64,000 nucleotides of DNA from Parapedobacter pyrenivorans. GTDB taxonomy: Bacteria; Bacteroidota; Bacteroidia; Sphingobacteriales; Sphingobacteriaceae. Made by a program: the position numbers and the translations under genes. Numbering within the stretch: the first letter of the stretch is position 1; every line of letters begins with the position of its first letter. The DNA lies in contig NZ_BMER01000001.1 of assembly GCF_014636865.1 (NCBI RefSeq), positions 1,476,718 to 1,540,717 of the forward strand, given 5' to 3'. Below the pieces are notes generated by a model. That model was not told the DNA's origin and ran no database searches. It saw only the letters and a list, made by a program, of their open reading frames with translations. Positions 1 to 64,000 of this stretch are shown in pieces.

Positions 1-165
1 AATACCGCGGATTTGCTTGATTTCACGCACAGTTCGATAACGGGCTTGCATTTCGATATCGACGAAATCTGGGATGCGGAAAGGGTATTCGAAAAGGTAG
101 ATAATTTGATTGACACTTCTGCCGTAATCAAGTACGTCAAGGGCACTTTTCCTGAACGGCATTAG
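1..165 (+). CDS. C-terminal end of an unidentified protein (partial)
   Basis: Frame 1 is open from the first base of the window and ends in TAG, giving 54 residues that finish ...KYVKGTFPERH. The fragment is acidic and looks helical (FDIDEIWDAERVFEKVDNL). No family was recognised. The true start lies before the window, so length and function cannot be judged. The next gene is on the opposite strand, so this is the end of a rightward transcript. The remaining 147 bp before the convergent gene stop show no clear terminator hairpin. Confidence 0.6.
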   Translation, partial: NTADLLDFTHSSITGLHFDIDEIWDAERVFEKVDNLIDTSAVIKYVKGTFPERH

Positions 166-312
166 CGTTTTTAGATGACCGGATGAAAGTAGATACAGGA
201 CATATCCGCGTGTTCTGGAAAAGCGCTGTTGCGGCTTTGTGAGGTTGAATTTCTACCACGACATAACATCGTTTTTTAATGTTTCAATGGTAAGCAAATT
301 GCCGTACTTGAC

Positions 313-927
313 CTAGTCAATCGCCTCGATAGACCGGATAGCAATACCCGAGAAACAGTCATCCATGCAGCCGTTCGGCACGAAGCCCGCTGAAGAAATC
401 AGGCCATCATTTTTTGCGTCAAAAGAAATTTGTGCGTCATCCCGTTTTTTCAACCATACCGTGCGGGCCGTCTCGTAAATCTCATCCAGCGTCTGGATAG
501 GGCTGGCTGGGGAAGACTCATGAACCCCCAATTCAATCGCGGTCTCCGTCCATTGCAGTCCCTCGTGGAAGGAACTTCCCTCATGTTCCAGAAACTCTTC
601 GGCCGTAAATCCCAAGCCATTCAGCAAGTCATCGAGCGATGCCGAAACCCAACCCTCATCCGGCCTGCGGATGTCATTGAATACCTCGTATCGGAAATCC
701 CGTTGCACCACCTTCCCTTCCTTAACGGTGATAGTAGTCAGCCAAGAGGATCCTGTCCAGGTAGCACCAGACACTTCGTAGCGGTAATTGTTGCCACTTG
801 ATGCCTTAAAATTCAGCCAAGCTTTGTAGCTCTGCTCGAAACGGCTCTCGTGTTCGATATCACCTTTTTCACAGGCGTTAAAGACGGTGATGGCCAACAG
901 GGCCAGTAATGCGTATACTTTATTCAT
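313..927 (-). CDS. Lipoprotein with DUF6174-like features
   Basis: A 204-residue predicted lipoprotein. I start it at the Met giving MNKVYALLALLAITVFNAC, a typical signal peptide with its lipobox Cys at about residue 19. The open frame runs 12 codons further upstream but would put a charged, non-signal stretch in front. The mature part has the WLN/NNYRYEV...TITVKEGKVV pattern and a late ...TLDEIYETA motif that recall small secreted DUF6174-type proteins; this is a resemblance only. It ends in a cysteine-containing segment (NGCMDDC). It is a single gene with the CLC gene divergent on its upstream side, and is probably anchored in the outer or inner membrane facing the periplasm. Function unknown. 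Confidence 0.75.
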   Translation of the reverse strand: MNKVYALLALLAITVFNACEKGDIEHESRFEQSYKAWLNFKASSGNNYRYEVSGATWTGSSWLTTITVKEGKVVQRDFRYEVFNDIRRPDEGWVSASLDDLLNGLGFTAEEFLEHEGSSFHEGLQWTETAIELGVHESSPASPIQTLDEIYETARTVWLKKRDDAQISFDAKNDGLISSAGFVPNGCMDDCFSGIAIRSIEAID

Positions 928-1095
928 AGTTGGAATTTTAGTGCTAAACGCAAAGCAGCGCACTTTTGCTACAGGGGATCTAGTGATTTAAATAGTTCGT
1001 GGCTACGGTCATCTCAACGAGATAACCGGGAAAGCAAAATTTAACTGTAAAGGTAGAAAGACCGCTGAGCGATTCGCTTTTTTGCGCAGGATGAT

Positions 1096-1103
1096 TAGCT
1101 TTG
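1096..1103 (+). promoter_or_regulatory. Bacteroidota -7 promoter box (TAGCTTTG) for the CLC gene
   Basis: TAGCTTTG matches the phylum's TAnnTTTG consensus exactly. It places the transcription start near 1110, on top of the first in-frame ATG (1108) and about 25 bp before the ATG at 1135. That supports the later start. No good -33 TTTG is seen at the usual distance. Confidence 0.6.
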
Positions 1104-1134
1104 TGGCATGATGAAGCGACTTCGGAGATACATC

Positions 1135-2898
1135 ATGACGCTGAATCAATGGCGGATTCAACGGTTGTCAAATCGAAATTTCCTTATCGTTTTGTCGATC
1201 TTGGTGGGCATATTGGGTGGTCTAGCTGCTGCTGCACTTAAAGGCTTGACGCATTCCATTGCGGCGTTTCTACAGGATGAGGTACAATGGGAATATAAAT
1301 ATTACCTGTATCTCTTCTTTCCGTTGATAGGTATCCTATTGAGTGTTGTCTATGTGAGGCGATTTATCAAAAGTAAGCAAATGGCGCATGGTATGACCCC
1401 GATTATGTATGCCATATCACGTAGATCCAGTAGGATTGAACCCCACAATATGTATTCGCAGATTATTACGAGCGCATTGACTATCGGCTTTGGTGGTTCG
1501 GCCGGACTGGAAGCGCCTATCGCCAATAGCGGTTCGGCAATCGGGGCCAATATCGGACGAGTTTTTGGGCTCAATTATCGCGAAATTACGCTTTTATTGG
1601 CTTGCGGGGCTGCTGCGGGGATTGCCGGTGCCTTCAACAGTCCGGTGGCGGGGATGATTTTTGCAATTGAAATCCTTTTGCCGGAATTTTCGATACCGGC
1701 ATTTATTCCGTTGCTGATGTCAGCGGCCACGGCTTCTGTGATATCGAGATTGATCTACAGCGAACCGCTGTTTCACCTGCTGACGGATGACTGGAACCTC
1801 GATGCGTTATTTTTTTATGTTCTTTTAGCGGCCCTGATCGGTTTGTTTTCCATCTATTTTTCCAAGTTAAGTGCTGCGGTCAACAGCTGGTTTGCAGGTA
1901 TTACAAATCCATACCGGAAAGTGTGGTTAAGCGGACTTAGCTTGGGATTGCTCATCTTTCTTTTTCCGGCTTTATATGGCGAGGGGTATTTGGCTATCCA
2001 GCAAATACTGAATGGGAGTTATCATGCGCTATTGGACAATAGTATTTTTTCAGGTTATAGCCAATATGGTTATCTGATTGTCCTTTATGCCCTCATTACG
2101 GTAATTGCAAAATCATTTGCATCGCTAATTACCTTAAATAGTGGCGGCAACGGTGGTATATTCGGACCCACGTTGGTGATGGGGGGCCTATTGGGCTTTG
2201 CTTTTGCCTACGGATTGAATCTCACAGGACTGGTGTCGCTGGATATCGCGAATTTTGTAGTAGCGGGAATGGCCGCGGCACTTAGCGGCATCATGCACGC
2301 TCCGCTCACCGCTATCTTCCTAATCGCTGAAATTACGGGTGGGTATATGCTGATGGTGCCGCTGATGATTGTTACATCTATTGCTTACCTGATCAATCGT
2401 AGTGTGATGAAACATTCCATCTACACGAAGGCGCTGGCGGAAAAAGGGGATTTGCTTACCCATGAAGATAAGGATCGCACCGTATTGAGCATGATGAAAC
2501 TGCGGTACGTGCTGGAGAAGAACTTTACAATTCTCCACCCACATGAACGACCCATGGATAGACGGTACGATATCATTCATACCAAACGAAATATTTTTCC
2601 AGTGGTAGACGACCAGGGCAAGCTGTTGGGAATCATCTATAGCGAGCGATTATTTGAAATTCTACTGGGTGAATCCAATGAACGGGATAAAACGGTAGCC
2701 GATTTGGTACAGAAGCCCGCAGATACGGTTTTGGTGGATGCCAATATGGAGGTGGTGATGAATAAGATGAACCGCGAGGATATCTGGATTCTGCCCGTTG
2801 TTGATAAATCGGGAATTTATATGGGCTTTGTCTCTAAATCGGCTGTTTTCAACAAATATCGGGCACTGCTAATGAGACAGGCTGATTACCTGGGTTAG
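1135..2898 (+). CDS. CLC-family chloride channel/transporter with C-terminal CBS pair
   Basis: An integral membrane CLC protein of 587 residues (596 from the upstream ATG at 1108). The start at 1135 is chosen because GGAGA sits 6 bp before it and a -7 box predicts transcription starting near 1110. Family signatures in order: HGMTP (the GSGIP-like selectivity loop), GSAGLEAP with the gating glutamate, AFNSPVAGMIFAIE, and GGNGGIFGP. The last 130 or so residues form a cytoplasmic CBS-domain pair (VFPVVDDQGKLLGIIYSE-like and WILPVVDKSGIYMGFV segments) that may sense nucleotides. The position matching the internal proton glutamate of the E. coli H+/Cl- exchanger is isoleucine (AIEILLPEF). In animal CLCs loss of that glutamate goes with channel rather than exchanger behaviour. 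Monocistronic by spacing. Confidence 0.92.
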   Translation: MTLNQWRIQRLSNRNFLIVLSILVGILGGLAAAALKGLTHSIAAFLQDEVQWEYKYYLYLFFPLIGILLSVVYVRRFIKSKQMAHGMTPIMYAISRRSSRIEPHNMYSQIITSALTIGFGGSAGLEAPIANSGSAIGANIGRVFGLNYREITLLLACGAAAGIAGAFNSPVAGMIFAIEILLPEFSIPAFIPLLMSAATASVISRLIYSEPLFHLLTDDWNLDALFFYVLLAALIGLFSIYFSKLSAAVNSWFAGITNPYRKVWLSGLSLGLLIFLFPALYGEGYLAIQQILNGSYHALLDNSIFSGYSQYGYLIVLYALITVIAKSFASLITLNSGGNGGIFGPTLVMGGLLGFAFAYGLNLTGLVSLDIANFVVAGMAAALSGIMHAPLTAIFLIAEITGGYMLMVPLMIVTSIAYLINRSVMKHSIYTKALAEKGDLLTHEDKDRTVLSMMKLRYVLEKNFTILHPHERPMDRRYDIIHTKRNIFPVVDDQGKLLGIIYSERLFEILLGESNERDKTVADLVQKPADTVLVDANMEVVMNKMNREDIWILPVVDKSGIYMGFVSKSAVFNKYRALLMRQADYLG

Positions 2899-2989
2899 GG
2901 AGTGAGTTAACATTAACTTAACTTAATCACAATCATTAACTAACAATAAGTTCACAATTTTGCAGCACTAATAGTAGATAGGGGTTTCC

Positions 2990-5230
2990 ATGGAATATAT
3001 GTTGTTTATTGTCGCAGTATTGCTTGTATTGGCTGTTGCGGACTTGATTGTTGGTGTGAGCAATGACGCCGTCAACTTCCTGAATTCAGCAATAGGTAGT
3101 AAGGTAACAACCTATCGGAATATCATCCTGATCGCCTCCGCGGGTATCTTGATGGGTTGCTTTTTTTCAAGTGGAATGATGGAAATCGCCCGTAAGGGTA
3201 TATTCCAGCCGCAGCACTTTACCTTCGATAAAGTCATGTGGATATTTTTGGCCGTTATGCTTGCCGATATCGTTCTCTTTGATGTTTTCAATTCGCTTGG
3301 TTTGCCGACCTCAACGACCGTTTCCATTGTCTTCGAACTGTTGGGGGCTTCCATGATCATGGGCTTTTTATTTGCTGCTGAGAAAGGGGAGGCTATTGGC
3401 GAGGTGATGAAGTATATCAATGTGGATAGCACATTCTCAATTATATCAGGTATTTTTCTGTCTATTTTAATCGCGTTTACCGCGGGTGTAGTCGTCCAGT
3501 TTGTCATTCGTTCGGCCTTTACGTTCCAATACGAACAACGACTAAAAAGTCTGGGTGCCCCGTCTTCCGGTATGGGGATTACCGTTATCGTGTATTTCCT
3601 GCTAATCAAAGGCCTTAAGGGAACTACACTGATGCAAGCTGAGTGGGTTGGTATAATCTACGAGCATATCGTGCTTGTGTTATTGCTTATTCTCACGGTC
3701 TCGACGGCGCTATGCTTCTGGCTTCAAAGGCGATATCAGCTGAACCCGCTTAAGATCGTGGTACTGGCAGGAACCTTTTCCTTAGCCATGGCATTTGCAG
3801 GTAATGACCTCGTTAATTTCATCGGGGTGCCCATTACCGGGCTCTTAGCCTATGAAAATTGGGTAGAAAGCGGCGTTGCTGCCGACGCACTCTATCAAGA
3901 TTTTCTTGCCACAAGTGATGTGATCGTGCCTAATTACATGCTGCTGATAGCCGGATTGGTTATGGCGCTGACGATTTGGCTTAGTGCGAAAGCGAAGAAG
4001 GTAACGGAGACGGAAATCAACCTCGGGAAGCAGGGCGATGACGGAAGTGACGATCGGTTCAAACCCAATAATGTGTCACGTCGGGTGGTGAAAACTGCAA
4101 TGCTGCTGGGAAACGTCTTCGATGCGGTTATACCACGTAATGTGAAACGGCGATACGATTTGAGTTTCGAACGGGATAAGCTGAGCAAAGCAACGCGGGT
4201 TGGCGAGGATGCGCCAGCCTTTGATCTTGTCAGAGCAGGAACGAATTTGGTCTTAGCTAGTATACTGATTGCTTGGGCAACCTCACAGAAGCTGCCGTTA
4301 TCAACCACCTATGTGACATTTATGGTGGCCATGGGTACCTCGCTGGCCGATAAGGCGTGGGGCCGTGAATCGGCAGTATACCGCGTTACGGGTGTGCTCA
4401 GCGTAATAGGTGGGTGGTTTATCACCGCATTGATTGCGTTTTCCGTAGCGGGTTTCTTCGTGTTCGTGATTTATCAGGGGGTAGTGGCAACCGGCTTTTT
4501 AATGGGGGTGGTACTCGTTTACATCATCATATCCAACATCACGTTCGCCCAAAGGGAACAGAAGTCGAAAACCGAAAGGAGCAGACTGAGTTTGCTGGAA
4601 GAGCCGGATCTTGATGTATACATCCGCAGTAAGAATATGCTGGTAACGATGATCATTGAAATCTCCGGGCACTATAGTACGGTTTTGAATGGGATACGGG
4701 CAGGCGACGTGTCGGCGATCCGGAAGACGGATAGGGAACTGATGGACCTGATCAAATACTCATACAAGCTGAAGCGTAATAGCCTACGGGCTATCCGGAA
4801 GCTGGGTGCTGCGGACCGCCGATCAGCCGAAGTCATTGTGCATGGTGCCGACCTCATACAGGATATGCTTCAGTCGGCAAAATTCATGAGTGCGGAAAGT
4901 GTCCAGTATATCGAAAACCTGCATGCCCCCCTTGCCGATGGTTTCATTGTCACCCTGGAAGGGTTGGGAGACAAGATGGACAAATTCTTCCGGCTGGCGA
5001 TAAATGAACTTAACGAAGAAGACGGACCGGATGTACCCTTGCTTCGTCGAAGCCGGAATGAAATCCGCGAATTCATCAATATCAATTTTGGGAATGAATT
5101 GGACATTATCCGTCGCAAAGACATAGGGAGCAAGCAAGCATTGCTTCAGACCAGTATTTTTCTTCAAAGCCGGGATATACAGGCGGTACTTTTCCGGATC
5201 TGCAAGATCTATGGTCGGTTTGAGAATTAA
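2990..5230 (+). CDS. PiT-family inorganic phosphate transporter with helical C-terminal extension
   Basis: A 746-residue inner-membrane phosphate permease of the PHO4/PiT family, which imports metal-phosphate or phosphate by ion symport. Both inverted family signatures are present: GVSNDAVNFLNSAIGSK near residue 23 and AGNDLVNFIGVPITG near 270. About ten or eleven hydrophobic segments fill residues 1-520, with a charged cytoplasmic loop around 340-400. The last 200 or so residues are soluble and helical (IRSKNMLVTMIIEISGHYST...), resembling the PhoU-like domains fused to long Bacteroidota PiT proteins. Bacterial PiT proteins of the E. coli type are near 500 residues, so the tail is a real addition. 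The 90 bp before the start are very AT-rich and contain a near -7 box (CAATTTTG, 2955-2962). Confidence 0.92.
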   Translation: MEYMLFIVAVLLVLAVADLIVGVSNDAVNFLNSAIGSKVTTYRNIILIASAGILMGCFFSSGMMEIARKGIFQPQHFTFDKVMWIFLAVMLADIVLFDVFNSLGLPTSTTVSIVFELLGASMIMGFLFAAEKGEAIGEVMKYINVDSTFSIISGIFLSILIAFTAGVVVQFVIRSAFTFQYEQRLKSLGAPSSGMGITVIVYFLLIKGLKGTTLMQAEWVGIIYEHIVLVLLLILTVSTALCFWLQRRYQLNPLKIVVLAGTFSLAMAFAGNDLVNFIGVPITGLLAYENWVESGVAADALYQDFLATSDVIVPNYMLLIAGLVMALTIWLSAKAKKVTETEINLGKQGDDGSDDRFKPNNVSRRVVKTAMLLGNVFDAVIPRNVKRRYDLSFERDKLSKATRVGEDAPAFDLVRAGTNLVLASILIAWATSQKLPLSTTYVTFMVAMGTSLADKAWGRESAVYRVTGVLSVIGGWFITALIAFSVAGFFVFVIYQGVVATGFLMGVVLVYIIISNITFAQREQKSKTERSRLSLLEEPDLDVYIRSKNMLVTMIIEISGHYSTVLNGIRAGDVSAIRKTDRELMDLIKYSYKLKRNSLRAIRKLGAADRRSAEVIVHGADLIQDMLQSAKFMSAESVQYIENLHAPLADGFIVTLEGLGDKMDKFFRLAINELNEEDGPDVPLLRRSRNEIREFININFGNELDIIRRKDIGSKQALLQTSIFLQSRDIQAVLFRICKIYGRFEN

Positions 5231-5268
5231 AAGCACTAAATTTTTATCGCTGTGGCCTCTTCAACGGA

Positions 5269-6024
5269 TTATTTGCAACGCGCTAAAATAGTTCTCGCCA
5301 AAGCCAGAGCAATGGCCTTGTTTTGATCTGGGTCTTCACCTACTTCCACTACCACCTGGAATTTGGCACCATTTGTAAACACATAGAAGGTGTTTTCGAT
5401 GCCGTTCCAAACGGCGGCATCGCCGATGTTTTCCACGGTAACGTACGCATGTGTAACCTTTTTAGCCATGCCTGAAAAATCTTTCATCATTTGCTCTTGC
5501 TGTTCGCGTGATATACCTAAATCGTCCAACTTCTTTTGTGCATTTTTGCTGACTGCTGTTGGGGCTTCGGCTCTGACCGAACGCTCGATTTTTTCGTCCA
5601 ACATCCCGATATCCTCGTCGCTCACAGCTCGATAGGTCATTTTGAAGTTATCCAGCGAAGTGGCTGCAATGCCGGTAAGCTTTACGTAATCCTTTGCTTT
5701 GACTTTCCGATTGATTTGTTTCACAAGTTTTTCACGCCCGTTTTCCCATTCGTACTGTACATAGTCGTATTCGTTGGATGCCAAACCTAACTTTGAAATA
5801 CCCATGATAGCTTGGTCTGCCGGCATATTCATTGCCTCGGCTGCCATTTCTTTCGTGAGGAGTTCGCTATATTTCTCAGCATGGGCCAACAGGCAGGTAT
5901 TCTGGCCTTCGGCTTTGGGGTCTATTTTATCGGATATTCCTGCGGCTGATGGCGGCGTGGCTTGACCACAGCTCATCAACGAACCTGCGGTTACGTAGAC
6001 TAAACCGATAATTGTTGCGTTCAT
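5269..6024 (-). CDS. Predicted lipoprotein of unknown function
   Basis: A 251-residue protein starting MNATIIGLVYVTAGSLMSC, a short signal peptide with lipobox Cys at residue 19. The mature part is helical and charged. It contains a central segment rich in Lys/Glu (NRKVKAKDYVKL) and a C-terminal beta-like part (GIENTFYVFTNGAKFQVVVEVG) ending in an Ala/Leu-rich helix with Cys-Lys. No family was recognised. It is the last gene of a leftward series of envelope genes, 39 bp after the OmpA-type gene, so co-transcription is likely. It converges on the PiT gene with only 38 bp between the stops. Confidence 0.75.
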   Translation of the reverse strand: MNATIIGLVYVTAGSLMSCGQATPPSAAGISDKIDPKAEGQNTCLLAHAEKYSELLTKEMAAEAMNMPADQAIMGISKLGLASNEYDYVQYEWENGREKLVKQINRKVKAKDYVKLTGIAATSLDNFKMTYRAVSDEDIGMLDEKIERSVRAEAPTAVSKNAQKKLDDLGISREQQEQMMKDFSGMAKKVTHAYVTVENIGDAAVWNGIENTFYVFTNGAKFQVVVEVGEDPDQNKAIALALARTILARCK

Positions 6025-6063
6025 TGGTATGTGTTATAAAATTTGTAAAATCGTTGTTGGTTA

Positions 6064-7479
6064 TTACTGAAGAATAAATTCCACACGCCGGTTCTGTGCC
6101 TTTCCAGAGGGCGAGCCGTTATCGGCGACTGGGTCACTTTCTCCCTTACCGGCTGCCAACATGACGTTGCTTACACCAAACTCCCGCTCCAAAGTGGTCC
6201 TCACCGCTTCGGCTCTTTTTTCAGAAAGCTGTTGGTTAAGCGCATCACTGCCGTCGCTGTCGGTATGGCCGATGATGCTCACCGATTTGCCGGGTTCAGA
6301 CTTCAGCGCATCGGCAATTTCCTTTAGTATCCCGTAGGATTCCGACCTGATTTCAGCCGATCCCGTGTTGAATGTGATGGCTGAAGTGGTGAATTTACCT
6401 GACTCCAAGAGCTTGTTGCGGGTATCTGGCTTACCTATGGCATAACGGATGTTGCTCACATAATAGTTATCGGCATCCGTGCTGTTCAACACATAGAAAC
6501 GTGCACTGGTCAGTTTCACATCACGTTCGAATGCATTGGTCATGTCCAAAACTTTGGTTTCATTGGCAAATACCTGTAGTCGCCTTCCCATCCGGGCAAT
6601 GGAGATGTGGATCGGTGTGTTCTTGCTCTCGGCATTGATGAGCTGATCAGCTTTGTACTTTGTCGAAAAGTTGAGGGACGCATCCGCTGATACAACTTTC
6701 CTACCCGTAATAAAAGGCCCGCCATCGTGCCCAACGCCGGAGAATTCGACCCCGGTATAGTGATCAGTCAATTTTTGAAGAGCGAAATATCCGGGTGTAC
6801 CCTCCCAGTCCAGCTTGGCTTCAGGATTGGCAATATCCGAAAACACCAGGTTAAGAAGTCGTGCATTGCTATAGGTGCCAAATGCAAAATCATACATGAG
6901 ATCAAATTCGAGCGTAAAGTTCTCGGGCAAATCCCGCAGGTATTCGGGCACGAAGTTGCCTTTGGTCTTGTTAAACCATACCCAGTTTCCTTCCAGGCCC
7001 TCGAAGTTGACGATTTCAGAGGTGCCAGTACTGACCCACGACGCAGGCAGATCTCCCACGGCATCCTGCGAAAAATCGTCAAAAGCGATGATTTCTTCAC
7101 CCGGCACGAAAGTGAATTTGCTATAACGCTGTAGGCCGGCTGATTGGGTTTCTTGCCCATCGGCCGAGGTGCCTTTGGCATTCATCTCGATGGAATCTCC
7201 GCCATGTGCCTGTCCCGGCTTCCCGGAATTCCTTTTCACTTTGCCTTCTTTTTCCGATTTGGCGATGTCGCCGGGGGTCTCTTCCACTTTGTCCAAGCCT
7301 TTGTCGATCGCTTTGTCTATTTTCCGCTCGATGCGCTGGCTGGCCTTCCGCTCGATTTTCTTTTCAATCTTCTTGCCTGTGTTTTTCCATATCTGGGCGT
7401 TTCCTGTCTGGCAAACCATAAGCAATACGGCGACGGCAAACAGGTGGATCAATTGGTGGTTTCTTTTACTTGTTTTCAT
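6064..7479 (-). CDS. OmpA-family protein with coiled-coil and ConA-like N-terminal region
   Basis: A secreted 471-residue protein with a signal peptide (LIHLFAVAVLLMVCQTGNAQ). Residues 30-70 are a Lys/Glu/Asp-rich heptad-like stretch (KKIEKKIERKASQRIERKID). Residues 125-350 hold a beta-rich, lectin/ConA-like region beginning DDFSQDAVGDLPASW. The last 100 residues are an OmpA peptidoglycan-binding domain: NTGSAEIRSES, GHTDSDGSDALNQQLSEKRAEAV, and the terminal AQNRRVEF motif. It probably tethers an envelope structure to peptidoglycan in the periplasm. A clear paralogue of the same layout lies at 29345-30685. Gaps of 36 and 39 bp to its neighbours suggest an operon with the collagen-like lipoprotein and the lipoprotein downstream. 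Confidence 0.88.
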   Translation of the reverse strand: MKTSKRNHQLIHLFAVAVLLMVCQTGNAQIWKNTGKKIEKKIERKASQRIERKIDKAIDKGLDKVEETPGDIAKSEKEGKVKRNSGKPGQAHGGDSIEMNAKGTSADGQETQSAGLQRYSKFTFVPGEEIIAFDDFSQDAVGDLPASWVSTGTSEIVNFEGLEGNWVWFNKTKGNFVPEYLRDLPENFTLEFDLMYDFAFGTYSNARLLNLVFSDIANPEAKLDWEGTPGYFALQKLTDHYTGVEFSGVGHDGGPFITGRKVVSADASLNFSTKYKADQLINAESKNTPIHISIARMGRRLQVFANETKVLDMTNAFERDVKLTSARFYVLNSTDADNYYVSNIRYAIGKPDTRNKLLESGKFTTSAITFNTGSAEIRSESYGILKEIADALKSEPGKSVSIIGHTDSDGSDALNQQLSEKRAEAVRTTLEREFGVSNVMLAAGKGESDPVADNGSPSGKAQNRRVEFILQ

Positions 7480-7515
7480 GGTGTATTGGTTTTTCTAAAA
7501 GGATAAATCCTGGGA

Positions 7516-8778
7516 TTAATTCATCGGGATATCAAATGCTTGTGAAACGGCATCCAAGTTCGTTAGGTCTACCCCTTGGGATCTCGCGGATGCGGCAAGC
7601 CCCCCGGGGATGATGACATAGCGGTAAGCGTCGTACAAGATGATCTGGCCTAAGTCTGCCGCCGATGACTTCACGTCGATCGTAATGACCGGCAATTGGT
7701 AATGGTAGGAAAACTCATAAGACAAAACCCTGCTGGAATAGCTGAAATTATAAATCGGCAACATGCTAACCTGCGTGTTGTTGACCGTGCGCACATAAAC
7801 CACGACCATGCTATTGGGATAAGTGACTAGCGCATCCACGTATAACAGGCTTTGGGCGTGTTTAGAATTGATAATCTCCCAATCGTTCAAGTTATCAAAA
7901 GCAAACCAATTAGAATATATGACGTTAGCCGTGCCCGGATCCCCTTTATCTCCCTTTGCACCACGCTCACCCTGCGCACCCCGTGGGCCGGTATCTCCTT
8001 TATCGCCCTTATCTCCTTTGGGGCCTTGTACTCCTTTGAGAACGATGCCCGCCCCCCATCCGGTATCGGTTTTGGGCCCAAACAAAGCACCTGTCGTTGT
8101 CTGGAAATAGTAGTCCCCGTCGCGGCCAATGACGGTTGTTGGCGATGCCGAGCCACTGAGTATCTGTGAGCCGGCTTCACCTTGCTCTCCTCTTACTCCT
8201 GTAGCACCCCGCGGGCCGGTATCTCCTTTATCGCCCTTATCTCCTTTGGGGCCTTGCGCCCCTGTAGCACCCCGTGGGCCGGTATCTCCTTTATCACCCT
8301 TATCTCCTTTGGAGCCTTGCGCTCCTGTAGCACCCCGTGGGCCTGATTCTCCTCGGTCACCCTTATCTCCTTTGGGGCCTTGCGCCCCTGTAGCACCCCG
8401 TGGGCCGGTATCTCCTTTATCGCCCTTATCTCCTTTGGGGCCTTGCGCTCCTGTAGCACCCCGTGGGCCCTGGGGTCCCCTCAACCCAATCGATGTACCC
8501 CATCCCTTCTCCGTTTTTGGCCCATAAAGGCTTGCATTGCTGGTGTTCAGGTAGTAGTCGCCTGTTGAACCGATTGATGCTGCCGGAGCTCCGGTACCAC
8601 TGAGGATAACATGGCCATCTTTTCCGGACGCCCCTCGGCTGCCGGCTTCGCCGCGTTCACCCTGCTGCCCTTGTGGTCCTTGTGGACCAACATCGCCCTT
8701 TTTACAGCCTGTCCATGCGCACGTGGTGAGGACAAAAAAAATGCATATTACTAATTGCCTGTTCATGTTCTTAATCAT
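7516..8778 (-). CDS. Collagen-like triple-helix repeat lipoprotein
   Basis: A 420-residue surface lipoprotein: signal peptide MIKNMNRQLVICIFFVLTTC..., lipobox Cys near residue 25, then Gly-X-Y repeats typical of bacterial collagen-like proteins (GPQGPQGQQGERGEAG, later GPKGDKGDKGDTGPRGATG). The collagen stretches are split by two copies of a non-collagen module (GDYYLNT...LYGPKTEKGWG and GDYYFQT...LFGPKTDTGWG). The C-terminal 130 residues are a globular, beta-rich head without recognised family. A start four codons later (Met at 8766) is equally possible. Such proteins usually form trimeric stalks outside the cell. The DNA coding the second collagen block is a 63-bp tandem repeat, so the length may vary between strains. 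Confidence 0.88.
   Translation of the reverse strand: MIKNMNRQLVICIFFVLTTCAWTGCKKGDVGPQGPQGQQGERGEAGSRGASGKDGHVILSGTGAPAASIGSTGDYYLNTSNASLYGPKTEKGWGTSIGLRGPQGPRGATGAQGPKGDKGDKGDTGPRGATGAQGPKGDKGDRGESGPRGATGAQGSKGDKGDKGDTGPRGATGAQGPKGDKGDKGDTGPRGATGVRGEQGEAGSQILSGSASPTTVIGRDGDYYFQTTTGALFGPKTDTGWGAGIVLKGVQGPKGDKGDKGDTGPRGAQGERGAKGDKGDPGTANVIYSNWFAFDNLNDWEIINSKHAQSLLYVDALVTYPNSMVVVYVRTVNNTQVSMLPIYNFSYSSRVLSYEFSYHYQLPVITIDVKSSAADLGQIILYDAYRYVIIPGGLAASARSQGVDLTNLDAVSQAFDIPMN
8199..8480 (+). repeat. 63-bp tandem repeat inside the collagen-like gene
   Basis: The motif CTGTAGCACCCC recurs at 8199, 8262, 8325, 8388 and 8451, exactly 63 bp apart, giving four full units and a partial fifth. Each unit codes 21 residues of Gly-X-Y repeat on the minus strand. 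Units differ by only a few bases, including silent ones. A further diverged unit lies at about 7975-8035. Confidence 0.9.
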
Positions 8779-8832
8779 TTATCGAAAACTCGCAACCAAC
8801 GCTTATCGCTAGCCGGTAGAACCGAAGGGCGC

Positions 8833-8849
8833 AAAAACCCTGATGGGTT
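8833..8849 (-). terminator. Weak intrinsic terminator downstream of the 8904-9665 gene
   Basis: Read leftward, AACCC-ATCA-GGGTT forms a 5-bp stem followed by a T-run. It lies in the 125-bp gap after the lipoprotein gene and before the collagen-like gene. The stem is short, so it may only weaken read-through. Confidence 0.35.
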
Positions 8850-8903
8850 AAAGCACCTTATCCGGTTACCATGAAGACGTGTGCATTTTGTAAAATTAGA
8901 GGG

Positions 8904-9665
8904 TCACCAGCGAAAGGTTTCCGCATTTTCGCCTTCCCCTTTGATCAATTCGCCCTCACCGCTGCTTGTCCACCCAGCTCGCCAATAGTCGCCACCACCA
9001 TTGGGCGGATATGACCAATACGTGAAATCACCCGATTGGTCCGCCTTAAATACATATTGATACCTTGCAGTCAAATAGCTGTTAGGTCTGGGGCTCCATA
9101 CTAATAGTTCCACCCGATAATTGCCTCCCCCGTCGTCTATCCAAGAAAATTCTTTCGTTTGCGTATTGGGCTCGGCACCGATGTAATAGGCTAATTGGCC
9201 AGAATGCTTGCCCGTTTCAGTTTTTCCCTCATCTGCATTCCAGTCTTCCCACCAGTTGCCCGCCGCCCGCATAATATGTCCGCCAGTGGCATTTGTCACC
9301 TCCAACTCAAAGACGCGGTGGGAGTCGACGAAATCTCCGAACATGTAACTGACGATATGACCACCGACCTGGTATTCAAAACGGTCACCTAATCCGCCTG
9401 TAGGTTGTGTATGCACTTCAGGCACCACGAAGTAAGTACTGTATTCCGCAATAATAGCCCCTAAAACGTTAATCGCTCCGTATACCTGCTTGGCGTGAGT
9501 GTCTTGATGGTTTTTCAACGCATCCGGCACTTTGAATACGCCCGGTTGGGATTTCTCAGGCTGCCAGATTTCGGATCCGTCTCCCGGTTCATCTGGATTT
9601 GGATGATCTTTTTTACCACAAGCCAAAAAAGCCAGCGACAATAATATGACGATATGTCTTTTCAT
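8904..9665 (-). CDS. Predicted lipoprotein, heme- or ligand-binding type unclear
   Basis: A 253-residue lipoprotein: MKRHIVILLSLAFLAC with lipobox Cys at 16, followed by a Pro/Asp/Gly-rich linker (GKKDHPNPDEPGDG). The mature part is rich in Trp, Tyr and Gly (NWWEDWNADEG, RYQYVFKADQSGDFTYWSYPP), as in beta-sandwich surface proteins. No family was recognised with confidence. The start of its mature region resembles that of the next gene upstream (9761-10318, GKKDNPIPE), suggesting a related secretion/anchoring leader. It lies in the leftward envelope gene run, 95 bp after its upstream neighbour. Confidence 0.78.
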   Translation of the reverse strand: MKRHIVILLSLAFLACGKKDHPNPDEPGDGSEIWQPEKSQPGVFKVPDALKNHQDTHAKQVYGAINVLGAIIAEYSTYFVVPEVHTQPTGGLGDRFEYQVGGHIVSYMFGDFVDSHRVFELEVTNATGGHIMRAAGNWWEDWNADEGKTETGKHSGQLAYYIGAEPNTQTKEFSWIDDGGGNYRVELLVWSPRPNSYLTARYQYVFKADQSGDFTYWSYPPNGGGDYWRAGWTSSGEGELIKGEGENAETFRW

Positions 9666-9760
9666 ATGTGTATAATTTGTTTTTCAATTGCCATATGTAT
9701 ACTCATGTATGTTTGTGTTTTTCGGAAACATGAGTATTTCATGATGTATTGCATTCTTCG

Positions 9761-10318
9761 TTATTTGATAATAATCTTTCCACTTACTTTAACTTCTACC
9801 TCAATGTTTTCACCTTCAGCCACGGCATCGTAGAATGTTGCATTCTCAAAGCGGAGCTCGAAGGTTGCCAGGCCGCCATTGGGGTTGGATCCTGCAGATT
9901 GGCGTTTCAAGTTACTGATCGATATGTTGCCTCCTACAGACCCAAACACATATTGTGTACCTCCGTCTTTGAGGGAAAGGGCCGCTTGACTTCCTGTTTC
10001 CGCTCCGTCTAGGGCAAATGGAAGTACTCGATCACTTGGGTCCAACGCCAAGGCGCTGGCAAACGTAAAATCACCATGCAGTAGTTGGAGGGAAATGCCT
10101 TTATTGTTTGTCCCTGGCTCCTGCACGAAGAGCGCGATGGCCTGCTCGGGGGAAAGTCCGCCAGCTTTATACTCCCTGCCTGCCAATGGTCCAGTCAGGA
10201 ATTTGAATTCGTAGCTACTGTTGGTCGCTTCTGGAATCGGGTTATCTTTTTTTCCACAAGCCGACAATACCATCACGACGAATAGGGAAAATAATGCAGG
10301 TATTTTCATGGGTTTCAT
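9761..10318 (-). CDS. Predicted lipoprotein of unknown function
   Basis: A 185-residue lipoprotein with signal peptide and lipobox (SLFVVMVLSAC, Cys at about residue 21). The Met three codons downstream is an alternative start. The mature part is predicted beta-rich (YEFKFLTGPLAGREYKAGG, ISISNLKR, EVEVKVSGKIIIK) and ends in a lysine, as small envelope beta-sandwich proteins do. No family recognised. It follows the beta-barrel gene by 23 bp and so is probably in one transcript with it. Confidence 0.78.
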   Translation of the reverse strand: MKPMKIPALFSLFVVMVLSACGKKDNPIPEATNSSYEFKFLTGPLAGREYKAGGLSPEQAIALFVQEPGTNNKGISLQLLHGDFTFASALALDPSDRVLPFALDGAETGSQAALSLKDGGTQYVFGSVGGNISISNLKRQSAGSNPNGGLATFELRFENATFYDAVAEGENIEVEVKVSGKIIIK

Positions 10319-10341
10319 TTTTGTTGAGTTTATAAGTTTTT

Positions 10342-10854
10342 TTAACGGATACTGTATTTGACGCCAAGGAAAATGCCCAGCTGTTCTGTGCCGGCAATGG
10401 TGTATTTCAATTCGGCGAAGGGTAGGATTTTCGAACCGAAATCAAAGTTGGTACCTGCGCCGATGTTGAGTCCCACTTTGCTGGCACTCCCTCCAAGTCC
10501 ACCGAAGTCCATCCCGATATCCCCGAGATCAAAGTTTACGGAAGAGCGGGCCACATTCAATCCGGCCAATCCATACACACTGAAAGGCCCTTCATTGACG
10601 AAGTAATAGTGGGCATTGGCATTGAACTCCCAAAATGTCATTTTAGCGAATTCGCTATTTTCCATAAAATAGTAAGCAAAGGATGGTGCAATGGCCAGTT
10701 TTGGGATGATGCCAATCTCACCAATGACACCGATAGCCGGCTTTTCGATTTTGGTGCCGTAGGCACCAAATAGACCGACACGGATGGGCTGCTGAGCTTG
10801 TAGGAATGCGAAACCCACCATAAGAAACAAACCTGATAATACTAATTTTTTCAT
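10342..10854 (-). CDS. Outer-membrane beta-barrel protein, porin-like
   Basis: A 170-residue protein with a signal peptide ending QAQ (MKKLVLSGLFLMVGFAFLQAQ) and alternating polar/hydrophobic strands (NANAHYYFVNEGPFSVYGLAG, LNIGAGTNFDF, ILPFAELKYTIAG). The end GIFLGVKYSIR is a final strand closing on a terminal aromatic motif, typical of small eight-stranded outer-membrane barrels of the OmpW/OMP_b-brl kind. It is first in the leftward series of envelope genes. Its substrate or partner is unknown. Confidence 0.8.
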   Translation of the reverse strand: MKKLVLSGLFLMVGFAFLQAQQPIRVGLFGAYGTKIEKPAIGVIGEIGIIPKLAIAPSFAYYFMENSEFAKMTFWEFNANAHYYFVNEGPFSVYGLAGLNVARSSVNFDLGDIGMDFGGLGGSASKVGLNIGAGTNFDFGSKILPFAELKYTIAGTEQLGIFLGVKYSIR

Positions 10855-10974
10855 AAGATTACTTTTGTTTTATTTTTATGGTTAGTGACGTACCCCATGT
10901 GTCAGGTAAACAGAAAAATCAAAATGTGCGGGGAATACCTAATTTGGTGTAGTGCCGACATTGATATATTCGCT

Positions 10975-10982
10975 TATATTTG
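10975..10982 (+). promoter_or_regulatory. Bacteroidota -7 promoter box (TATATTTG) for the CHAT gene
   Basis: TATATTTG matches TAnnTTTG. It predicts transcription starting near 10988 and a 5' leader of about 40 bases before the ATG at 11027. A GGAAA sequence lies a few bases before the start codon. Confidence 0.5.
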
Positions 10983-11026
10983 TGCTGTCATCGCAAATCA
11001 CAAATAAGATTACTTAAGGAAACCGC

Positions 11027-14000
11027 ATGCTACCTGTCTATAGATTCTTATCGCTACTTTTTACCTGCTTTGCGCTAATGTTGGCCTTCACGACTGAATC
11101 GCAAGAATCAAACTGGAAAGCGTTGTCGATTATCGCGGATTCGCTGCAGAGCAATAGACAGTTTGATCAAGCTGTGCCTTTTTGGGAGCAGGCTGTCTCG
11201 AGTGCCAAAAATGCTCCAGATACGATAAAGCGAATGTTGCGCTTCCGCCTACTTTATGGCAAAGGGCTGACTTACGACTATGAAAAGGAAGGCATTCCCT
11301 TTTTTGAAGAAGCCTATCCATTATTGTCTGTTTCCCAATTGGATACCTCGCGGCAATCTACTTTCCTCAATACCTACTACCACTACCTAGGATATAATGG
11401 ACGTTGGACAGAAGCCCTGCCTATTGCCGAGCTTTGTATGCGGCTACGCGAAAACTTGGATGAAAAACCTCCTTTAGCATACATTTCCACCGTGCATGAC
11501 GTTGCCTATATCAATAACATGATTGGCCATTACCCGCAAGCCATTGAAGGCTACAAACGCTCCATTGACTTATATATTCGTCATAAAGGCCGGTTCGACA
11601 ACGATGTAGCATTGGGATACAACAACCTCGCGTTCAATTACGGTTTGATGGGGATGGCAAACAAGCAATATGAGTCCTATAGTGAAGCTGCTGCTATCTG
11701 GGAAAGCATTGCACTGGAAGACAAAAGCTACCTGAGTACCGTATATGGCAATTTGCTTCAATGGCTAATAGATTATGGCCAGGTAGATGAGGCGGAAAGC
11801 TTGCTGGCCAAGATGCGCCAACTGCATCTGCATAAGGACGCACAGTGGGGCAGCAACAATAGGTTGATCGTGAATAAAAACGAGCTTGAAAACGTAAATA
11901 TTCGACTAAGTTTGTGGAATAAGAGCATTAAATTATATGCTAAAACGGGTGACACCGCCCGCACCCACCAATACCTTGATTCGATTGCCCGAGTGCTGCA
12001 TGCTATCGGCCCGCAGCGTACCGACAAACAACTCGAATACCTCGAAAGTGGATATGCAGACATCGGCAGTGCTTATGCCGCGCAAGGAAAAGACAGTTTT
12101 GCAGTCAGTTACTTCCAAAAGGCGCTAGACCTCAAAAGAACGCATCAGTATGGTCGATCGCAATCGCAAACCTTAGCTAAGATGGCCAAATCACTTATGG
12201 CGATACGGGATTTCGAAACAGCAAAACTATATATAGACAGTACGTTAGCGATAACAAAGCATTCGGCTAACCTTCCCGTTTTCCATACGATTGCAGCACA
12301 AATCGCCGCAAAACAACAAGACACTGATCGCGCAAGATACCATATCGCGCAAACCCTCGAAGGTTTAGCAGGATCCGCTACGCTTGGAAAATCTCCCCAA
12401 AAAATCAAATCAGGTGATTTCGACGGCAAAGTTGACCGCAATTATATCGCTGCGCTGAGCTCAGCCGGCCATCACTATCTTGGTTTTTACAGGAATACGG
12501 GGCAGGTATCCGATTTGGATGCGGCGCAGCATTTGTTTACGCTGGCATCTGATATGCTGGGGACCTACTACCTTGGTGGCCTTTACACCGAAACATTGGC
12601 CGAACTCTTGTCGGCTATCCAACAAGGGTTACTCGAATGCCAGCTCCTGAATCCGAATGAAGCCATTAAAGAACAAACCTTGGCTCGCCTCATCAGTTTG
12701 GTGGAAAATAGCCAAAGCCGTCACAGTTGGAAAAAGTTCCTTAAAAATATGCCAACGGGGTCGCTGGTCATTCCTGATTCACTGCTTGATCAGGAAGAAG
12801 CGCACCGGCGACTAATCGTTCACTACAAAAGCCAATTGTACGGCATGGCGAACGATAGCGCTATCCATGGAGACACTGACCTCATCACTGCGCTGCTCCA
12901 TCAGGAGGAGGCCGCGCTCCAAAAAGCCGAAACAGCTATTTTGAATTTACATCCTATCTATAATCATTTTAGCGAAAGTCAAATCACCACATCAGACATC
13001 CAACAGAAACTTCGAAACCAGTCAATTCTAAGGTACGTGATCACCGATTCAGCTTCCTACCTTATCCACATCAAACGCCGCAGTCTGGCGCTCTATCCTT
13101 TAGGAAATTCATCCACTTTGATAGGGCTGGCCGAGCGCACCATTGGCCTGCTGAAGAAAAGGGACGACGCCTATTATCCCGCTGCAAAGGAATTGCATGA
13201 TCTTCTGCTACCCGAAACACTGAAGCCCCATTTGGCAAACCAATTAATCATCGTGCCTGATGGTGTTTTGCATTACCTTCCGTTTGAGGCGTTGACGGCA
13301 AACGGAGAGCCTAGCGGCTTTTTGGTGCATAATCATACGCCCAGTTATGCCACTTCATTACCGCTCTTGCTTGTGCAAGATCAAACATCATATAGTAATG
13401 AAAGAGCGTTTGCTGCCTTTGCCCCGCATTATCCGGTAACTACCACAGCTGCAGATCAACGCGGACAGGAGTTACTCGACTTGCCAGGAGCGGCAAATGA
13501 AGTGGACGTGCTGTCTACCTTGTTTGGGGGGGATATTCACCGAGGCGATTCGGTCATCAAATCAGTATTTTGGGATCAAGCTCCGAAGTATGGATTACTA
13601 CACCTTGCCATGCACGCCCAAGTCGATGACCATAATGGCGAGCAATCCCATTTCATATTTGCGGACAACAGCAGGTTACATAGCTATGAGTTGTATGGTA
13701 TGAAACTGCAAGCGGGATTGGCGGTACTTAGTGCATGTAATACGGGGTATGGCCCTATCCAAAAAGGTGAAGGCGTACAAAGCTTGGCAAGGGCTTTTAC
13801 TTATGCCGGTGTGCCCAGCTTGGTCATGGGTCTCTGGCAACTACCAGACAATAGCACGAGTGAAATCATGGTTGATTTCTACCATAGCCTAAAAGAAAAT
13901 AAACATAAACATGTTGCGCTGGCGACCGCTAAAAAGGGGTATCTTGAAAAATTCGAGTTAGAATCCGAGTTGCTGCATCCGTATTACTGGGCCGGGCTGG

Positions 14001-14137
14001 TCATATCAGGCAACACCAGCTCCATCAGGCCCGGTATAAATTGGCTATATTGGGCGCTGCTGGGAATCATTGGATTTGGCGGCTGTTTATATGCAGGCAG
14101 AAAATGGAAGCGGGCCCGTCGTCCACGGGCTTTGTAG
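11027..14137 (+). CDS. TPR-CHAT domain protein (caspase-like peptidase fold) with C-terminal membrane anchor
   Basis: A 1036-residue protein with a signal-like hydrophobic N terminus (FLSLLFTCFALMLAFTT). Tetratricopeptide repeats fill residues 25-550 (for example ALGYNNLAFNYGLMGMANKQYESY and GSAYAAQGKDSFAVSYFQKALDLK). A CHAT domain covers about 660-1000. The caspase-type dyad is visible: His863 in HLAMHA and Cys904 in LSACNTGYG, followed by GEGVQSLARAFTYAG and VMGLWQLPD. One membrane segment near the end (INWLYWALLGIIGFGGCLYAG) precedes a basic tail. CHAT proteases act in peptide-bond cleavage switches such as separase and the type III CRISPR-linked Craspase. The stop abuts the convergent stop of the TPR/ECF sigma pair (14137/14138), a gene set seen together in Bacteroidota. 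The substrate is not known. Confidence 0.9.
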   Translation: MLPVYRFLSLLFTCFALMLAFTTESQESNWKALSIIADSLQSNRQFDQAVPFWEQAVSSAKNAPDTIKRMLRFRLLYGKGLTYDYEKEGIPFFEEAYPLLSVSQLDTSRQSTFLNTYYHYLGYNGRWTEALPIAELCMRLRENLDEKPPLAYISTVHDVAYINNMIGHYPQAIEGYKRSIDLYIRHKGRFDNDVALGYNNLAFNYGLMGMANKQYESYSEAAAIWESIALEDKSYLSTVYGNLLQWLIDYGQVDEAESLLAKMRQLHLHKDAQWGSNNRLIVNKNELENVNIRLSLWNKSIKLYAKTGDTARTHQYLDSIARVLHAIGPQRTDKQLEYLESGYADIGSAYAAQGKDSFAVSYFQKALDLKRTHQYGRSQSQTLAKMAKSLMAIRDFETAKLYIDSTLAITKHSANLPVFHTIAAQIAAKQQDTDRARYHIAQTLEGLAGSATLGKSPQKIKSGDFDGKVDRNYIAALSSAGHHYLGFYRNTGQVSDLDAAQHLFTLASDMLGTYYLGGLYTETLAELLSAIQQGLLECQLLNPNEAIKEQTLARLISLVENSQSRHSWKKFLKNMPTGSLVIPDSLLDQEEAHRRLIVHYKSQLYGMANDSAIHGDTDLITALLHQEEAALQKAETAILNLHPIYNHFSESQITTSDIQQKLRNQSILRYVITDSASYLIHIKRRSLALYPLGNSSTLIGLAERTIGLLKKRDDAYYPAAKELHDLLLPETLKPHLANQLIIVPDGVLHYLPFEALTANGEPSGFLVHNHTPSYATSLPLLLVQDQTSYSNERAFAAFAPHYPVTTTAADQRGQELLDLPGAANEVDVLSTLFGGDIHRGDSVIKSVFWDQAPKYGLLHLAMHAQVDDHNGEQSHFIFADNSRLHSYELYGMKLQAGLAVLSACNTGYGPIQKGEGVQSLARAFTYAGVPSLVMGLWQLPDNSTSEIMVDFYHSLKENKHKHVALATAKKGYLEKFELESELLHPYYWAGLVISGNTSSIRPGINWLYWALLGIIGFGGCLYAGRKWKRARRPRAL

Positions 14138-14890
14138 TCATGGATTTAATTCTTTTATCAACACTTTAGCCTCTGTTTGCTTATAGCCGTTTGATACGGC
14201 CAATTGTTCAAGTAGGTTAATCGCTGATTCGGTTTCCCCCATTTTGATGTATGCCAATGACAAGTACCATTGCGCCTGGCGCATGAGCTTCGTGCCCGGT
14301 GAGTCCAAATAGGTAGACAAGAGCGTAGTGGCTTCCTTGTAACGATTTAACTGCATGGCGGACAACGCTTGGTAAAACACGGTTTCAGCGTCTGCATTGC
14401 CATCACCGATCAATTGCGCAAACAGTATATAGGCCCTTTCGTAATTTCCTTTTTCATAGTTTGCGTATGCCCTCGTGAGCACATCTGTATCTGTTGCTTC
14501 CCGTACGATGGGCATTACAATATTTGGATAAGGGGTAAAATGGATACTATACAATTCCGAGGACGTTCTTACAGGCTGATTAGACCAATAAAATAGTCCT
14601 ATTGTACCGATTAGTAAGATGGATGCAGCTGCATACCACCACGTTAACCGACTTTCTTGTCCGGAAATGGTTGTTTCAGGCGACTGCTCTTCATCGGTCA
14701 AACTTTGCAAGCGAGATTTTAGCCGCTCATGTTCATTTCGCGCAAAAGCCTTGGCTGCCTGTTGCCTGAATTGAAGTTCCTCCCTGAATACAGGGTCCTC
14801 TGCTCTTAGCTTTTCTACTTTATGGAGTTCATCCCCCTCCAGTTTGCCTGTTAAGTAGGCATCGATCAGTACATCATATTTTTCCGGCAT
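14138..14890 (-). CDS. Anti-sigma-factor-like single-pass membrane protein with C-terminal TPRs
   Basis: A 250-residue protein. Residues 1-65 form a helical, charged cytoplasmic domain (YDVLIDAYLTGKLEGDELHKVEKL) like the N-terminal part of Bacteroidota anti-sigma factors, without the zinc-binding HxxxCxxC motif. Residues 84-102 are one membrane helix (WWYAAASILLIGTIGLFYW). Residues 135-245 are tetratricopeptide-like repeats (AYANYEKGNYERAYILFAQL; YQALSAMQLNRYKEATTLL; YLSLAYIKMGETESAINLL), predicted periplasmic. Its start overlaps the end of the ECF sigma gene by 17 bp, so translation is coupled. It probably holds the sigma factor and listens to a periplasmic signal. That role is inferred from layout, not from a known family match. 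Confidence 0.8.
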   Translation of the reverse strand: MPEKYDVLIDAYLTGKLEGDELHKVEKLRAEDPVFREELQFRQQAAKAFARNEHERLKSRLQSLTDEEQSPETTISGQESRLTWWYAAASILLIGTIGLFYWSNQPVRTSSELYSIHFTPYPNIVMPIVREATDTDVLTRAYANYEKGNYERAYILFAQLIGDGNADAETVFYQALSAMQLNRYKEATTLLSTYLDSPGTKLMRQAQWYLSLAYIKMGETESAINLLEQLAVSNGYKQTEAKVLIKELNP

Positions 14891-15446
14891 TCCGATATAT
14901 TTTTTTCACGATGAGCTTCAAACTCTGCATACACCTGTATTTTTGGCTTTTTACTACATCTGTGTTAGCGTATCCCAACAGCTTCATAATCGCTGTGGGT
15001 TCCTTGTCGTCGTAGTAAAACATTCGTAAAATCGTGCTACACGGCTCTCCCAGCTTTTTGATGGCATTTTGCAATAGGCTAACCGTTTCGTCCTCATCTG
15101 TTACATTTTCAATATAGTTGGAAATTACCCAATCTATTTCCTGCAAGTCACCCGTTTCCAGGCTTGTAGTAGGCCTACTGTTCCTAAGGTAACGATAAAG
15201 CATAAATTTGCCTATACTGATTATATATGTAGAAATGGCGCTTTTCAATTCCGTCACTTTGCCCGTCCTTACGTTTTCGTAAAACGCAATGATTGCATCC
15301 TGATAGATATCCTCCAGCACCATGTTGTCGTCAAGGATGTGCTTACCATACCTCAAAAATCTCGCTTTATTGGTTACATATAACTCGTCCAATGCTCGCT
15401 CATTTCCCTTTCTAATTTCGGTAAGTAATTGCTGTTCGTCTTTCAT
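14874..15446 (-). CDS. ECF-type sigma-70 family RNA polymerase sigma factor
   Basis: A 190-residue sigma factor starting MKDEQQLLTEIRKG. The open frame runs 63 codons further upstream but that part does not resemble a sigma factor. Region 2 is seen at about 20-95 (ALDELYVTNKARFLRYGKHI, LEDIYQDAIIAFYENV, and FMLYRYLRN). Region 4 at 130-185 (LGEPCSTILRMFYYDDKEPTAIMKLLGYANTDVVKSQKYRCMQSLK) contains the helix-turn-helix. This is the Bacteroidota ECF type with an extended region 4 pattern KSQKYRCMQ. It is followed by, and overlaps with, the TPR membrane protein, its likely regulator. The CHAT gene converges on the pair and may be one of its targets or partners. Confidence 0.88.
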   Translation of the reverse strand: MKDEQQLLTEIRKGNERALDELYVTNKARFLRYGKHILDDNMVLEDIYQDAIIAFYENVRTGKVTELKSAISTYIISIGKFMLYRYLRNSRPTTSLETGDLQEIDWVISNYIENVTDEDETVSLLQNAIKKLGEPCSTILRMFYYDDKEPTAIMKLLGYANTDVVKSQKYRCMQSLKLIVKKIYRNAGKI

Positions 15447-15830
15447 TAGTATCGGCACATCGAAAAAAGTAAACTGGATTCGGCTAAAATAGCCATTCTT
15501 GCCCATTGGGCGGAACGTTGTTTGATTTTTTTGGGTAACCATCGTATCTAACGTTACAACAGGATAGGCTTGACCGGGCTTAGCGGTCATATTGACCGAA
15601 GTATTGGCTCTAATAGCCAATAGCACGAATATCAATAGCAGCGGTTTTCAGATACAGGAACGGTTCAATGTGCTGTTCAACAATATCCAGATTTGCTAAT
15701 GATTAAGAAATAGCGATATCGTTAACAATTTAGAATTACTTCAAATTACATTTTCTATCATTCTCTTCCCCTAAACCCGGGCTGCGCGTAGCGTTAATGC
15801 GTAACTTTGGTGAGATAATACATACGTGCT
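15447..15830. other. Intergenic region between the ECF sigma gene and cydA
   Basis: 384 bp between divergent genes. It should hold the promoters of both. The cydA side has an exact -7 box at 15802-15809. The sigma side has no exact TAnnTTTG box. An open reading frame continuing from the sigma gene covers 15447-15635, but its sequence has no family resemblance, so I treat it as non-coding. The stretch 15700-15780 is AT-rich. Confidence 0.5.
15802..15809 (+). promoter_or_regulatory. Bacteroidota -7 promoter box (TAACTTTG) for cydAB
   Basis: TAACTTTG matches TAnnTTTG exactly, 21 bp before the cydA start codon. The predicted transcription start is near 15815, leaving a leader of about 15 bases. 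Confidence 0.6.
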
Positions 15831-17165
15831 ATGGATGATTTTCTCGCCGCTCGGTCACAGATGGCCATGTCCTTGGGATTCCACATCATTTTTGCCTGTA
15901 TCGGCATGGTCATGCCCTTTTTCATGTCGATTTCCCATTTCATTTACCTAAAGACCGGCAACTTACTATACAAGGGACTAACGAAAGCTTGGAGCCGCGG
16001 AGTAGCGATACTTTTTGCTACTGGTGCGGTATCCGGTACCATGCTTTCTTTCGAGCTAGGGTTGTTGTGGCCCACGTTTATGGAGCACGCTGGTCCTATC
16101 TTTGGGATGCCATTTTCCTTGGAGGGGACCGCTTTTTTTATCGAGGCCATAGCGCTCGGTTTCTTTCTCTATGGTTGGGATCGTTTTCACCCGTGGTTCC
16201 ATTGGGCTGCAGGATTGGTGGTGGGCATCAGCGGCGTGGCCTCTGGTATTTTGGTGGTGGCTGCCAATGCATGGATGAACAGCCCCGCGGGCTTTGACTA
16301 CGTGAATGGCCAGTATTTGAACATCGATCCCATTGCGGCCATGTTCAACGATGCTTGGTTCTCACAGGCACTGCACATGACATTGGCCGCGTTTGTAGCT
16401 ACCGGCTTCGCCGTTGCAGGCGTGCATGCGCTGATGATCCTCAAAAATAAAAATGTCGCCTTTCACAATGCGGCCTTCCGTATCAGTGCGCTGACCGCCT
16501 GTGTAGCAGCACTCCTGCAGCCGATCAGTGGGGATATCTCGGCTAAAGATGTCGCTGAGCGGCAGCCGGCCAAGCTAGCAGCCATGGAGGCGCATTTCAA
16601 TACCGAGTCAAGGGCACCCTTTTTGATTGGCGGCATACCGGATGAAGAAAATGACACGGTACACTATGGATTAAAGATACCGGGGCTATTAAGCTTTTTG
16701 GCCCATGGCGATATCGATGCGCCGGTGACGGGCCTGAAGGACATTCCCCGTGAAGACCGCCCGCCGGTGGCAATTACCCATTATGCCTTCCAGCTCATGA
16801 TCGGGTTGGGAATGTTACTTGCGGCATTGTCCGTTATATACCTCTACGGGCTTATCCACAAAAAACATTGGCTATCCAGCAGGTGGCTATTGCGACTGTT
16901 CGTGATTGCGATCCCGATGGGTTATATCGCGCTGGAAGCTGGTTGGACAGTTACCGAAGTGGGTCGCCAACCTTGGATCATCCATGGCGTGATGCGTACG
17001 GCAGACGCCGTGACTCCCATGCCGGGCATTGTCTACTCATTCTACCTATTCACGGCAGTGTTTGTGTCGCTGTCGATCATCGTGAGTTACCTGCTATACA
17101 GGCAAATTAAGATGGTCGGCAAGTTGTATGATCCGACGGATCCCGAGTATAAAGCAAAAGATTAA
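15831..17165 (+). CDS. cydA: Cytochrome bd ubiquinol oxidase subunit I
   Basis: A 444-residue heme-bearing subunit of the bd-type quinol oxidase in the cytoplasmic membrane. It oxidises quinol and reduces O2 to water with high affinity. Seen: the N-terminal SLGFHIIFACIGM with the heme-ligand His, SLEGTAFFIEAIALG with two conserved acidic residues, ALHMTLAAFVATGFA with the b558 His, the quinol-loop segment GDISAKDVAERQPAKLAAMEAHF, and GRQPWIIHGVMRTADAV. The quinol loop is short, so this is the short-loop type rather than the long-loop E. coli type. It is 5 bp upstream of cydB and is transcribed from the -7 box at 15802. Confidence 0.96.
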   Translation: MDDFLAARSQMAMSLGFHIIFACIGMVMPFFMSISHFIYLKTGNLLYKGLTKAWSRGVAILFATGAVSGTMLSFELGLLWPTFMEHAGPIFGMPFSLEGTAFFIEAIALGFFLYGWDRFHPWFHWAAGLVVGISGVASGILVVAANAWMNSPAGFDYVNGQYLNIDPIAAMFNDAWFSQALHMTLAAFVATGFAVAGVHALMILKNKNVAFHNAAFRISALTACVAALLQPISGDISAKDVAERQPAKLAAMEAHFNTESRAPFLIGGIPDEENDTVHYGLKIPGLLSFLAHGDIDAPVTGLKDIPREDRPPVAITHYAFQLMIGLGMLLAALSVIYLYGLIHKKHWLSSRWLLRLFVIAIPMGYIALEAGWTVTEVGRQPWIIHGVMRTADAVTPMPGIVYSFYLFTAVFVSLSIIVSYLLYRQIKMVGKLYDPTDPEYKAKD

Positions 17166-17170
17166 ACGCT

Positions 17171-18175
17171 ATGTTGTACGTCGTTATCGCATACCTTTGG
17201 GCTTCCATTTGCCTTTACATCCTGTTGGGCGGGGCCGATTTCGGTGCCGGCATCGTGGAGTTGGTCAGTAAGCCCAAGCACCGCAAGGCCGTGCGCGCCA
17301 TCATGTACCGGGCTATCGGACCTGTTTGGGAGGCCAATCACATGTGGCTGATCATTGCCATCGTCATCCTGTTCGTAGGCTTCCCCGAAATCTATGCGGC
17401 CATGTCGGTATACATGCATATACCACTCGTGCTTATGCTGCTGGGGATTATGGCACGGGGTACCGCATTCGCCTTTCGTCACTACGATGCCGTTACTGAC
17501 GATCTGCAGCGGGTCTATTCTCGTGTTTTTACATCATCAAGTCTCGTTACCCCTTTCTTTCTGGGGATCATCGCCGCCGCTACGGTATCGCGCACGATAG
17601 ACACCGAAGCAGCCGACTTCCTTTCGGCCTACGTGTTTAGCTGGTTCAATGGCTTCGGGATCAGTGTGGGTTTCTTCACCATTGCAATCTGTGGTTATCT
17701 AGCAGCCGTGTTTGCCGTGGGGGAAACGCCAGAAGAAGGCGAAAGACGCATGCTTATTCGGCTGGCTCGGTCTTTTATTTTGATTGTGGTGGTATGCGGT
17801 GCAGTGGTGTTTCTAATGGCACATCGTTCGGAAATCCCACTGTTGCATTGGATTTTCGGGGATATCTGGGGGCAACTGGCCATTACGGCCGCTTCGGTGT
17901 CACTAATTGGATTGTTCATTGCATTTAAACGCCGTAATGCCCTTTGGATGCGGCTGCTTGCCGGCTTCCAGGTGGTGATGATCCTATTTGCGGCTACCTA
18001 CCAGCATTATCCCGATCTGGTTTTGCTCAACAACGGCAGCGCATTGTCCCTAGCGGATCACCACGGGGGGTTGGCCAGCATTGAGGCGCTGGGGTGGGCG
18101 CTCCTTTGTGGCAGTGTGCTGATACTCCCGGCACTGTTTTACCTGATGTATGCGTTCCGCGGAAAGACGAAATAA
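17171..18175 (+). CDS. cydB: Cytochrome bd ubiquinol oxidase subunit II
   Basis: A 334-residue membrane subunit pairing with CydA. The N terminus LYVVIAYLWASICLYILLGGADFGAGIVELVS is the family signature, including the GGADFG motif. VWEANHMWLIIAIVILFVGFPEIYA follows at about residue 55. Roughly eight membrane segments span the rest. The gene starts 5 bp after cydA, so the two are one operon. No cydX-like small ORF was noticed after it; a PhnA-family gene with its own -7 box follows instead. Confidence 0.95.
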   Translation: MLYVVIAYLWASICLYILLGGADFGAGIVELVSKPKHRKAVRAIMYRAIGPVWEANHMWLIIAIVILFVGFPEIYAAMSVYMHIPLVLMLLGIMARGTAFAFRHYDAVTDDLQRVYSRVFTSSSLVTPFFLGIIAAATVSRTIDTEAADFLSAYVFSWFNGFGISVGFFTIAICGYLAAVFAVGETPEEGERRMLIRLARSFILIVVVCGAVVFLMAHRSEIPLLHWIFGDIWGQLAITAASVSLIGLFIAFKRRNALWMRLLAGFQVVMILFAATYQHYPDLVLLNNGSALSLADHHGGLASIEALGWALLCGSVLILPALFYLMYAFRGKTK

Positions 18176-18179
18176 ATCT

Positions 18180-18187
18180 TATCTTTG
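18180..18187 (+). promoter_or_regulatory. Bacteroidota -7 promoter box (TATCTTTG) for the PhnA/YjdM gene
   Basis: TATCTTTG is an exact TAnnTTTG match. It begins 5 bp after the cydB stop and lies 24 bp before the next start codon, giving that gene its own promoter next to read-through from cydAB. Confidence 0.6.
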
Positions 18188-18210
18188 CGACCACTAGATC
18201 AATCCCGGAT

Positions 18211-18780
18211 ATGAACGACAAATTAATGGCAAGAAGCGGTGGTAAATGCGAATTGTGCCAAAAAGAAGCGGACGTAGTGGTCCATCACATATTGCCTGAT
18301 ACGTATGCCGATAATGAGGTGGTCGTGTGCAAGTCCCTGGTCGGCCAGGTTGAAGGTACTGAGCCTCTCAATCCTGAAGCGTGGCGTTTCCTTCCCGATG
18401 CGATGTGGAGCGAAGTGCCCGCCGTACAAGTGCTGGCATGGCGTATGCTGAACCGCCTGAAAGACGAAGCTTGGGCTTCCGACGCATTGGATATCCTTTA
18501 CCTCGACGACGATATGCTGGAATGGGCAAAGGCCCTCGGTGAACAGGGAGAAGCCCGTGAAGCCGTCGTGCACAAAGACGCCAATGGCAACATTCTCCAA
18601 AACGGCGATTCTGTGGTGATTACCAAAACTCTCGATGTGAAGGGTAGCAGCTTAAGCGCCAAACTGGGCACAGTGGTTAAAAACATTCGCTTGGTGGAAG
18701 ATAATCCAGAGCAGATAGAAGGCAGGGTAGACGGGCAGCTGATTGTTATTTTAACGAAGTACTTGCGGAAGCAAAACTAG
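18211..18780 (+). CDS. PhnA/YjdM domain protein with N-terminal Cys motif
   Basis: A 189-residue cytoplasmic protein. The start at 18211 (MNDKLMARSGGKCELC) is chosen because the frame further upstream overlaps cydB and the -7 box. Residues 13-40 hold CELC and a third Cys after VVHHILPDTYADNEVVVC, a zinc-ribbon or HNH-like knuckle. The C-terminal 70 residues are the YjdM/PhnA domain (VVHKDANGNILQNGDSVVITKTLDVKGSS...GTVVKNIRL). Despite the name, PhnA-family proteins are not needed for phosphonate breakdown in E. coli and their role is uncertain. A strong hairpin follows. Confidence 0.88.
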   Translation: MNDKLMARSGGKCELCQKEADVVVHHILPDTYADNEVVVCKSLVGQVEGTEPLNPEAWRFLPDAMWSEVPAVQVLAWRMLNRLKDEAWASDALDILYLDDDMLEWAKALGEQGEAREAVVHKDANGNILQNGDSVVITKTLDVKGSSLSAKLGTVVKNIRLVEDNPEQIEGRVDGQLIVILTKYLRKQN

Positions 18781-18812
18781 TCGTCTCGTAATGCTTTCGA
18801 TAAAGGAATATA

Positions 18813-18838
18813 GGCGTGCCTTATGCACGCCCATTTTC
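18813..18838 (+). terminator. Intrinsic terminator after the PhnA/YjdM gene
   Basis: GGCGTGC-CTTAT-GCACGCC forms a perfect 7-bp GC-rich stem (18813-18831) followed by CATTTT. It lies between two convergent genes and could serve the rightward transcript. Confidence 0.65.
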
Positions 18839-18886
18839 GATTAAATGACAGCTACCGCAAGGCATTCAACAGAAAACCTTGATGAG

Positions 18887-19648
18887 TTATTTATAAAGGT
18901 AGGTGGTTCGGGATTCTTTGCCATCTTCATCTTTCTCCACCGCTGAGGAAGGGTAGCCCGTGGCCGCATATTGATAAGCATACGTACTGATGAACGACCC
19001 GAGGCCGGTAATGTCCAACTTGCTTTCAATGATCTCGTTTTCACTGGAGAAGACACCGAACAAATCGGGAATAACAAGGTAGTCGAAACGAGCCGCACTG
19101 AATGGTGATTTCTTGTTGCCGTATTTCCATGTCAGTTGCAGTTCGCTGTTATCACTGGTTAATGCTACCCGCGTTAAGTTCTTGCCGGTATAGCTAAGCG
19201 TATAGATAGATTCTTCGCCCGACTCGTTGGAGAAGCGCATTGTACTGACCTTACCGTTCGCTGTTTCGTAGGCAACGGCTGTTTCGAACTCCAATTCGGG
19301 ATTTGCCGGATAGGTCAAAACGGAAGTTGCGCTTAAAGGAATACCGGTGTTGCTATAGGTGATTTCGAATACCTGTTTAGCGCCCTCCGACTCGAGTTCA
19401 AACTTTATGGGATTGTCATTGCCATCATAAGTCACCTTACTGTGATAATTATCCTCTTCGCTATTGTACGCAACGAGGCGGTTTTTGTCGTCGTAAAGCA
19501 ATGTGTAGGTACTGGATACACCATCTGTCGTGGTCATATAACGTTGGAGGTATTTTGTTGTGTTTGATAGCGATTCACGCTCGCGGTCTTTTTTGCAACC
19601 TGAGGCCACGACAAGGCAGATCAAACTGAATAGGAACGTTTGTTTCAT
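18887..19648 (-). CDS. Lipoprotein with RHS/YD-like repeats
   Basis: A 253-residue lipoprotein: MKQTFLFSLICLVVASGC with lipobox Cys at 18. The mature part consists of short beta-hairpin repeats of the RHS/YD kind (YTLLYDDKNRLVAYN, SKVTYDGNDNPIKFE, FEITYSNTGIPLSA, YTLSYTGKNLTRVAL) and ends YAYQYAATGYPSSAVEKDEDGKESRTTYLYK. Such DUF4595-like proteins are common surface lipoproteins in Bacteroidota with unknown ligands. It has an exact -7 box 26 bp upstream (19674-19681) and is a single-gene unit. Confidence 0.82.
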   Translation of the reverse strand: MKQTFLFSLICLVVASGCKKDRERESLSNTTKYLQRYMTTTDGVSSTYTLLYDDKNRLVAYNSEEDNYHSKVTYDGNDNPIKFELESEGAKQVFEITYSNTGIPLSATSVLTYPANPELEFETAVAYETANGKVSTMRFSNESGEESIYTLSYTGKNLTRVALTSDNSELQLTWKYGNKKSPFSAARFDYLVIPDLFGVFSSENEIIESKLDITGLGSFISTYAYQYAATGYPSSAVEKDEDGKESRTTYLYK

Positions 19649-19673
19649 TTGTTTGTACTTTGTTTTACATTGA

Positions 19674-19681
19674 CAAAATTA
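19674..19681 (-). promoter_or_regulatory. Bacteroidota -7 promoter box (TAATTTTG) for the RHS-like lipoprotein gene
   Basis: Read on the minus strand, TAATTTTG matches TAnnTTTG, about 26 bp before the start codon at 19648. Confidence 0.55.
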
Positions 19682-19767
19682 GTGCTTGTGAGCTGACAGT
19701 TTTTCGGGGTTGCTACGGGAACTTTCGCTTGCGCAGTATTACGTATTTCCGGCTGAATTGCTGTCAA

Positions 19768-20259
19768 TTATTGTGCAGATATGCAAGTTTGACAAAGTGA
19801 CGTGTTGGCAATGGTGCATGTTGCCGTTAATCCCACACCGAAATTTTTAGGCAGCCGCTCAACACCGAAAATAGCCCTAGAATGCCGGCCCTTATCTGCT
19901 AGGACTTGTACGAATAGATCAGAGGCTCCATCGGCCAGCCGGGCTCCCTCATCCCATCCGGCTGTCGCTTGGTAGTAAATGTCAAGGTGGTTTAATCCCA
20001 CGAGCTGGTCTATTGATGAGATGGTGCTTATTTGAGACAATACGTTCAGCGAGCAGATACCGAGGGCGTTATATCCATCGCGGGTCGACAATTCTCCGCC
20101 GAGCCTACCCTGATAATGATACTGATCGTTCAATATGGGAAATTGAATAGCAATATAAGCTACATCATTCCTGATATTTATGGATACGTAGTTTCCACCG
20201 GGTGCAGTAGGGGTAGGGAGATCAAGATCGAGCTTTTTGAGTTTTTCTAGAAAATTCAT
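19768..20259 (-). CDS. RidA/YjgF-family protein
   Basis: A 163-residue cytoplasmic protein similar over its whole length to the RidA subgroup once annotated as chorismate-mutase-like endoribonuclease L-PSP. The recognisable pattern is LEKLKKLDLDLPTPTAPGGNYV, AIQFPI (in place of the usual SGQLP), GRLGGELSTRDGYNAL, CSLNVLSQI, then GASDLFVQVLADKGRHSRAIFGVERLP. RidA proteins deaminate reactive enamine/imine intermediates or act as related hydrolases. The usual catalytic Arg region appears as GRHSRAIFGV. The extreme C terminus carries three cysteines (TATC...LCQTC), unusual for the family. It has its own promoter region and no operon partner. Confidence 0.82.
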   Translation of the reverse strand: MNFLEKLKKLDLDLPTPTAPGGNYVSINIRNDVAYIAIQFPILNDQYHYQGRLGGELSTRDGYNALGICSLNVLSQISTISSIDQLVGLNHLDIYYQATAGWDEGARLADGASDLFVQVLADKGRHSRAIFGVERLPKNFGVGLTATCTIANTSLCQTCISAQ

Positions 20260-20436
20260 ATCGAGTGTTATTTAATTGACGAAACTAGTTAAGGTTCTTC
20301 TCCCTTTTTTCGGGGGCAATACCTTAGTTTTAGCTTACGTAATACTACTAGACAATACGTTTATCTGCATATTATGCTTTTTATCTTCGTGTATGGTGGT
20401 TTGACGGCTTTCATCCAATCGAATCGCCGTGCTTAC

Positions 20437-20444
20437 TAGCTTTG
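20437..20444 (+). promoter_or_regulatory. Bacteroidota -7 promoter box (TAGCTTTG) for the methyltransferase-like gene
   Basis: TAGCTTTG is an exact TAnnTTTG match ending only 7 bp before the ATG at 20452. The predicted start of transcription coincides almost with the start codon, so the message may be leaderless. Confidence 0.5.
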
Positions 20445-20451
20445 ACACCTT

Positions 20452-21285
20452 ATGAGACGAATACACCTATTTGAGTTTGAAGATTTATCTTGGTTTCCGA
20501 AATGGCTCCGCGATTACGGTACGGATTTCCTCCGGGCCATCGCTGACCAGGCGGACTATTACGAGCATTTGGTTCCGATTATCAAACAGGCGTTGGAACG
20601 AACTAGGCAAACAACCTGTATTGATATTGCTTCCGGCGGCGGCGGTGGATGGGAAAAGATGCTCCAGCGCTTAATCCCCGATGTACCTGACATCCGGGTG
20701 GTGCTGACTGATTTTTTTCCGAATAAAGACGCGTTCGATTACCTCGCACAGCAATTTCCAAACAATATTTCGTACTACGCCAAGCCGGTAAATGCGTTGA
20801 AGGTACCCCATGAACTGAAGGGGTTGCGGACACAATTCGTATCGTTTCATCATTTTCCACCCCACCAAGCCCAGCGTTTAATAAGTAATGCGGTGCTACA
20901 GCAATCGCCCATCTTGATCGTGGAAGCGCAGGAAAGAAGTCTGTTTACCTTGTTGAAGTTTTTGATCCTGTCGCCGCTGAGCGTATGGTGGCTCACGCCA
21001 CGTATCCGCCCATTTAAATGGCGTAGGTTACTTTTCACGTATTTGATTCCCATCATACCGGCATACCTACTATGGGATGGGTTGGTAAGTGTGTGCCGCA
21101 CGTACAGGGCCAACGAAATGCTCGATTTTGCACACCACGCTGATGTCGACCGGCGCTACCTCTGGGAGGTCGGCAGGATTACCGATAAATTGCTGCCCGT
21201 TACCTACCTGCTGGGGTATCCCGTTAACCGTCCGAGCGATCGCACGGGCGGTCAAAATATGAGCTCTTTTACGGCTGGGAGGTAA
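20452..21285 (+). CDS. Class I SAM-dependent methyltransferase-like protein
   Basis: A 277-residue protein beginning RRIHLFEFEDLSWFPKWLRDY. The segment TCIDIASGGGGGWEKML at about 52-68 is a motif I-like glycine loop. VVLTDFFPN follows as a motif II-like acidic end. FVSFHHFPPHQAQRLISNAV then takes the place of the post-II/III motifs, and LIVEAQERS follows. Residues 165-215 are hydrophobic (LLKFLILSPLSVWWLTP, LLFTYLIPIIPAYLLWD) and may lie at the membrane. The substrate is unknown. The gene's last 34 bp overlap, tail to tail, the end of the LytTR regulator gene on the other strand. Confidence 0.78.
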   Translation: MRRIHLFEFEDLSWFPKWLRDYGTDFLRAIADQADYYEHLVPIIKQALERTRQTTCIDIASGGGGGWEKMLQRLIPDVPDIRVVLTDFFPNKDAFDYLAQQFPNNISYYAKPVNALKVPHELKGLRTQFVSFHHFPPHQAQRLISNAVLQQSPILIVEAQERSLFTLLKFLILSPLSVWWLTPRIRPFKWRRLLFTYLIPIIPAYLLWDGLVSVCRTYRANEMLDFAHHADVDRRYLWEVGRITDKLLPVTYLLGYPVNRPSDRTGGQNMSSFTAGR

Positions 21286-21980
21286 TTGCGGCCCACGTTG
21301 ATTTCGATTGCATTCGGCAGTGATACGAAAAGCTTGCTGATGTCGCGGTACAGCTCTTGGATGTGATCGATATTAATAATGTAGGAGCGATGGATTCGGA
21401 TAAAATATTGGGGATTCAACTTACGTTCGAGCTGGCCGATACCGGTGGTACTCAGGTAGGATTCTCCGTTTAGCATATGAATCCATGTGTAATCTTTGTC
21501 GGCTTTCAGGTGGGTGATTTTATTGATGGGTATGCTGGTCAAACGATGGCCCTTTTCTACCAGGATCCGCGCCGGATAGTTGGCTGGTGAATCGCTCGGA
21601 CTGTCTTTTTTGCGGGCGGCTTCACACCGATGATCAAAACGCTGCAGTGCGAGCTTTACGCGTCCAGCCGTCAACGGCTTGATGAGGTAGTCAATGGCTT
21701 GATATTCGAATGCTGCTGCTGCATCTTGTGCAGACGCCGATGTCAAGATAACCGATGGTTGGTGTTCGACAGCGTCCAAGACTTCAAAGCCGTTTTTCCC
21801 CGGAAGTTTGACATCCATGAATACAAGATCCGGCTGCAGCGCGTTGATGTACTTTTCGGCTTCCAAGCCGTTGCAGCATTCCCAAAATACAAACGGGTAG
21901 GGCTGGCAGCTGATGTTTTCCCGAAGCCAATGTCTGGCGGAATGATCGCTATCTACAATCAATACGGTCTGTTTTCCCAT
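21252..21980 (-). CDS. LytTR-family response regulator
   Basis: A 242-residue regulator. The receiver domain (1-120) has DSD near the N terminus, the phospho-acceptor Asp56 in LVFMDVKLPG, the conserved Ser/Thr in VILTSAS and Lys in YLIKPL. The LytTR DNA-binding domain (140-240) shows ITHLKADKDYTWIHMLNGESYLSTTGIGQLE and FIRIHRSYIINIDHI. These proteins usually pair with a LytS/YehU-type sensor, but no such kinase is adjacent, so it is an orphan here. It is divergent from the Crp/Fnr gene, with a 14-bp palindrome in the shared region. A -7 box lies at 22008-22015. Its end overlaps the convergent methyltransferase-like gene. Confidence 0.92.
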   Translation of the reverse strand: MGKQTVLIVDSDHSARHWLRENISCQPYPFVFWECCNGLEAEKYINALQPDLVFMDVKLPGKNGFEVLDAVEHQPSVILTSASAQDAAAAFEYQAIDYLIKPLTAGRVKLALQRFDHRCEAARKKDSPSDSPANYPARILVEKGHRLTSIPINKITHLKADKDYTWIHMLNGESYLSTTGIGQLERKLNPQYFIRIHRSYIINIDHIQELYRDISKLFVSLPNAIEINVGRNYLPAVKELIF

Positions 21981-22007
21981 GGTTGTCTATTCGTTATCAT
22001 AACAGTA

Positions 22008-22015
22008 CAAAGTTA
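22008..22015 (-). promoter_or_regulatory. Bacteroidota -7 promoter box (TAACTTTG) for the LytTR regulator gene
   Basis: On the minus strand TAACTTTG matches TAnnTTTG, 28 bp before the start codon at 21980. The palindrome at 22038-22051 lies about 23 bp upstream of it, over the -33 region. Confidence 0.55.
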
Positions 22016-22037
22016 TCGGCTGCGATCATTCCATAAC

Positions 22038-22051
22038 CTGACATATGTCAG
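22038..22051. promoter_or_regulatory. Perfect 14-bp palindrome, candidate operator between divergent regulator genes
   Basis: CTGACATATGTCAG is a perfect inverted repeat in the 138-bp gap between the LytTR regulator (leftward) and the Crp/Fnr regulator (rightward). It sits over the -33 region of the LytTR gene. A dimeric regulator, possibly the neighbouring Crp/Fnr protein, could bind here. The half-site TGAC differs from classic TGTGA. Confidence 0.5.
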
Positions 22052-22118
22052 AAATTGCGATATGATTGGTTTTTTTGTATTTTAGTGTCGTACTAGGCTG
22101 AAAATAACCTGCTTGTTG

Positions 22119-22718
22119 ATGACACCACGGAAACTTTTTGAAAATGCCTGCCACTTTGCGCAACAATATGGCGTGCTGTTCACGCCTGATGAATTCAACA
22201 TCATCAGTTCACACACGCGGCATGAGATCCTACCACCGCATACGGTGATTATGGAGCAGGGCAAAGCGGTCAACACACTATATTTCCTGAATAGCGGCAT
22301 CGCGCGTTTATACCGGATAGAAAAGGGTGTCGATCATACGTTGGGGATTGTTTCGACGAATTACTTTTTGTCCACACCACTGTACCTCCAAAGTGGGCAG
22401 TTATCTACCTGTGCGTTGGAGTCGCTCACAGAGATCGATGTCTTGGTATGGGATAAGGAAAATGCACTGTCACTAAAAGGAGCGATACCGCGGATGTATG
22501 ACCTAGAGCTGGCGATCATGGACCGGTTGTTGGCGTGGTTGCAAGACAACCAGATAGATGCGATATGCATGACAGCGGAAGAGCGGTATAAGAAAATAAT
22601 GGAAACCCAGCCGGAGGTGATCCGGCAGGTTCCCCTGAAATATATTGCTTCACTTTTGGCGATTCACCAAGACAGCCTCAGCCGGATCCGAAAGACGCTT
22701 GGGCAGAAGCAAGATTAG
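22119..22718 (+). CDS. Crp/Fnr-family transcriptional regulator
   Basis: A 199-residue regulator starting MTPRKLFENACHFAQQYG. Two upstream TTG codons are in frame, but the ATG at 22119 is the natural start. Residues 25-120 form a cyclic-nucleotide-binding-like beta-roll (LPPHTVIMEQGKAVNTLYFLNSGIARLYRI...GIVSTNYFLS). The C-terminal segment VIRQVPLKYIASLLAIHQDSLSRIRKTLG is the helix-turn-helix. There are no Fnr-type cysteine clusters, so oxygen sensing by an iron-sulphur cluster is unlikely. This small type is common in Bacteroidota and its effectors are mostly unknown. Confidence 0.9.
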   Translation: MTPRKLFENACHFAQQYGVLFTPDEFNIISSHTRHEILPPHTVIMEQGKAVNTLYFLNSGIARLYRIEKGVDHTLGIVSTNYFLSTPLYLQSGQLSTCALESLTEIDVLVWDKENALSLKGAIPRMYDLELAIMDRLLAWLQDNQIDAICMTAEERYKKIMETQPEVIRQVPLKYIASLLAIHQDSLSRIRKTLGQKQD

Positions 22719-22742
22719 GATGGTAGTTATGGGGCTCCGTAA

Positions 22743-23372
22743 TCAAATCAATCCCCGTAGGTAGGCCTCTTTTACCAAACCAGCTGAATTCCTGATGTTC
22801 AATTTATGATTCAGGCTGTGTCGGTGTGATTCTACGGTACGAACGCTCAAAAATAACTTATCGGCGATTTCCTGATTGGAGTATTCGTTAGCGACCAATG
22901 CAAGGATTTCATTTTCGCGCTTGGTCAACTTCACCTCCACGGATGTGCGTTTGCCAGTAAGGGTTTGCCGCAAAATCGCTTGTTCGATTTGGCGATCCAA
23001 GAATTGCTGCCCACGGGCAACGGTATCGATGGCCGCCAGCAGGTTACTTTTATCCGTGCCTTTCAGCAGGTACCCGCTGGCGCCGTTGCGTATCATTTTA
23101 CGGACATAAACCACTTCGTCGTGATTGGTGAGCGCAATGATATGCAATGTAGGGTGTTTTTTAAGTACGGCGGTGCATAACTCAATGCCGTTGGTGTCCG
23201 GTAGCTCGATGTCGAGCAACAGCACATCAGGTACAGCTTGTTCCAATTCGGCCATCAATTGTTTGCCGTCAGTAGCGGTAAACAAGATCGGGTAAGCAGG
23301 CTGATCGCTCAACATATGAGCCAATCCACTGATGATGAGCGAATGGTCATCTACAATTCCAAGGGTAATCAT
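22743..23372 (-). CDS. NarL/FixJ-family response regulator
   Basis: A 209-residue regulator starting MITLGIVDDHSLIISGL. The open frame runs 80 codons further but overlaps the kinase gene and is not homologous. The receiver has the DD pair at 8-9, Asp54 in VLLLDIELPDTNG, Thr in IALTNHDE, and Lys in GYLLKGT. The LuxR-type helix-turn-helix is at about 145-200 (LTKRENEILALVANEYSNQEIADKLFLSVRTVESHR). It lies 76 bp after the TPR histidine kinase gene and is its expected partner: the kinase phosphorylates Asp54 and the regulator then binds target promoters. Confidence 0.93.
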   Translation of the reverse strand: MITLGIVDDHSLIISGLAHMLSDQPAYPILFTATDGKQLMAELEQAVPDVLLLDIELPDTNGIELCTAVLKKHPTLHIIALTNHDEVVYVRKMIRNGASGYLLKGTDKSNLLAAIDTVARGQQFLDRQIEQAILRQTLTGKRTSVEVKLTKRENEILALVANEYSNQEIADKLFLSVRTVESHRHSLNHKLNIRNSAGLVKEAYLRGLI

Positions 23373-23448
23373 AACAGGTATTCTCCAAAGCTTGTGCAAA
23401 ATAACTAAAAATCGACCACCCGCCATCCGTGGTACTACGGAAAGTTGA

Positions 23449-25392
23449 TTAACCGTAGGTTCGAACCTCGGCTCCCTCCCGCTTGACAGGACGGTGGTTA
23501 TCCGTTCCGATTTCGATGTAAATAGATGTTCCTTTCCCCGGCGCGGAACGGATTTCATAGGTGCCGCCCACGAGTTGTATCCGGGAAGATAAATTCTTGA
23601 GCCCGATACCATCCGCTGTCAACTGTTCGGGGTCGAATCCCTTTCCATTGTCTTCGATGGTAATCGCGAGACGGTTACCTCCATCGACCACCTGTACAAT
23701 ACCCTCGGTGGCATCGGCATGTTTCACCATATTGGTTACGGACTCTTGTACGATGCGGTATAGGAGGAGCTCGGCCTTCTTGTCCAATTGGGGTATCGCT
23801 CCTATGATGTAGCATTCCAATTGCAATCCGGGTCGGCGTATTCTTTGGCAAAATTCCTGTATGGCATAGGCGAACCCCTCGGTGAGTACGATTTCCGGTG
23901 CGAGATTGTGTGAGATGTTTCGAATTTCTTGCACAGCTGATTCAATGAGCTGACCGATGTGCAACTGCGGTATCGGATGGCCATCAGCTAATGCATTGAC
24001 CTGTAGCTTCGCCGCCGAAAGAATGCTGGCTACACCGTCGTGCAGCTCCCTGGCCGTCCTTGCCCGCTCTTCCTCTTCGCCTTTAAGCTGCGCTTCCAGC
24101 AATCGGTTTTCCTGTTTGGAAGCTTCGGTCCTTCGCTTTTGCTGGCTGATGAGCCGACTGGACATAAGCAATAAAACCAAGAGGAGGACCAATGCAACAG
24201 CCAGGACAATCCATTTGTTTTTGCGGTCGAGCTGAGCCTGTTGTTCGCTGATCTTCAGCGCTTGTTCGGCTATCGATTTTTCTTTCTCCGCTGCTTGGTA
24301 TTTTACCTCCAACTCTTGGATGGTTTGCTGTGTTTCCCGGTTCAAGAGGGAGTCGCTGAGGCGTTCGTACTGCTTGCGGAATTGAAGGGCTTGCCGATAA
24401 TTGCCCAGCCCTTCCTTGATTTCCGCGCCGGATAGGTAGAGCTCAATGAGCTTGGGTTTGGCAAGCTCTTCCCTGGCCAAGACGAGCGCCTTATCAAAAT
24501 AGGAACTTGCTTGATGGTATTGGCCCATATTCTTGTATACGGTGGCAATGCCAGACAGTACGTATACTTCGTTGCCGGGAGGTGCCTGTTGCAATAATAC
24601 CTCGGCTTTCTGATACGTTTCAAGGGCGAGCGGAAGGCGGTCTTGGCGGCGATAGATGTCGCTGAGATTGATGTAGGCGGTCAGTTTCGTTTGTACATCG
24701 CCATGGGACTGACCGATAGCAAGCAGTTGCAGGGCGTGCTGTTCTGCATCGGTGAGCTTGTTGGCCATCGCCTCGGCTACCAATATGTTTACCAGGCTCA
24801 TTGCCACGGCAACGGTGTCCTGTAGCTCTTCCGCAATCTCAAGTGATTTTAATCCATACTGCAACCCCTTGTCGATATCGTTCAAATCGAGGAGCAGTGA
24901 ACTGAGGTTGTTGTAGAATTTCCGGCGGTCCGATAAATCACGATGTGTGGGGTTTTCGATTCCGGACGATAGCTCCAGGGCTTTCATCAACGCTTCGGCG
25001 GCCTGCTTGAGCTTACCCTGTGCTTGGTATTGGAGGGCCATGTTGTTGTATCCATACGAAGCTTTCTGCTTATTGTTGACTTTGAGACTAGCCGCCAGCT
25101 GCTGTTTGGCAAGGGTGAGTGCTTCGTCATAGCGTACTTGTTGGTATAAAAAAACAGCATAATGACCCGCATAAGCAATCCGCCCGATATCGGAATCGAG
25201 CTCTTCCACCAGTTGGCCTGCTTTTTTGAAGTAATGTTCTGCCGAATCGGGAAAGCCTTGCGCTTGTTTTTCCTTTGCGATGTCGATGAGCGCAAAAACC
25301 CGTACGCTATCTGATTTGGCTTCCTGCGCCGAAAGATCAGCACACAATCCAAAAAGCAGTAATGATGAAAGCAGGTATGTAATCAGGTACAC
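23449..25392 (-). CDS. TPR-containing sensor histidine kinase (HisKA_3 type)
   Basis: A 647-residue membrane kinase. A signal peptide (LLSSLLLFGLCADLSAQ) is followed by TPR repeats in the periplasm, residues 35-330 (SYGYNNMALQYQAQGKLKQAAEALMKALEL; GIATVYKNMGQYHQASSYFDKAL). A coiled coil at 345-390 leads into one membrane helix near 391-412 (WIVLAVALVLLLVLLLM). The HisKA_3 dimerisation motif ARELHDGVASILSAAKLQV has its phospho-His at about 450. The ATP-binding domain ends with IEDNGKGFDPEQL and GIGLKNLSSRIQLVGG. This is the common Bacteroidota architecture in which periplasmic TPRs sense an unknown ligand. It is operonic with the NarL-type regulator. Confidence 0.93.
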   Translation of the reverse strand: MYLITYLLSSLLLFGLCADLSAQEAKSDSVRVFALIDIAKEKQAQGFPDSAEHYFKKAGQLVEELDSDIGRIAYAGHYAVFLYQQVRYDEALTLAKQQLAASLKVNNKQKASYGYNNMALQYQAQGKLKQAAEALMKALELSSGIENPTHRDLSDRRKFYNNLSSLLLDLNDIDKGLQYGLKSLEIAEELQDTVAVAMSLVNILVAEAMANKLTDAEQHALQLLAIGQSHGDVQTKLTAYINLSDIYRRQDRLPLALETYQKAEVLLQQAPPGNEVYVLSGIATVYKNMGQYHQASSYFDKALVLAREELAKPKLIELYLSGAEIKEGLGNYRQALQFRKQYERLSDSLLNRETQQTIQELEVKYQAAEKEKSIAEQALKISEQQAQLDRKNKWIVLAVALVLLLVLLLMSSRLISQQKRRTEASKQENRLLEAQLKGEEEERARTARELHDGVASILSAAKLQVNALADGHPIPQLHIGQLIESAVQEIRNISHNLAPEIVLTEGFAYAIQEFCQRIRRPGLQLECYIIGAIPQLDKKAELLLYRIVQESVTNMVKHADATEGIVQVVDGGNRLAITIEDNGKGFDPEQLTADGIGLKNLSSRIQLVGGTYEIRSAPGKGTSIYIEIGTDNHRPVKREGAEVRTYG

Positions 25393-25469
25393 GTTGGCCG
25401 TTTTTAGTCAACGTGTAGACGAAACAAGGACTGGAAATGTTACACACGCAACGATTTTTCATCCGATGC

Positions 25470-25958
25470 TTAGTTGCGTGGGGTCATTACCGCGGTGATG
25501 GTATGGGTACCGTGTGCCGATTCATGGCGCGAGGTTAAAACAATCTTCGTACTCGAGGCGGACGAGACGGTGGCTATCACGGGTTTATCGCTATGGTAGT
25601 GGTCCATCGTCACCGTTTTTGTCGATGCATCGTATGACCAAGTGCCGGTTTCTTCCTCATGTTCTTCCTCTTCGTCGCAACGCTCCGATCCGTGGTCCGT
25701 CAGGATAACACCGTCGCTCCGGTATTTGCTGACATCATCACGTTCACAAGGTTCCCGCAAGATGGTCAGGTCGGTATCCGGTTCGCCATCCATATCGACA
25801 TCAAGTGCGGGGTGGATGGTCGTCGATGTCAATACCCAATAGCGGTCACCAAAGGGTGCGGCTTGTGCGGTTGACATCGGTTTGTTAGGCCAGCTGGCGG
25901 CGGAAAGCATGGTTCCGATTGCTAGTAAGGTGGTCACGTGTACTGTCTTTATCTTCAT
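25470..25958 (-). CDS. Secreted protein, lipocalin-like, function unknown
   Basis: A 162-residue protein with a signal peptide (VTTLLAIGTMLSAASWPNKPMSTAQA). The mature part resembles the small lipocalin-like beta-barrels of Bacteroidota in pattern only: DRYWVLTSTTIHPALDVDMDG, then a cysteine/acidic stretch (SERCDEEEEHEEETGTWSYD), then KTVTMDHYHSDKPVIATVSS and KIVLTSRHESAHGTHTITAVM. The acidic run with two cysteines could bind metal ions; this is a guess. A -7 box lies at 25980-25987. It is monocistronic and divergent from the second LytTR regulator. Confidence 0.75.
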   Translation of the reverse strand: MKIKTVHVTTLLAIGTMLSAASWPNKPMSTAQAAPFGDRYWVLTSTTIHPALDVDMDGEPDTDLTILREPCERDDVSKYRSDGVILTDHGSERCDEEEEHEEETGTWSYDASTKTVTMDHYHSDKPVIATVSSASSTKIVLTSRHESAHGTHTITAVMTPRN

Positions 25959-25979
25959 TACTTGACTTGTTTATGCAAG

Positions 25980-25987
25980 CAAAAGTA
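25980..25987 (-). promoter_or_regulatory. Bacteroidota -7 promoter box (TACTTTTG) for the lipocalin-like gene
   Basis: On the minus strand TACTTTTG matches TAnnTTTG, 22 bp before the start codon at 25958. Confidence 0.5.
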
Positions 25988-26100
25988 GGTGTTTTCGCTC
26001 GGTGTCCAATCGGTGAGAGCCGGTAATCGGCTAAATTCAGTAGTAGTACGTAATCCCATTTTCGGCGGTAACTGCGCTATTTTAACACCAAACGCCAGCC

Positions 26101-26108
26101 TAGTTTTG
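26101..26108 (+). promoter_or_regulatory. Bacteroidota -7 promoter box (TAGTTTTG) for the second LytTR regulator gene
   Basis: TAGTTTTG matches TAnnTTTG, 26 bp before the start codon at 26134. The expected leader is about 20 bases. Confidence 0.55.
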
Positions 26109-26133
26109 CATCTACTTACTAGTTCGAAAAAAG

Positions 26134-26847
26134 ATGAATACCATTTTAATTGCCGACCGGGAGCCCATGCATCGCCAGCAAATCAGGCAGCACATCGATA
26201 ACCATCCCGGATTTCGCGTGATCGGTGAATGCGGGAGCTGCCACGAGACTATCCGTTATGTAAATGCGCTCGAGCCCGACGTGCTTTTCCTGGATGTGCA
26301 GCTGGGAGACAAGGCGTTTGACCTGATCCGTAAGGCGGATCATATGCCGAAGGTTATCTACACGGCACGGAACGAATCGTATGCGCTACAAGCGTTTGAT
26401 CATCAAGCGCTCGACTACCTATTAAAACCCTATGGCGCGGCGCGATTGGATGCGGCGTTGCGGAAGGTGGCTTGCCCGGCCATCGCAACCGATGTACCGG
26501 TGCATGCGCGCGTGTCCACCCGCCAGCCCAACCACCTGTTCGTGGAAGAAGGGGATCGGCTGCGGCGCATTGCCATGCTCGATATCCGTTACCTGAAAGC
26601 TGCGGGCGACTATACCGTGGTTTATACGGGGCATGGCGAATTCCTAAGCTCTTCGGGTATCGGAAGCATCGCGTGTCGATTGGATAATTCACAGTTTTTG
26701 CGCGTTCATCGTTCGTTCATCGTCAATATCGAACGTATCGAAGCTTGCTATCGTGATTTCGGTAGGCTCTACTTGGTGATGGAAAACGGACAGGAAATCG
26801 GTGTAGGGAAACACTACTTGAACGGTATCAAATCCTTGATTCTTTAG
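26134..26847 (+). CDS. LytTR-family response regulator (second copy)
   Basis: A 237-residue regulator paralogous to the one at 21252-21980. The receiver domain carries AD near the N terminus (ILIADREPMH), Asp54 in LFLDVQLGDK, Thr in VIYTARNE and Lys in YLLKPYG. The LytTR domain covers 140-235 (IRYLKAAGDYTVVYTGHGEFLSSSGIGSI, FLRVHRSFIVNIERI). The first acidic position reads ADRE rather than the usual DDE, which may weaken Mg2+ binding and phosphorylation. No LytS-type kinase adjoins it. A small membrane peptide follows 8 bp after its stop, with its own strong ribosome binding site. Confidence 0.92.
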   Translation: MNTILIADREPMHRQQIRQHIDNHPGFRVIGECGSCHETIRYVNALEPDVLFLDVQLGDKAFDLIRKADHMPKVIYTARNESYALQAFDHQALDYLLKPYGAARLDAALRKVACPAIATDVPVHARVSTRQPNHLFVEEGDRLRRIAMLDIRYLKAAGDYTVVYTGHGEFLSSSGIGSIACRLDNSQFLRVHRSFIVNIERIEACYRDFGRLYLVMENGQEIGVGKHYLNGIKSLIL

Positions 26848-26855
26848 AGGGGAAC

Positions 26856-26984
26856 ATGGGTTATTTTTATATAGACGGGGAGCGACTGCGTTGGGTGTTG
26901 GTTGGATTGGCGATATTGCTATTGCTGCTTCTTAAAATGGTTGTTTGGTTGATTTACACGTGCCGAAAGAAACGTAAACGATGA
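26856..26984 (+). CDS. Small membrane peptide of 42 residues
   Basis: Start ATG is preceded by AGAGGGGAAC, an unusually good Shine-Dalgarno for this window. The 42 residues read as one membrane helix flanked by charges: an N-terminal GYFYIDGERLRW segment, the hydrophobic stretch VLVGLAILLLLLLKMVVWLIY, and the basic tail TCRKKRKR. It begins 8 bp after the LytTR regulator stop and ends 11 bp before a strong terminator, so it is in the regulator's transcript. It may be a small regulatory or signalling membrane peptide. No family is known to me. Confidence 0.6.
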   Translation: MGYFYIDGERLRWVLVGLAILLLLLLKMVVWLIYTCRKKRKR

Positions 26985-26995
26985 ATAGTCAGCGT

Positions 26996-27033
26996 AAAAA
27001 GCGGAGGTCCTTCGAATTGGAACTCCGCTTTTT
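26996..27033. terminator. Bidirectional intrinsic terminator
   Basis: AAAAAGCGGAG at 26996-27006 and its inverted copy CTCCGCTTTTT at 27023-27033 form a perfect 11-bp stem. It is A-rich before and T-rich after on both strands. It lies between convergent transcripts ending at 26984 (rightward) and 27054 (leftward) and can end both. Confidence 0.85.
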
Positions 27034-27053
27034 GCATAAAAGGCTGCAAGTTA

Positions 27054-27803
27054 TTATTCCCAATAATATTCCAGTTTTGCGCAATTGTCGCACTGCGCGG
27101 CAATCTGCGGCTCGAAGTGGAGTTCGTAGTCCGCCACAAACGGGTCGTCCGAATTCCACCGGCGGAAGGTTGCCGGTTTCCCGCCGTATGTACCGGTCAG
27201 CCGATAACGGCCGATGGGAATGTCCCTGAGGGTGTGGGCATCTTCAGCTTTTAAGTGGATTGCCTCCCCTTGGCTGCCATCAATCAGCGGTCCAATCGGA
27301 GTGAGCAGAAAATCGATTTCGGTTGCTTCGATGTAAATCCCCGGAAAGTTATCGATGGTCACTAGTCCTCCATAATGACCGGAAAGTGGCTCGGGCATGA
27401 TGCCCGTCAACTTCCATACGAAATTGCGCACCGCACCTTCGTCCCCGAAACCCGTGGGGTTATCAGGGTGTAAATAAAATGAATAGGTCTTGCCGTTGTA
27501 TGCGACTTCCCGTTTGGCGAATGCGTACCACGAGCCCGTCGGTACCTTGATGGCGTACTTGCCTTCGCCGTTTGTGCGGGTGGTTATGTTGGCATTGAAG
27601 AAGATGCTATGGTCAATGATAATGTGCGTGCCCTCCAGCGGTTTTCCGGCCCCGTCTTTGACAATACCCGTTACATAGCCAGTTCGTGCGCCATCGCCGT
27701 CTGGCCCGTCTTTGGTCTTTGTGCAACCGCTATCTAGCAGCGGTATCACGCTCCATGCCAAGAGCGTAATCCCTCGCGTGAACTGTTTTTTGGTATATTC
27801 CAT
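27054..27803 (-). CDS. Lipoprotein with carboxypeptidase-regulatory-like domain
   Basis: A 249-residue lipoprotein (ITLLAWSVIPLLDSGC, lipobox Cys at about 27). The mature start TGYVTGIVKDGAGKPLEGTHIIID and TTRTNGEGKYAIKVPTGSWYAFAKR match the CarboxypepD_reg-like beta-sandwich that precedes many Bacteroidota outer-membrane proteins. The rest (YSFYLHPDNPTGFGDEGAVRNFVWKLTG...) is beta-rich and ends CDNCAKLEYYWE. It follows the 27817-29136 lipoprotein gene by 13 bp, so the two are co-transcribed and probably work together at the cell surface. Confidence 0.82.
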   Translation of the reverse strand: MEYTKKQFTRGITLLAWSVIPLLDSGCTKTKDGPDGDGARTGYVTGIVKDGAGKPLEGTHIIIDHSIFFNANITTRTNGEGKYAIKVPTGSWYAFAKREVAYNGKTYSFYLHPDNPTGFGDEGAVRNFVWKLTGIMPEPLSGHYGGLVTIDNFPGIYIEATEIDFLLTPIGPLIDGSQGEAIHLKAEDAHTLRDIPIGRYRLTGTYGGKPATFRRWNSDDPFVADYELHFEPQIAAQCDNCAKLEYYWE

Positions 27804-27816
27804 ATGATTACCTGAA

Positions 27817-29136
27817 TTAATGTTGCTTAATCTTGAATGTGCATTTCACCGATTTACTATCGCTGTAGCCGCATGCTTGGTCGCTATAATAGACCGTGCC
27901 GGAGAATGTGCCTTCGATGGCGCCATCCGTGATTCCAACTTCGGTAACGCCACTATAGCGGATGTCTGGACATTGGACGTAGACGTTGTGAAAAGACTTC
28001 CGGGTTCCGCCGGAAGGTACACTCACGAGGATAAACGATTCGCCGGAATTGATACCGCCGGGGTACGTGCCCGAGCCGGTCCCAAAGCAGCCCAACGTGA
28101 CGGTCACACCTGCTTCATTGGCGCTACTGACGGTAATCTGACCGCCCATGACCGCCCCCGATGCGCCCTTCGATAGGTCTTGGCGCACCCCGTCTACCTC
28201 AAGGAAAAAATAGTGATCGGGCTCCAGCAGGATTTTCGTGAGCAGGATCAGCTTACCAAGCTTTCGCCGGCCATCGGGCGCCGTAGGGTCGCTGATGTAA
28301 CCGTATTTGCTTTCCACTTCCACCTGAATTTCGACTTCGGTTGCTTCATTGATGACTGCTGGCGCTGTGTATACCGCATCACCGAGTTTGCCATACTTGT
28401 TCGCCTGCGGTTCCAACTTGCCTGGGCCCGATACGATCTTCCAGTTACTTATCGTTATATCTTCTTTCCAATAACCGATGTCGTCCATGGCACCGAGCGA
28501 TACGCTGTCGATATGATTGGCGGGGACGAGCTCGCCCAGCACTTGTTGCAGCAATTGGAGGTTCACCGTCCCTCCGGCCCCGATGGATTCCCGGTCTTTC
28601 CGAAGCGACAGCAAATCAAACCATACCCAGTCGCTGAAATGTGTGGTTGCCACGGTCAAGCGATGCTGGGCCTCGTCCAATGCCGTGGAAACGCCACACC
28701 AAACACCTTTGTCGTTCTGGAAAGCTACCATACGCGTCTGTGGGGCACCACCGGTTTGGGGCTCGTATATAAACGACACCTGGATAGGTTTTTTGAAGTG
28801 GGTGCCCTCCGGCGTGAGCCGGAAGGCCGGATAGGGAGAAGTACCATCGAGCGTATTGGCGATGGGCTGGATGCCGAATGCCGTGGGCTGTTCCACCGCC
28901 CCGGGCGGAACTTCCAGCCGTACTGCGCCGTGAAACCACAGCACGCCGCCCCGGGCATCGATAATCGTCGATACGGCATCGCCCATCGGCTGCCCTTTGG
29001 GTCTGATTACCGGCTCGCCGAATACGGGGCGCGGTTCTTCGATGGCGGGCGTGTCTTTGCTGCAGGAAAGTGCGAGTAAGAGGAGTAGTCCGCCGGCCAG
29101 CCGATAGGTGTACATATTGACGAATTTCATGTTCAT
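27817..29136 (-). CDS. Lipoprotein with ZU5-like domain
   Basis: A 439-residue lipoprotein with signal peptide and lipobox (LAGGLLLLLALSC, Cys at about 25). Mets at 29130 and 29115 are alternative starts. Residues 55-160 look like a ZU5 domain: GGVLWFHGAVRLEVPPGAV, FRLTPEGTHFKKPIQVSFIY and VATTHFSDWVWF. The middle part describes further beta strands. The last 110 residues hold a Cys-bearing region (GCFGTGSGTYPGGI, YVQCPDIRYSGVTE, DQACGYSDSKSVKCTFKI) that may be disulphide-linked. It is first in a two-gene leftward operon with the CarboxypepD_reg lipoprotein. Surface role unknown. Confidence 0.8.
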   Translation of the reverse strand: MNMKFVNMYTYRLAGGLLLLLALSCSKDTPAIEEPRPVFGEPVIRPKGQPMGDAVSTIIDARGGVLWFHGAVRLEVPPGAVEQPTAFGIQPIANTLDGTSPYPAFRLTPEGTHFKKPIQVSFIYEPQTGGAPQTRMVAFQNDKGVWCGVSTALDEAQHRLTVATTHFSDWVWFDLLSLRKDRESIGAGGTVNLQLLQQVLGELVPANHIDSVSLGAMDDIGYWKEDITISNWKIVSGPGKLEPQANKYGKLGDAVYTAPAVINEATEVEIQVEVESKYGYISDPTAPDGRRKLGKLILLTKILLEPDHYFFLEVDGVRQDLSKGASGAVMGGQITVSSANEAGVTVTLGCFGTGSGTYPGGINSGESFILVSVPSGGTRKSFHNVYVQCPDIRYSGVTEVGITDGAIEGTFSGTVYYSDQACGYSDSKSVKCTFKIKQH

Positions 29137-29319
29137 TTTTTGGCAAGTATCGGCAGTTCGCGCAATTGCCTTTCTTGTTTTCGATAAACGATCGATAGCG
29201 TCGACAAAGGGGCTCGAAACAGCGATGAGTGAAACACTGATTTTCGTCGAAGCTATAATGCGTTCGTGCCTTTATATTGCTGTTTGTCGAAACGGAAGGC
29301 GGCAATTGACTGGAGCAAT

Positions 29320-29327
29320 TAGCTTTG
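29320..29327 (+). promoter_or_regulatory. Bacteroidota -7 promoter box (TAGCTTTG) for the second OmpA-type gene
   Basis: TAGCTTTG is an exact TAnnTTTG match, 17 bp before the start codon at 29345. This placement also argues against the 79 in-frame codons upstream being translated. Confidence 0.6.
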
Positions 29328-29344
29328 TGCCGATTAATTTTAGT

Positions 29345-30685
29345 ATGATGAAGTATTTTTCAGTAAAAGGTCTCACGGTTGTTGCCGTACTTTTCGGCGC
29401 CGTACCGGTAGTGGCACAAGCGCAGTCTATCCTCAATAAAATAAAAGGGCGTGCGGAGCAGACCGCTACCCAGAAAGTACTGAACGAAACCGACAAAGCG
29501 GTCTCCAAAGGCATCGATAAGGCTATCGAGTCCGCATCAACACCGGCAGACGGTAAGGCCTCAGGGTCCAGTGGTCAACCATCAGCAAATGGCGAGCTTG
29601 CGGCACCTGGAAGTGATACGACGGGCAACCCCAAGGCTTCCATTCAAGCGTTCAGCAAGTATGATTTCATTCCGGGCGACTCGGTGCTGTATGCCGACGA
29701 CTTTTCCGGCGAAGCCATCGGCGAACTGCCCGGTGGATGGAATAGCAACGGTGGCTCGGTAATCGTCAGCCTGAACGATATTCCCGGCCAATGGCTGCGT
29801 ATGGCACAGCGAACGGTCGTCTTAACGGCCAACGAAAAGCCTTTCGGACCGGACTTTACGGTCGAATTCGATATGGTGCTGCAGTATGATTTCAAAGGGT
29901 GGCTGCCACCGTCTTTCCAGTTCGGTTTGCTGGCCTCCGGTGGCGAATCCACGACCTCCAATAAACTTTTGTCCGATCCGAAGGGCGAGAAGTCGTTTTA
30001 TGTGGAAGTTTCCCCGCTCTCCGATGCCGGAAACATCGTGCTCGAGAGCTACGAGAAGTATATCCGTTATTTCAATAGTCCACCCACGAGGAATCAATTG
30101 GTAAGTCAATGGTATGGGAAAGTCTCGCACGTAGCCATCCAAGGGCAGAAAGAACGACTGCGTATCTGGGTGGATGGCGAAAAACTGTATGATGTGCCGA
30201 AAGGCATCGCCAAAGCAGGTGAGTTCAACCAGCTCTATTTCAAGCTAAGCAGCAGCCCGTACAACGACGAACAGATCGGTGTTTATTTCGGTAATATCAA
30301 GATTGCCAAAGGCCTGCCAGATACCCGGCATAAGCTGGTGGAAGCGGGTAAGTTCAGTACAACAGGCATCTTGTTTGATACCGGTTCAGCGACCATTAAG
30401 CCGGAATCCGCCGGTGTGCTGAAAGCTATTGCGGCAGTACTCACCGGACATCCGGACATCCGTGTACGCATCGTCGGCCATACGGATGCCGTAGGCGACG
30501 ATAAGGCCAACCTCGAACTCAGTGGGCGCAGGGCCGCTGCGGTGAGCGAAGTGTTGCAAGCCGAATATCAGATTGAAGGCAGCCGACTGGAGACGGGGGG
30601 CAAGGGTGAAGCGGAGCCGGTAGCCGACAACCAGACAGCGGCAGGCCGGGCGCAAAACAGAAGGGTAGAATTTATTAAATTATAA
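29345..30685 (+). CDS. OmpA-family protein (paralogue of 6064-7479)
   Basis: A 446-residue secreted protein with signal peptide (MMKYFSVKGLTVVAVLFGAVPVVAQAQ). Residues 28-60 form a charged helical stretch (ILNKIKGRAEQTATQKVLNE). A beta-rich, ConA-like region starts at about 115 (DDFSGEAIGELPGGW...). The OmpA peptidoglycan-binding domain fills the last 105 residues (FDTGSATIKPES; GHTDAVGDDKANLELSGRRAAAV; AQNRRVEFIKL). The layout and many motifs match the protein at 6064-7479, so the two are duplicates now 22 kb apart. Each has lipoprotein genes nearby. It is followed at 5 bp by a lipoprotein gene, so the two are an operon. Confidence 0.88.
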   Translation: MMKYFSVKGLTVVAVLFGAVPVVAQAQSILNKIKGRAEQTATQKVLNETDKAVSKGIDKAIESASTPADGKASGSSGQPSANGELAAPGSDTTGNPKASIQAFSKYDFIPGDSVLYADDFSGEAIGELPGGWNSNGGSVIVSLNDIPGQWLRMAQRTVVLTANEKPFGPDFTVEFDMVLQYDFKGWLPPSFQFGLLASGGESTTSNKLLSDPKGEKSFYVEVSPLSDAGNIVLESYEKYIRYFNSPPTRNQLVSQWYGKVSHVAIQGQKERLRIWVDGEKLYDVPKGIAKAGEFNQLYFKLSSSPYNDEQIGVYFGNIKIAKGLPDTRHKLVEAGKFSTTGILFDTGSATIKPESAGVLKAIAAVLTGHPDIRVRIVGHTDAVGDDKANLELSGRRAAAVSEVLQAEYQIEGSRLETGGKGEAEPVADNQTAAGRAQNRRVEFIKL

Positions 30686-30690
30686 GATTG

Positions 30691-31488
30691 ATGAGCAAGT
30701 GGATGTATTATACGGTAGCGCTTTGGCTATTGGTCGGTTGCGGAAAAGGAGAGGGGACAGACCTCCCGGATCCGTTGGAAGAAGGCAACGATTGGGATAT
30801 GGTCATTCCGTCCTCAAAAGACAAACCGGGTCTGGGCGATAATGACGGCATTCCCGCCGGCGTACCCTGGCAGCTGCCGCATGGAATCGAAGTTGTAGCG
30901 CGGCCGGACAAACCATTCAGCCCCGATCTCGGACTACTACATGGTAGCCTGAACACATTTTATGCCGATGTGAATTTTATCAACAACTTGGATGTGACGG
31001 TCACCGTAGAAATACCGAGTGGGTTAATCTGTTTGTTCAAACACGAGGGACGCACACAGAACGGTATCTTAACGTCAACGGTACGCATCCAGGTACCGCC
31101 TACCTATGCGGACGTCAATCCGCCTGCGGATACAACCACTGTATACCTCGGCTTGGGTTGCCTTAACTATTCCATGGCATTTCCGTGGGAGGAAAACCAG
31201 CAGTGGGACACACAGGACTATCCCATCGGCAAAGACATGTACGAACCCGGTGTGGTAACCACCGACCCGAACATCCGTAAGCTGCTGGAGCTGCTCAAGG
31301 CTTATCCCAAACTGCGGCTCACGCAGCATTATAACCCGCAGGAAATGTTCGACGAAGACTATCAAATACCCGAGTGGCGCGTTATCTATACGATGATCCA
31401 GGGGGCTTTATGGGAAATTACCGATGGGCCCGGATTGATGCGGAAAGACTACCGGGAGCTAGTGGAGGCATTGCAGCCGTATAAGTAA
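30691..31488 (+). CDS. Lipoprotein of unknown function in operon with OmpA-type gene
   Basis: A 265-residue lipoprotein (MSKWMYYTVALWLLVGC, Cys at 17). The start at the ATG 5 bp after the OmpA-type stop is preferred over an in-frame TTG one codon earlier. The mature part has a Pro/Asp/Gly-rich start, then a beta-rich section (NTFYADVNFINNLDVTVTVEIPSGLICLF) and a helical C-terminal part (PNIRKLLELLKAYPKLRL, VIYTMIQGALWEITDGPGL, YRELVEALQPY). I do not recognise the family. The close link with an OmpA-type wall-binding protein suggests an envelope complex. Confidence 0.78.
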   Translation: MSKWMYYTVALWLLVGCGKGEGTDLPDPLEEGNDWDMVIPSSKDKPGLGDNDGIPAGVPWQLPHGIEVVARPDKPFSPDLGLLHGSLNTFYADVNFINNLDVTVTVEIPSGLICLFKHEGRTQNGILTSTVRIQVPPTYADVNPPADTTTVYLGLGCLNYSMAFPWEENQQWDTQDYPIGKDMYEPGVVTTDPNIRKLLELLKAYPKLRLTQHYNPQEMFDEDYQIPEWRVIYTMIQGALWEITDGPGLMRKDYRELVEALQPYK

Positions 31489-31502
31489 CGATACAAAACG
31501 TG

Positions 31503-32033
31503 TTAGATTCCGATCTTAAAATCATGAAAAGCCGCAATATTCAGCTCGAAGGAAATGCGGTGCCGGCCCGTGCCCAACGGAACGGGTTTGGAAAAATAGT
31601 GGTGATAGCCATAATATAGCCGGAATATCGATCCTAACGTGACCCCCGCCTTTGGCGTGATTCGCCAGTTGCCGTTGGGAAAATCCATATACCACCCCAC
31701 GTCAAATCCGCCACCGATGGTCGCCGCGTCAAACAAGGAGGATCGGATACCTACGTCTACGTTCAGTTTCGGGACGAGTGCGAATTGCCGAGCGAATATG
31801 GATTCGACACCCAAGGAAATGTCATAAAAACTTCGTTCTTGTGATCCATATAAGGTGTTGTAGGCGATGAGACCGAGATCTATGCCTATGACTCGTTGAT
31901 AGGATATGCCCAGTCGGTTTATGGGTATAAACCCCGAGGCCCGTTGTGCTTGGGCGCCCGTCACTGCCACCATGCAGCCCAACAAGGGCAGCAAGGCCAA
32001 ACGGAGTTGGCGGTATCTTGAACCGGTAGTCAT
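31503..32033 (-). CDS. Secreted beta-rich protein, probably outer-membrane
   Basis: A 176-residue protein with a signal peptide (LRLALLPLLGCMVAVTGAQAQ). The remainder alternates strands: GISYQRVIGIDLGLIAYNTLYG, SFYDISLGVESIF, DVGIRSSLFDAATIGGGFDVGWYMDF, RISFELNIAAFHDFKIGI. This fits a small eight-stranded barrel. No family recognised. The gap to the next gene upstream in the same direction (32067-33491) is 33 bp, so they may share a transcript. Confidence 0.72.
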   Translation of the reverse strand: MTTGSRYRQLRLALLPLLGCMVAVTGAQAQRASGFIPINRLGISYQRVIGIDLGLIAYNTLYGSQERSFYDISLGVESIFARQFALVPKLNVDVGIRSSLFDAATIGGGFDVGWYMDFPNGNWRITPKAGVTLGSIFRLYYGYHHYFSKPVPLGTGRHRISFELNIAAFHDFKIGI

Positions 32034-32066
32034 CGGACGTAAAAATACAAAATAATGGGTAACGGC

Positions 32067-33491
32067 TCACATCAACGATGCCGCTTGTTTGCTCCCCCTA
32101 TGAAAGCATGCAGACACCCCGAGCCGGAAACTTGCCTTGGCATCCAGGTAAGGGTTTCCCGCCACCCAGCCTTGGGTCTTGCCCTCGGCGACGGCAACAA
32201 TGCGCCACGTTTTATCCAATACATAGGCTCCCTGTAGCCGTAGCAATCCGCCTGGAGTGGCCTGACGATCATGGAAGCCTTTAGGTTGCAGCCAGAGCAT
32301 AGCCGAGGGTTGTAGCAACAGGCGGTCCTTTCCGGCAAGGCCGAGTGTATAAGGACTCCGTTCTACCTCTACGCCGGGGACCAACCTATGGTTGTTGCGG
32401 TAACCGTGCAGACTGACGAGGTATTGTCGCCCTCGGTGATCGAGAAAGAAATCTGCCGTGAGGTCATATCCAAACGAATTGAGGTAGTGTCTCACAGCAA
32501 CGTTAAATGCCGTCTGGTCATTCAGGCGGATACGGTTGATACCGATCATAAAGGGCGAAAGGAAATTGAGGTACTGCATTTTGCCCATCCTTTCCAGGTA
32601 CCGGTATTCTTTGTCAGTCAGTACCGTTGTCTTAATGGCGCGGTCGATGCCCACACCGCTGGGGTGTGTGCCGCGTGCTTCGTAAGGCTCGTCCGGTCGG
32701 TGCAAGTCATATACCCATGGCGTAAAGTCCCAACCCACAAAGTCGCGGTCGGCCACGGTCAGCCCATACGCATTCATGCTGTCGATGCTGCCGTTGTAGT
32801 CTTTTTGTTTGAACTGATTCACATAGTCGATGGCATGCTTCGTGAGCAGGATGTTTAGTGCGATATTGGCGTGCTTGGAGTCGCTGAAAAAATTGTCCTT
32901 TTGCAGTCCCCGCAATAACAAGAATTCGCTTTCAATGCCAGCGGCGAAGCTACGGACCAGTTCTTGCGGAGCTTCTTTTTTCAACCGGATGAGGTCTTCA
33001 TCCTTCACCCGGCTTACCGATCCATTCGCGAATCCGCCATTGAAGCGGTTATACGTCTCGTCGTAAGACGCTATGCCCCGTATGGTCAATCCAGCCCGAT
33101 GGAATTCTTCGTGCATCCATTGGGCCGAGAGTACAACACCGTAGTAGGTAAACGCATAATCAACTAGGCCGGAAGTGATGTTGGCTGCAATGCGGTTGTA
33201 GACATGCCTTCGTTTGTTGTCAGGGCGGATAATACGCTGCCAGAGTTTATTGTTGAAATGGTAGTTGACACGGTGCAGGTTTTGTGTCACCGCGAGCGCT
33301 TGCTGCATGGAATAGCTATCGAACAATTCTCCGGCACGCGCCGCATCCCGCTGAAACGGGAGGTCGAATAAGGGCAGGTCGATCTGCAGCGGATAGGCAC
33401 CCCCGACAATTGGCGTAGGCGTTTGTGCGGATAAGGGTGAAGCACCGACCAATAGCGCCCCCAACCCGATTGTGATGAAGAGCGAACGCAT
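32067..33491 (-). CDS. Secreted protein with HEEFH motif, unknown family
   Basis: A 474-residue protein with a signal peptide (MRSLFITIGLGALLVGASPLSAQ). The open frame extends 51 codons upstream, but the chosen Met gives the signal sequence. Residues 127-131 read HEEFH in a hydrophobic helix context (GVVLSAQWMHEEFHRAGL), the HExxH pattern of zinc metallopeptidases. No distal third ligand was identified, and the family is not one I know. The second half has beta-strand character (YLVSLHGYRNNHRLVPGVEVERSPYTLGL, WRIVAVAEGKTQGW), like an outer-membrane barrel. It could be a barrel with a metal-binding or structural helix. A short upstream ORF ends 1 bp before its start. Confidence 0.72.
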   Translation of the reverse strand: MRSLFITIGLGALLVGASPLSAQTPTPIVGGAYPLQIDLPLFDLPFQRDAARAGELFDSYSMQQALAVTQNLHRVNYHFNNKLWQRIIRPDNKRRHVYNRIAANITSGLVDYAFTYYGVVLSAQWMHEEFHRAGLTIRGIASYDETYNRFNGGFANGSVSRVKDEDLIRLKKEAPQELVRSFAAGIESEFLLLRGLQKDNFFSDSKHANIALNILLTKHAIDYVNQFKQKDYNGSIDSMNAYGLTVADRDFVGWDFTPWVYDLHRPDEPYEARGTHPSGVGIDRAIKTTVLTDKEYRYLERMGKMQYLNFLSPFMIGINRIRLNDQTAFNVAVRHYLNSFGYDLTADFFLDHRGRQYLVSLHGYRNNHRLVPGVEVERSPYTLGLAGKDRLLLQPSAMLWLQPKGFHDRQATPGGLLRLQGAYVLDKTWRIVAVAEGKTQGWVAGNPYLDAKASFRLGVSACFHRGSKQAASLM

Positions 33492-33492
33492 G

Positions 33493-33690
33493 TCAATCAA
33501 TGCCAAGGAGTGAAAAAATATGCGCTTCAAGAACCGGTAGATCCGATTCGTAGGTGGTGCGACCTGCTGGCTGTGCGACGGATTGATGCAGGGAAGAATT
33601 TTGTCTGTTGGTCGTAGCCGAACTCGCATGGGCGAGCAGCTCAAACATTTTCATGTAGTTTGTCGATTCTTTGATAATTTGCTGACACAT
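33493..33690 (-). CDS. Possible small upstream ORF of 65 residues
   Basis: A 65-residue ORF whose stop codon TGA lies 1 bp before the start of the 32067-33491 gene, a spacing typical of translational coupling. The product (MCQQIIKESTNYMKMFELLAHASS...) is polar and has no recognised family, signal peptide or membrane helix. It fills most of the 319 bp between that gene and the permease pseudogene. It may be a regulatory leader ORF or chance; codon-level support is weak. Confidence 0.3.
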   Translation of the reverse strand: MCQQIIKESTNYMKMFELLAHASSATTNRQNSSLHQSVAQPAGRTTYESDLPVLEAHIFSLLGID

Positions 33691-33810
33691 AATCTGCTAT
33701 TTTTCCACAAAGGAAGCGATTCCTTTCAGTTGGCAATTTGCGAATCGACAAGGGACGTTTGGAATCGATAAGCGGCGATGTATGCCGATAAAGAAATGTG
33801 ATTTTATGGA

Positions 33811-34122
33811 CTATTCATCACGCAACGCCTCAACAGGGTTCGCTACTGCCGCCCGTATGGCTTGCCAACTCACCGTGAGCAATGCAATCGCTTTCGGACG
33901 CACCTTCATTGTAAGCCGTATTTTCCAACAAGATGTCCGATACCAGCTTGTAAGTCTGTGGAGCCCGTTCATGATAGCTATCGTAACTGTTGTGGAAAGT
34001 GATATACCGATAGATAAACAGTCCGCATGCAATAGCGACGCCCAGCCCGATAATGTGCAGGGTCGTATACTGCGATTCCGCCTTAAGCTCCGTAGTGCGG
34101 CCTTTAAATAGTTCTTGATCAT
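33811..34122 (-). pseudogene. Collapsed FtsX/MacB-type permease gene
   Basis: The first 15 or so codons (MIKNYLKAALRSLRRN) and the last 24 (AIALLTVSWQAIRAAVANPVEALRDE) are in one frame and match the ends of the array's permeases. Between them the true reading continues in another frame: QYTTLHIIGLGVAIACGLF, then YRYITFHNSYDSYHERAPQ, then TYKLVSDILLEN. So a frameshift follows codon 16 or so, and about 700 internal codons are missing before the C-terminal piece. The 312-bp relic cannot make a functional permease. Yet its upstream region keeps the same palindrome-plus-sigma-54-like promoter found before two intact array blocks, so it marks a former first or last array member. Confidence 0.88.
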
Positions 34123-34138
34123 TTTGCGACTAAACCGT

Positions 34139-34154
34139 TACAGTTTTCGCGCCA
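34139..34154 (-). promoter_or_regulatory. Sigma-54-like -24/-12 element upstream of the permease pseudogene
   Basis: On the minus strand TGGCGCGAAAACTGTA resembles TGGCACG-N4-TTGCA, with GT in place of the -12 GC. Its TGG starts exactly 61.5 bp from the centre of the palindrome at 34208-34223, the same distance as at two other loci. It lies 17 bp before the pseudogene start. Confidence 0.6.
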
Positions 34155-34205
34155 AAAAGACAGCTATTTTATAATCAATAGATTAGGTTTGTTTTTAATG
34201 ATGCA

Positions 34206-34244
34206 CGTGTTCGATATCGAACACGGGTTGCCCATTTGCGGACA
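34206..34244 (-). promoter_or_regulatory. Tandem palindromic activator site (UAS-like), copy 1
   Basis: CGTGTTCGATATCGAACACG (34206-34225) is a perfect 20-bp palindrome. A degenerate partner TGCCCATTTGCGGACA occupies 34229-34244, its centre exactly 21 bp further upstream (two helical turns). The pair sits about 60-80 bp upstream of the sigma-54-like element, as enhancer sites do. The esterase gene starts 85 bp away on the other side and might share it. Confidence 0.75.
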
Positions 34245-34328
34245 GGCTAGCTAACCACGCTTTCAAACTTTGTCCATTAAAAGTTGTTGTTATGAAAAGA
34301 CATCATTCGCAACATCAAACAACATACC

Positions 34329-35309
34329 ATGACGCAGCAACGGAATCACAAAGGCGAAAGCGATCCACAAATTTTTACAGAAATACGGTCTTTTTTGAAG
34401 GCTGCCAATTCGGGCGACGGTAAACCTATGGAACAATTAAGTCCAGAAGAAGCCCGCCAGGTGCTGGTAGATGCACAGCAATCTGTGGAAGTTGATGATT
34501 CGGGTATTGAGGAATCGGTACGTTCGATTTCGCAAAATAGCTACGATGTGGAAATCCATATTGTCAAGCCTGATGGCGCAAAAGATGATGCCCCCGTCTT
34601 TATTTTCATTCATGGCGGTGGTTGGGTGTTGGGGGATTTTCCAACCCACAAACGATTAGTAAGGGACTTGGTGGTAGAGAGTGGAGCCGTTGCTGTTTTT
34701 CCCAATTACTCCCGTTCACCAGGAGCTCGCTACCCAACAGCTATAGAAGAAATCTATGCGGTCACGCAATGGGTGTCTCAGCATGGGCGAGAGATCGGGG
34801 TAGACGGCAACAGGCTTGCCGTAGCGGGGAATAGCGCAGGGGGAAATATGAGTGCAGTAATTACGTTGATGGCAAAAGACAGAAATGGGCCTAAAATCAA
34901 CTTTCAACTGCTACTTTGGCCGGTCACCGATGCTAATTTTGAAACGGAATCGTATAATTTGTTTGCGAATGAGCGGTTCTTGACCAAAAATATGATGAAG
35001 TGGTTCTGGGATAATTACCTGCCCGATGTGGACAAAAGAAAGGAAAGCTATGCATCTCCGTTGCAGGCCAGTATAGCGCAGCTAAAAGGATTGCCACCGG
35101 CATTAGTGCAAACGGCAGAAAACGATGTGCTACGGGACGAAGGCGAAGCCTATGCCAGGAAACTAGACGAAGCGGGTGTAGCGGTTACGCTTACCCGGCA
35201 CGGCGGCTTGATCCACGATTTTGGCCTGTTGAATCCCATTGCCAACGTCTCTGCGATTCGAACCGCAGTTCAGCAGGCAGCAGTAGCTTTGAAGACGGCG
35301 CTAGCATAA
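34329..35309 (+). CDS. Alpha/beta hydrolase, HSL (hormone-sensitive lipase) family esterase
   Basis: A 326-residue esterase/lipase. The HSL oxyanion motif HGGG appears in FIFIHGGGWVLGD at about 97. The catalytic serine lies in GNSAGGN (about 170), the Asp in TAENDVLRDEGEAY (about 264), and the His in GGLIHDFGLL (about 295). These enzymes hydrolyse short- to medium-chain acyl esters in the cytoplasm; no signal peptide is visible. The first 60 residues form a helical cap. It is transcribed rightward inside the otherwise leftward permease array, between the pseudogene with its palindromic promoter and the last intact permease. It may have its own promoter (AAACTTTG at about 34268 is one mismatch from a -7 box). 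Confidence 0.92.
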   Translation: MTQQRNHKGESDPQIFTEIRSFLKAANSGDGKPMEQLSPEEARQVLVDAQQSVEVDDSGIEESVRSISQNSYDVEIHIVKPDGAKDDAPVFIFIHGGGWVLGDFPTHKRLVRDLVVESGAVAVFPNYSRSPGARYPTAIEEIYAVTQWVSQHGREIGVDGNRLAVAGNSAGGNMSAVITLMAKDRNGPKINFQLLLWPVTDANFETESYNLFANERFLTKNMMKWFWDNYLPDVDKRKESYASPLQASIAQLKGLPPALVQTAENDVLRDEGEAYARKLDEAGVAVTLTRHGGLIHDFGLLNPIANVSAIRTAVQQAAVALKTALA

Positions 35310-35333
35310 CCCAAGCGCTTTCCTCCATCATTG

Positions 35334-35356
35334 TTTTAGCCCGTTGCGAAGGCGGC
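35334..35356 (+). repeat. Truncated palindromic repeat, left arm only
   Basis: TTTTAGCCCGTTGCGAAGGC and three further bases match the left arm of the 77-bp array repeat. The right arm is missing. It ends 4 bp before the stop codon of the last permease, and the flank CATCATTG before it matches other copies. Confidence 0.7.
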
Positions 35357-35360
35357 TCCA

Positions 35361-37724
35361 TCACTCATCCCTAAGCGAATCCACCGGATTCGCTATCGCC
35401 GCCCGTATCGCCTGCCAGCTTACCGTGAGCAAGGCGATGGCCACAGCTGCCAATCCCGCGACCGCAAACATCCACCACTCCGTATCAATGCGGTAGGCAA
35501 AATCCTGAAGCCACCGATTCATCAGCCACCATGCGATAGGAGCGGAGATCATGACGGCGATCAGGACCAACTTCAAGAAATCAGCCGACAGCAACCTGAC
35601 GATGCTTGCCATCGACGCTCCCAAAACTTTGCGGATGCCGATTTCTTTGGTGCGCAGGTAAGCGGTAAAGGTGGTCAGTCCGAGCAATCCCAAACACGAT
35701 ATCAGTATGGCAATGAGCGAAAAGTAATTGAAGAGGGACGCCTGTTGTATCTCGCCGGCATACAGGTAGTTGAACGTTTCGTCCATGAAGTTAAAATCGA
35801 ACGGATACTTTCCATTGTATTTCTTGAATGCGATCTCCGCAGCTTTGATGGCTTGCGTTGCATTGTCTGCGGTCGTGCGGACTTGCATCAGGTTTGCACG
35901 ATCAGGCGCGTATACAAAAATCGCCGGACTGATTTCTTGCTTCATAGAAGCGAAATGGAAGTCTTTCACAACACCGATAATGGTTCCCTCGGTATCCCAA
36001 ACGCGGAATCTCTTGCCTATTGGATCTTCAATACCAGCTTCTTTTATTGCGGTTTCATTCAGGATAAAGTGGGTACTGTCACTTGGGCTGCCGGTGAAGT
36101 TCTTTCCTGCTACCAAGGACATCCTATAAAACGAAAGGAAATCATGGTCTACGGCTACCGGTCGCAGGATGAACGTCGATCCTGGTTCCTTTCCATCCCA
36201 CTCGGCACTTCCCGTGATCTGGCCTAGCCAAAGGATATTGCCCAACGATCGCGTAACCTCCTCCACCCCCGGTTGCCTGAGCAATTCGGTTTTTACGGCA
36301 TCATAATGTGATGCCATATCGCGCATCCAAAAACCGAATACCTGCTCTTTATCGTACCCAAGGTCTTTCTTGCGCATATAATCCAGCTGCTGTGTGATGA
36401 GGATAGTGCCGGTAATGAGGGTGATGGATATGACAAACTGTATAATCACCAGTGCTTTGCGGAAAAGAACATTACCAGCCGCCGATGAGATTTTGCCTTT
36501 CATTGCCGCAATAGGAGCAAATGAGGAGAGCAATATACTCGGATAAATGCTGGATAACAATAAGGTACCCAGCGTCGATGACCCAAACACCAGCCAAAAA
36601 TGGTCGTCGGAAAAGTCGATACGTAGATCTTTTCCGGATAAATCATTGAATGCGGGCATCAACCCTTGCATCAGCACGATGGCAAGGGCAGCGGACACGA
36701 TAAAAACCAATGCTGTCTCAATGAAAAATTGCAAAAATAGGTTCCGTTTGTTAGCACCGATGACCTTCCGTATGCTTACTTCCTGGGCCCGTAGCATCGA
36801 ACGTGCTGTGGAAAGGTTCACATAGTTAATGCAGCCAATGATCAGAATCAAAATAGCAATTGCAGTGAAAATGCGTACCGTTCCCATGCCGTTTTCTGTC
36901 CCATCGGCACGATATAAGTGCGTTTCGGCAATGGGCTGCGGGAGGTAATCCGCATCGGTATCGTCTGGCTTTTGGCTGATATGGATATCATATAACTTTT
37001 TGCTGAGCGCCGTCAATGACGTGCCGGGTTCAAGCAATAAATAGGTATCGTAATTGAAATACGTAAAATTGGTGGTCAGGTCGACGTGGTTTTGCGTAAG
37101 TTCATGCCTGAAATGATAGTCGATGGGCACTATCATGTCGCAGCCTAAGCTGGTATTACTGGGGAAATCGGCCAGTACACCGCTTACGGTGAGAGGTGTT
37201 TTTGAATCGGCCACAATGACTTTTCCCAATGGGTCTTCGTTTCCGAAGTATTTTTTGGCGGTGGATGCCGTAATGACTACCGATTGATCGTTTGCAAATG
37301 GCCTGTTTTTATCCCCATATAATAGCGGAAAGTCGAAAACCGTAAAAAAACTAGGATCAGCAAACACGACATTTTCGTTGCCGAAGGCTTTATCTTGGTA
37401 TTCAAACAATGAGAAGGTAGATCCAGCAGAAGTGACGCGTACCTGATCCACAACCTCAGGCAACTGATCTTTGGCCATCGGGCCGATTGGGGCTACCGTC
37501 GCTTCCCAAATTTGGCGGCTGGATCCGGTACCACCCCATAAATCCAATTTATAAGTATCGGCAGCCTTGTCGTGAAAACGATCATAACTCAATTCGTCTT
37601 GCACCCATGCCAATATGAGCATGCCGACCGCCAGGCTAATGGTTAGCCCGCCGATATTCAGTGCCGAGAAAAATCGGCTTTTCCAGATATTACGCCAGGC
37701 CGTCTTAAGGTGGTTCCTTATCAT
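35361..37724 (-). CDS. FtsX/MacB-type ABC transporter permease (array member 1)
   Basis: A 787-residue inner-membrane permease of the MacB/LolC/FtsX superfamily, Bacteroidota two-module type. The order is: N-terminal membrane helix (LNIGGLTISLAVGMLILAWV), periplasmic MacB core (45-270, DELSYDRFHDKAADTYKL), FtsX domain (285-405, INYVNLSTARSMLRAQEVSIRKVIGA), second periplasmic domain (450-650), and second FtsX domain (665-780, LRTKEIGIRKVLGASMASIVRLL). It ends NPVDSLRDE. Such permeases need an ATPase of LolD/MacB type to drive mechanical work in the periplasm; none is encoded here. It follows member 2 by 38 bp and is the last gene of the block led by 52824. Its 3' end is nearly identical to those of other members. 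Confidence 0.93.
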   Translation of the reverse strand: MIRNHLKTAWRNIWKSRFFSALNIGGLTISLAVGMLILAWVQDELSYDRFHDKAADTYKLDLWGGTGSSRQIWEATVAPIGPMAKDQLPEVVDQVRVTSAGSTFSLFEYQDKAFGNENVVFADPSFFTVFDFPLLYGDKNRPFANDQSVVITASTAKKYFGNEDPLGKVIVADSKTPLTVSGVLADFPSNTSLGCDMIVPIDYHFRHELTQNHVDLTTNFTYFNYDTYLLLEPGTSLTALSKKLYDIHISQKPDDTDADYLPQPIAETHLYRADGTENGMGTVRIFTAIAILILIIGCINYVNLSTARSMLRAQEVSIRKVIGANKRNLFLQFFIETALVFIVSAALAIVLMQGLMPAFNDLSGKDLRIDFSDDHFWLVFGSSTLGTLLLSSIYPSILLSSFAPIAAMKGKISSAAGNVLFRKALVIIQFVISITLITGTILITQQLDYMRKKDLGYDKEQVFGFWMRDMASHYDAVKTELLRQPGVEEVTRSLGNILWLGQITGSAEWDGKEPGSTFILRPVAVDHDFLSFYRMSLVAGKNFTGSPSDSTHFILNETAIKEAGIEDPIGKRFRVWDTEGTIIGVVKDFHFASMKQEISPAIFVYAPDRANLMQVRTTADNATQAIKAAEIAFKKYNGKYPFDFNFMDETFNYLYAGEIQQASLFNYFSLIAILISCLGLLGLTTFTAYLRTKEIGIRKVLGASMASIVRLLSADFLKLVLIAVMISAPIAWWLMNRWLQDFAYRIDTEWWMFAVAGLAAVAIALLTVSWQAIRAAIANPVDSLRDE

Positions 37725-37762
37725 TTTTTAGCTATTAGATAATAAACACTAGACAAAACATA

Positions 37763-40159
37763 TCATTCATCCCGCAACGAATCCACCGGATTCGCTATTG
37801 CCGCTTTGATCGCCTGCCAGCTTACCGTAGCTAATGCGATCACCACCGCCGCAATCCCAGCCAGAGTAAACATCCACCATTGGATGGTGATCCGATAAGC
37901 AAAATCAGCCAGCCAAGCATTCATGATCCACCAAGCAAGTGGGGTGGCGATGAAAATAGCGATCAATACCAGTTTCAAAAAGTCCTTGGAAAGCAAACGC
38001 ACAATACCCGACACCGAAGCGCCTAGTACCTTACGTATGCCGATTTCCTTCATCCGCAGTTCCGCCATGTACATGGATAATCCCAGCAGGCCCAAGCATG
38101 AAATGAAGATGGCAATACCCGCGAAGATGCCAAATAGGATCTGTTGGGTTTGTTCACGCTCGTATAATGCGCCGAAGCGGTCGTCCAGAAATTCATACTG
38201 AAATGGGTTGCTCGGAAAGCGGGCTTTCCACACCGATTCCAGGTGATTCAATGTTGTACGGATGTCTCCCGATGTCCGTACAGACCACCACCCATAGCCA
38301 TCGGGGCTCATGGCCATTGCCAAGGGCACCATATCTTGGTGCAGCGACTCGAAATGGAAATCCTTGGTAACCCCGACGATCTGTCCCTTTCGGTCGCCGT
38401 AGGCAAAGGCTTTTCCGATGGCTTCAGCGGGATCGTTCCATCCCAACATGCTGACGGCTGACTCATTGAGAATAAACCCATCGGTACGGTCCGTGGGGTG
38501 GGCTCGGGATAAGTTACGCCCTGCAGCCATTTCGATTTGGTAGGTCGGTATAAACTGCTCGTCAATCGCCAGTCCTTTGATCATCATACCCGAAGGCTGT
38601 AATTCGCTTCCCCGCATGACGAAAGCTTCCTGACCATCCAAAAGCCTCCCCGTGGGGATACGTGACGAACGGGCTACGTCAACAATGCCTGTTTGCTGCA
38701 CAAGCTGTTGCCGCATCGATTCATAGGTGGTAGAATCTCCCGTTGCTGGCAATAATATAAGCTGTTCCTTGGTATAACCTAATTTGAAATCCTGGATGTG
38801 CCGCATTTGATTGTACACCACTGTCGTGCAAATAATCAACAACACAGCGATGGCGAATTGTACCGTTACCAAAAGCTGTTGCAGTATACCCTTCTTAACA
38901 TCGGTAGCCACCTTGCCTTTGAATACCTTGATGGGTTGGAAAGCCGTAAGAAAAAAAGCGGGATAACAACCCGAAACCAACGCGGTGACCAGCGTCACTG
39001 TCACTATGATGCCGATGAAGGTCGGGCTAAGCAGATCGCCAAATAAGAGGTTTTTGCCTGATAAACTATTGAGAAGGGGAAGTGTGGCCAGTACAAAGGT
39101 AAACGACACCAGCAATGCGATGACGGTGTAGAGTAACGACTCCGTAAGGAATTGCCTGATGAGCTGGCCGCGTTGCGCGCCGACCACTTTGCGCATACCC
39201 ACTTCCTTAGCGCGCTTGGCCGATCGGGCTGTGGTGAGGTTCATGTAGTTGATGCAGGCAATCACCAAGATGAATAGCGCGATGGCAGAGAAAAAGTATA
39301 CATATCGGATGTCTGATGTGGGCTCTATTTCTGAATCGGTATGCGAATGCAGGTGGACGTCCGTGAGCTTCATTAGGTGAAGTACAGACCACTTGGAGGT
39401 ATTCTCACCCATGTGCTTATTCTGGAATGCAGGAAAAGCATCCACCATCTTCTGTGCATCATCGTGTTCCGGAAGCAGTAAGAACGTATTGAACGCGTTG
39501 TTGCCCCAATTCGTCCGCAAAAGTTCAGCACCATATATATCGTCATCATTCAATGTCGCAAACGAAATCAGAAACTCAGGATGCATCGTCGATTGGTCGG
39601 GAAACGGGTCAAACACGCCGGAAACCATCATTTCTCCTTGGTTATTCACGCGTATCATGCGGCCTATCGGGTTTTCGTCGCCAAAGTATTTCTTAGCCAT
39701 GGGCGTAGACAACATGATGGTGAACGGCTCTTTCAGTGCAGTATGCGCATCGCCCTGCACCACATTTACCGTAAATAGATCCAAAAATCCATCTTCCGCA
39801 AAAAATACCCGTTCTTCTTTGAACAGCACATCACCATGCTGGATAGCAAGGCTCGTTTCCAACATGCGGACCATCCGTTCCACTTCAGGAAAATCCTGGG
39901 CAATCAACGGACCGTAGGGTGGCGCTATACCCGCCAAGTGCAAATCCGTTGAACCATCTTCTGCCAGAAACTCCCGCGATACCCGGTAAATCCGGTCCGC
40001 CTTTTCATGAAACCGGTCGTAGCTCAGTTCGTCCTTGATGTACAGCGCCAGCAAGAGGGATGCCGTGAGTCCAATGGCTAGCCCACTAATGTTGATCACA
40101 GAAAAGATCTTGCCCCGTACGAGGTTGCGCCAAGCTGTTTTGAAGTAGTTTCTTATCAT
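37763..40159 (-). CDS. FtsX/MacB-type ABC transporter permease (array member 2)
   Basis: 798 residues with the two-module layout. First helix: INISGLAIGLTASLLLALYI. First core motif: DELSYDRFHEKADRIYRVSRE. First FtsX signature: INYMNLTTARSAKRAKEVGMRKVVGAQRGQLIRQFLTESLL. Second FtsX signature: RMKEIGIRKVLGASVSGIVRLLSKDFLKLVLIA. It ends NPVDSLRDE. Just before the start codon is the shared leader AACTACTAAA (minus-strand reading, 40160-40178), also present before members 5, 6 and 8. The 130-bp gap to member 3 holds a full palindromic repeat. The substrate is unknown; relatives move antibiotics, lipoproteins or act on cell-wall enzymes. Confidence 0.93.
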   Translation of the reverse strand: MIRNYFKTAWRNLVRGKIFSVINISGLAIGLTASLLLALYIKDELSYDRFHEKADRIYRVSREFLAEDGSTDLHLAGIAPPYGPLIAQDFPEVERMVRMLETSLAIQHGDVLFKEERVFFAEDGFLDLFTVNVVQGDAHTALKEPFTIMLSTPMAKKYFGDENPIGRMIRVNNQGEMMVSGVFDPFPDQSTMHPEFLISFATLNDDDIYGAELLRTNWGNNAFNTFLLLPEHDDAQKMVDAFPAFQNKHMGENTSKWSVLHLMKLTDVHLHSHTDSEIEPTSDIRYVYFFSAIALFILVIACINYMNLTTARSAKRAKEVGMRKVVGAQRGQLIRQFLTESLLYTVIALLVSFTFVLATLPLLNSLSGKNLLFGDLLSPTFIGIIVTVTLVTALVSGCYPAFFLTAFQPIKVFKGKVATDVKKGILQQLLVTVQFAIAVLLIICTTVVYNQMRHIQDFKLGYTKEQLILLPATGDSTTYESMRQQLVQQTGIVDVARSSRIPTGRLLDGQEAFVMRGSELQPSGMMIKGLAIDEQFIPTYQIEMAAGRNLSRAHPTDRTDGFILNESAVSMLGWNDPAEAIGKAFAYGDRKGQIVGVTKDFHFESLHQDMVPLAMAMSPDGYGWWSVRTSGDIRTTLNHLESVWKARFPSNPFQYEFLDDRFGALYEREQTQQILFGIFAGIAIFISCLGLLGLSMYMAELRMKEIGIRKVLGASVSGIVRLLSKDFLKLVLIAIFIATPLAWWIMNAWLADFAYRITIQWWMFTLAGIAAVVIALATVSWQAIKAAIANPVDSLRDE

Positions 40160-40178
40160 TTACTTTAGTAGTTAGTAC
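40160..40178 (-). promoter_or_regulatory. Conserved leader motif before permease 2
   Basis: Read leftward, GTACTAACTACTAAA precedes the ATG by 4 bases. The core AACTACTAAA recurs just before the start codons of members 5, 6 and 8. It may act as the AT-rich translation enhancer used in Bacteroidota instead of a Shine-Dalgarno. Confidence 0.5.
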
Positions 40179-40204
40179 ATCGCATTTCTTTTCCATCCCC
40201 ATTG

Positions 40205-40281
40205 TTTTCGCCTGTTGCAGACCCGACCTAGGATACGGCAGCGTAGCGCATCGGATCCAGTCGGGGAGCAATAGGCGAAAA
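40205..40281 (+). repeat. 77-bp palindromic repeat, full copy
   Basis: The arms TTTTCGCCTGTTGC and GCAATAGGCGAAAA are inverted copies with one mismatch, with compensating C/G changes relative to the consensus arm TTTTAGCC. The inner core CCTAGGATACGGCAGCG matches other copies. It ends 8 bp before the stop of member 3. The 15 bp before it, TTTCCATCCCCATTG, recur at other copies. Confidence 0.85.
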
Positions 40282-40289
40282 TTAAACTT

Positions 40290-42704
40290 TCATTCATTTC
40301 TCAAACTATCCACGGGGTTTGCCGCCGCCGCCCGCAGCGACTGAACGATGACCGTAGCCAAAGCAACCCCCAATACCAAAAGACCACCTAGGAGCAGTAA
40401 CGCCACGGGTGTATCAATGCGATAGGCGAAACTTTCTAGCCATTTGTTGCTAATCCACCAAGCAATCGGCGCACCGATGAGAAAGGCGATACCCATCATC
40501 TTGATGAAATCACGCGAAAGGAGGGTAATGATGCCTAATACACTTGCCCCAAGTACCTTCCGTACCCCGATTTCCTTTACCCTCTTGTTGATAGCCAGCA
40601 AGGCGATGGCAAATAAGCCCATACACGAAATCAGGATGGCCAAGGTCGCCCCACCGATGATGATGTTTGCAACACGCCGGTCCCGTCGGTATTGGTTGTC
40701 CGTATTTTCATCGAGATAGGATGCTACATCGACAGCGTGGGGATTCACTTTTTTCCATAGGGATTCCACGGCCGCCAGCGCCGACGTCAGACTTTCCGGC
40801 CTGACCTTGATGAAGATATATTCCAGTGGAAAATCTCGGGGATTAATAGTCATAGTGAGCGGCTCTATCTGTTGGCGAAGATCTTTGAAATGATAATCTT
40901 TCACCACGCCGATGACCTGACTGCCGCCGTTAATGGGAATCGTTTGCCCTAAGATTTTTTCAACACCACCCAATTGGGTCGCCATTTGCTCGTTAATGAT
41001 GACGGCATTGGTATCTGCCGTAAACTCGCGGGAGAACTCACGCCCTGCCACAAGCTGGAGGTCTAACGTTTTCAGGTAGTCGTAATCTACGCGCTGCCAG
41101 TGCGTACGTATGATCCGATTTTCATGCTCAAACCCAATACGCGAGGTTGACATGCTTCCATCCCTCCCCCGGCCAACATTGGTGTCTGACCCACTCACAC
41201 TTTCCACCTGAGACAAGGTCGCTAATTCCGCCCGCATACGGGTTAACGCATGTTCCCCATCGATTTCGTCCCCAATAGGGATGCTGAGGACGGCGGTCTT
41301 GTTAAATCCCAGTGGTCGAGTATGAAGGTAATGCAATTGGCTTCCCATGATCAGCGTGCAGGTTACCAGCACGATGGTAATCATGAATTGTACGATGGTA
41401 AGTATGTTTCGCAATCCTCCCCTGGTATTGAACTGAAAACGACCTTTAAGCGTCTGGATGGTGTTAACGCGTGATATGATCCACGCTGGATATCCTCCAG
41501 CGATGAATGTTAGCAACAGGAATGTAGCGAGGAAGAGCAGGAAGTTCGGGTCGGCAAACAACTGGCGGATGGATAGTCCGTAGTTCATATTGGCGTTGTA
41601 GGACGGAAGCAGTACCTGTGCTACCAACAGACCCAATGTGAGTGCGGCAAGGCATACCAATAATGCCTCGGCCCAAAGCTGTAACATCAATTGCCAAGGC
41701 CGTCCGCCGAGTGTTTTGCGCATGCCGATTTCTCGGCTTCGTGTGAATGAGCCCGCCAACGACAAGTTAACAAAGTTTGACCCTGCGATAAACAGAATTA
41801 AACCTGCAATAAGTAACAAGATCCAAGGGAATGCAGGTGGACCACCACCACCGATACCCAACGTATTGAGGCGATAGTCTTTCATGGGTAGCACCTTCAA
41901 AGCTAAATACTCGCCATTTTCGTCGGGTTTTGCGCCATCTCGCTTCAGATTCGCGATTTCACCTACATAATGGGTAGCCATGAATGCGCGTGCTTGTTGG
42001 TTAAAGACTAAGGGATCTAACTTATCGCCTGCCCACTGAACGAACACGCTGTGATTAGCGTCGCCCCAATTGTCAAGCTGAGCGCTGTAATCCGGCATCA
42101 TGTGTTCGAAGCGAAGCAGTGTATTGAAGGTCAGGCTTGAATTTTTGGGGAGCACCTCCGTAACCGCAGCAACCGTTTTGGACTGCCACTCCCCATTGAT
42201 TTGCGCTTCCAGTGTTTGTCCCACGACATCAGTGCGCCCAAAAAGATTTTGAGCCATGGTCCCGCTGATGACGATGTTATCTAACTGGTTCAGTGCCGTA
42301 ACAACACCACTCATCAATCGAAAGCTGAACATTTCCAGGAAATCGGGGTCTACAAATCGTGCTGACGCAGAAAACTGCTTGTCGCCGTGTCTGAGTAAGA
42401 CACCGCCGTTTCCGAATCGGGACATCCGCTCCACGGCAGGGAGTTCCGCTTTCAATGCAGGGCCAAAAGGAACCGGTTTCGTCTCTCCGTATTCTTTTCC
42501 CGTCGTCGGATTGGATTCGTCATAGACCAGACCGATCCGGTTCTGGTTTGCATGGAAATTGTCAAACGACAATTCAAACATGGCTGTGAGAAACAGGAGC
42601 ACTGCGGACGCAAAGGCAGCGCCTAGGCCCAATACGTGTATAGCGGTAAATAATTTGCGTTTCCGGAAGTTTCTGAACGCAATGTTGATGAAATTTCTGA
42701 TCAT
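40290..42704 (-). CDS. FtsX/MacB-type ABC transporter permease (array member 3, divergent)
   Basis: 804 residues. The start is set at the Met of MIRNFINIAFRNFRKRK, six codons inside the open frame, to match the other members. It is one of the more divergent copies: the first core motif reads FELSFDNFHANQNRIGLVYDE and the first FtsX signature SFTRSREIGMRKTLGGRPWQLMLQ. It lacks the INYxNL motif and has SNFVNLSLAG instead. The second FtsX module has AINKRVKEIGVRKVLGASVLGIITLLSRDF, and the end is NPVDSLRNE. Leftward it is followed by a full 77-bp repeat beginning 8 bp after the stop, and upstream it is separated from member 4 by 82 bp. Confidence 0.92.
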   Translation of the reverse strand: MIRNFINIAFRNFRKRKLFTAIHVLGLGAAFASAVLLFLTAMFELSFDNFHANQNRIGLVYDESNPTTGKEYGETKPVPFGPALKAELPAVERMSRFGNGGVLLRHGDKQFSASARFVDPDFLEMFSFRLMSGVVTALNQLDNIVISGTMAQNLFGRTDVVGQTLEAQINGEWQSKTVAAVTEVLPKNSSLTFNTLLRFEHMMPDYSAQLDNWGDANHSVFVQWAGDKLDPLVFNQQARAFMATHYVGEIANLKRDGAKPDENGEYLALKVLPMKDYRLNTLGIGGGGPPAFPWILLLIAGLILFIAGSNFVNLSLAGSFTRSREIGMRKTLGGRPWQLMLQLWAEALLVCLAALTLGLLVAQVLLPSYNANMNYGLSIRQLFADPNFLLFLATFLLLTFIAGGYPAWIISRVNTIQTLKGRFQFNTRGGLRNILTIVQFMITIVLVTCTLIMGSQLHYLHTRPLGFNKTAVLSIPIGDEIDGEHALTRMRAELATLSQVESVSGSDTNVGRGRDGSMSTSRIGFEHENRIIRTHWQRVDYDYLKTLDLQLVAGREFSREFTADTNAVIINEQMATQLGGVEKILGQTIPINGGSQVIGVVKDYHFKDLRQQIEPLTMTINPRDFPLEYIFIKVRPESLTSALAAVESLWKKVNPHAVDVASYLDENTDNQYRRDRRVANIIIGGATLAILISCMGLFAIALLAINKRVKEIGVRKVLGASVLGIITLLSRDFIKMMGIAFLIGAPIAWWISNKWLESFAYRIDTPVALLLLGGLLVLGVALATVIVQSLRAAAANPVDSLRNE

Positions 42705-42771
42705 AATAAATACGTGATACACTAAATTTGATTTTGTCCTTGACCCTTCCTATCCGTACTTGTTTCAGCTC

Positions 42772-42786
42772 TTTCCATTCCCATTG
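42772..42786 (+). other. Empty repeat site beside permease 4
   Basis: TTTCCATTCCCATTG matches the 15-bp left flank seen before full repeats (for example TTTCCATCCCCATTG at 40190-40204 and 61715-61729). Here it runs straight into the stop codon of the permease gene with no palindrome between. This looks like an insertion site without the element, or a clean loss. Confidence 0.55.
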
Positions 42787-45255
42787 TCATTCATCTCTTA
42801 AACTATCCACCGGGTTGGCTATCGCTGCGCGTATCGCCTGCCAGCTTACCGTGAGCAAGGCGATCATCACGGCTGCAAACCCGGCCGCGACGAACATCCA
42901 CCATTGAATTGCAATACGGTAGACAAAATCCTCCAGCCAGTTGTTCATGGTCCACCATGCGATGGGTGAGGCAACGACGGTAGCGATCAGCACCAGTTTG
43001 ACGAAATCTTTGGATAGCAATCCCACAATCCCTGAGATGGTAGCTCCCAACACTTTGCGGATACCAATTTCCTTGGTGCGTTGGAAGGCGGTCAGTGTAG
43101 CCAAGCCAAACAGACCGAGGCAGCTGATGAAAATCGTGACTCCGGTAGCCAGGTTAATCAGTTTACCAACCTGCCGTTCCTGATTGTACAGGGATTCAAG
43201 CGTTTCGTCGTAAAAGCGGTATTGATAAGCTTCGGCCGGATAAAATTGTGCCCACTTTTCGCCGATGGCTTTTGTAGTGGCCTGCCACTTTCTGGGGTCA
43301 TGGCTGTCTAGTTTGATGTTGAATGAAGAAAGCCCTGTGCGCTCCATATAGAGGATTGTTGGGGTGATAGCCGTGTAAAAATCTTGCGTGTTGAAATCCT
43401 TGACCACCCCGGCAATGGGATGCATGCTGTTGCCCCGTTGTCCGATGACTTGCCCTACAGCGTCCTCTGGGGTAGCAAACCCGAGTGCCTTGGCCGCAGC
43501 CTCGTTGATGAGGAATTCAGAAATGGTGTCTGACGCGTGGATATTCCTGCCCGCCAGCAGTTCCAGCTCGTAAAGCGCCAAATAAGCGGTATCAATGCTT
43601 TTTTTGAAACCAGTGATTTCAATCGGGTCTTTTTCGGCAGGCGTATAACCGAACGGACTTGACGAATAGCCCGAGGAGAGCGGCGCGGTACCCAGGGCCA
43701 CTTTTTCGACGCCGGGAAGCGCACGGATTTCGTTGAGCAGTGTAAACTGCTTGTCTTGGTAGCGTGTATCCGATAGGTATTTCCAGGGTACGTTCACCAA
43801 TATGGTAGCGTCTTTGTTGAAACCCATGTCGGCTTTGAGGGTGTAGCGTAGCTGGGTACCCACGATGATGGTACTGATAATGAACACCAAGGCGATGGTG
43901 AACTGGAATACAATTAGTACCTTTTGCAGGTTTAATCCGCTTTTGGGCGCCGAGATGGTAAAGAAACTCTTGAATACCTGTACGGTCCTGACCTTGGTAA
44001 TAAGCCATCCAGGATACAGACCTGCCAGCAGGGTAACCAAGACCACCACACCCAATAGGAAAGCAAGTAAGGTCATGAGGTTCCCATCCGGCGTAACACC
44101 TTGTGGGATGATGTCTGCCAGTAGCCAAAAGGCCATTCGGCCAAACCCGAAGGCCAACACTGCGGCCACCAAAGTAGTAAGGAGGGTCTCTGAGAGGAAC
44201 TGGCCGATGAGCTGCCAGCTACCCCCGCCAAGTGTTTTACGTACGCCGATTTCCTTACCCCGGTGCGGAAGTTGTGCTACACTCATGTTTACGTAGTTGA
44301 TGCAGGCAAGGATCAGTAAGAATGCGCCTATGCTGACGAGCCCATACATCACCGATCGGCTGGTTTTGGTTACGCCAAACTCGGCGACGTCGGTTGAAAA
44401 ATGGACATCCCGGATGGGGAGCAGTTCATAGGTGCGGCCACGTGTGGGCATATTGTTTGCTCCTTGACTTTCCTGCTCTTTCGCAAGGGCGGTCCAATGC
44501 CTGGCATCCAGCGCATTGATTTCGCGAAGCTTGGCATCCACGTCTACACCTTGGCCAAATTGCAGGTATAGCCGATCGGTACCGTTGGTGTTGGTCCATA
44601 CATAGGTTTCATAAGCGACCCGGGGCAGCACGACAAATTCCTGGCCGGTAAACTCGGATGGCGTGTCATAATCGGCTACAATACCTGTAACGGTGCGGGT
44701 CACCGTATCGCGGCCATAATATGTAATGGTTTTATGCAGGACGGCTTCCGGTTCGCTTGTTGGAAAGTAGAGGCTGGCCCGGCTTTCAGTGAGTACCACA
44801 CTTTCTGGAGCGTCCATGGCCGTGCGCTTATCACCTGCCAACCACCGGTAAGGGAGCATCTCGAAATACGATGATGTGGTGGCCACGATGCCGTCGGGTT
44901 CTTCCTTGACAAATAAGGGTTGATTTTCCCGTTTGATTTCGACGCGGTATGCCCACTGACGAAACGCGGGAACCACCTGCTCCACGCCGGTGATTTCGTC
45001 TTCGATTCCCTGGTAAAGTGGAGCCGATACGCCTCCCATCCGGGATTCCTTGCCATCCCTGCTAAATGCGCTGATGACTTTATAGATTCGTTCACTGTTA
45101 GGTAAATCCGCGTCATAGCTGAATTCGTGGTCTACGATGCGATAGATCACCCAACAGGCACTGATGCCGATAGCAAGGCCAAAGATGTTGAGCAAGGTAA
45201 ACATCCGGTTGCGCCACAGGTGGCGGAGGGTGGTTTTAAAATAGTTCTTGACCAT
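42787..45255 (-). CDS. FtsX/MacB-type ABC transporter permease (array member 4)
   Basis: 822 residues, the longest member. N-terminal helix: LLNIFGLAIGISACWVIYRIV. The first core motif is altered to DHEFSYDADLPNSERIYKV. First FtsX: INYVNMSVAQLPHRGKEIGVRKTLGGGSWQLIGQFLSETLL. Second FtsX: RTKEIGIRKVLGATISGIVGLLSKDFVKLVLIA. It ends NPVDSLRDE. No palindromic repeat follows the stop. Instead the repeat's usual left flank TTTCCATTCCCATTG (42772-42786) abuts the stop codon directly, like an empty site. It is 11 bp from member 5, so these two are clearly co-transcribed. Confidence 0.93.
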   Translation of the reverse strand: MVKNYFKTTLRHLWRNRMFTLLNIFGLAIGISACWVIYRIVDHEFSYDADLPNSERIYKVISAFSRDGKESRMGGVSAPLYQGIEDEITGVEQVVPAFRQWAYRVEIKRENQPLFVKEEPDGIVATTSSYFEMLPYRWLAGDKRTAMDAPESVVLTESRASLYFPTSEPEAVLHKTITYYGRDTVTRTVTGIVADYDTPSEFTGQEFVVLPRVAYETYVWTNTNGTDRLYLQFGQGVDVDAKLREINALDARHWTALAKEQESQGANNMPTRGRTYELLPIRDVHFSTDVAEFGVTKTSRSVMYGLVSIGAFLLILACINYVNMSVAQLPHRGKEIGVRKTLGGGSWQLIGQFLSETLLTTLVAAVLAFGFGRMAFWLLADIIPQGVTPDGNLMTLLAFLLGVVVLVTLLAGLYPGWLITKVRTVQVFKSFFTISAPKSGLNLQKVLIVFQFTIALVFIISTIIVGTQLRYTLKADMGFNKDATILVNVPWKYLSDTRYQDKQFTLLNEIRALPGVEKVALGTAPLSSGYSSSPFGYTPAEKDPIEITGFKKSIDTAYLALYELELLAGRNIHASDTISEFLINEAAAKALGFATPEDAVGQVIGQRGNSMHPIAGVVKDFNTQDFYTAITPTILYMERTGLSSFNIKLDSHDPRKWQATTKAIGEKWAQFYPAEAYQYRFYDETLESLYNQERQVGKLINLATGVTIFISCLGLFGLATLTAFQRTKEIGIRKVLGATISGIVGLLSKDFVKLVLIATVVASPIAWWTMNNWLEDFVYRIAIQWWMFVAAGFAAVMIALLTVSWQAIRAAIANPVDSLRDE

Positions 45256-45266
45256 AAGTTGAAAAA

Positions 45267-47675
45267 TTACTCATCCCGCAATGACTCCACAGGGTTGGCC
45301 CGATTAGCCTTTGCACACAATCCAACAATCAATCCGTAAGCCAGCACAAAGACCAATAGGCAGACCAGCAAATAAGCGCCTAGGCCTTGGCTTATCCTGT
45401 ACGCATACCCTTCCAACCAGTTGTTGGTCACCCAATACGTAATTGGCCAAGCAATCAGGTTGGCCAAAATGATGAGGCGGGTATAATCCTTCACAAACAG
45501 CAATGTCAGGTGCCTGAGCTCTGCTCCGAGCACTTTTCTCACCGCAATTTCTTTGCTGCGCTTAGTCAACGTAAAGCTTACGATGCCAAATATACCCAGC
45601 GCAATAATCAGGAAGTTCAGCGCTGTGGCCACATCGGCCGCTCGCTTCAACTGCAGCTCCGATTGGTACAGGGCGGCAAACTGATCGTCCATGAAGCTAA
45701 ACTCAAACGGTGCATCGGGTACCAGTTTTTCCCATTGCTGCTTAATAAGCGGGATAGTTTCAGCGATATTCGCACCGCGTAGTTTCAACGAAAGAAAGCG
45801 ATAGGAAAGCCAATCCTGCACGTGGAAGAAGGCAAGGGGTTTGATTTGCTCTTGCAAGCTGGAGTAGTTGTAGTCTTTCACCACGCCCGCTATGGTGACC
45901 TCACTGCCCGACGAAGCAGGCCGCAGTTTTTGATTGACGGCTGTCTCCGGGGTCAGTCCCAATGCTTTGACTGCGGATTCATTGAGTACCACTTGATTGG
46001 GGATGTGGCCACCGCTTTGTGCAAAGCAGCTCCCAGCGAGTACCGTCATTCCAAACGTCTGCGCATAGTCCTGATCCACCCCGATGGAGTGAATCATCGT
46101 TTGGGGGCTGTCGCCTGTGGCCAGCATGAATCCGAATGCATTCGGCGGTTGGCGCTTGGGCACCTCAAATGATAGCGAAGCGCTTTCCACGGCCGCCAGC
46201 TCGGTAAGTGCGTGCTTCACGTCCATCATTTTTTTCACGCCGGCAGCATCCCATTGTTTCGGGAATGCGGTAATCACCATCACCTGGTCTTTGCTGTAGC
46301 CAATGTCTTTCGAGAAGATGTAGTCTACCTGGCGCGATACGATCAGTGTACCGATAAATACCGCAATGCCCAGTGTAAACTGGACTGTCAGCATCGTCTT
46401 GCGAAGCGTTAAATTGCCTATAGCACTGTCGATCTTCCCCTTGACGGCAGCGGTTACCGGCGACGAACTCAGCCTAAACGCAGGATAAATACCTGCCAAA
46501 AGTCCAGTAACGAGCACCAGTGCGGAAAGACCGGCATAAGTTGTCCATCTGAAATCGAATACGGAGTCTAGTTGGGTATTTAGGATTTCGTTGAAAACGG
46601 GACGTAACAGTTGGTAAAGCGGGAGGGAGAGCAGTGCGGCCAGCGCGGTTAGCAACAACGCCTCGCTGAGAAACTGGATGATCAGTTGTTGCTTAGCACC
46701 ACCAAATACTTTGCGGAGTCCGATTTCCTTTAGGCGCTGTGATGACGTTACGATGCTGATATTGATGAAATTGATAACAGCCATTACCAAGATGAACAGC
46801 GCCGATAGCGATAGGATGGTAATCATCCGGCGAGCTGCACCGCCATTGTCATTGAGGTAGTAGTCTTTCACCGGAGCCAGCCCAACAGTGAGGTTTTGCT
46901 GGATGTTTTCGGGGGTATATTTGGCAAGTACCTCCTGGCAAGGCACTACGAGGTCAGCCGGTGTAACACCGGGCTGAAGTTGGATCATGCCTATTTCAAA
47001 CGGATTATCCCAACCGGACGCCGGATCTTCAAAACCGTAGTACATGTTGCCTTCCGTGGGCACGAATACGGAATAGTTGTCGCCAATCAGATAGGTAACC
47101 GAATTGAAAGGGATGTCGGCGATGACCGCCGAAACGTGATAATCTTGTTTTTCACCCTGTACAGTGCTGTGTACGCTAATGGTTTCGTTGATGGCGTCTA
47201 CTTTGCCGTACAGTTTCAGGGCCATACTTTCAGTAATGACGGCGGAATGGTTGTTCGGAAAGGGCCGGTCGGTATTACCATAACGGATAGGAAAGCCATA
47301 CATTCGGATGAAAGAAGTATCACCGATGGCAATATCCTCCACAAAATGTTTGTTGCCGGCAGAGACCACATTATTTACCGGATTGTACCGGTAATAATCA
47401 GCCACCAGCAAGGGATATTCTTCGCGCAGGGTTTTTGCGAGCGGCCCCAACGTGGTAATATCCAGCCCCAGCTCTCCGTTTTTCCAGTTGCTTTTGACGA
47501 TGTATTGGTTTTCGACGTCCCGGAGTGAGCGGTTGATGTTGTACTGGTTGAGCACATACACCCCCACAACCATGGTAAACGTAATGCCAATGGTCAGGCA
47601 GAAAACGTGAATGAAAGAAAATAACTTATGCTTGGTCAGGTAACGCCAACCCGTTTTAAAATAATTCTTAATCAT
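45267..47675 (-). CDS. FtsX/MacB-type ABC transporter permease (array member 5, atypical)
   Basis: 802 residues. The start is the Met of MIKNYFKTGWRYLTKHK; 23 in-frame upstream codons lie in the repeat-bearing gap. It departs most from the array consensus. The usual SYDxFH motif is absent (QYNINRSLRDVENQYIVKS), and the C-terminal part (ISQGLGAYLLVCLLVFVLAYGLIVGLCAKANRANPVESLRDE) lacks the shared TVSWQAIRAA segment. FtsX signatures remain: INFINISIVTSSQRLKEIGLRKVFGGAKQQL and TLTKRSKEIAVRKVLGAELRHL. The lack of a homogenised 3' end goes with the lack of a repeat next to its stop. It starts with the AACTACTAAA leader and precedes member 4 by 11 bp. Confidence 0.92.
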   Translation of the reverse strand: MIKNYFKTGWRYLTKHKLFSFIHVFCLTIGITFTMVVGVYVLNQYNINRSLRDVENQYIVKSNWKNGELGLDITTLGPLAKTLREEYPLLVADYYRYNPVNNVVSAGNKHFVEDIAIGDTSFIRMYGFPIRYGNTDRPFPNNHSAVITESMALKLYGKVDAINETISVHSTVQGEKQDYHVSAVIADIPFNSVTYLIGDNYSVFVPTEGNMYYGFEDPASGWDNPFEIGMIQLQPGVTPADLVVPCQEVLAKYTPENIQQNLTVGLAPVKDYYLNDNGGAARRMITILSLSALFILVMAVINFINISIVTSSQRLKEIGLRKVFGGAKQQLIIQFLSEALLLTALAALLSLPLYQLLRPVFNEILNTQLDSVFDFRWTTYAGLSALVLVTGLLAGIYPAFRLSSSPVTAAVKGKIDSAIGNLTLRKTMLTVQFTLGIAVFIGTLIVSRQVDYIFSKDIGYSKDQVMVITAFPKQWDAAGVKKMMDVKHALTELAAVESASLSFEVPKRQPPNAFGFMLATGDSPQTMIHSIGVDQDYAQTFGMTVLAGSCFAQSGGHIPNQVVLNESAVKALGLTPETAVNQKLRPASSGSEVTIAGVVKDYNYSSLQEQIKPLAFFHVQDWLSYRFLSLKLRGANIAETIPLIKQQWEKLVPDAPFEFSFMDDQFAALYQSELQLKRAADVATALNFLIIALGIFGIVSFTLTKRSKEIAVRKVLGAELRHLTLLFVKDYTRLIILANLIAWPITYWVTNNWLEGYAYRISQGLGAYLLVCLLVFVLAYGLIVGLCAKANRANPVESLRDE

Positions 47676-47690
47676 TTCTTTAGTAGTTCT
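47676..47690 (-). promoter_or_regulatory. Conserved leader motif before permease 5
   Basis: Leftward AACTACTAAA lies 3 bases before the ATG, as at members 2, 6 and 8. Confidence 0.45.
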
Positions 47691-47745
47691 TTTATCCTTG
47701 TTCCGTTTTATCGCTCTATCCCTGGTTCCACTTCCTATGACCATT

Positions 47746-47822
47746 TTTTAGCCGGTTGCGAAGGCGACCTAGGATTCAGTAGCGAAGCGCCCTGAATCCA
47801 GTTGGCGCGCAACAGGCTAAAA
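47746..47822 (+). repeat. 77-bp palindromic repeat, full copy
   Basis: The arms TTTTAGCCGGTTGCG and CGCAACAGGCTAAAA pair with one mismatch. The core is CCTAGGATTCAGTAGCGAAG followed by CGCCCTGAATCCAG, which can pair CTAGGAT with ATCCAG inside the stem. It ends 2 bp before the stop of member 6. Confidence 0.9.
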
Positions 47823-47824
47823 CA

Positions 47825-50221
47825 TCATTCATCCCTCAGGCTATCTGCAATATTTGCCCGCGTGGCTTTAAAAGTATGGATGCCTACAGTCAATGCCGCG
47901 ACGACCAGTACGCCCAATGCAGCCGTTACGAACTGCCACCCTGTCAACGGAATACGATAGGCAAAACCCTTGAGCCACTCGCTGGCAGCCCACCACCCCA
48001 ACGGAACCGCGATCAAAACCGCGATGGCAATAAGCCGCATGAAATCCTTACCCAAAAGCAATCCTAGGTCAGCAATTCCAGCCCCCAGTACCTTGCGGAT
48101 GCTGATTTCCTTGGTTCGTTGATTCACTAGGAAGGCAGTCAGGGCAAATAGACCCATTAGCGCAATGGCAATAGCGGCAATGCCAAAGAAATTCACTATG
48201 CGTTGCAGCCGGAGGTGATTGGCGAATAGCTGTTGGAAATTGTCATCAAGAAACGTATGCCGGATGGCGAAACCCGGTTCAATGATCTTCCATGCTTCTT
48301 CGATAGCGGTCACTGGTTTCCGGAGGTCACCGCCACTCAATTTGACGAGGATGGCACCGCCCGACTGGAACATACAGGCTTCATTGCCAATCGTGTATAC
48401 CGCAGGCTGGACGTGTTGTTCAAAGCCCAACACATTGAAATCACGCACCACGCCAATCACTTGGACCGGGATACTATCGCAATACGGGAAGGTAATATAA
48501 GCGTCACCTGTTTGCTGGAGCCCCAATCGTCTTGCGGCAGTTTCATTGACGATGGCCGTGCGTGTGTGCTGGTCAGCCTGGCCGTTGTTAAACAATCGCC
48601 CTTCAAGTAGATCGATACCCAACGTGTTGAAGTAATCGGCACTGACCTTGACAGATGTCAATCGATACGCTTCTCCACGGTGTTTGAATGCTACGGTGGA
48701 AGTGTCTACGAAAACATCACCCGGAACCGTCGTGGTTTTGGCCACGGATTGTACACCCGGAATCTGGAGTAGGGTATTCCGTATTGCGCCAAAGCCATCA
48801 TCCCGCGACTTTTGCATGTATGGCTGTATGCGCAACACCTGCTCCCCTGAAAATCCAGTGTCTTGGTTTTGCATGTAATGCAGTTGTTGGCTCACCACCA
48901 CGGTGCCAAAAATAAAGAAGGCGGCCACCACAAACTGGACTACGATCAGCGCGTTGCGCAATGCCATTCCTTTCGTGCCACGTGAATAATCGCCTTTCAG
49001 TACTTTGGACGTATTGTATCGAGAGAGGAATATCGCCGGATACATTCCGGATAACAGGGTAATCACCAGCAAACTCAATAAAAACTGCCATAGCAATGAA
49101 ATGGTACTTCCAGTTTGAAGGAAATCCAGCTTAACGCCGAATTCCCGGTTGAAGTAAGGAAGCATTACGCTGAGTAATAACATCGATAAACCCAGGGCAA
49201 TAAAACATTGAAACGCTGTTTCACCCATAAACTGCCAAAATAACCGCGCCCGACTGGAGCCGAGCACTTTTTTCACACCCACCTCCTTGGCTCTACGGAT
49301 GGAAGCCGCGATGGATAGGTTGCTGAAATTGATGGCACCGGCCAGTAACAATAGGGCTGCCAATACTAATAGTATGGATACGGTGGTAATATTACTGTCG
49401 CCGTGCTTGGGGAAGTTATGCAAGTCCGGCACCGCATCAACAAACAAACCAGCTTGGTGACCTTCGTCGCGGAACGCTTGATAGGTAAGACCTTCACTTT
49501 CTTTTACCCGGTGATTGTAGTAAAGCTCGTCAACCACCCGTTCGATGTCTGCAACGGGTAGGGTTTCTTTGGTTTTGATATAGGTTTGAAACGACTGATT
49601 AGCCCAATGGAAATTGGATTTTTCGTAAGGTGCCCGGTACACCAGGTCCACATCCATGTGCGACGGTCTGTCGGGTGTTTTCAGCACACCAGTTACTTCG
49701 CAATCAAAACCATTGAACACCCTGACCGTTTTTCCCATAGGATTTTCGTCGCCGAAAAGCTTAGTTGCCACTCGATCACTGATTACCATGGCGTTGGGTC
49801 GATTAAGCGCTGTAAAGGCATCTCCTTGTATGAAGGCATAGGGAAACACCCTAAAAAACAGCGAATCGGCAGAAAGGGTGTTGTCCTGATAAAATTGCTT
49901 ATCTGCTACGGAAAGTGGGACTTCGAAACTACCGCCCGCCATGATGCTGGTTGCCGATGTTACCTGCGAGGCATTATCGCGCAATAGCGCTGCCAAAGGC
50001 GCACGTGTGGTTTCGAAAATATCGTCCTCACCCCGCTCGGACACCTTGTACACCCTTTCCAGTTCCGGGTTCCACCGGTCGTAGCTCAGCTCATGGTTGA
50101 GGTAAAGCAGGATAACAAGGAAACTGGCCATACCTATGGCCAACCCTAATATGTTGATGGAACTGTACGCTTTGTTTTTCCAAAGGTTGCGAAGGGTGGC
50201 TTTGAAGTAGTTTTTAATCAT
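47825..50221 (-). CDS. FtsX/MacB-type ABC transporter permease (array member 6)
   Basis: 798 residues. N-terminal helix: INILGLAIGMASFLVILLYL. Core motif: NHELSYDRWNPELERVYKVSERG. First FtsX: INFSNLSIAASIRRAKEVGVKKVLGSSRARLFWQFMGETAF. Second FtsX: QRTKEISIRKVLGAGIADLGLLLGKDFMRLIAIAV. The extreme C terminus reads VGIHTFKATRANIADSLRDE rather than SWQAIRAAIANPVDSLRDE, so this copy escaped the 3'-end homogenisation despite having a full repeat 2 bp after the stop. The leader AACTACTAAA precedes the start. The 191-bp gap to member 7 also holds a repeat. Confidence 0.93.
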   Translation of the reverse strand: MIKNYFKATLRNLWKNKAYSSINILGLAIGMASFLVILLYLNHELSYDRWNPELERVYKVSERGEDDIFETTRAPLAALLRDNASQVTSATSIMAGGSFEVPLSVADKQFYQDNTLSADSLFFRVFPYAFIQGDAFTALNRPNAMVISDRVATKLFGDENPMGKTVRVFNGFDCEVTGVLKTPDRPSHMDVDLVYRAPYEKSNFHWANQSFQTYIKTKETLPVADIERVVDELYYNHRVKESEGLTYQAFRDEGHQAGLFVDAVPDLHNFPKHGDSNITTVSILLVLAALLLLAGAINFSNLSIAASIRRAKEVGVKKVLGSSRARLFWQFMGETAFQCFIALGLSMLLLSVMLPYFNREFGVKLDFLQTGSTISLLWQFLLSLLVITLLSGMYPAIFLSRYNTSKVLKGDYSRGTKGMALRNALIVVQFVVAAFFIFGTVVVSQQLHYMQNQDTGFSGEQVLRIQPYMQKSRDDGFGAIRNTLLQIPGVQSVAKTTTVPGDVFVDTSTVAFKHRGEAYRLTSVKVSADYFNTLGIDLLEGRLFNNGQADQHTRTAIVNETAARRLGLQQTGDAYITFPYCDSIPVQVIGVVRDFNVLGFEQHVQPAVYTIGNEACMFQSGGAILVKLSGGDLRKPVTAIEEAWKIIEPGFAIRHTFLDDNFQQLFANHLRLQRIVNFFGIAAIAIALMGLFALTAFLVNQRTKEISIRKVLGAGIADLGLLLGKDFMRLIAIAVLIAVPLGWWAASEWLKGFAYRIPLTGWQFVTAALGVLVVAALTVGIHTFKATRANIADSLRDE

Positions 50222-50240
50222 GTTATTTAGTAGTTAGCAC
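50222..50240 (-). promoter_or_regulatory. Conserved leader motif before permease 6
   Basis: Leftward GTGCTAACTACTAAA lies 4 bases before the ATG and shares the AACTACTAAA core with members 2, 5 and 8. Confidence 0.5.
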
Positions 50241-50329
50241 ATCGTACTTAGTGTTTAGCTAGGGTGGTCCCTGCGCGTATTCCTTTTTATTCCATATTGT
50301 CCCAAATTCCCTTTTCTACTCCTAATTGT

Positions 50330-50406
50330 TTTTAGCCTCTTGCGAGTCCGGCCTAGGATGTGGAAGCGAAGCGCCCCAGATCCAGTCGGAATGCAATAGG
50401 CTAAAA
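50330..50406 (+). repeat. 77-bp palindromic repeat, full copy
   Basis: Left arm TTTTAGCCTCTTGCG and right arm TGCAATAGGCTAAAA, with core GGCCTAGGATGTGGAAGCGA. It ends 6 bp before the stop of member 7. The arms are less perfect than at 47746. Confidence 0.85.
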
Positions 50407-50412
50407 ACATCA

Positions 50413-52824
50413 TCATTCGTTTCTCAAACTATCCACTGGGTTGGCCATCGCTGCCCGTATCGCCTGCCAGCTCACCGTGAGCACCGCGATCACCACAGCA
50501 GCAAAGCCTGCCGCTACAAACACCCACCACTGGATATCGATGCGGTAAGCGAAATCCTCGAGCCATTTGTTCATCGTCCACCAGGCGATGGGGGAGGCGA
50601 TGATAGCAGCCAGCAACACCAACTTCACAAAGTCCTTAGCGAGCATGGCCACGATAGCCGTCACCGTAGCTCCCAATACCTTACGGATGCCGATTTCTTG
50701 GGTACGTAGGCTCGTTGCATGAACGATAAGACCAAATACGCCGAGCGCGGCCAACAGCATGGTGAGAAGGCTGAAGATGCCAAATAATTCCCGTAGCTTT
50801 TCTTCGGCCTGGTATTGTTTCGCTAGCGTCTCCTTTACCAGTTGTATATCGAAAAATTTCTCGGGATAAAGACGTTTCCATGTCGCCGCTACCGACTGCA
50901 TCACACGACTTTCAGCTCCCGGGCGGCTGCGGATGAGCAGGGCGCCGTATGCAGGGTCGCGATAGCCCACGATGACAGTGGGTACAGTTTCTTTATGCAG
51001 CGATTCGCTATTAAAATCCGCTACGATACCCACAGGCATGACCTGTGCCTGTTCAAAATGCTCGTTCAATCCTACGACCTGGTTGAATAAATGCGCTGTG
51101 CTCGCCGTCATCAGGCACGGACGCATGGTTATCCCCTCGGCTTCAAAATCATTGGCCGTAATGGCATCTCCGGGCATCGCAGAATCGAGCAGGCGACCTT
51201 CTTTCAGTCGCAATCCCAGGGTCTTCGCCATGCCGGGCTCTGCATCGATGTACCAAACGTCGATCTGCTCATTTGGGTTGCGGGGGTCTTCCATGGTCCT
51301 TACCATGGTGCCAGCACCGTCTGTAGGTAGCCAGTTGCTAAAGCTCAGCGAAACGATATCCGGATTTTTTTCTAATTCAACGCGCAAAGCCGTGGATTTA
51401 CCATCCCACGATACATGGTTGATACTCAGCAAGCCTTCGGTGTTAAATCCCACATCCTTTGTTTTAAGGAAATCCACCTGTTGTTGTACCACCAGCATCG
51501 ATACCAATATCGCAACTGCAATCGCAAATTGGATCACTACCAGCCCTTGGCGTAGCCATCCCTTACGCGCGTGTTGGCCCTTCAGTACGTGATCGATGCT
51601 GCCCACCGCACTGAAGCCGGATACCAACCACGCGGGGTATAGCCCGCTGAACAAGCATACCAAAAGGAAGACCAGCACAGCAGCGGATAAGTAAGACCAT
51701 AACGCGGCAAAACTGAAGGCGAGGGGATGTCCGATAAATCTTTCCAGCGAGGGGAGAGCCAATTGATAACAGCCTATGGCTAAACAGGCTGCTATACCAA
51801 AGGTAAACAGCGATTCAAGTAATGACTGCGTCATGATGTACCGCCGGGAAGCACCTAAAATTTTATGAACGCCCGTATCCTTAATCCGGCTGCTCGCACG
51901 GGCGGTGCTTAAGTTGATGTAATTGATACAGGCAATCAACAACAGCAACACGGCGACAACAGAAAAGATGTAGCTATGCTGGATATTACCCTTGACGGGC
52001 TGGTAGGCCGAAAAGTCGGTTTTCAGGTAGATGTCTACCATTGGCTGCAGGGCGAATTGCATGGTTTTATCTTCACTGTAGCTATCACGGTACCAGTTGT
52101 TCATTTTTTGCTGAAACGCTATAGGGTCGGTGCCTTCACGCAATAGGATGTAATGCCGAGCAAACATCATGCTGCCGAGCCCCTCGTTGAGTGCCAATTC
52201 TTTCCGCTCTTTCAGTAATATCATGTCGGCACGCAGGTGCGAATTCGTTGGTAGGTCCTTCATCACACCGGCGATTACATATTCGTTGGCCTTTTCGTCA
52301 TAATTAGGCACATCGTAGATGCGTTGGCCAAGTGGATTCTTTTCATTAAAATATCGCTCACTAAATTGTTGGGATATGATGATTTTCTTGATGTCGCCGG
52401 CTGGCGTCAAATCTTCTTGGCTGATGAGCTCAATATCCAATAGCCGGTGGACGGAACTATCCGCATGAAGTATCACGGCATCCAATTGTAGTTGATCGGT
52501 CTTATTAATTTTTAAGTGAGCTGTAGCCGTATATAGTTCGCTATAATCCACCACTTCCGGGAAAGTCTGCTTTAGCGAAGGAGCAAGCCCGGCGTATACC
52601 GTACCACCCTTTCGGGTATAGTCTCCGCCGTCCTGCCGGATAGAGAGCAGCCTATACAAGTCTGCCGAGTGACTCCAATGTTTGTCATAAGATAGCTCAT
52701 CAAATACCACCGTGCCGATTACCAAACAAGAAGCTATCCCCAATGTCAGCCCTAAAATACTGATAGCGGAGTATAGCCTCCCTTTCAACAGCGTACGAAA
52801 AGCAATTTTTATGTTATGCATCAT
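50413..52824 (-). CDS. FtsX/MacB-type ABC transporter permease (array member 7, promoter-proximal)
   Basis: 803 residues starting MMHNIKIAFRTLLKG. N-terminal helix: ISILGLTLGIASCLVIGTVV. Core: DELSYDKHWSHSADLYRLLS. First FtsX: INYINLSTARASSRIKDTGVHKILGASRRYIMTQSLLESLF. Second FtsX: LRTQEIGIRKVLGATVTAIVAMLAKDFVKLVLLAAIIAS. It ends NPVDSLRNE. It is the first gene of a seven-permease block (52824 to 35361). Upstream are the sigma-54-like element (52850-52865) and the tandem palindrome (52918-52955). Its relation to the partial permease at the right end is close in the first FtsX signature (GVRKILGAQRSQ there). Confidence 0.93.
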   Translation of the reverse strand: MMHNIKIAFRTLLKGRLYSAISILGLTLGIASCLVIGTVVFDELSYDKHWSHSADLYRLLSIRQDGGDYTRKGGTVYAGLAPSLKQTFPEVVDYSELYTATAHLKINKTDQLQLDAVILHADSSVHRLLDIELISQEDLTPAGDIKKIIISQQFSERYFNEKNPLGQRIYDVPNYDEKANEYVIAGVMKDLPTNSHLRADMILLKERKELALNEGLGSMMFARHYILLREGTDPIAFQQKMNNWYRDSYSEDKTMQFALQPMVDIYLKTDFSAYQPVKGNIQHSYIFSVVAVLLLLIACINYINLSTARASSRIKDTGVHKILGASRRYIMTQSLLESLFTFGIAACLAIGCYQLALPSLERFIGHPLAFSFAALWSYLSAAVLVFLLVCLFSGLYPAWLVSGFSAVGSIDHVLKGQHARKGWLRQGLVVIQFAIAVAILVSMLVVQQQVDFLKTKDVGFNTEGLLSINHVSWDGKSTALRVELEKNPDIVSLSFSNWLPTDGAGTMVRTMEDPRNPNEQIDVWYIDAEPGMAKTLGLRLKEGRLLDSAMPGDAITANDFEAEGITMRPCLMTASTAHLFNQVVGLNEHFEQAQVMPVGIVADFNSESLHKETVPTVIVGYRDPAYGALLIRSRPGAESRVMQSVAATWKRLYPEKFFDIQLVKETLAKQYQAEEKLRELFGIFSLLTMLLAALGVFGLIVHATSLRTQEIGIRKVLGATVTAIVAMLAKDFVKLVLLAAIIASPIAWWTMNKWLEDFAYRIDIQWWVFVAAGFAAVVIAVLTVSWQAIRAAMANPVDSLRNE

Positions 52825-52849
52825 TTAGTGAACAATTATCGTTCAAGGC

Positions 52850-52865
52850 AACATTTTCTAGACCA
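52850..52865 (-). promoter_or_regulatory. Sigma-54-like -24/-12 element upstream of permease 7
   Basis: Minus-strand TGGTCTAGAAAATGTT keeps TGG-N9-TGT and lies exactly 61.5 bp from the centre of the palindrome at 52919-52934. It is less like the sigma-54 consensus than the other two. A TAGGTTTG (-7 type) box overlaps its start (52865-52872), so a housekeeping promoter could also act here. Confidence 0.5.
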
Positions 52866-52917
52866 AACCTATAATGTGTTGGTTGTCAGTATAATGATCG
52901 TGTGTGTTGCGATAGCA

Positions 52918-52955
52918 GTGTTCGATATCGAACACCTGCTGTTCGGATGTGAACA
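52918..52955 (-). promoter_or_regulatory. Tandem palindromic activator site (UAS-like), copy 2
   Basis: GTGTTCGATATCGAACAC (52918-52935) is a perfect palindrome. TGTTCGGATGTGAACA (52940-52955) is a near-perfect second one, its centre 21 bp upstream. It lies 95 bp before the start of permease 7. Confidence 0.8.
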
Positions 52956-53014
52956 GCAGGTGAGGTATTTTATATCTCGTGAATTCCCGTTATATTTCCA
53001 TTTTCTACTCCTTG

Positions 53015-53092
53015 TTTTTTTGTGTTACGTATGCGGCCTAGGATTCAGTAGCGAAGCGCCCTGGATGCAGTCGCCGCGCAATAGGCTTAAAA
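53015..53092 (+). repeat. Palindromic repeat with a decayed left arm
   Basis: The left arm reads TTTTTGTGTTACGTATGCGG, changed from the consensus. Core GGCCTAGGATTCAGTAGCGA and right arm GCGCAATAGGCTTAAAA are recognisable, with one extra T. It ends 12 bp before the stop of member 8 and sits just upstream of the palindromic promoter of member 7. Confidence 0.75.
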
Positions 53093-53104
53093 CTAAACTA
53101 AACA

Positions 53105-55465
53105 TCACTCATCCCGCAAACTGTCTACCGGGTTCGCTGTTGCCGCGCGAACAGCGTTCAGGCAAACCACTGCCAATGCCATGCATAAGATAAGCAGCCC
53201 TACGATAACGAATACCCAAAAAGATATTTCGATATGGAAGGTGTAATTTTCCAGCCAGTTGTGCATGAGCCACCATGTTAAGGGTGTAGCAACCACGAAA
53301 GATATGAGCACCAATTTCAAAAATTGCCTCGACATCAGCAGCATCACCTGCTCTACCGTGGCACCCAGCACTTTTCGAATACCGATTTCCTTGAAGCGTT
53401 TTTCAACCATAAAAGACGCCAAGCCGGCCAGTCCGATGCAGCAGATGAAAATCGCTAAACCAGCAAACACATTGGTAATCTTATTGATGAGCTCTTCCGT
53501 AAGGAACTTGGTCCCGAACTCATCATCGGCAAATTGGTACTCGAACGGATATGCCGGATTGTACTTTTCAAATACGGATTCGATGAAGGGCAAGGCCTGT
53601 TGCGGCTGTACCCCTTCACCCAAACGTAGGGAGATTACCCCTGTGGCGTTCGGATTATAAAACGTCAACATCGGATCTACCGGTTGATACGGTGACTCCA
53701 TGACCACGTTTTCTATCACACCGGTAACATGGTATTTCTCATCACCGAAACGCATTTCCATGCCAATCGGATTTTTCAAATCCATCGCTTCCACTGCCGC
53801 ATAATTGAGTAGTACAGCGGACGAATCAGCGGGCATCCCCGTAAAATCCTGCCCTTGCAGTACCTTGATGCCCATCGTTTTGGTAAAATCCACGTCTGTT
53901 CGGATTCCAGAGATAATCAAATCCATATCGGCGGGTTTCCCGTTCCAGTCGGGCGCACCCGATTTCCACCATACCTGTGTAATGGGTGAACTCGAACGTG
54001 TAACGGCCTGTACCAACTGACTCGCTACGAGTTCCTGTTTGATCACACCGAAGTTTTTCTTCGTATCATCCGTTGCGGTGATCATGATCAGGTTATCGGG
54101 ATTGTACCCCATATCCCGGTTTTTAACATAGTGCAACTGCTGATAGACAATGACCGTGGCGGAGATAAGCAAAAATGAAATAACAAACTGACCTACCACT
54201 AGGAAATGCCTTGGTAACGCTGCGTTGCCGCCCGTAAGAAACGTACCCTTCAGTACCTTCACCGGATTGAAGGACGAGAGATACAGCGCCGGGTAGCTGC
54301 CAGCCATGATACCGGTGAGTAGCACAATGGCTAAAGCGCCCAACCAAAAATAAGGCTGGGCAACATCCAATGACAGATCCTTGCCTACCAGTGTATTAAA
54401 GGCAGGTAACAATGCATATACCGTACAAATGGAAAGTAGAAACGCTATGAACACCAGAATCGTCGATTCACAAAAGAACTGAAGGATCAATGGCGTCTTC
54501 CCACTGCCCAGGGTTTTGCGCACACCGACTTCCTTGGCCCGTTTTTCAGACCTCGCCGTAGAAAGGTTCATGAAATTCACGCAGGCGATCAACAAGATGA
54601 TAACAGCAATAATCGTAAATAGCCGAACATATTCAATCATGCCGCCTACATTTTGTCCGTTCTTAAATTCGCTGTAAAGCCGCCATTTACTCATTGGGAA
54701 AGTGAAATACGTACTAACCTTGTCATTCGGATCGTGCTGCTTTTTTATGGTGTTGATGGTCTCGTCTATCTGCTGCACATCCGCCCTGGGTATCGCTTGC
54801 ACATACACCCGCCAACTGGATCCGCTCCAGTTGCTCATCATGCGCCGGACATCGGCATCAGAATAGTTGAATGGGCGGATAAGGCCGAATTGGAAGCTGG
54901 AATCCCCGGGGGGATCGGCGATTACCGCCGTTACCTTCAGTTCCCTGTTTTCTTCAACAACCGTGATGGTCTTGCCAATCGGATCCGCGTTGCCAAATAT
55001 CGCTTTGGTGGCTGATTGTGTAAGCACCACAGCGGAAGGATCATTTATCGCAGTGGCAGGATTACCTGTTATGAACTTCCAGGAAAATACGTCAAAGAAA
55101 TGCTCGCTTACCGTGTAGCCGCTTTGCTGAAGCAGCACATCGTTGTAACGGAGTGTTAGATCGTATCCCTGTGTTGTCACAACGGCATGTTCGATTTGGG
55201 GGCTGGCATTTTCCAGTGCATTGGCAAGTGGCAATACCATGTTGTAGTCTGTAAATATGCGGTTGTTAAAATCCCGGTTGGCGATGACTGTATAAATATC
55301 ATCGTAATTTTTGTGGAATTTGTCATAGCTAACCTCGCTTCGCACCCAAAGTAATATGAGTATGGTACAGGTCATTCCAATGGTCATCCCCAGCAAGTTG
55401 ATCAACGCGAAACCCTTGTTCCGAATTAAATTTCGCCAAGCGGTTTTAAAGTAGTTCTTCAGCAT
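53105..55465 (-). CDS. FtsX/MacB-type ABC transporter permease (array member 8)
   Basis: 786 residues. N-terminal helix: LINLLGMTIGMTCTILILLWV. Core: SEVSYDKFHKNYDDIYTVIAN. First FtsX: VNFMNLSTARSEKRAKEVGVRKTLGSGKTPLILQFFCESTI. Second FtsX: EKRFKEIGIRKVLGATVEQVMLLMSRQFLKLVLISFV. The end AVVCLNAVRAATANPVDSLRDE differs from the TVSWQAIRAA type but resembles member 9 (FHTIRAATANPVDSLRDE). It is the last gene of the upstream three-permease block (60738 to 53105). The next promoter region lies 280 bp downstream. The AACTACTAAA leader precedes the start codon. Confidence 0.93.
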   Translation of the reverse strand: MLKNYFKTAWRNLIRNKGFALINLLGMTIGMTCTILILLWVRSEVSYDKFHKNYDDIYTVIANRDFNNRIFTDYNMVLPLANALENASPQIEHAVVTTQGYDLTLRYNDVLLQQSGYTVSEHFFDVFSWKFITGNPATAINDPSAVVLTQSATKAIFGNADPIGKTITVVEENRELKVTAVIADPPGDSSFQFGLIRPFNYSDADVRRMMSNWSGSSWRVYVQAIPRADVQQIDETINTIKKQHDPNDKVSTYFTFPMSKWRLYSEFKNGQNVGGMIEYVRLFTIIAVIILLIACVNFMNLSTARSEKRAKEVGVRKTLGSGKTPLILQFFCESTILVFIAFLLSICTVYALLPAFNTLVGKDLSLDVAQPYFWLGALAIVLLTGIMAGSYPALYLSSFNPVKVLKGTFLTGGNAALPRHFLVVGQFVISFLLISATVIVYQQLHYVKNRDMGYNPDNLIMITATDDTKKNFGVIKQELVASQLVQAVTRSSSPITQVWWKSGAPDWNGKPADMDLIISGIRTDVDFTKTMGIKVLQGQDFTGMPADSSAVLLNYAAVEAMDLKNPIGMEMRFGDEKYHVTGVIENVVMESPYQPVDPMLTFYNPNATGVISLRLGEGVQPQQALPFIESVFEKYNPAYPFEYQFADDEFGTKFLTEELINKITNVFAGLAIFICCIGLAGLASFMVEKRFKEIGIRKVLGATVEQVMLLMSRQFLKLVLISFVVATPLTWWLMHNWLENYTFHIEISFWVFVIVGLLILCMALAVVCLNAVRAATANPVDSLRDE

Positions 55466-55480
55466 CTTTTTAGTAGTTAG
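55466..55480 (-). promoter_or_regulatory. Conserved leader motif before permease 8
   Basis: Leftward CTAACTACTAAAA lies 1-2 bases before the ATG, sharing AACTACTAAA with members 2, 5 and 6. It opens a 373-bp gene-free gap (55466-55838) that otherwise holds three palindromic repeats and a short AT-rich stretch. Confidence 0.5.
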
Positions 55481-55583
55481 TAAAAAGTACTTAGTACTTA
55501 GAAAGGACGGTCATTGTTCTTTGTCACTTTCATTCGTGTTCTATAAAATCTTTCACCCGCTATTCCCCTTCCATCACTTACAG

Positions 55584-55650
55584 TTTTAACCTGTTGCGAG
55601 TCCGGCCTAGGATACAGTAGCGCAGCGCCCTGGATCCAGACGTCGCGCAA
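55584..55650 (+). repeat. Palindromic repeat, right arm truncated (first of three)
   Basis: TTTTAACCTGTTGCG plus core GGCCTAGGATACAGTAGCGC, ending ...GTCGCGCAA, where the final GGCTAAAA is lost. First of a cluster of three between members 8 and 9. Confidence 0.8.
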
Positions 55651-55669
55651 CCCTTTCCACTATCATTGA

Positions 55670-55735
55670 TTTCAGCCTGTTGCGAGTCCGGCCTAGGATA
55701 CAGTAGCGAAGCGCCCCAAATCCAGATCTGTGCCC
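55670..55735 (+). repeat. Palindromic repeat, right arm lost (second of three)
   Basis: TTTCAGCCTGTTGCG plus core GGCCTAGGATACAGTAGCGA, ending at AAATCCAGATCTGTGCCC with no right arm. It begins 86 bp after the first copy, suggesting tandem duplication. Confidence 0.8.
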
Positions 55736-55753
55736 CCTTTCAATCACTTCCTG

Positions 55754-55830
55754 TTTTAGCCTGTTGCAAAGGCGGCCTAGGATACAGTAGCGAAGCGCCC
55801 TGAATCCAGACGCCGCGCGACAGGCTAAAA
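55754..55830 (+). repeat. 77-bp palindromic repeat, full copy (third of three)
   Basis: TTTTAGCCTGTTGCA to CGCGACAGGCTAAAA with the standard core; 84 bp after the second copy. It ends 8 bp before the stop of member 9. Only the copy nearest the gene has both arms. Confidence 0.9.
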
Positions 55831-55838
55831 CTAAAACC

Positions 55839-58226
55839 TCACTCATCCCGCAAACTGTCTACCGGGTTCGCTGTTGCCGCCCGGATGGTATGAAATAATA
55901 CCGTAGCCAACGTGAGCAACAGCACCGCAATGGCCGATAGCAGGAATGGGATGACGGATAATCCAGTATTATACGTAAACAACTGCAGCCACTTGTGCAT
56001 AAAATACCACGCAACGGGGAATGCAATCAAGCACGAAAGACCTACCAATACCACAAAATTGCCGGTGATTAAGGGCATGATCCGGCTCACGCTTGCACCC
56101 AATACCTTGCGGATACTGATTTCTTTCTGTCGTTGTTCCGTGATAAATGCGATGAGCCCCAGTAACCCGAGACAGGTAACAAGGACGGTCAGCACAGAAA
56201 ATGTCGTAAACAATTTACCTCGTTTCTGATCAGCTGCATATTGCGAGTCGAAATCTTGGTCGAGGAACGTGTACTGGAACGGCAATTCGGGGAAAAATGT
56301 CTTCCACGCTTGCTCCACACGGGCAACGGTTGCTGGAATATTGCGCGGATCCAGTTTCAATTGAATATTGTTGCTATTGGGCCTATAAAACAGAATCAAT
56401 GATGCAATCGGATTATACAACGATTGCTGGTTAAAGTCTTTGACCACACCCACAACCTCGAAATAGTTGCCTGACGTGTCGCCCGGAAACTTTACGGTTT
56501 TCCCAATGGCGTTTTCACCCCATTCAAATTCCTTGACCATTCGCTCATTGACGATGATGCTGCGCAGCGTATCCGGCAAACCCGAAAAGTTCCTGCCCTG
56601 CACCATTTCCATTCCCAGGGTGTTGATGTAGTCTTCATCGATACCATAGGTAAAGACACCTTTATCGACAAACCCGTTTTTGGACTCGACAGTAAACAGA
56701 TTAAAGTTGATGTTCGCTCCGGGCACCGCTTGCGATGTACTGACGGCAAGCACCTGCGGGTTTTGGCGCATTTCATTTTTGAAGGAGAGAATCTTGCTGC
56801 GTACATCCCGCTGTGAATTGGCGGTCACCGTCAATACCCGATCCTTATTAAACCCCAGGTCTTTCGAACGGAGGTACGCCAACTGGTTAAAAACCACCCA
56901 AGTGCAAATGAGCATGATGATCGAGATAGAAAACTGGATGACGACCAGTGCTCGGCGGAGTGTTACGTTGCTGGAACTCTTGGAAAGACTTCCTTTCAAC
57001 ACGCTTACCGGATTGAATTTTGAAAGATATAGCGCAGGATAGCTTCCTCCCATCAATCCGACGAATACTACGACAACCAGTATCGTCAGCAGCGTGTTGG
57101 GCTGCAATAACGTGTCAAATGAAATCGATTTGCCAGACAACGAATTGAATATGGGCAATAGCAACGCAATAAGTCCGAGGCTTAGCAGTAACGCAAACAA
57201 TGCAGTCAATATGGATTCAACAAGGAACTGCGAAATCAGCTGCCACCGGGAAGAACCCGTAACCTTCCGTATACCGATTTCCTTCGAACGTCTGGCAGAT
57301 CGTGCGGTTGTCAGGTTCATGTAATTGATGCAGGCGATCAACAGCATGAAAAAGGCAGCCGCAGAAAAAATGTAGATGTATGAAATGTTTCCCAATTCTT
57401 CCGGTTCGCCCTGCATGTCTGAGTGGAGGTGGATGGCTGTAATCGGCCGGATCCCGAACCGTATATTGATTTGGAACTGCGCAAAAATGGTAGCCAGGTA
57501 TTTATCATACATCGGCAACAATTTCTGTTCAAATGAGGAGGCATTGGTATTGGGCTTCAGCAGTACATAGGTGTGAAAACCGAAACCACCCCAATTGTTT
57601 GCAAAATCCGCAGGCAGCGAACTTCTGGAAATCAAGACATGGAAGATGATATGCGAATTCTTGGGAACGTCTTTGACCACACCGGTTATTTTATACACAT
57701 CCCCATTGGTGTTCTCCAATGATTTTCCGAGATAGCTGTCGGTTTTCCCGAAATACTTTTCAGCGACCGACTGCGTAAGCACCATCGAATTGGGCGCTAC
57801 CAATGCCGTCTTTGGGTCTCCTTCAAGGAACGGATGCGTAAAGACCCGGAAAATATTGCTGTCGACGATAAAAACCTTGTCTTGATAAAGGCTTAACTCT
57901 CCTTTTTTGTACAATACATTCCCGTTATCCACAAACCGGACGGCCTCTTCCACTTCGGGATAGTCCTTGCTTAATGCCGGCGCCATTGGAAAGGGGGTAG
58001 ATACCCATTTCAACGTGTCTTTTTCCGGTTCTTTGATATAGGATTCGACCCGGAATACCCGGTCTGCCTTTTCATGATGGCGATCATAACTCAGTTCATC
58101 CTGGATGTAAAAAATCAGGAACAGGCTGAATGTGATGCCGATAGTAAGCCCTAGAATATTCAACAGGCTGTACCACTTGTCCCGCTTGAAGTTGCGTAAT
58201 GCAACTAATAATAGGTTTTTTATCAC
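55839..58226 (-). CDS. FtsX/MacB-type ABC transporter permease (array member 9)
   Basis: 795 residues. N-terminal helix: LLNILGLTIGITFSLFLIFYI. Core: DELSYDRHHEKADRVFRVES. First FtsX: INYMNLTTARSARRSKEIGIRKVTGSSRWQLISQFLVESIL. Second FtsX: EQRQKEISIRKVLGASVSRIMPLITGNFVVLVGLSCLIA. It ends FHTIRAATANPVDSLRDE. It lies between members 8 and 10 in the upstream block, 115 bp after member 10 and 373 bp before member 8; both gaps are filled with palindromic repeats. Closest in layout to member 2 (INYMNLTTARSA motif). Confidence 0.93.
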   Translation of the reverse strand: MIKNLLLVALRNFKRDKWYSLLNILGLTIGITFSLFLIFYIQDELSYDRHHEKADRVFRVESYIKEPEKDTLKWVSTPFPMAPALSKDYPEVEEAVRFVDNGNVLYKKGELSLYQDKVFIVDSNIFRVFTHPFLEGDPKTALVAPNSMVLTQSVAEKYFGKTDSYLGKSLENTNGDVYKITGVVKDVPKNSHIIFHVLISRSSLPADFANNWGGFGFHTYVLLKPNTNASSFEQKLLPMYDKYLATIFAQFQINIRFGIRPITAIHLHSDMQGEPEELGNISYIYIFSAAAFFMLLIACINYMNLTTARSARRSKEIGIRKVTGSSRWQLISQFLVESILTALFALLLSLGLIALLLPIFNSLSGKSISFDTLLQPNTLLTILVVVVFVGLMGGSYPALYLSKFNPVSVLKGSLSKSSSNVTLRRALVVIQFSISIIMLICTWVVFNQLAYLRSKDLGFNKDRVLTVTANSQRDVRSKILSFKNEMRQNPQVLAVSTSQAVPGANINFNLFTVESKNGFVDKGVFTYGIDEDYINTLGMEMVQGRNFSGLPDTLRSIIVNERMVKEFEWGENAIGKTVKFPGDTSGNYFEVVGVVKDFNQQSLYNPIASLILFYRPNSNNIQLKLDPRNIPATVARVEQAWKTFFPELPFQYTFLDQDFDSQYAADQKRGKLFTTFSVLTVLVTCLGLLGLIAFITEQRQKEISIRKVLGASVSRIMPLITGNFVVLVGLSCLIAFPVAWYFMHKWLQLFTYNTGLSVIPFLLSAIAVLLLTLATVLFHTIRAATANPVDSLRDE

Positions 58227-58262
58227 GGCTATGACTTTTAAAAATCTCTTCTTATATCTGGT

Positions 58263-58339
58263 GTTTAGCCTGTTGCGGAATCAACCTAGGAATTGGGGGC
58301 ATCGCGAACCGATTCCAGTTGATGAGCAACGGGCTAAAA
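58263..58339 (+). repeat. 77-bp palindromic repeat, diverged core
   Basis: Arms GTTTAGCCTGTTGCG and GAGCAACGGGCTAAAA, total length 77 bp. The core AACCTAGGAATTGGGGGCAT keeps the CCTAGGA but is otherwise changed, and TTCCAGTTG mirrors it. It ends 2 bp before the stop of member 10. Confidence 0.8.
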
Positions 58340-58341
58340 CA

Positions 58342-60738
58342 TCACTCATCCCTAAGCGAGTCCACCGGATTCGCCACCGCCGCTTTGATAGCTTGTGAAC
58401 TTACGGTGAGCAACGCTACCACCAACGCAAACAATGCCGCCAAACCGAACATCCACCATTCGATTTGGATGCGGTAGGCAAAATCGGCCAGCCATGTGTT
58501 CATCATCCACCAGGCAATGGGGGAGGCGATGATTGCCGCGATAAACACCAGCTTGACGAAGTCGGCCGAAAGCATACGTACAATGCCGATTACCGAAGCG
58601 CCCAGCACTTTGCGGATACCGATTTCCTTGACCCGTTGCTGCGCCGTGAATGCTGCCAGGCCAAACAACCCCATGGCAGCTACAAGCACGGTAATCAGTG
58701 AGAAGATATTCAGTACGCTGGCCGTCTGCGCTTCCTGTTTGTAAAGTGCTTCATACTCCTGATCGAGGAAATGGAAGTCGAAAGGCTTATTCGGATTCAC
58801 CGCTTTCCAAGTGCTTTCGATGGTCCTCAACGTATGCGTAATGGATGCTCCATCCGCCGTTTTGATGAACAGTTTTCCAAACCAATTGTATTCCGGGAAC
58901 AGGACGATGGGTTTCACTTCCTCATGGAGCGAGGCGAAGTTGAAGTTGGCTGCTACGGCTTTGACCCGACCTTCCCGGCCATTCATGTTGATCCACTTGC
59001 CAATGGCTTCCTCGGCCGACCAGCCCATGGTTTGGGCCGCTAGCTCATTGATGATGAAGGCATATTCGCGGGTATTATCGTCATCAAGATTGGATCGCGC
59101 GATATCCGCATCGGTGAGGTTGCTCCCAGTAAGGAGCTGGATGTCGAATACCGGTACGAAATCCTTTTCAACGGGGATGGCCGTGACGCTCAAGGCAAAA
59201 TTCGACTCTTTACCGTCTGCTCCCATGATGGTATAACCACCCTTTACATTCACCGGTGAATCGTAGGAAGCTGTTACACCTTGTATGCCCGTTTTACCTA
59301 GCAGCTCGTTTTTGAACGTCTCAATGGTTTTCACGGGAAGCGAAGAACCGTCTAGCACCACAACCTGTGATCGATTCAACCCCGTATCCTTGGTTTGGAT
59401 ATAATGCAGTTGGCTTCCGGCGATCACCGTGCAGACAACGAAAAGGATGGAAATACAGAATTGGAATACCACCAAGCCTTTGCGCAATTTCCAGCCGCTG
59501 CGGGTATTGGTTATTTTTCCTTTTAATACGGTAACGGGTTTGAATGCCGATAATACGAAGGCAGGCCACCCCCCGGCGACTAGGGAGATGAGGATAAAGA
59601 GGGTAGCGATACCCACATAAAAGCGGATATCATTCCAATGCACCATGCTGATGTCCATGCCCACATACCGGTTGAAGAGGGGAAGGGCAAACAGGGCCAA
59701 TGCAAGGCCTAGGATGATTGCAAGAAAAACAGCAAAGGCCGACTCAAACAGGAACTGGCGGAACAGCAGCCCGCGTTCGGCACCTAGTACTTTCTTCACG
59801 CCGATCTCCTGGGCCCTTTCTGCTGATTGCGCTGTCACCAGATTAGTGAAATTGATGCAAGCGATGAGCAACAATCCTATGGCAATACCGCCGAGGATAT
59901 ACAGGTAGGCAATATTGCCCGTGCCTGCTGCTTTGGAATAGAGGTGCACCTCGGTAAGTTTTTCAATGTTCAATTGGTAATAATAACCCCCTGATTTTAT
60001 GGACTCGGCAAATTGCTGTTGTACCAATGCATCGACCTGCTGCTGAAGTGGGCCAAAGTCGATAGGGCTTTTAAGCAGCAACAGGGTAATATCATTGGCC
60101 GAATGCCAAATGAGATTACGTGAGCGCTCTAAGGTCGTGTAAGCGAGCACCGCCGAAAAAGACAATTGGGTATATGCTGGTGGTGGTTGCACTACACCAG
60201 TTACCTGCCACGGCTTTTCGTCGATCAAAATGCTTTGACCAACGGGATTTTCATCACCGAAATATTTCTTGGCCATCGGCACCGTTAGTACCACCGATTG
60301 AGGTTGGTTAAGCACGGTATGCGGGTCGCCGGCCACAAACGGATAAGTCAGTATCTCGAAAAATGCACTGTCTGCGTAGATAATATTGTTCTCGTTGAGT
60401 AGCTGATCACCATGGCGTACCGTCAGGGTTCCTCGGTTGTAGATGCGTGTCGCTTTTTCAACTTCCGGAAACTGATTGCTCAATGTAGGCCCTACAGCCG
60501 TTGGGGTAACGCCCATATAGCGCATTTCAGCATCATCGGGCGACTTATATCCAGCTGTAACTAATGCAATGCGGTCTGCATATCGGTGAAAGCGGTCAAA
60601 GCGGAGCTCATTGAGCAGATAAGTGCCTAGTAAGATAAAACATGTGATACCTACGGCAAGCCCAACGATACTGATGGACGCGGTGGTTTTATTTTTCCAG
60701 AGATTGCGCCAAGCGATTTTTAGGTAATTCTTAATCAT
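58342..60738 (-). CDS. FtsX/MacB-type ABC transporter permease (array member 10, promoter-proximal)
   Basis: 798 residues starting MIKNYLKIAWRNLWKNK (Met four codons inside the open frame). N-terminal helix: ISIVGLAVGITCFILLGTYL. Core: NELRFDRFHRYADRIALVT. First FtsX: INFTNLVTAQSAERAQEIGVKKVLGAERGLLFRQFLFESAF. Second FtsX: QRVKEIGIRKVLGASVIGIVRMLSADFVKLVFIAAIIAS. It ends TVSSQAIKAAVANPVDSLRDE. It leads a three-permease block under the sigma-54-like element at 60794-60809 and tandem palindrome at 60861-60899. A VapBC-type pair lies upstream in the same direction. Confidence 0.93.
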   Translation of the reverse strand: MIKNYLKIAWRNLWKNKTTASISIVGLAVGITCFILLGTYLLNELRFDRFHRYADRIALVTAGYKSPDDAEMRYMGVTPTAVGPTLSNQFPEVEKATRIYNRGTLTVRHGDQLLNENNIIYADSAFFEILTYPFVAGDPHTVLNQPQSVVLTVPMAKKYFGDENPVGQSILIDEKPWQVTGVVQPPPAYTQLSFSAVLAYTTLERSRNLIWHSANDITLLLLKSPIDFGPLQQQVDALVQQQFAESIKSGGYYYQLNIEKLTEVHLYSKAAGTGNIAYLYILGGIAIGLLLIACINFTNLVTAQSAERAQEIGVKKVLGAERGLLFRQFLFESAFAVFLAIILGLALALFALPLFNRYVGMDISMVHWNDIRFYVGIATLFILISLVAGGWPAFVLSAFKPVTVLKGKITNTRSGWKLRKGLVVFQFCISILFVVCTVIAGSQLHYIQTKDTGLNRSQVVVLDGSSLPVKTIETFKNELLGKTGIQGVTASYDSPVNVKGGYTIMGADGKESNFALSVTAIPVEKDFVPVFDIQLLTGSNLTDADIARSNLDDDNTREYAFIINELAAQTMGWSAEEAIGKWINMNGREGRVKAVAANFNFASLHEEVKPIVLFPEYNWFGKLFIKTADGASITHTLRTIESTWKAVNPNKPFDFHFLDQEYEALYKQEAQTASVLNIFSLITVLVAAMGLFGLAAFTAQQRVKEIGIRKVLGASVIGIVRMLSADFVKLVFIAAIIASPIAWWMMNTWLADFAYRIQIEWWMFGLAALFALVVALLTVSSQAIKAAVANPVDSLRDE

Positions 60739-60793
60739 AATTGTCAGCATTCGGCCATCAGCCGTCAGTTTGTATACGAATCAAAAGATGCAT

Positions 60794-60809
60794 TACATTT
60801 TTTGCGCCA
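60794..60809 (-). promoter_or_regulatory. Sigma-54-like -24/-12 element upstream of permease 10
   Basis: Minus-strand TGGCGCAAAAAATGTA differs from the copy at 34139-34154 at only two positions. It lies exactly 61.5 bp from the centre of the palindrome at 60863-60878 and 56 bp before the start codon. Confidence 0.65.
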
Positions 60810-60860
60810 TAAATGTAACTGATTGACGGTGAGTTTTTTATTGGTATATTGTGTGGTGTT

Positions 60861-60899
60861 GGTGTTCGATATCGAACACCAATTGTTCGAAAGCGGGCA
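60861..60899 (-). promoter_or_regulatory. Tandem palindromic activator site (UAS-like), copy 3
   Basis: GGTGTTCGATATCGAACACC (60861-60880) is a perfect 20-bp palindrome. TGTTCGAAAGCGGGCA (60884-60899) is a half-conserved second site, its centre 21 bp upstream. It starts 123 bp before permease 10 and 26 bp from the toxin stop codon. Confidence 0.8.
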
Positions 60900-60924
60900 G
60901 GGGTTGCCCGGTTTGGTTAACGAG

Positions 60925-61323
60925 CTACCATAGCTGCTTTAATCCGACAGATTGATATTGGCTGATGGTCTTGTCTTTGCTCAATAAGGTTAAGTCATGA
61001 GTGATCGCTTGCCAGATAAGCATCCGATCAAAGGGATCGCGGTGCCAGTCGGCTTTCAAGAGATGGTATCCCGCAGCTTCTGATGGTTTGAGCGGAATAA
61101 ACTCAAAACCACTTTCTTGGGCTAGTATCGGCAGCTCCTCAGGAGAAATTCCGGTTAGGTCTAATTTGCCCAATCTATGTTTCAAAGAAAGTTCCCAAAA
61201 GCTCACAGCGCTGACAAATACAGGATGACTGGCGTCTTCCAACAAACGGTAAACGTTGGTTGATAGTTTTTTGCGATCTAGGATCGCCCAAATGAACGCA
61301 TGTGAATCCAGGAGGTAACTCAT
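60925..61323 (-). CDS. PIN-domain toxin of a type II toxin-antitoxin pair (VapC-like)
   Basis: A 132-residue PIN-domain ribonuclease. Metal-binding acids are visible: Asp6 in YLLDSHAFIWA, Glu44 in VSFWELSLK, and Asp95/Asp98 in WHRDPFDRMLIWQA. It ends ...LLSKDKTISQYQ...LKQLW, as in the Sll0205-type PIN group. VapC toxins cut specific RNAs, often tRNAs, and are held inactive by the antitoxin. Its ATG overlaps the antitoxin stop as ATGA, so the two are translated together. The pair sits inside the permease array, between the partial permease and member 10, and ends 26 bp from the palindromic promoter of that gene. Confidence 0.9.
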   Translation of the reverse strand: MSYLLDSHAFIWAILDRKKLSTNVYRLLEDASHPVFVSAVSFWELSLKHRLGKLDLTGISPEELPILAQESGFEFIPLKPSEAAGYHLLKADWHRDPFDRMLIWQAITHDLTLLSKDKTISQYQSVGLKQLW

Positions 61324-61553
61324 CTGAGCAACTCTTCTTCTGTCATTTTATAATCGGGTTTAAACACTGCCTTTGCCTTTCCCTCCAATATTCCCAGCTT
61401 GCGTGTAGGTTTGGTAACTTGTGATTCCGGAAGAAAATAACCCACGATTTCTTTCCTGCGGCCGTAAGTCACCGCAATCCCTACGCCCGATTTAACCTGC
61501 TCAAGTACCTCTGCAAAGCGTGTCTTGAATTCGCCAACTGTCATGGTCTTCAT
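61320..61553 (-). CDS. Antitoxin of the Phd/YefM family
   Basis: A 77-residue antitoxin starting MKTMTVGEFKTRFAEVLEQV, the Phd/YefM N-terminal DNA-binding fold (TVGEFK...F.EVLEQVKSG..IAVTYGRRKEIVGYF). The C-terminal half (KLGILEGKAKAVFKPDYKMTEEELL) is the toxin-neutralising tail. The open frame continues 58 codons upstream into the palindromic repeats, but that part is repeat-derived and not the antitoxin. The complex normally binds its own promoter, which would lie among the repeats at 61554-61830; no clear operator was picked out. Confidence 0.88.
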   Translation of the reverse strand: MKTMTVGEFKTRFAEVLEQVKSGVGIAVTYGRRKEIVGYFLPESQVTKPTRKLGILEGKAKAVFKPDYKMTEEELLR

Positions 61554-61643
61554 GTATACAAAGATAGGTTTTTTTCTTGTCAAGTTGTCAAGAATATGAA
61601 ACCGGTATTTTCTCATCCTCAACCCCTTTTTCTTACCCCATTG

Positions 61644-61710
61644 TTTTAGCCTGTTGCGAAGGCGGCCTAGGATACAGTAGCGAATCGCCCTGAATCCAGC
61701 CGACGCGTAA
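61644..61710 (+). repeat. Palindromic repeat, right arm truncated
   Basis: TTTTAGCCTGTTGCG plus core GGCCTAGGATACAGTAGCGA, ending CCGACGCGTAA without the GGCTAAAA arm. First of three copies in the 282-bp gap between the antitoxin and the last permease. Confidence 0.8.
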
Positions 61711-61729
61711 ACCTTTTCCATCCCCATTG

Positions 61730-61755
61730 TTTTAGCCTATTGCAAACCCGAATCC
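61730..61755 (+). repeat. Palindromic repeat fragment, left arm only
   Basis: TTTTAGCCTATTGCAAACCC and a few more bases match the left arm. It is preceded by the conserved flank TTTCCATCCCCATTG (61715-61729). Core and right arm are absent. Confidence 0.65.
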
Positions 61756-61773
61756 CTTTCCTACCTACAATTG

Positions 61774-61827
61774 TTTTAGCCCGTTGCGCAAGCGCCCTGG
61801 ATCCAGACGACGCGCAACAGGCTAAAA
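61774..61827 (+). repeat. Palindromic repeat, 54-bp internally deleted copy
   Basis: Arms TTTTAGCCCGTTGCG and CGCAACAGGCTAAAA are intact, but the core between (CAAGCGCCCTGGATCCAGAC) lacks the CCTAGGATACAGTAG part, leaving 54 bp. It ends 8 bp before the stop of the partial permease. Confidence 0.85.
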
Positions 61828-61835
61828 CCAACCCA

Positions 61836-64000
61836 TCACTCATCCCTCAAACTATCCACCGGATTCGCCAATGCCGCCCTTATCGCCTGCCAACTTACCG
61901 TGAGCAGCGCAATTACCAGCGCCGCCAAGCCTGCCATTGCAAACATCCACCACTCCATATCAATGCGGTAAGCAAAATCATCCAGCCACTTGTTCATCAT
62001 CCACCAAACAATCGGTGAGGCAATCACCACGGCCACGAGCACCAGCTTGATAAAACCTCCTGATAGAAGCGCTACTATTCCAGACACTGATGCGCCAAGC
62101 ACTTTGCGGATGCCGATCTCCTTTATGCGTTGTTGCGCAGTATGCAGGATGAGGCCGAATACGCCCATGGCTGAAAGGAATAGCATTAAGCCGCTAAAGA
62201 ACGAGAATAAAGTCTGCTGCTTCTGCTCGGCCTCATATTGCTTATCTAAAATATCAGTTACCCATTGCGCATCCAACAAGCGATTGGGATAAAAATCCTT
62301 CGATAGCTTCACCAGCGATTGTTGCGCTTGCCGTCCCATACCCGGCGTGGCGCGGATAAACATCCCGGTATCATCGGGGTTCTGTTCTGCAAAGATGAAC
62401 ACGGGGCCTAGGGCGTGGTGTAGGGATTCGCGGTGGAAATCTTGTAGGATGCCAACCGGTGTATAACCTAATTTTGGGATGGTCACACCCAACTTTTGGA
62501 TACCTAATTGCTTAGCGGTAGACGCCGGAATCAGTGCCGAACGCGAGTTGATGTATTGGCGTCGTTCAAGGCTATCCATTTCGGAGGCGGCCATCATGTC
62601 AAAGACATCTGTCCCGTACGCCGCGTCTAGGTATCGGCCTTGTTGGAGTTTGAAATCCAGCGTACGTGTAAAATCGAAGTCGGCAACGATGAAATGTATG
62701 GCAATTTTTTCATTCTCCTTTTGCGGATGGTCAAACGAAGGCCGGGAGAAGATGGTGTTGCCGTCCACAGGATTCCAACTGGCGATACTGGCGGCTTCAA
62801 TACCCGGTAGCTTCTTCAGTTCGGTTTTGAATAGTTCTCCTTTTCCTTCCCAGTTGCGGAAGCCAATATGTAGCAGGCTTTCTTTGTCGTATCCAATGGG
62901 TTTGTTGGTTAGGTAATTCACTTGATGCCTCACCACCAGCAGTGCTATCAATACCGCGATTGCGATCGTAAATTGCAGAACAACCAACGCTTTCCGCAAA
63001 CCACCTGCGCTGAAGAGATTGCCTTGAAAGAGCTTGCCGCGTAGCGTGTTGGATGGCTTGAGTCCTGATAGTATCCAAGCGGGGTAAGCGCCGGTAAGAG
63101 CACTTACTCCAAAAACAAGCAACAAGGTAATGCTTAATATACGGGAGTCGATTAGCAGCGAATGTTCCAATTTATGGTCCATAAAGCTTTCTACCACGGG
63201 TAATGCCAGTGCATAGAGGGCGATGGCGACTAGTGTGCTTATCAAGAAAAATAATAGGGACTCCGTGAGGAATTGCCCGACAAGCTGACTGCGTTGAGCG
63301 CCAAGAATTTTGCGAACTCCTGTCTCTTTAAGCCGTTGCATCGCTTGAGCGGTACAGAGGTTTACAAAGTTGATGCAGGCAATGAGCAGGAGCAGGACGC
63401 CGACACCGATGAGGATATAGATGGTGCTGCGATTGCCTCGCGCAGTGATTGCGCTGTCGTAGTCGGAGTCGAGGTAAACATCGGTGATGGGCTGTAACCC
63501 GTAGACTTGCTCGCCTTCCTTCAGTTCAATGTAATGCCGTACCCAGTTGTTCATCTTTTTAGTGAATGCTTGCGGATCCGTTCCAGGTTCTAGCAGATAG
63601 TAGACTCTTGAGTGGAAGAAGGATCCATCTTTGCTTAATGTGGCATTTGTGGGTTTGGTGAGGGCGACGACATCTGCCCGAAGGTGGGTGTTTTCAGGGA
63701 TGTTTTTGATGATTCCCGTGATTAGGAAGGTGTGCTTTTCGTTACTCCACGTGGGCACATCTTCGATAATTTTTCCGACAGGATTCTGGTCCTTGAAATA
63801 CGTATCACGGAAGCGTTCGGTAATCAGTAGGTTCGTTTGCCCGGCGATGAAGTTAGGGCGCCGACCATCGACAGGTACCAAATCAAGCATGTCGAACGCA
63901 TTGGTGTCGGCATTCAGCACCCGCGCCGCAATACCGTCAGGATTTTCTAAGCCCAAACGGAATCGCTGTTTGACCGTCGATATTTGGGAAAATTGTACGA
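61836..64000 (-). CDS. FtsX/MacB-type ABC transporter permease (array member 11, partial)
   Basis: 721 residues visible; the frame is open through the right edge of the window (…QISTVKQRFRLGLENPDG), so the start lies beyond it. Only the N-terminal helix and beginning of the first periplasmic domain are missing. First FtsX: INFVNLCTAQAMQRLKETGVRKILGAQRSQLVGQFLTESLL. Second FtsX: QRIKEIGIRKVLGASVSGIVALLSGGFIKLVLVAVVIAS. It ends TVSWQAIRAALANPVDSLRDE. The 3' end and the periplasmic part resemble member 7. A 54-bp repeat lies 8 bp after the stop. The TTG at 63954-63956 is an internal codon, not the start. Confidence 0.92.
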   Translation of the reverse strand, partial: VQFSQISTVKQRFRLGLENPDGIAARVLNADTNAFDMLDLVPVDGRRPNFIAGQTNLLITERFRDTYFKDQNPVGKIIEDVPTWSNEKHTFLITGIIKNIPENTHLRADVVALTKPTNATLSKDGSFFHSRVYYLLEPGTDPQAFTKKMNNWVRHYIELKEGEQVYGLQPITDVYLDSDYDSAITARGNRSTIYILIGVGVLLLLIACINFVNLCTAQAMQRLKETGVRKILGAQRSQLVGQFLTESLLFFLISTLVAIALYALALPVVESFMDHKLEHSLLIDSRILSITLLLVFGVSALTGAYPAWILSGLKPSNTLRGKLFQGNLFSAGGLRKALVVLQFTIAIAVLIALLVVRHQVNYLTNKPIGYDKESLLHIGFRNWEGKGELFKTELKKLPGIEAASIASWNPVDGNTIFSRPSFDHPQKENEKIAIHFIVADFDFTRTLDFKLQQGRYLDAAYGTDVFDMMAASEMDSLERRQYINSRSALIPASTAKQLGIQKLGVTIPKLGYTPVGILQDFHRESLHHALGPVFIFAEQNPDDTGMFIRATPGMGRQAQQSLVKLSKDFYPNRLLDAQWVTDILDKQYEAEQKQQTLFSFFSGLMLFLSAMGVFGLILHTAQQRIKEIGIRKVLGASVSGIVALLSGGFIKLVLVAVVIASPIVWWMMNKWLDDFAYRIDMEWWMFAMAGLAALVIALLTVSWQAIRAALANPVDSLRDE

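Follow-up and report, generated by a model that had tools for sequence, protein, structure and literature searches.

Covarying residues of a TPR-CHAT protein and a neighboring anti-sigma factor suggest a dedicated site-1 protease in Bacteroidota

What does a caspase-like CHAT protein do beside an ECF sigma factor and a putative membrane-bound inhibitor of that factor? The question is raised by a locus in the window, a 64,000-nucleotide stretch of the Parapedobacter pyrenivorans genome, for which a first-pass annotation had proposed that the CHAT protein cleaves the anti-sigma factor and thereby releases sigma. Our analyses favor this proposal on three counts, namely co-occurrence of the genes, predicted topology, and covariation of Arg130 in the anti-sigma with Glu825 in CHAT, while cleavage itself and the release of sigma stay predictions.

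Results

The ORFs and domain matches bear out the trio of a TPR-CHAT protein, a TPR membrane protein, and an ECF sigma factor. The TPR-CHAT protease (11027..14137, plus strand; 1036 aa), as delineated from the ORF list, Pfam, and a predicted model, comprises a signal peptide (residues 2-21), a TPR region (about 29-575), a CHAT domain (about 655-995), and a C-terminal transmembrane (TM) helix (1006-1030) followed by a basic tail. It matches PF12770 over residues 719-996 (E 5e-53; 180.8 bits vs. a Pfam cut-off of 24) and carries the His863/Cys904 dyad, intact and numbered as previously annotated; on the family match and the dyad it is classed as a CHAT protease with predicted proteolytic activity, in which Glu825 and Asp941 are the predicted S1 acids. 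Its stop codon (TAG, 14135-14137) stands back to back with that of the anti-sigma gene (TGA, 14138-14140, minus strand); the anti-sigma gene shares a 17-nt overlap with the sigma gene.

The single-pass anti-sigma (14138..14890, minus strand; 250 aa) contains cytoplasmic helices (residues 3-68), one TM helix (83-103), a periplasmic linker (104-136), and a TPR region (137-248), with TPR matches found in both this protein and the CHAT protein. Its linker motif, LY..YF.PYPN...P.VR, ends in Arg130, the predicted P1 residue from linker conservation (codon 14501..14503, minus strand, by arithmetic from the ORF start at 14890). Its putative assignment as an anti-sigma draws on its architecture (a cytoplasmic domain and one TM) and its overlap with the sigma gene, sigma binding being predicted; its NF052375 match is weak (7e-6, below the model's cut-off), and a Foldseek query gave TPR folds alone, and no anti-sigma, among the best 50 matches listed. 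The ECF sigma factor (14874..15446, minus strand; 190 aa), whose ORF as listed has a more upstream start, a TTG, matches TIGR02937 (sigma70-ECF; 9e-14, 51.4 bits vs. a cut-off of 42.9) and, above the Pfam cut-off, sigma-70 region 2; no Pfam match was reported for its sigma-70 region 4. PADLOC returned a single weak TPR match.

All four CHAT genes of this genome that exceed the Pfam cut-off (that of the window, L035, L036, and L037) have a sigma factor and a TM/TPR anti-sigma within 3 kb. Across Bacteroidota the trio is found repeatedly, with many members carrying it, and the linkage persists in convergent, operon, and divergent gene orders. The linkage of the trio exceeds chance, and the module is recurrent, in line with the proposal of the first-pass annotation. 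Weighing against it, no CHAT was seen in 9 of 20 anti-sigma regions and in seven G037 regions. The first-pass annotation would have been refuted by a CHAT domain on the opposite side of the membrane from the cleavage site; the predicted topology instead places both this domain and the TPR region of the anti-sigma in the periplasm, on the same side as the proposed cleavage site.

Membrane anchoring of CHAT goes with short-range anti-sigma linkage, and we count this in favor of the proposed circuit. In the phylum sample (one CHAT unclassed), 12 of 24 TM-anchored CHATs had a profile-matched anti-sigma within 500 bp, a distance picked after the 5-kb results and the f43 pairs described below had been seen, whereas among tail-less CHATs 1 of 47 did (p 2.2e-6). 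This profile had partly missed tail-less CHATs with a close pair (L170, L201, L207, and, near an edge, L178), and a recount with a looser definition of the sigma/anti pair (8/24 vs. 3/47) moved the contrast from p 2e-6 to 0.005, which lowered our confidence slightly. At 5 kb, TM anchoring had no significant link to the pair in the recounted phylum sample (p 0.22), nor with the earlier detectors, of which the first crude set (p 0.23 to 1.0) under-counted both TM helices and pairs and was replaced by a second (p 0.13 to 1.0). Half to two thirds of the TM-anchored CHATs have no profile-matched anti-sigma within 500 bp, which weighs against the circuit. One locus of family f43 accounts for 14 of the 19 unanchored-CHAT pairs in the phylum sample; in the three of its regions that were inspected, genes on the opposite strand lie between CHAT and sigma, and we did not count these pairs as modules.

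Position 130 of the anti-sigma linker is Arg in 45 and Lys in one of 46 sequences. Among 116 TM-anchored pairs, 106 have a linker Arg/Lys (9 of these calls were made by eye, from a listing that also displayed the CHAT residue), and all of them have Glu825 in CHAT; the remaining 10, which fall into three lineages, lack both the linker Arg/Lys and Glu825. Of the CHAT columns conserved in at least 80% of the 106, only Glu825 is altered in all three other lineages, while Asp941 is altered in two: the Met clade has Glu there, so that the residue stays acidic, and G037 has Ala. The linker Arg and Glu825 each change three times on a quick CHAT tree in which column 825 was included; with three co-changes, one of them on well-supported branches, a sign test cannot reach significance. 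Calling the Arg by a first regular-expression rule, which had taken in the K-E of a TPR helix, put six TM-anchored pairs out of 116 at odds with Glu825 (5 non-Glu, 1 Glu), along with one tail-less pair out of 21; a second rule, tuned after the data had been seen, did so for 4 of 116 and 7 of 21. The L143 linker has an Arg three residues past its Met.

Glu825 is present in all 21 tail-less pairs; inspection by eye shows a linker Arg in 19 of them and none in L233 or in L182, whose anti-sigma is doubtful. G037 encodes four CHATs with Gln825/Gly941, none of which has an anti-sigma in the region retrieved around it, and three anti-sigmas with Met-Gly linkers, likewise without a CHAT in their regions. 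Weighing against the proposal, among six anti-sigmas read by eye from genomes with no CHAT at E<=1e-20, the Arg is kept in L317, L318, and L321 and gone in L319, L320, and L322. As judged from sequence, the matched changes in protease and inhibitor suggest that CHAT cuts the anti-sigma after a conserved Arg to switch genes on.

Comparison of the whole CHAT protein with solved structures returned TPR proteins alone among the matches listed, so a CHAT-only profile was needed. The CHAT model has a fold near those of Craspase Csx29, separase, and gingipain R, with 8eey_B (Craspase) as the closest solved fold (Z 31.7, rmsd 7.4, 589 residues aligned), besides 5fc2_B (separase; Z 27.1, rmsd 3.0 over 301 residues), 8rot (DdvA; Z 22.1, rmsd 8.2, 611 aligned), and 1cvr (gingipain R; Z 19.0, rmsd 3.6 over 280). 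Glu825 is located in helix 820-833, directly after strand 793-800, and in this predicted model it occupies the site of the S1 acid in clan CD Arg-proteases; the acids at the corresponding place, in the available text of the sources, are Asp163 of gingipain R and Asp365 of MALT1 (PMC4626109, PMC4357240). The S. brodae Craspase cuts L|D, and its Csx29 chains show a gap at the position aligned with Glu825. From the covariation together with this placement of Glu825, we take CHAT to be, most likely, the enzyme that makes the site-1 cut, after Arg130.

A promoter-like motif, CTGTTTACCT-N14-GTCACTAA (10882..10913, minus strand), lies ahead of a leftward gene run and recurs in the same kind of place in two Sphingobacterium species; the search of the own genome used the 14-base gap, since a 15-base gap misses the site. 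The first-pass annotation had looked for an ECF promoter upstream of CHAT, a candidate that we dropped because the conserved motif instead faces the divergent surface-protein genes. These six same-strand genes (5269..10854, minus strand), the candidate outputs, were characterized by Pfam and by homologs at related loci, and they encode a beta-barrel OMP, lipoproteins, a collagen-like lipoprotein, and an OmpA-family protein; the Sphingobacterium alkalisoli CHAT locus (L237) contains homologs of all six, and that of S. phlebotomi (L238) homologs of three. A sigma-70 promoter scan found fewer sites than in shuffles, and Rfam gave no matches in 5000-20000. The direction of the motif, away from CHAT, counts against an unlikely but best-surviving alternative, in which CHAT is an output of sigma and not its activator, some other route switches sigma/anti-sigma, and CHAT processes nearby-encoded surface or T9SS-exported proteins. 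Such a role would suit the gene order of L035, L049, L054, and L058, where CHAT follows sigma and anti-sigma on the same strand, the T9SS sorting-domain proteins that adjoin several G037 CHATs (four over the Pfam cut-off and one below, among 10 neighbor proteins scanned), and the PKD/DUF7619/DUF7849-type protein beside CHAT in six divergent-type loci, but it leaves the joint loss of the linker Arg and Glu825 in TM-anchored pairs unexplained.

The covariation fits binding as well as cleavage, and CHAT might act in a sensory complex of its own ectodomain with that of the anti-sigma, in which Glu825 holds Arg130 for docking and no cleavage follows. In the predicted model the linker, its motif included, has a fair degree of order (pLDDT block means 82-96), which weighs against the cleavage reading, and in the available text on gingipain RgpB the prodomain Arg126 sits in S1 in a position unfavorable for cutting (PMC4357240). 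We nevertheless regard this reading as improbable, as pure binding would not need the catalytic dyad, which is retained in 136 of 137 paired CHATs, with a gap in the remaining one. A shade less probable again is a lineage-linked coincidence, in which something else keeps the genes together and shared ancestry accounts for the Arg/Glu pattern: the independent changes are few, and other CHAT columns differ in the Met clade as well (861, 922, 941, 944, and 948 completely), but column 825 alone changes in all three non-Arg lineages and sits where clan CD specificity is set.

Discussion

We consider it probable that the trio forms a dedicated envelope-signaling circuit, in which the anchored CHAT cuts the anti-sigma linker after Arg130 and so releases sigma. 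To judge from the architecture, the ECF sigma would be held at the inner membrane by the anti-sigma, with the periplasmic TPR-CHAT protease anchored beside it through its C-terminal TM, and an envelope cue sensed by the TPRs of CHAT and/or the anti-sigma would turn the protease on. The cut after Arg130, as predicted from covariation, would fall some 27 residues out from the TM. An RseP step is part of the regulated intramembrane proteolysis of ECF anti-sigmas, and the anti-sigma stub may pass to an M50/RseP-type site-2 protease, the genome encoding an M50 protease. The freed sigma would then transcribe its targets, which the motif suggests are most likely the adjacent OMP/lipoprotein/OmpA genes, and Met-type modules, in which residue 825 is not acidic, could keep circuits of the same cell insulated from one another.

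We lean, with somewhat less assurance, toward a widespread class of Bacteroidota envelope circuits, in which a membrane-anchored, separase-like CHAT would serve a TPR anti-sigma as its dedicated site-1 protease, S1 and P1 would co-evolve, and several insulated copies, Arg- and Met-type, could operate in the same cell. If true, this would assign a role to a large set of uncharacterized Bacteroidota CHAT proteins, add a caspase/separase-type enzyme to the proteases that act on envelope anti-sigmas, and connect the sigma control seen in Craspase with a membrane-based arrangement. The prediction that follows is a sharp one, a cut after Arg130 read by Glu825, for which the Met-type pair L035 offers a counterpart in the same genome.

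The first-pass annotation knew of no characterized example of such control; Craspase works so in the cytosol, and DdvA and the ECF54 group are further prior art. In Craspase (type III-E CRISPR; Csx29/TPR-CHAT, Csx30, CASP-sigma/RpoE), as far as the available text describes it, a TPR-CHAT protease cuts the inhibitor of a nearby-encoded ECF-type sigma, as proposed for the window. Unlike the window, Craspase is an RNA-guided complex with Cas7-11, and Pfam found no Cas families among nine neighboring proteins of the window CHAT. The available text does not describe Csx30 as a membrane protein, whereas the window anti-sigma has a TM, and it gives Craspase cut sites that are neither conserved nor basic (L|D, M|K, A|S), in contrast to the conserved Arg here. 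A signal peptide and membrane anchors further set the window apart.

DdvA/DdvS of Myxococcus xanthus shares with the window a transmembrane anti-sigma, and the solved chain 8rot is named a CHAT domain-containing protein; however, CHAT and anti-sigma are one protein in DdvA and two separate convergent genes in the window, and DdvA was not among the matches listed for the CHAT sequence query. In the ECF54 group, the available text reports CHAT, subtilase, and carboxypeptidase genes conserved near sigma and proposes proteolytic control, which, unlike that in the window, would act without an anti-sigma (PMC8999054). Separase and gingipain R, in the available descriptions, share with the window CHAT the fold, Arg at P1 (predicted here), and an S1 acid that lies at, or close to, the beginning of alpha1, but have unrelated biological roles. 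Regulated intramembrane proteolysis, for which the available text names RseA/DegS and RsiW (PMC10028731), resembles the window in its single-pass anti-sigma, its periplasmic linker as the candidate site 1, and the M50 protease in the genome, both cuts being predicted here. Unlike in those systems, site 1 in the window would be cut by a CHAT cysteine protease of clan CD whose gene accompanies that of the anti-sigma.

Recurrence of the CHAT, anti-sigma and sigma genes

In the window, the CHAT gene (11027-14137, +) meets the gene for a TPR anti-sigma protein (14138-14890, -) stop codon back to back with stop codon, and the latter overlaps the ECF sigma gene (14874-15446, -) by 17 nt; all three, together with the His863/Cys904 dyad, are present as the first-pass annotation described them. 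The top named relatives of the CHAT protein, at 48% identity, come from Sphingobacterium alkalisoli and S. phlebotomi, in a list from which the records closest to the window genome may have been left out.

A count of co-occurrence, proposed alongside that annotation, showed the trio to be recurrent, and the module is real and widespread. Each of the 4 CHAT genes above the Pfam cut-off in the window genome (the window copy and loci L035, L036, and L037) has a sigma gene and a TM/TPR anti-sigma gene within 3 kb, and CHAT at E≤1e-20 occurs in at least 138 of 296 sampled genomes of the phylum. These proteins take two forms, with either (i) a C-terminal tail of ∼30-50 residues that nearly always holds a TM-like segment (TM form) or (ii) a tail of 0-5 residues (tail-less form). 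Our phylum sample comprised 75 regions, about every second CHAT among the matches listed, and its rates exclude any CHAT lying less than 2.5 kb from the end of its region. Using a profile made from nearby modules, and thus biased to that kind, with 1 CHAT unclassed, we found an anti-sigma within 500 bp (a cut-off picked post hoc) for 12/24 TM forms versus 1/47 tail-less forms (p 2.2e-6), and within 5 kb for 16/24 versus 17/47 (p 0.023). Under a looser rule for the sigma/anti-sigma pair, the corresponding figures were 8/24 versus 3/47 (p 0.005) and 13/24 versus 18/47 (p 0.22). At loci near the window, an anti-sigma lay within 500 bp of 11/32 TM and 0/8 tail-less forms (p 0.08), and at the named loci, a table without any tail-less form, of 31/64 TM forms. 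In the reverse direction, 11 of 20 strong anti-sigma matches, selected for having no CHAT nearby among the matches listed, had a CHAT within the 15-kb region.

Topology

His863 and Cys904 are kept in all 22 aligned CHATs from nearby loci. Judged by eye, nearly all of these begin with a signal-peptide-like segment (exceptions being L038, cut by a contig end, and L044 and L143, with extended ORF starts) and end in a hydrophobic segment followed by a short, mostly basic tail. The window CHAT model (mean pLDDT 88.7) shows helices at 2-21 and 1006-1030, with TPR helices and the CHAT fold between them; in the anti-sigma model (mean pLDDT 90), helices 3-68 and 83-103, the latter being the TM, are followed by a linker that leads to TPR 137-248. 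Because of these terminal segments and helices, we infer from sequence a periplasmic location for the CHAT domain and for the TPR regions of the two proteins, which would put the protease on the same side as the anti-sigma TPR, a point that the earlier proposal had left to be checked.

Covariation of Arg130 and Glu825

Position 130 of the anti-sigma, the predicted P1 residue between the TM and the TPR, is Arg in 45/46 and Lys in 1/46 of the proteins encoded in the window and at named CHAT loci (47 before dropping one >80% identical); it ranks third in conservation across the protein, and the next residue is Gly, Asp, Ser, Asn, or Glu. Pairing each CHAT with the nearest anti-sigma within 5.5 kb gave 137 pairs, 116 of TM form and 21 classed as tail-less (L323 and L330 among the latter being cut by the region end), a set that includes duplicate DNA (e.g. 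L038/L254 and L039/L255) and five hand-picked regions (L232-L236) excluded from the phylum rates. Among the TM-form pairs, Arg or Lys aligns at the linker position in 97/116 and a misaligned Arg is visible by eye in 9 more; all 106 CHATs paired with such linkers carry Glu825. The remaining 10 linkers have Met (seven of one clade, and L143), Leu (L135), or Thr (L066), and their CHATs have Ala, Leu, Val, or Gln at position 825. This column, invariant in the 106, is the only one at least 80% conserved there and changed in all three non-Arg lineages. Asp941, likewise invariant in the 106, is replaced by Glu in the Met clade and by Ala in G037 (the genome of L135 and L143) and remains Asp in L066; Ser902 is changed in 9 of the 10. 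Tail-less pairs have Glu825 in 21/21 and Arg by eye in 19/21, the others being L233 and L182, the latter with a doubtful anti-sigma. In a quickly built tree of the 116 CHAT sequences, with column 825 included, the linker and 825 traits each change three times, with contrasts all in one direction, only one of them on well-supported branches, and significance out of reach.

G037 also holds four CHATs with Gln825/Ala902/Gly941 and no anti-sigma within the fetched region (L040, L041, L042, and L048), three anti-sigmas with Met-Gly linkers and no CHAT within theirs (L136, L137, and L139), and two anti-sigmas with an Arg linker (L138 and L140). Their sequences would fit a matching of the unpaired proteins in trans. 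Proteins with T9SS C-terminal sorting domains adjoin the G037 CHAT genes of L040, L048, L135, and L143, a hint at a surface-protein partner.

According to PMC4626109 and PMC4357240, the P1-reading residue of clan CD proteases follows strand β1, at the beginning of helix α1 or close to it (Asp163 in gingipain R, Asp365 in MALT1), and a further site lies on loop L5. In our CHAT model, which matches Csx29, separase, and gingipain R structurally, Glu825 lies within helix 820-833, after strand 793-800, and Asp941 at the start of the helix after strand 931-935.

Candidate output genes and neighboring genes

The earlier proposal called for ECF promoter motifs upstream of the CHAT gene; the promoter-like motif that we found, CTGTTTACCT-N14-GTCACTAA (10882-10913, minus strand), instead precedes the divergent run of surface-protein genes (5269-10854, -). 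It is the single exact match in the window and, at N14 spacing, the only site in the genome with fewer than three mismatches; 15 more have three, versus 22 matches to the reversed pattern. Allowing a 12-16 base gap, exact matches occur twice each at the S. alkalisoli (L237) and S. phlebotomi (L238) loci and once at L140, besides the window's own site (L005). Homologs of the run number 6/6 genes at the S. alkalisoli locus and 3/6 at the S. phlebotomi locus. The adjacent surface-protein genes may thus be the output of the module's sigma factor, with the motif as its candidate site.

Within this run, a collagen-like lipoprotein (7516-8778, -) has four collagen-repeat stretches, and similar proteins lie near modules in L063, L065, L237, and L238. 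Related ∼660-aa proteins adjoin CHAT in divergent-type modules (L037, L060, L061, L062, L063, and L065), both of those scanned (L037 and L062) having PKD/DUF7619/DUF7849, and a Met-zincin (DUF4953/DUF5117) protease lies downstream of operon-type modules (L035, 7805-10504; L049, 3381-6080). Elsewhere in the window are a TPR-containing histidine kinase (23449-25392, -) overlapping an ORF at 22743-23612, and ten tandem paralogous ORFs of ∼800 aa with 25-39% mutual identity (35361-60750, -); the 4 scanned are all MacB_PCD/FtsX permeases, as is another at 61836-63956.

Comparison with known systems

The first-pass annotation proposed that the CHAT protease cleaves the anti-sigma protein and releases the sigma factor, which is likely in outline, with the Arg130/Glu825 sequence pattern in its favor. 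Its statement that no characterized example exists does not hold: in Craspase, as described in PMC10028731, a TPR-CHAT protease relieves an inhibitor of an ECF-type sigma factor. Further prior art is (i) DdvA, a solved transmembrane anti-sigma among our structure matches, with a chain named CHAT domain-containing protein and DdvS/DdvA function treated in PMC4374960, and (ii) the CHAT genes noted near ECF54 sigmas in PMC8999054. Among the matches listed, open-access titles included no paper on a Bacteroidota CHAT/sigma/anti-sigma module. The mechanism would be a further form of an already known principle, and it now has a specific predicted cleavage site. Csx29 of Craspase, among the chains listed, has a gap where Glu825 of the window CHAT would align, and the residue before the Craspase cut is Leu, Met, or Ala, whereas the predicted P1 residue in the window is Arg.
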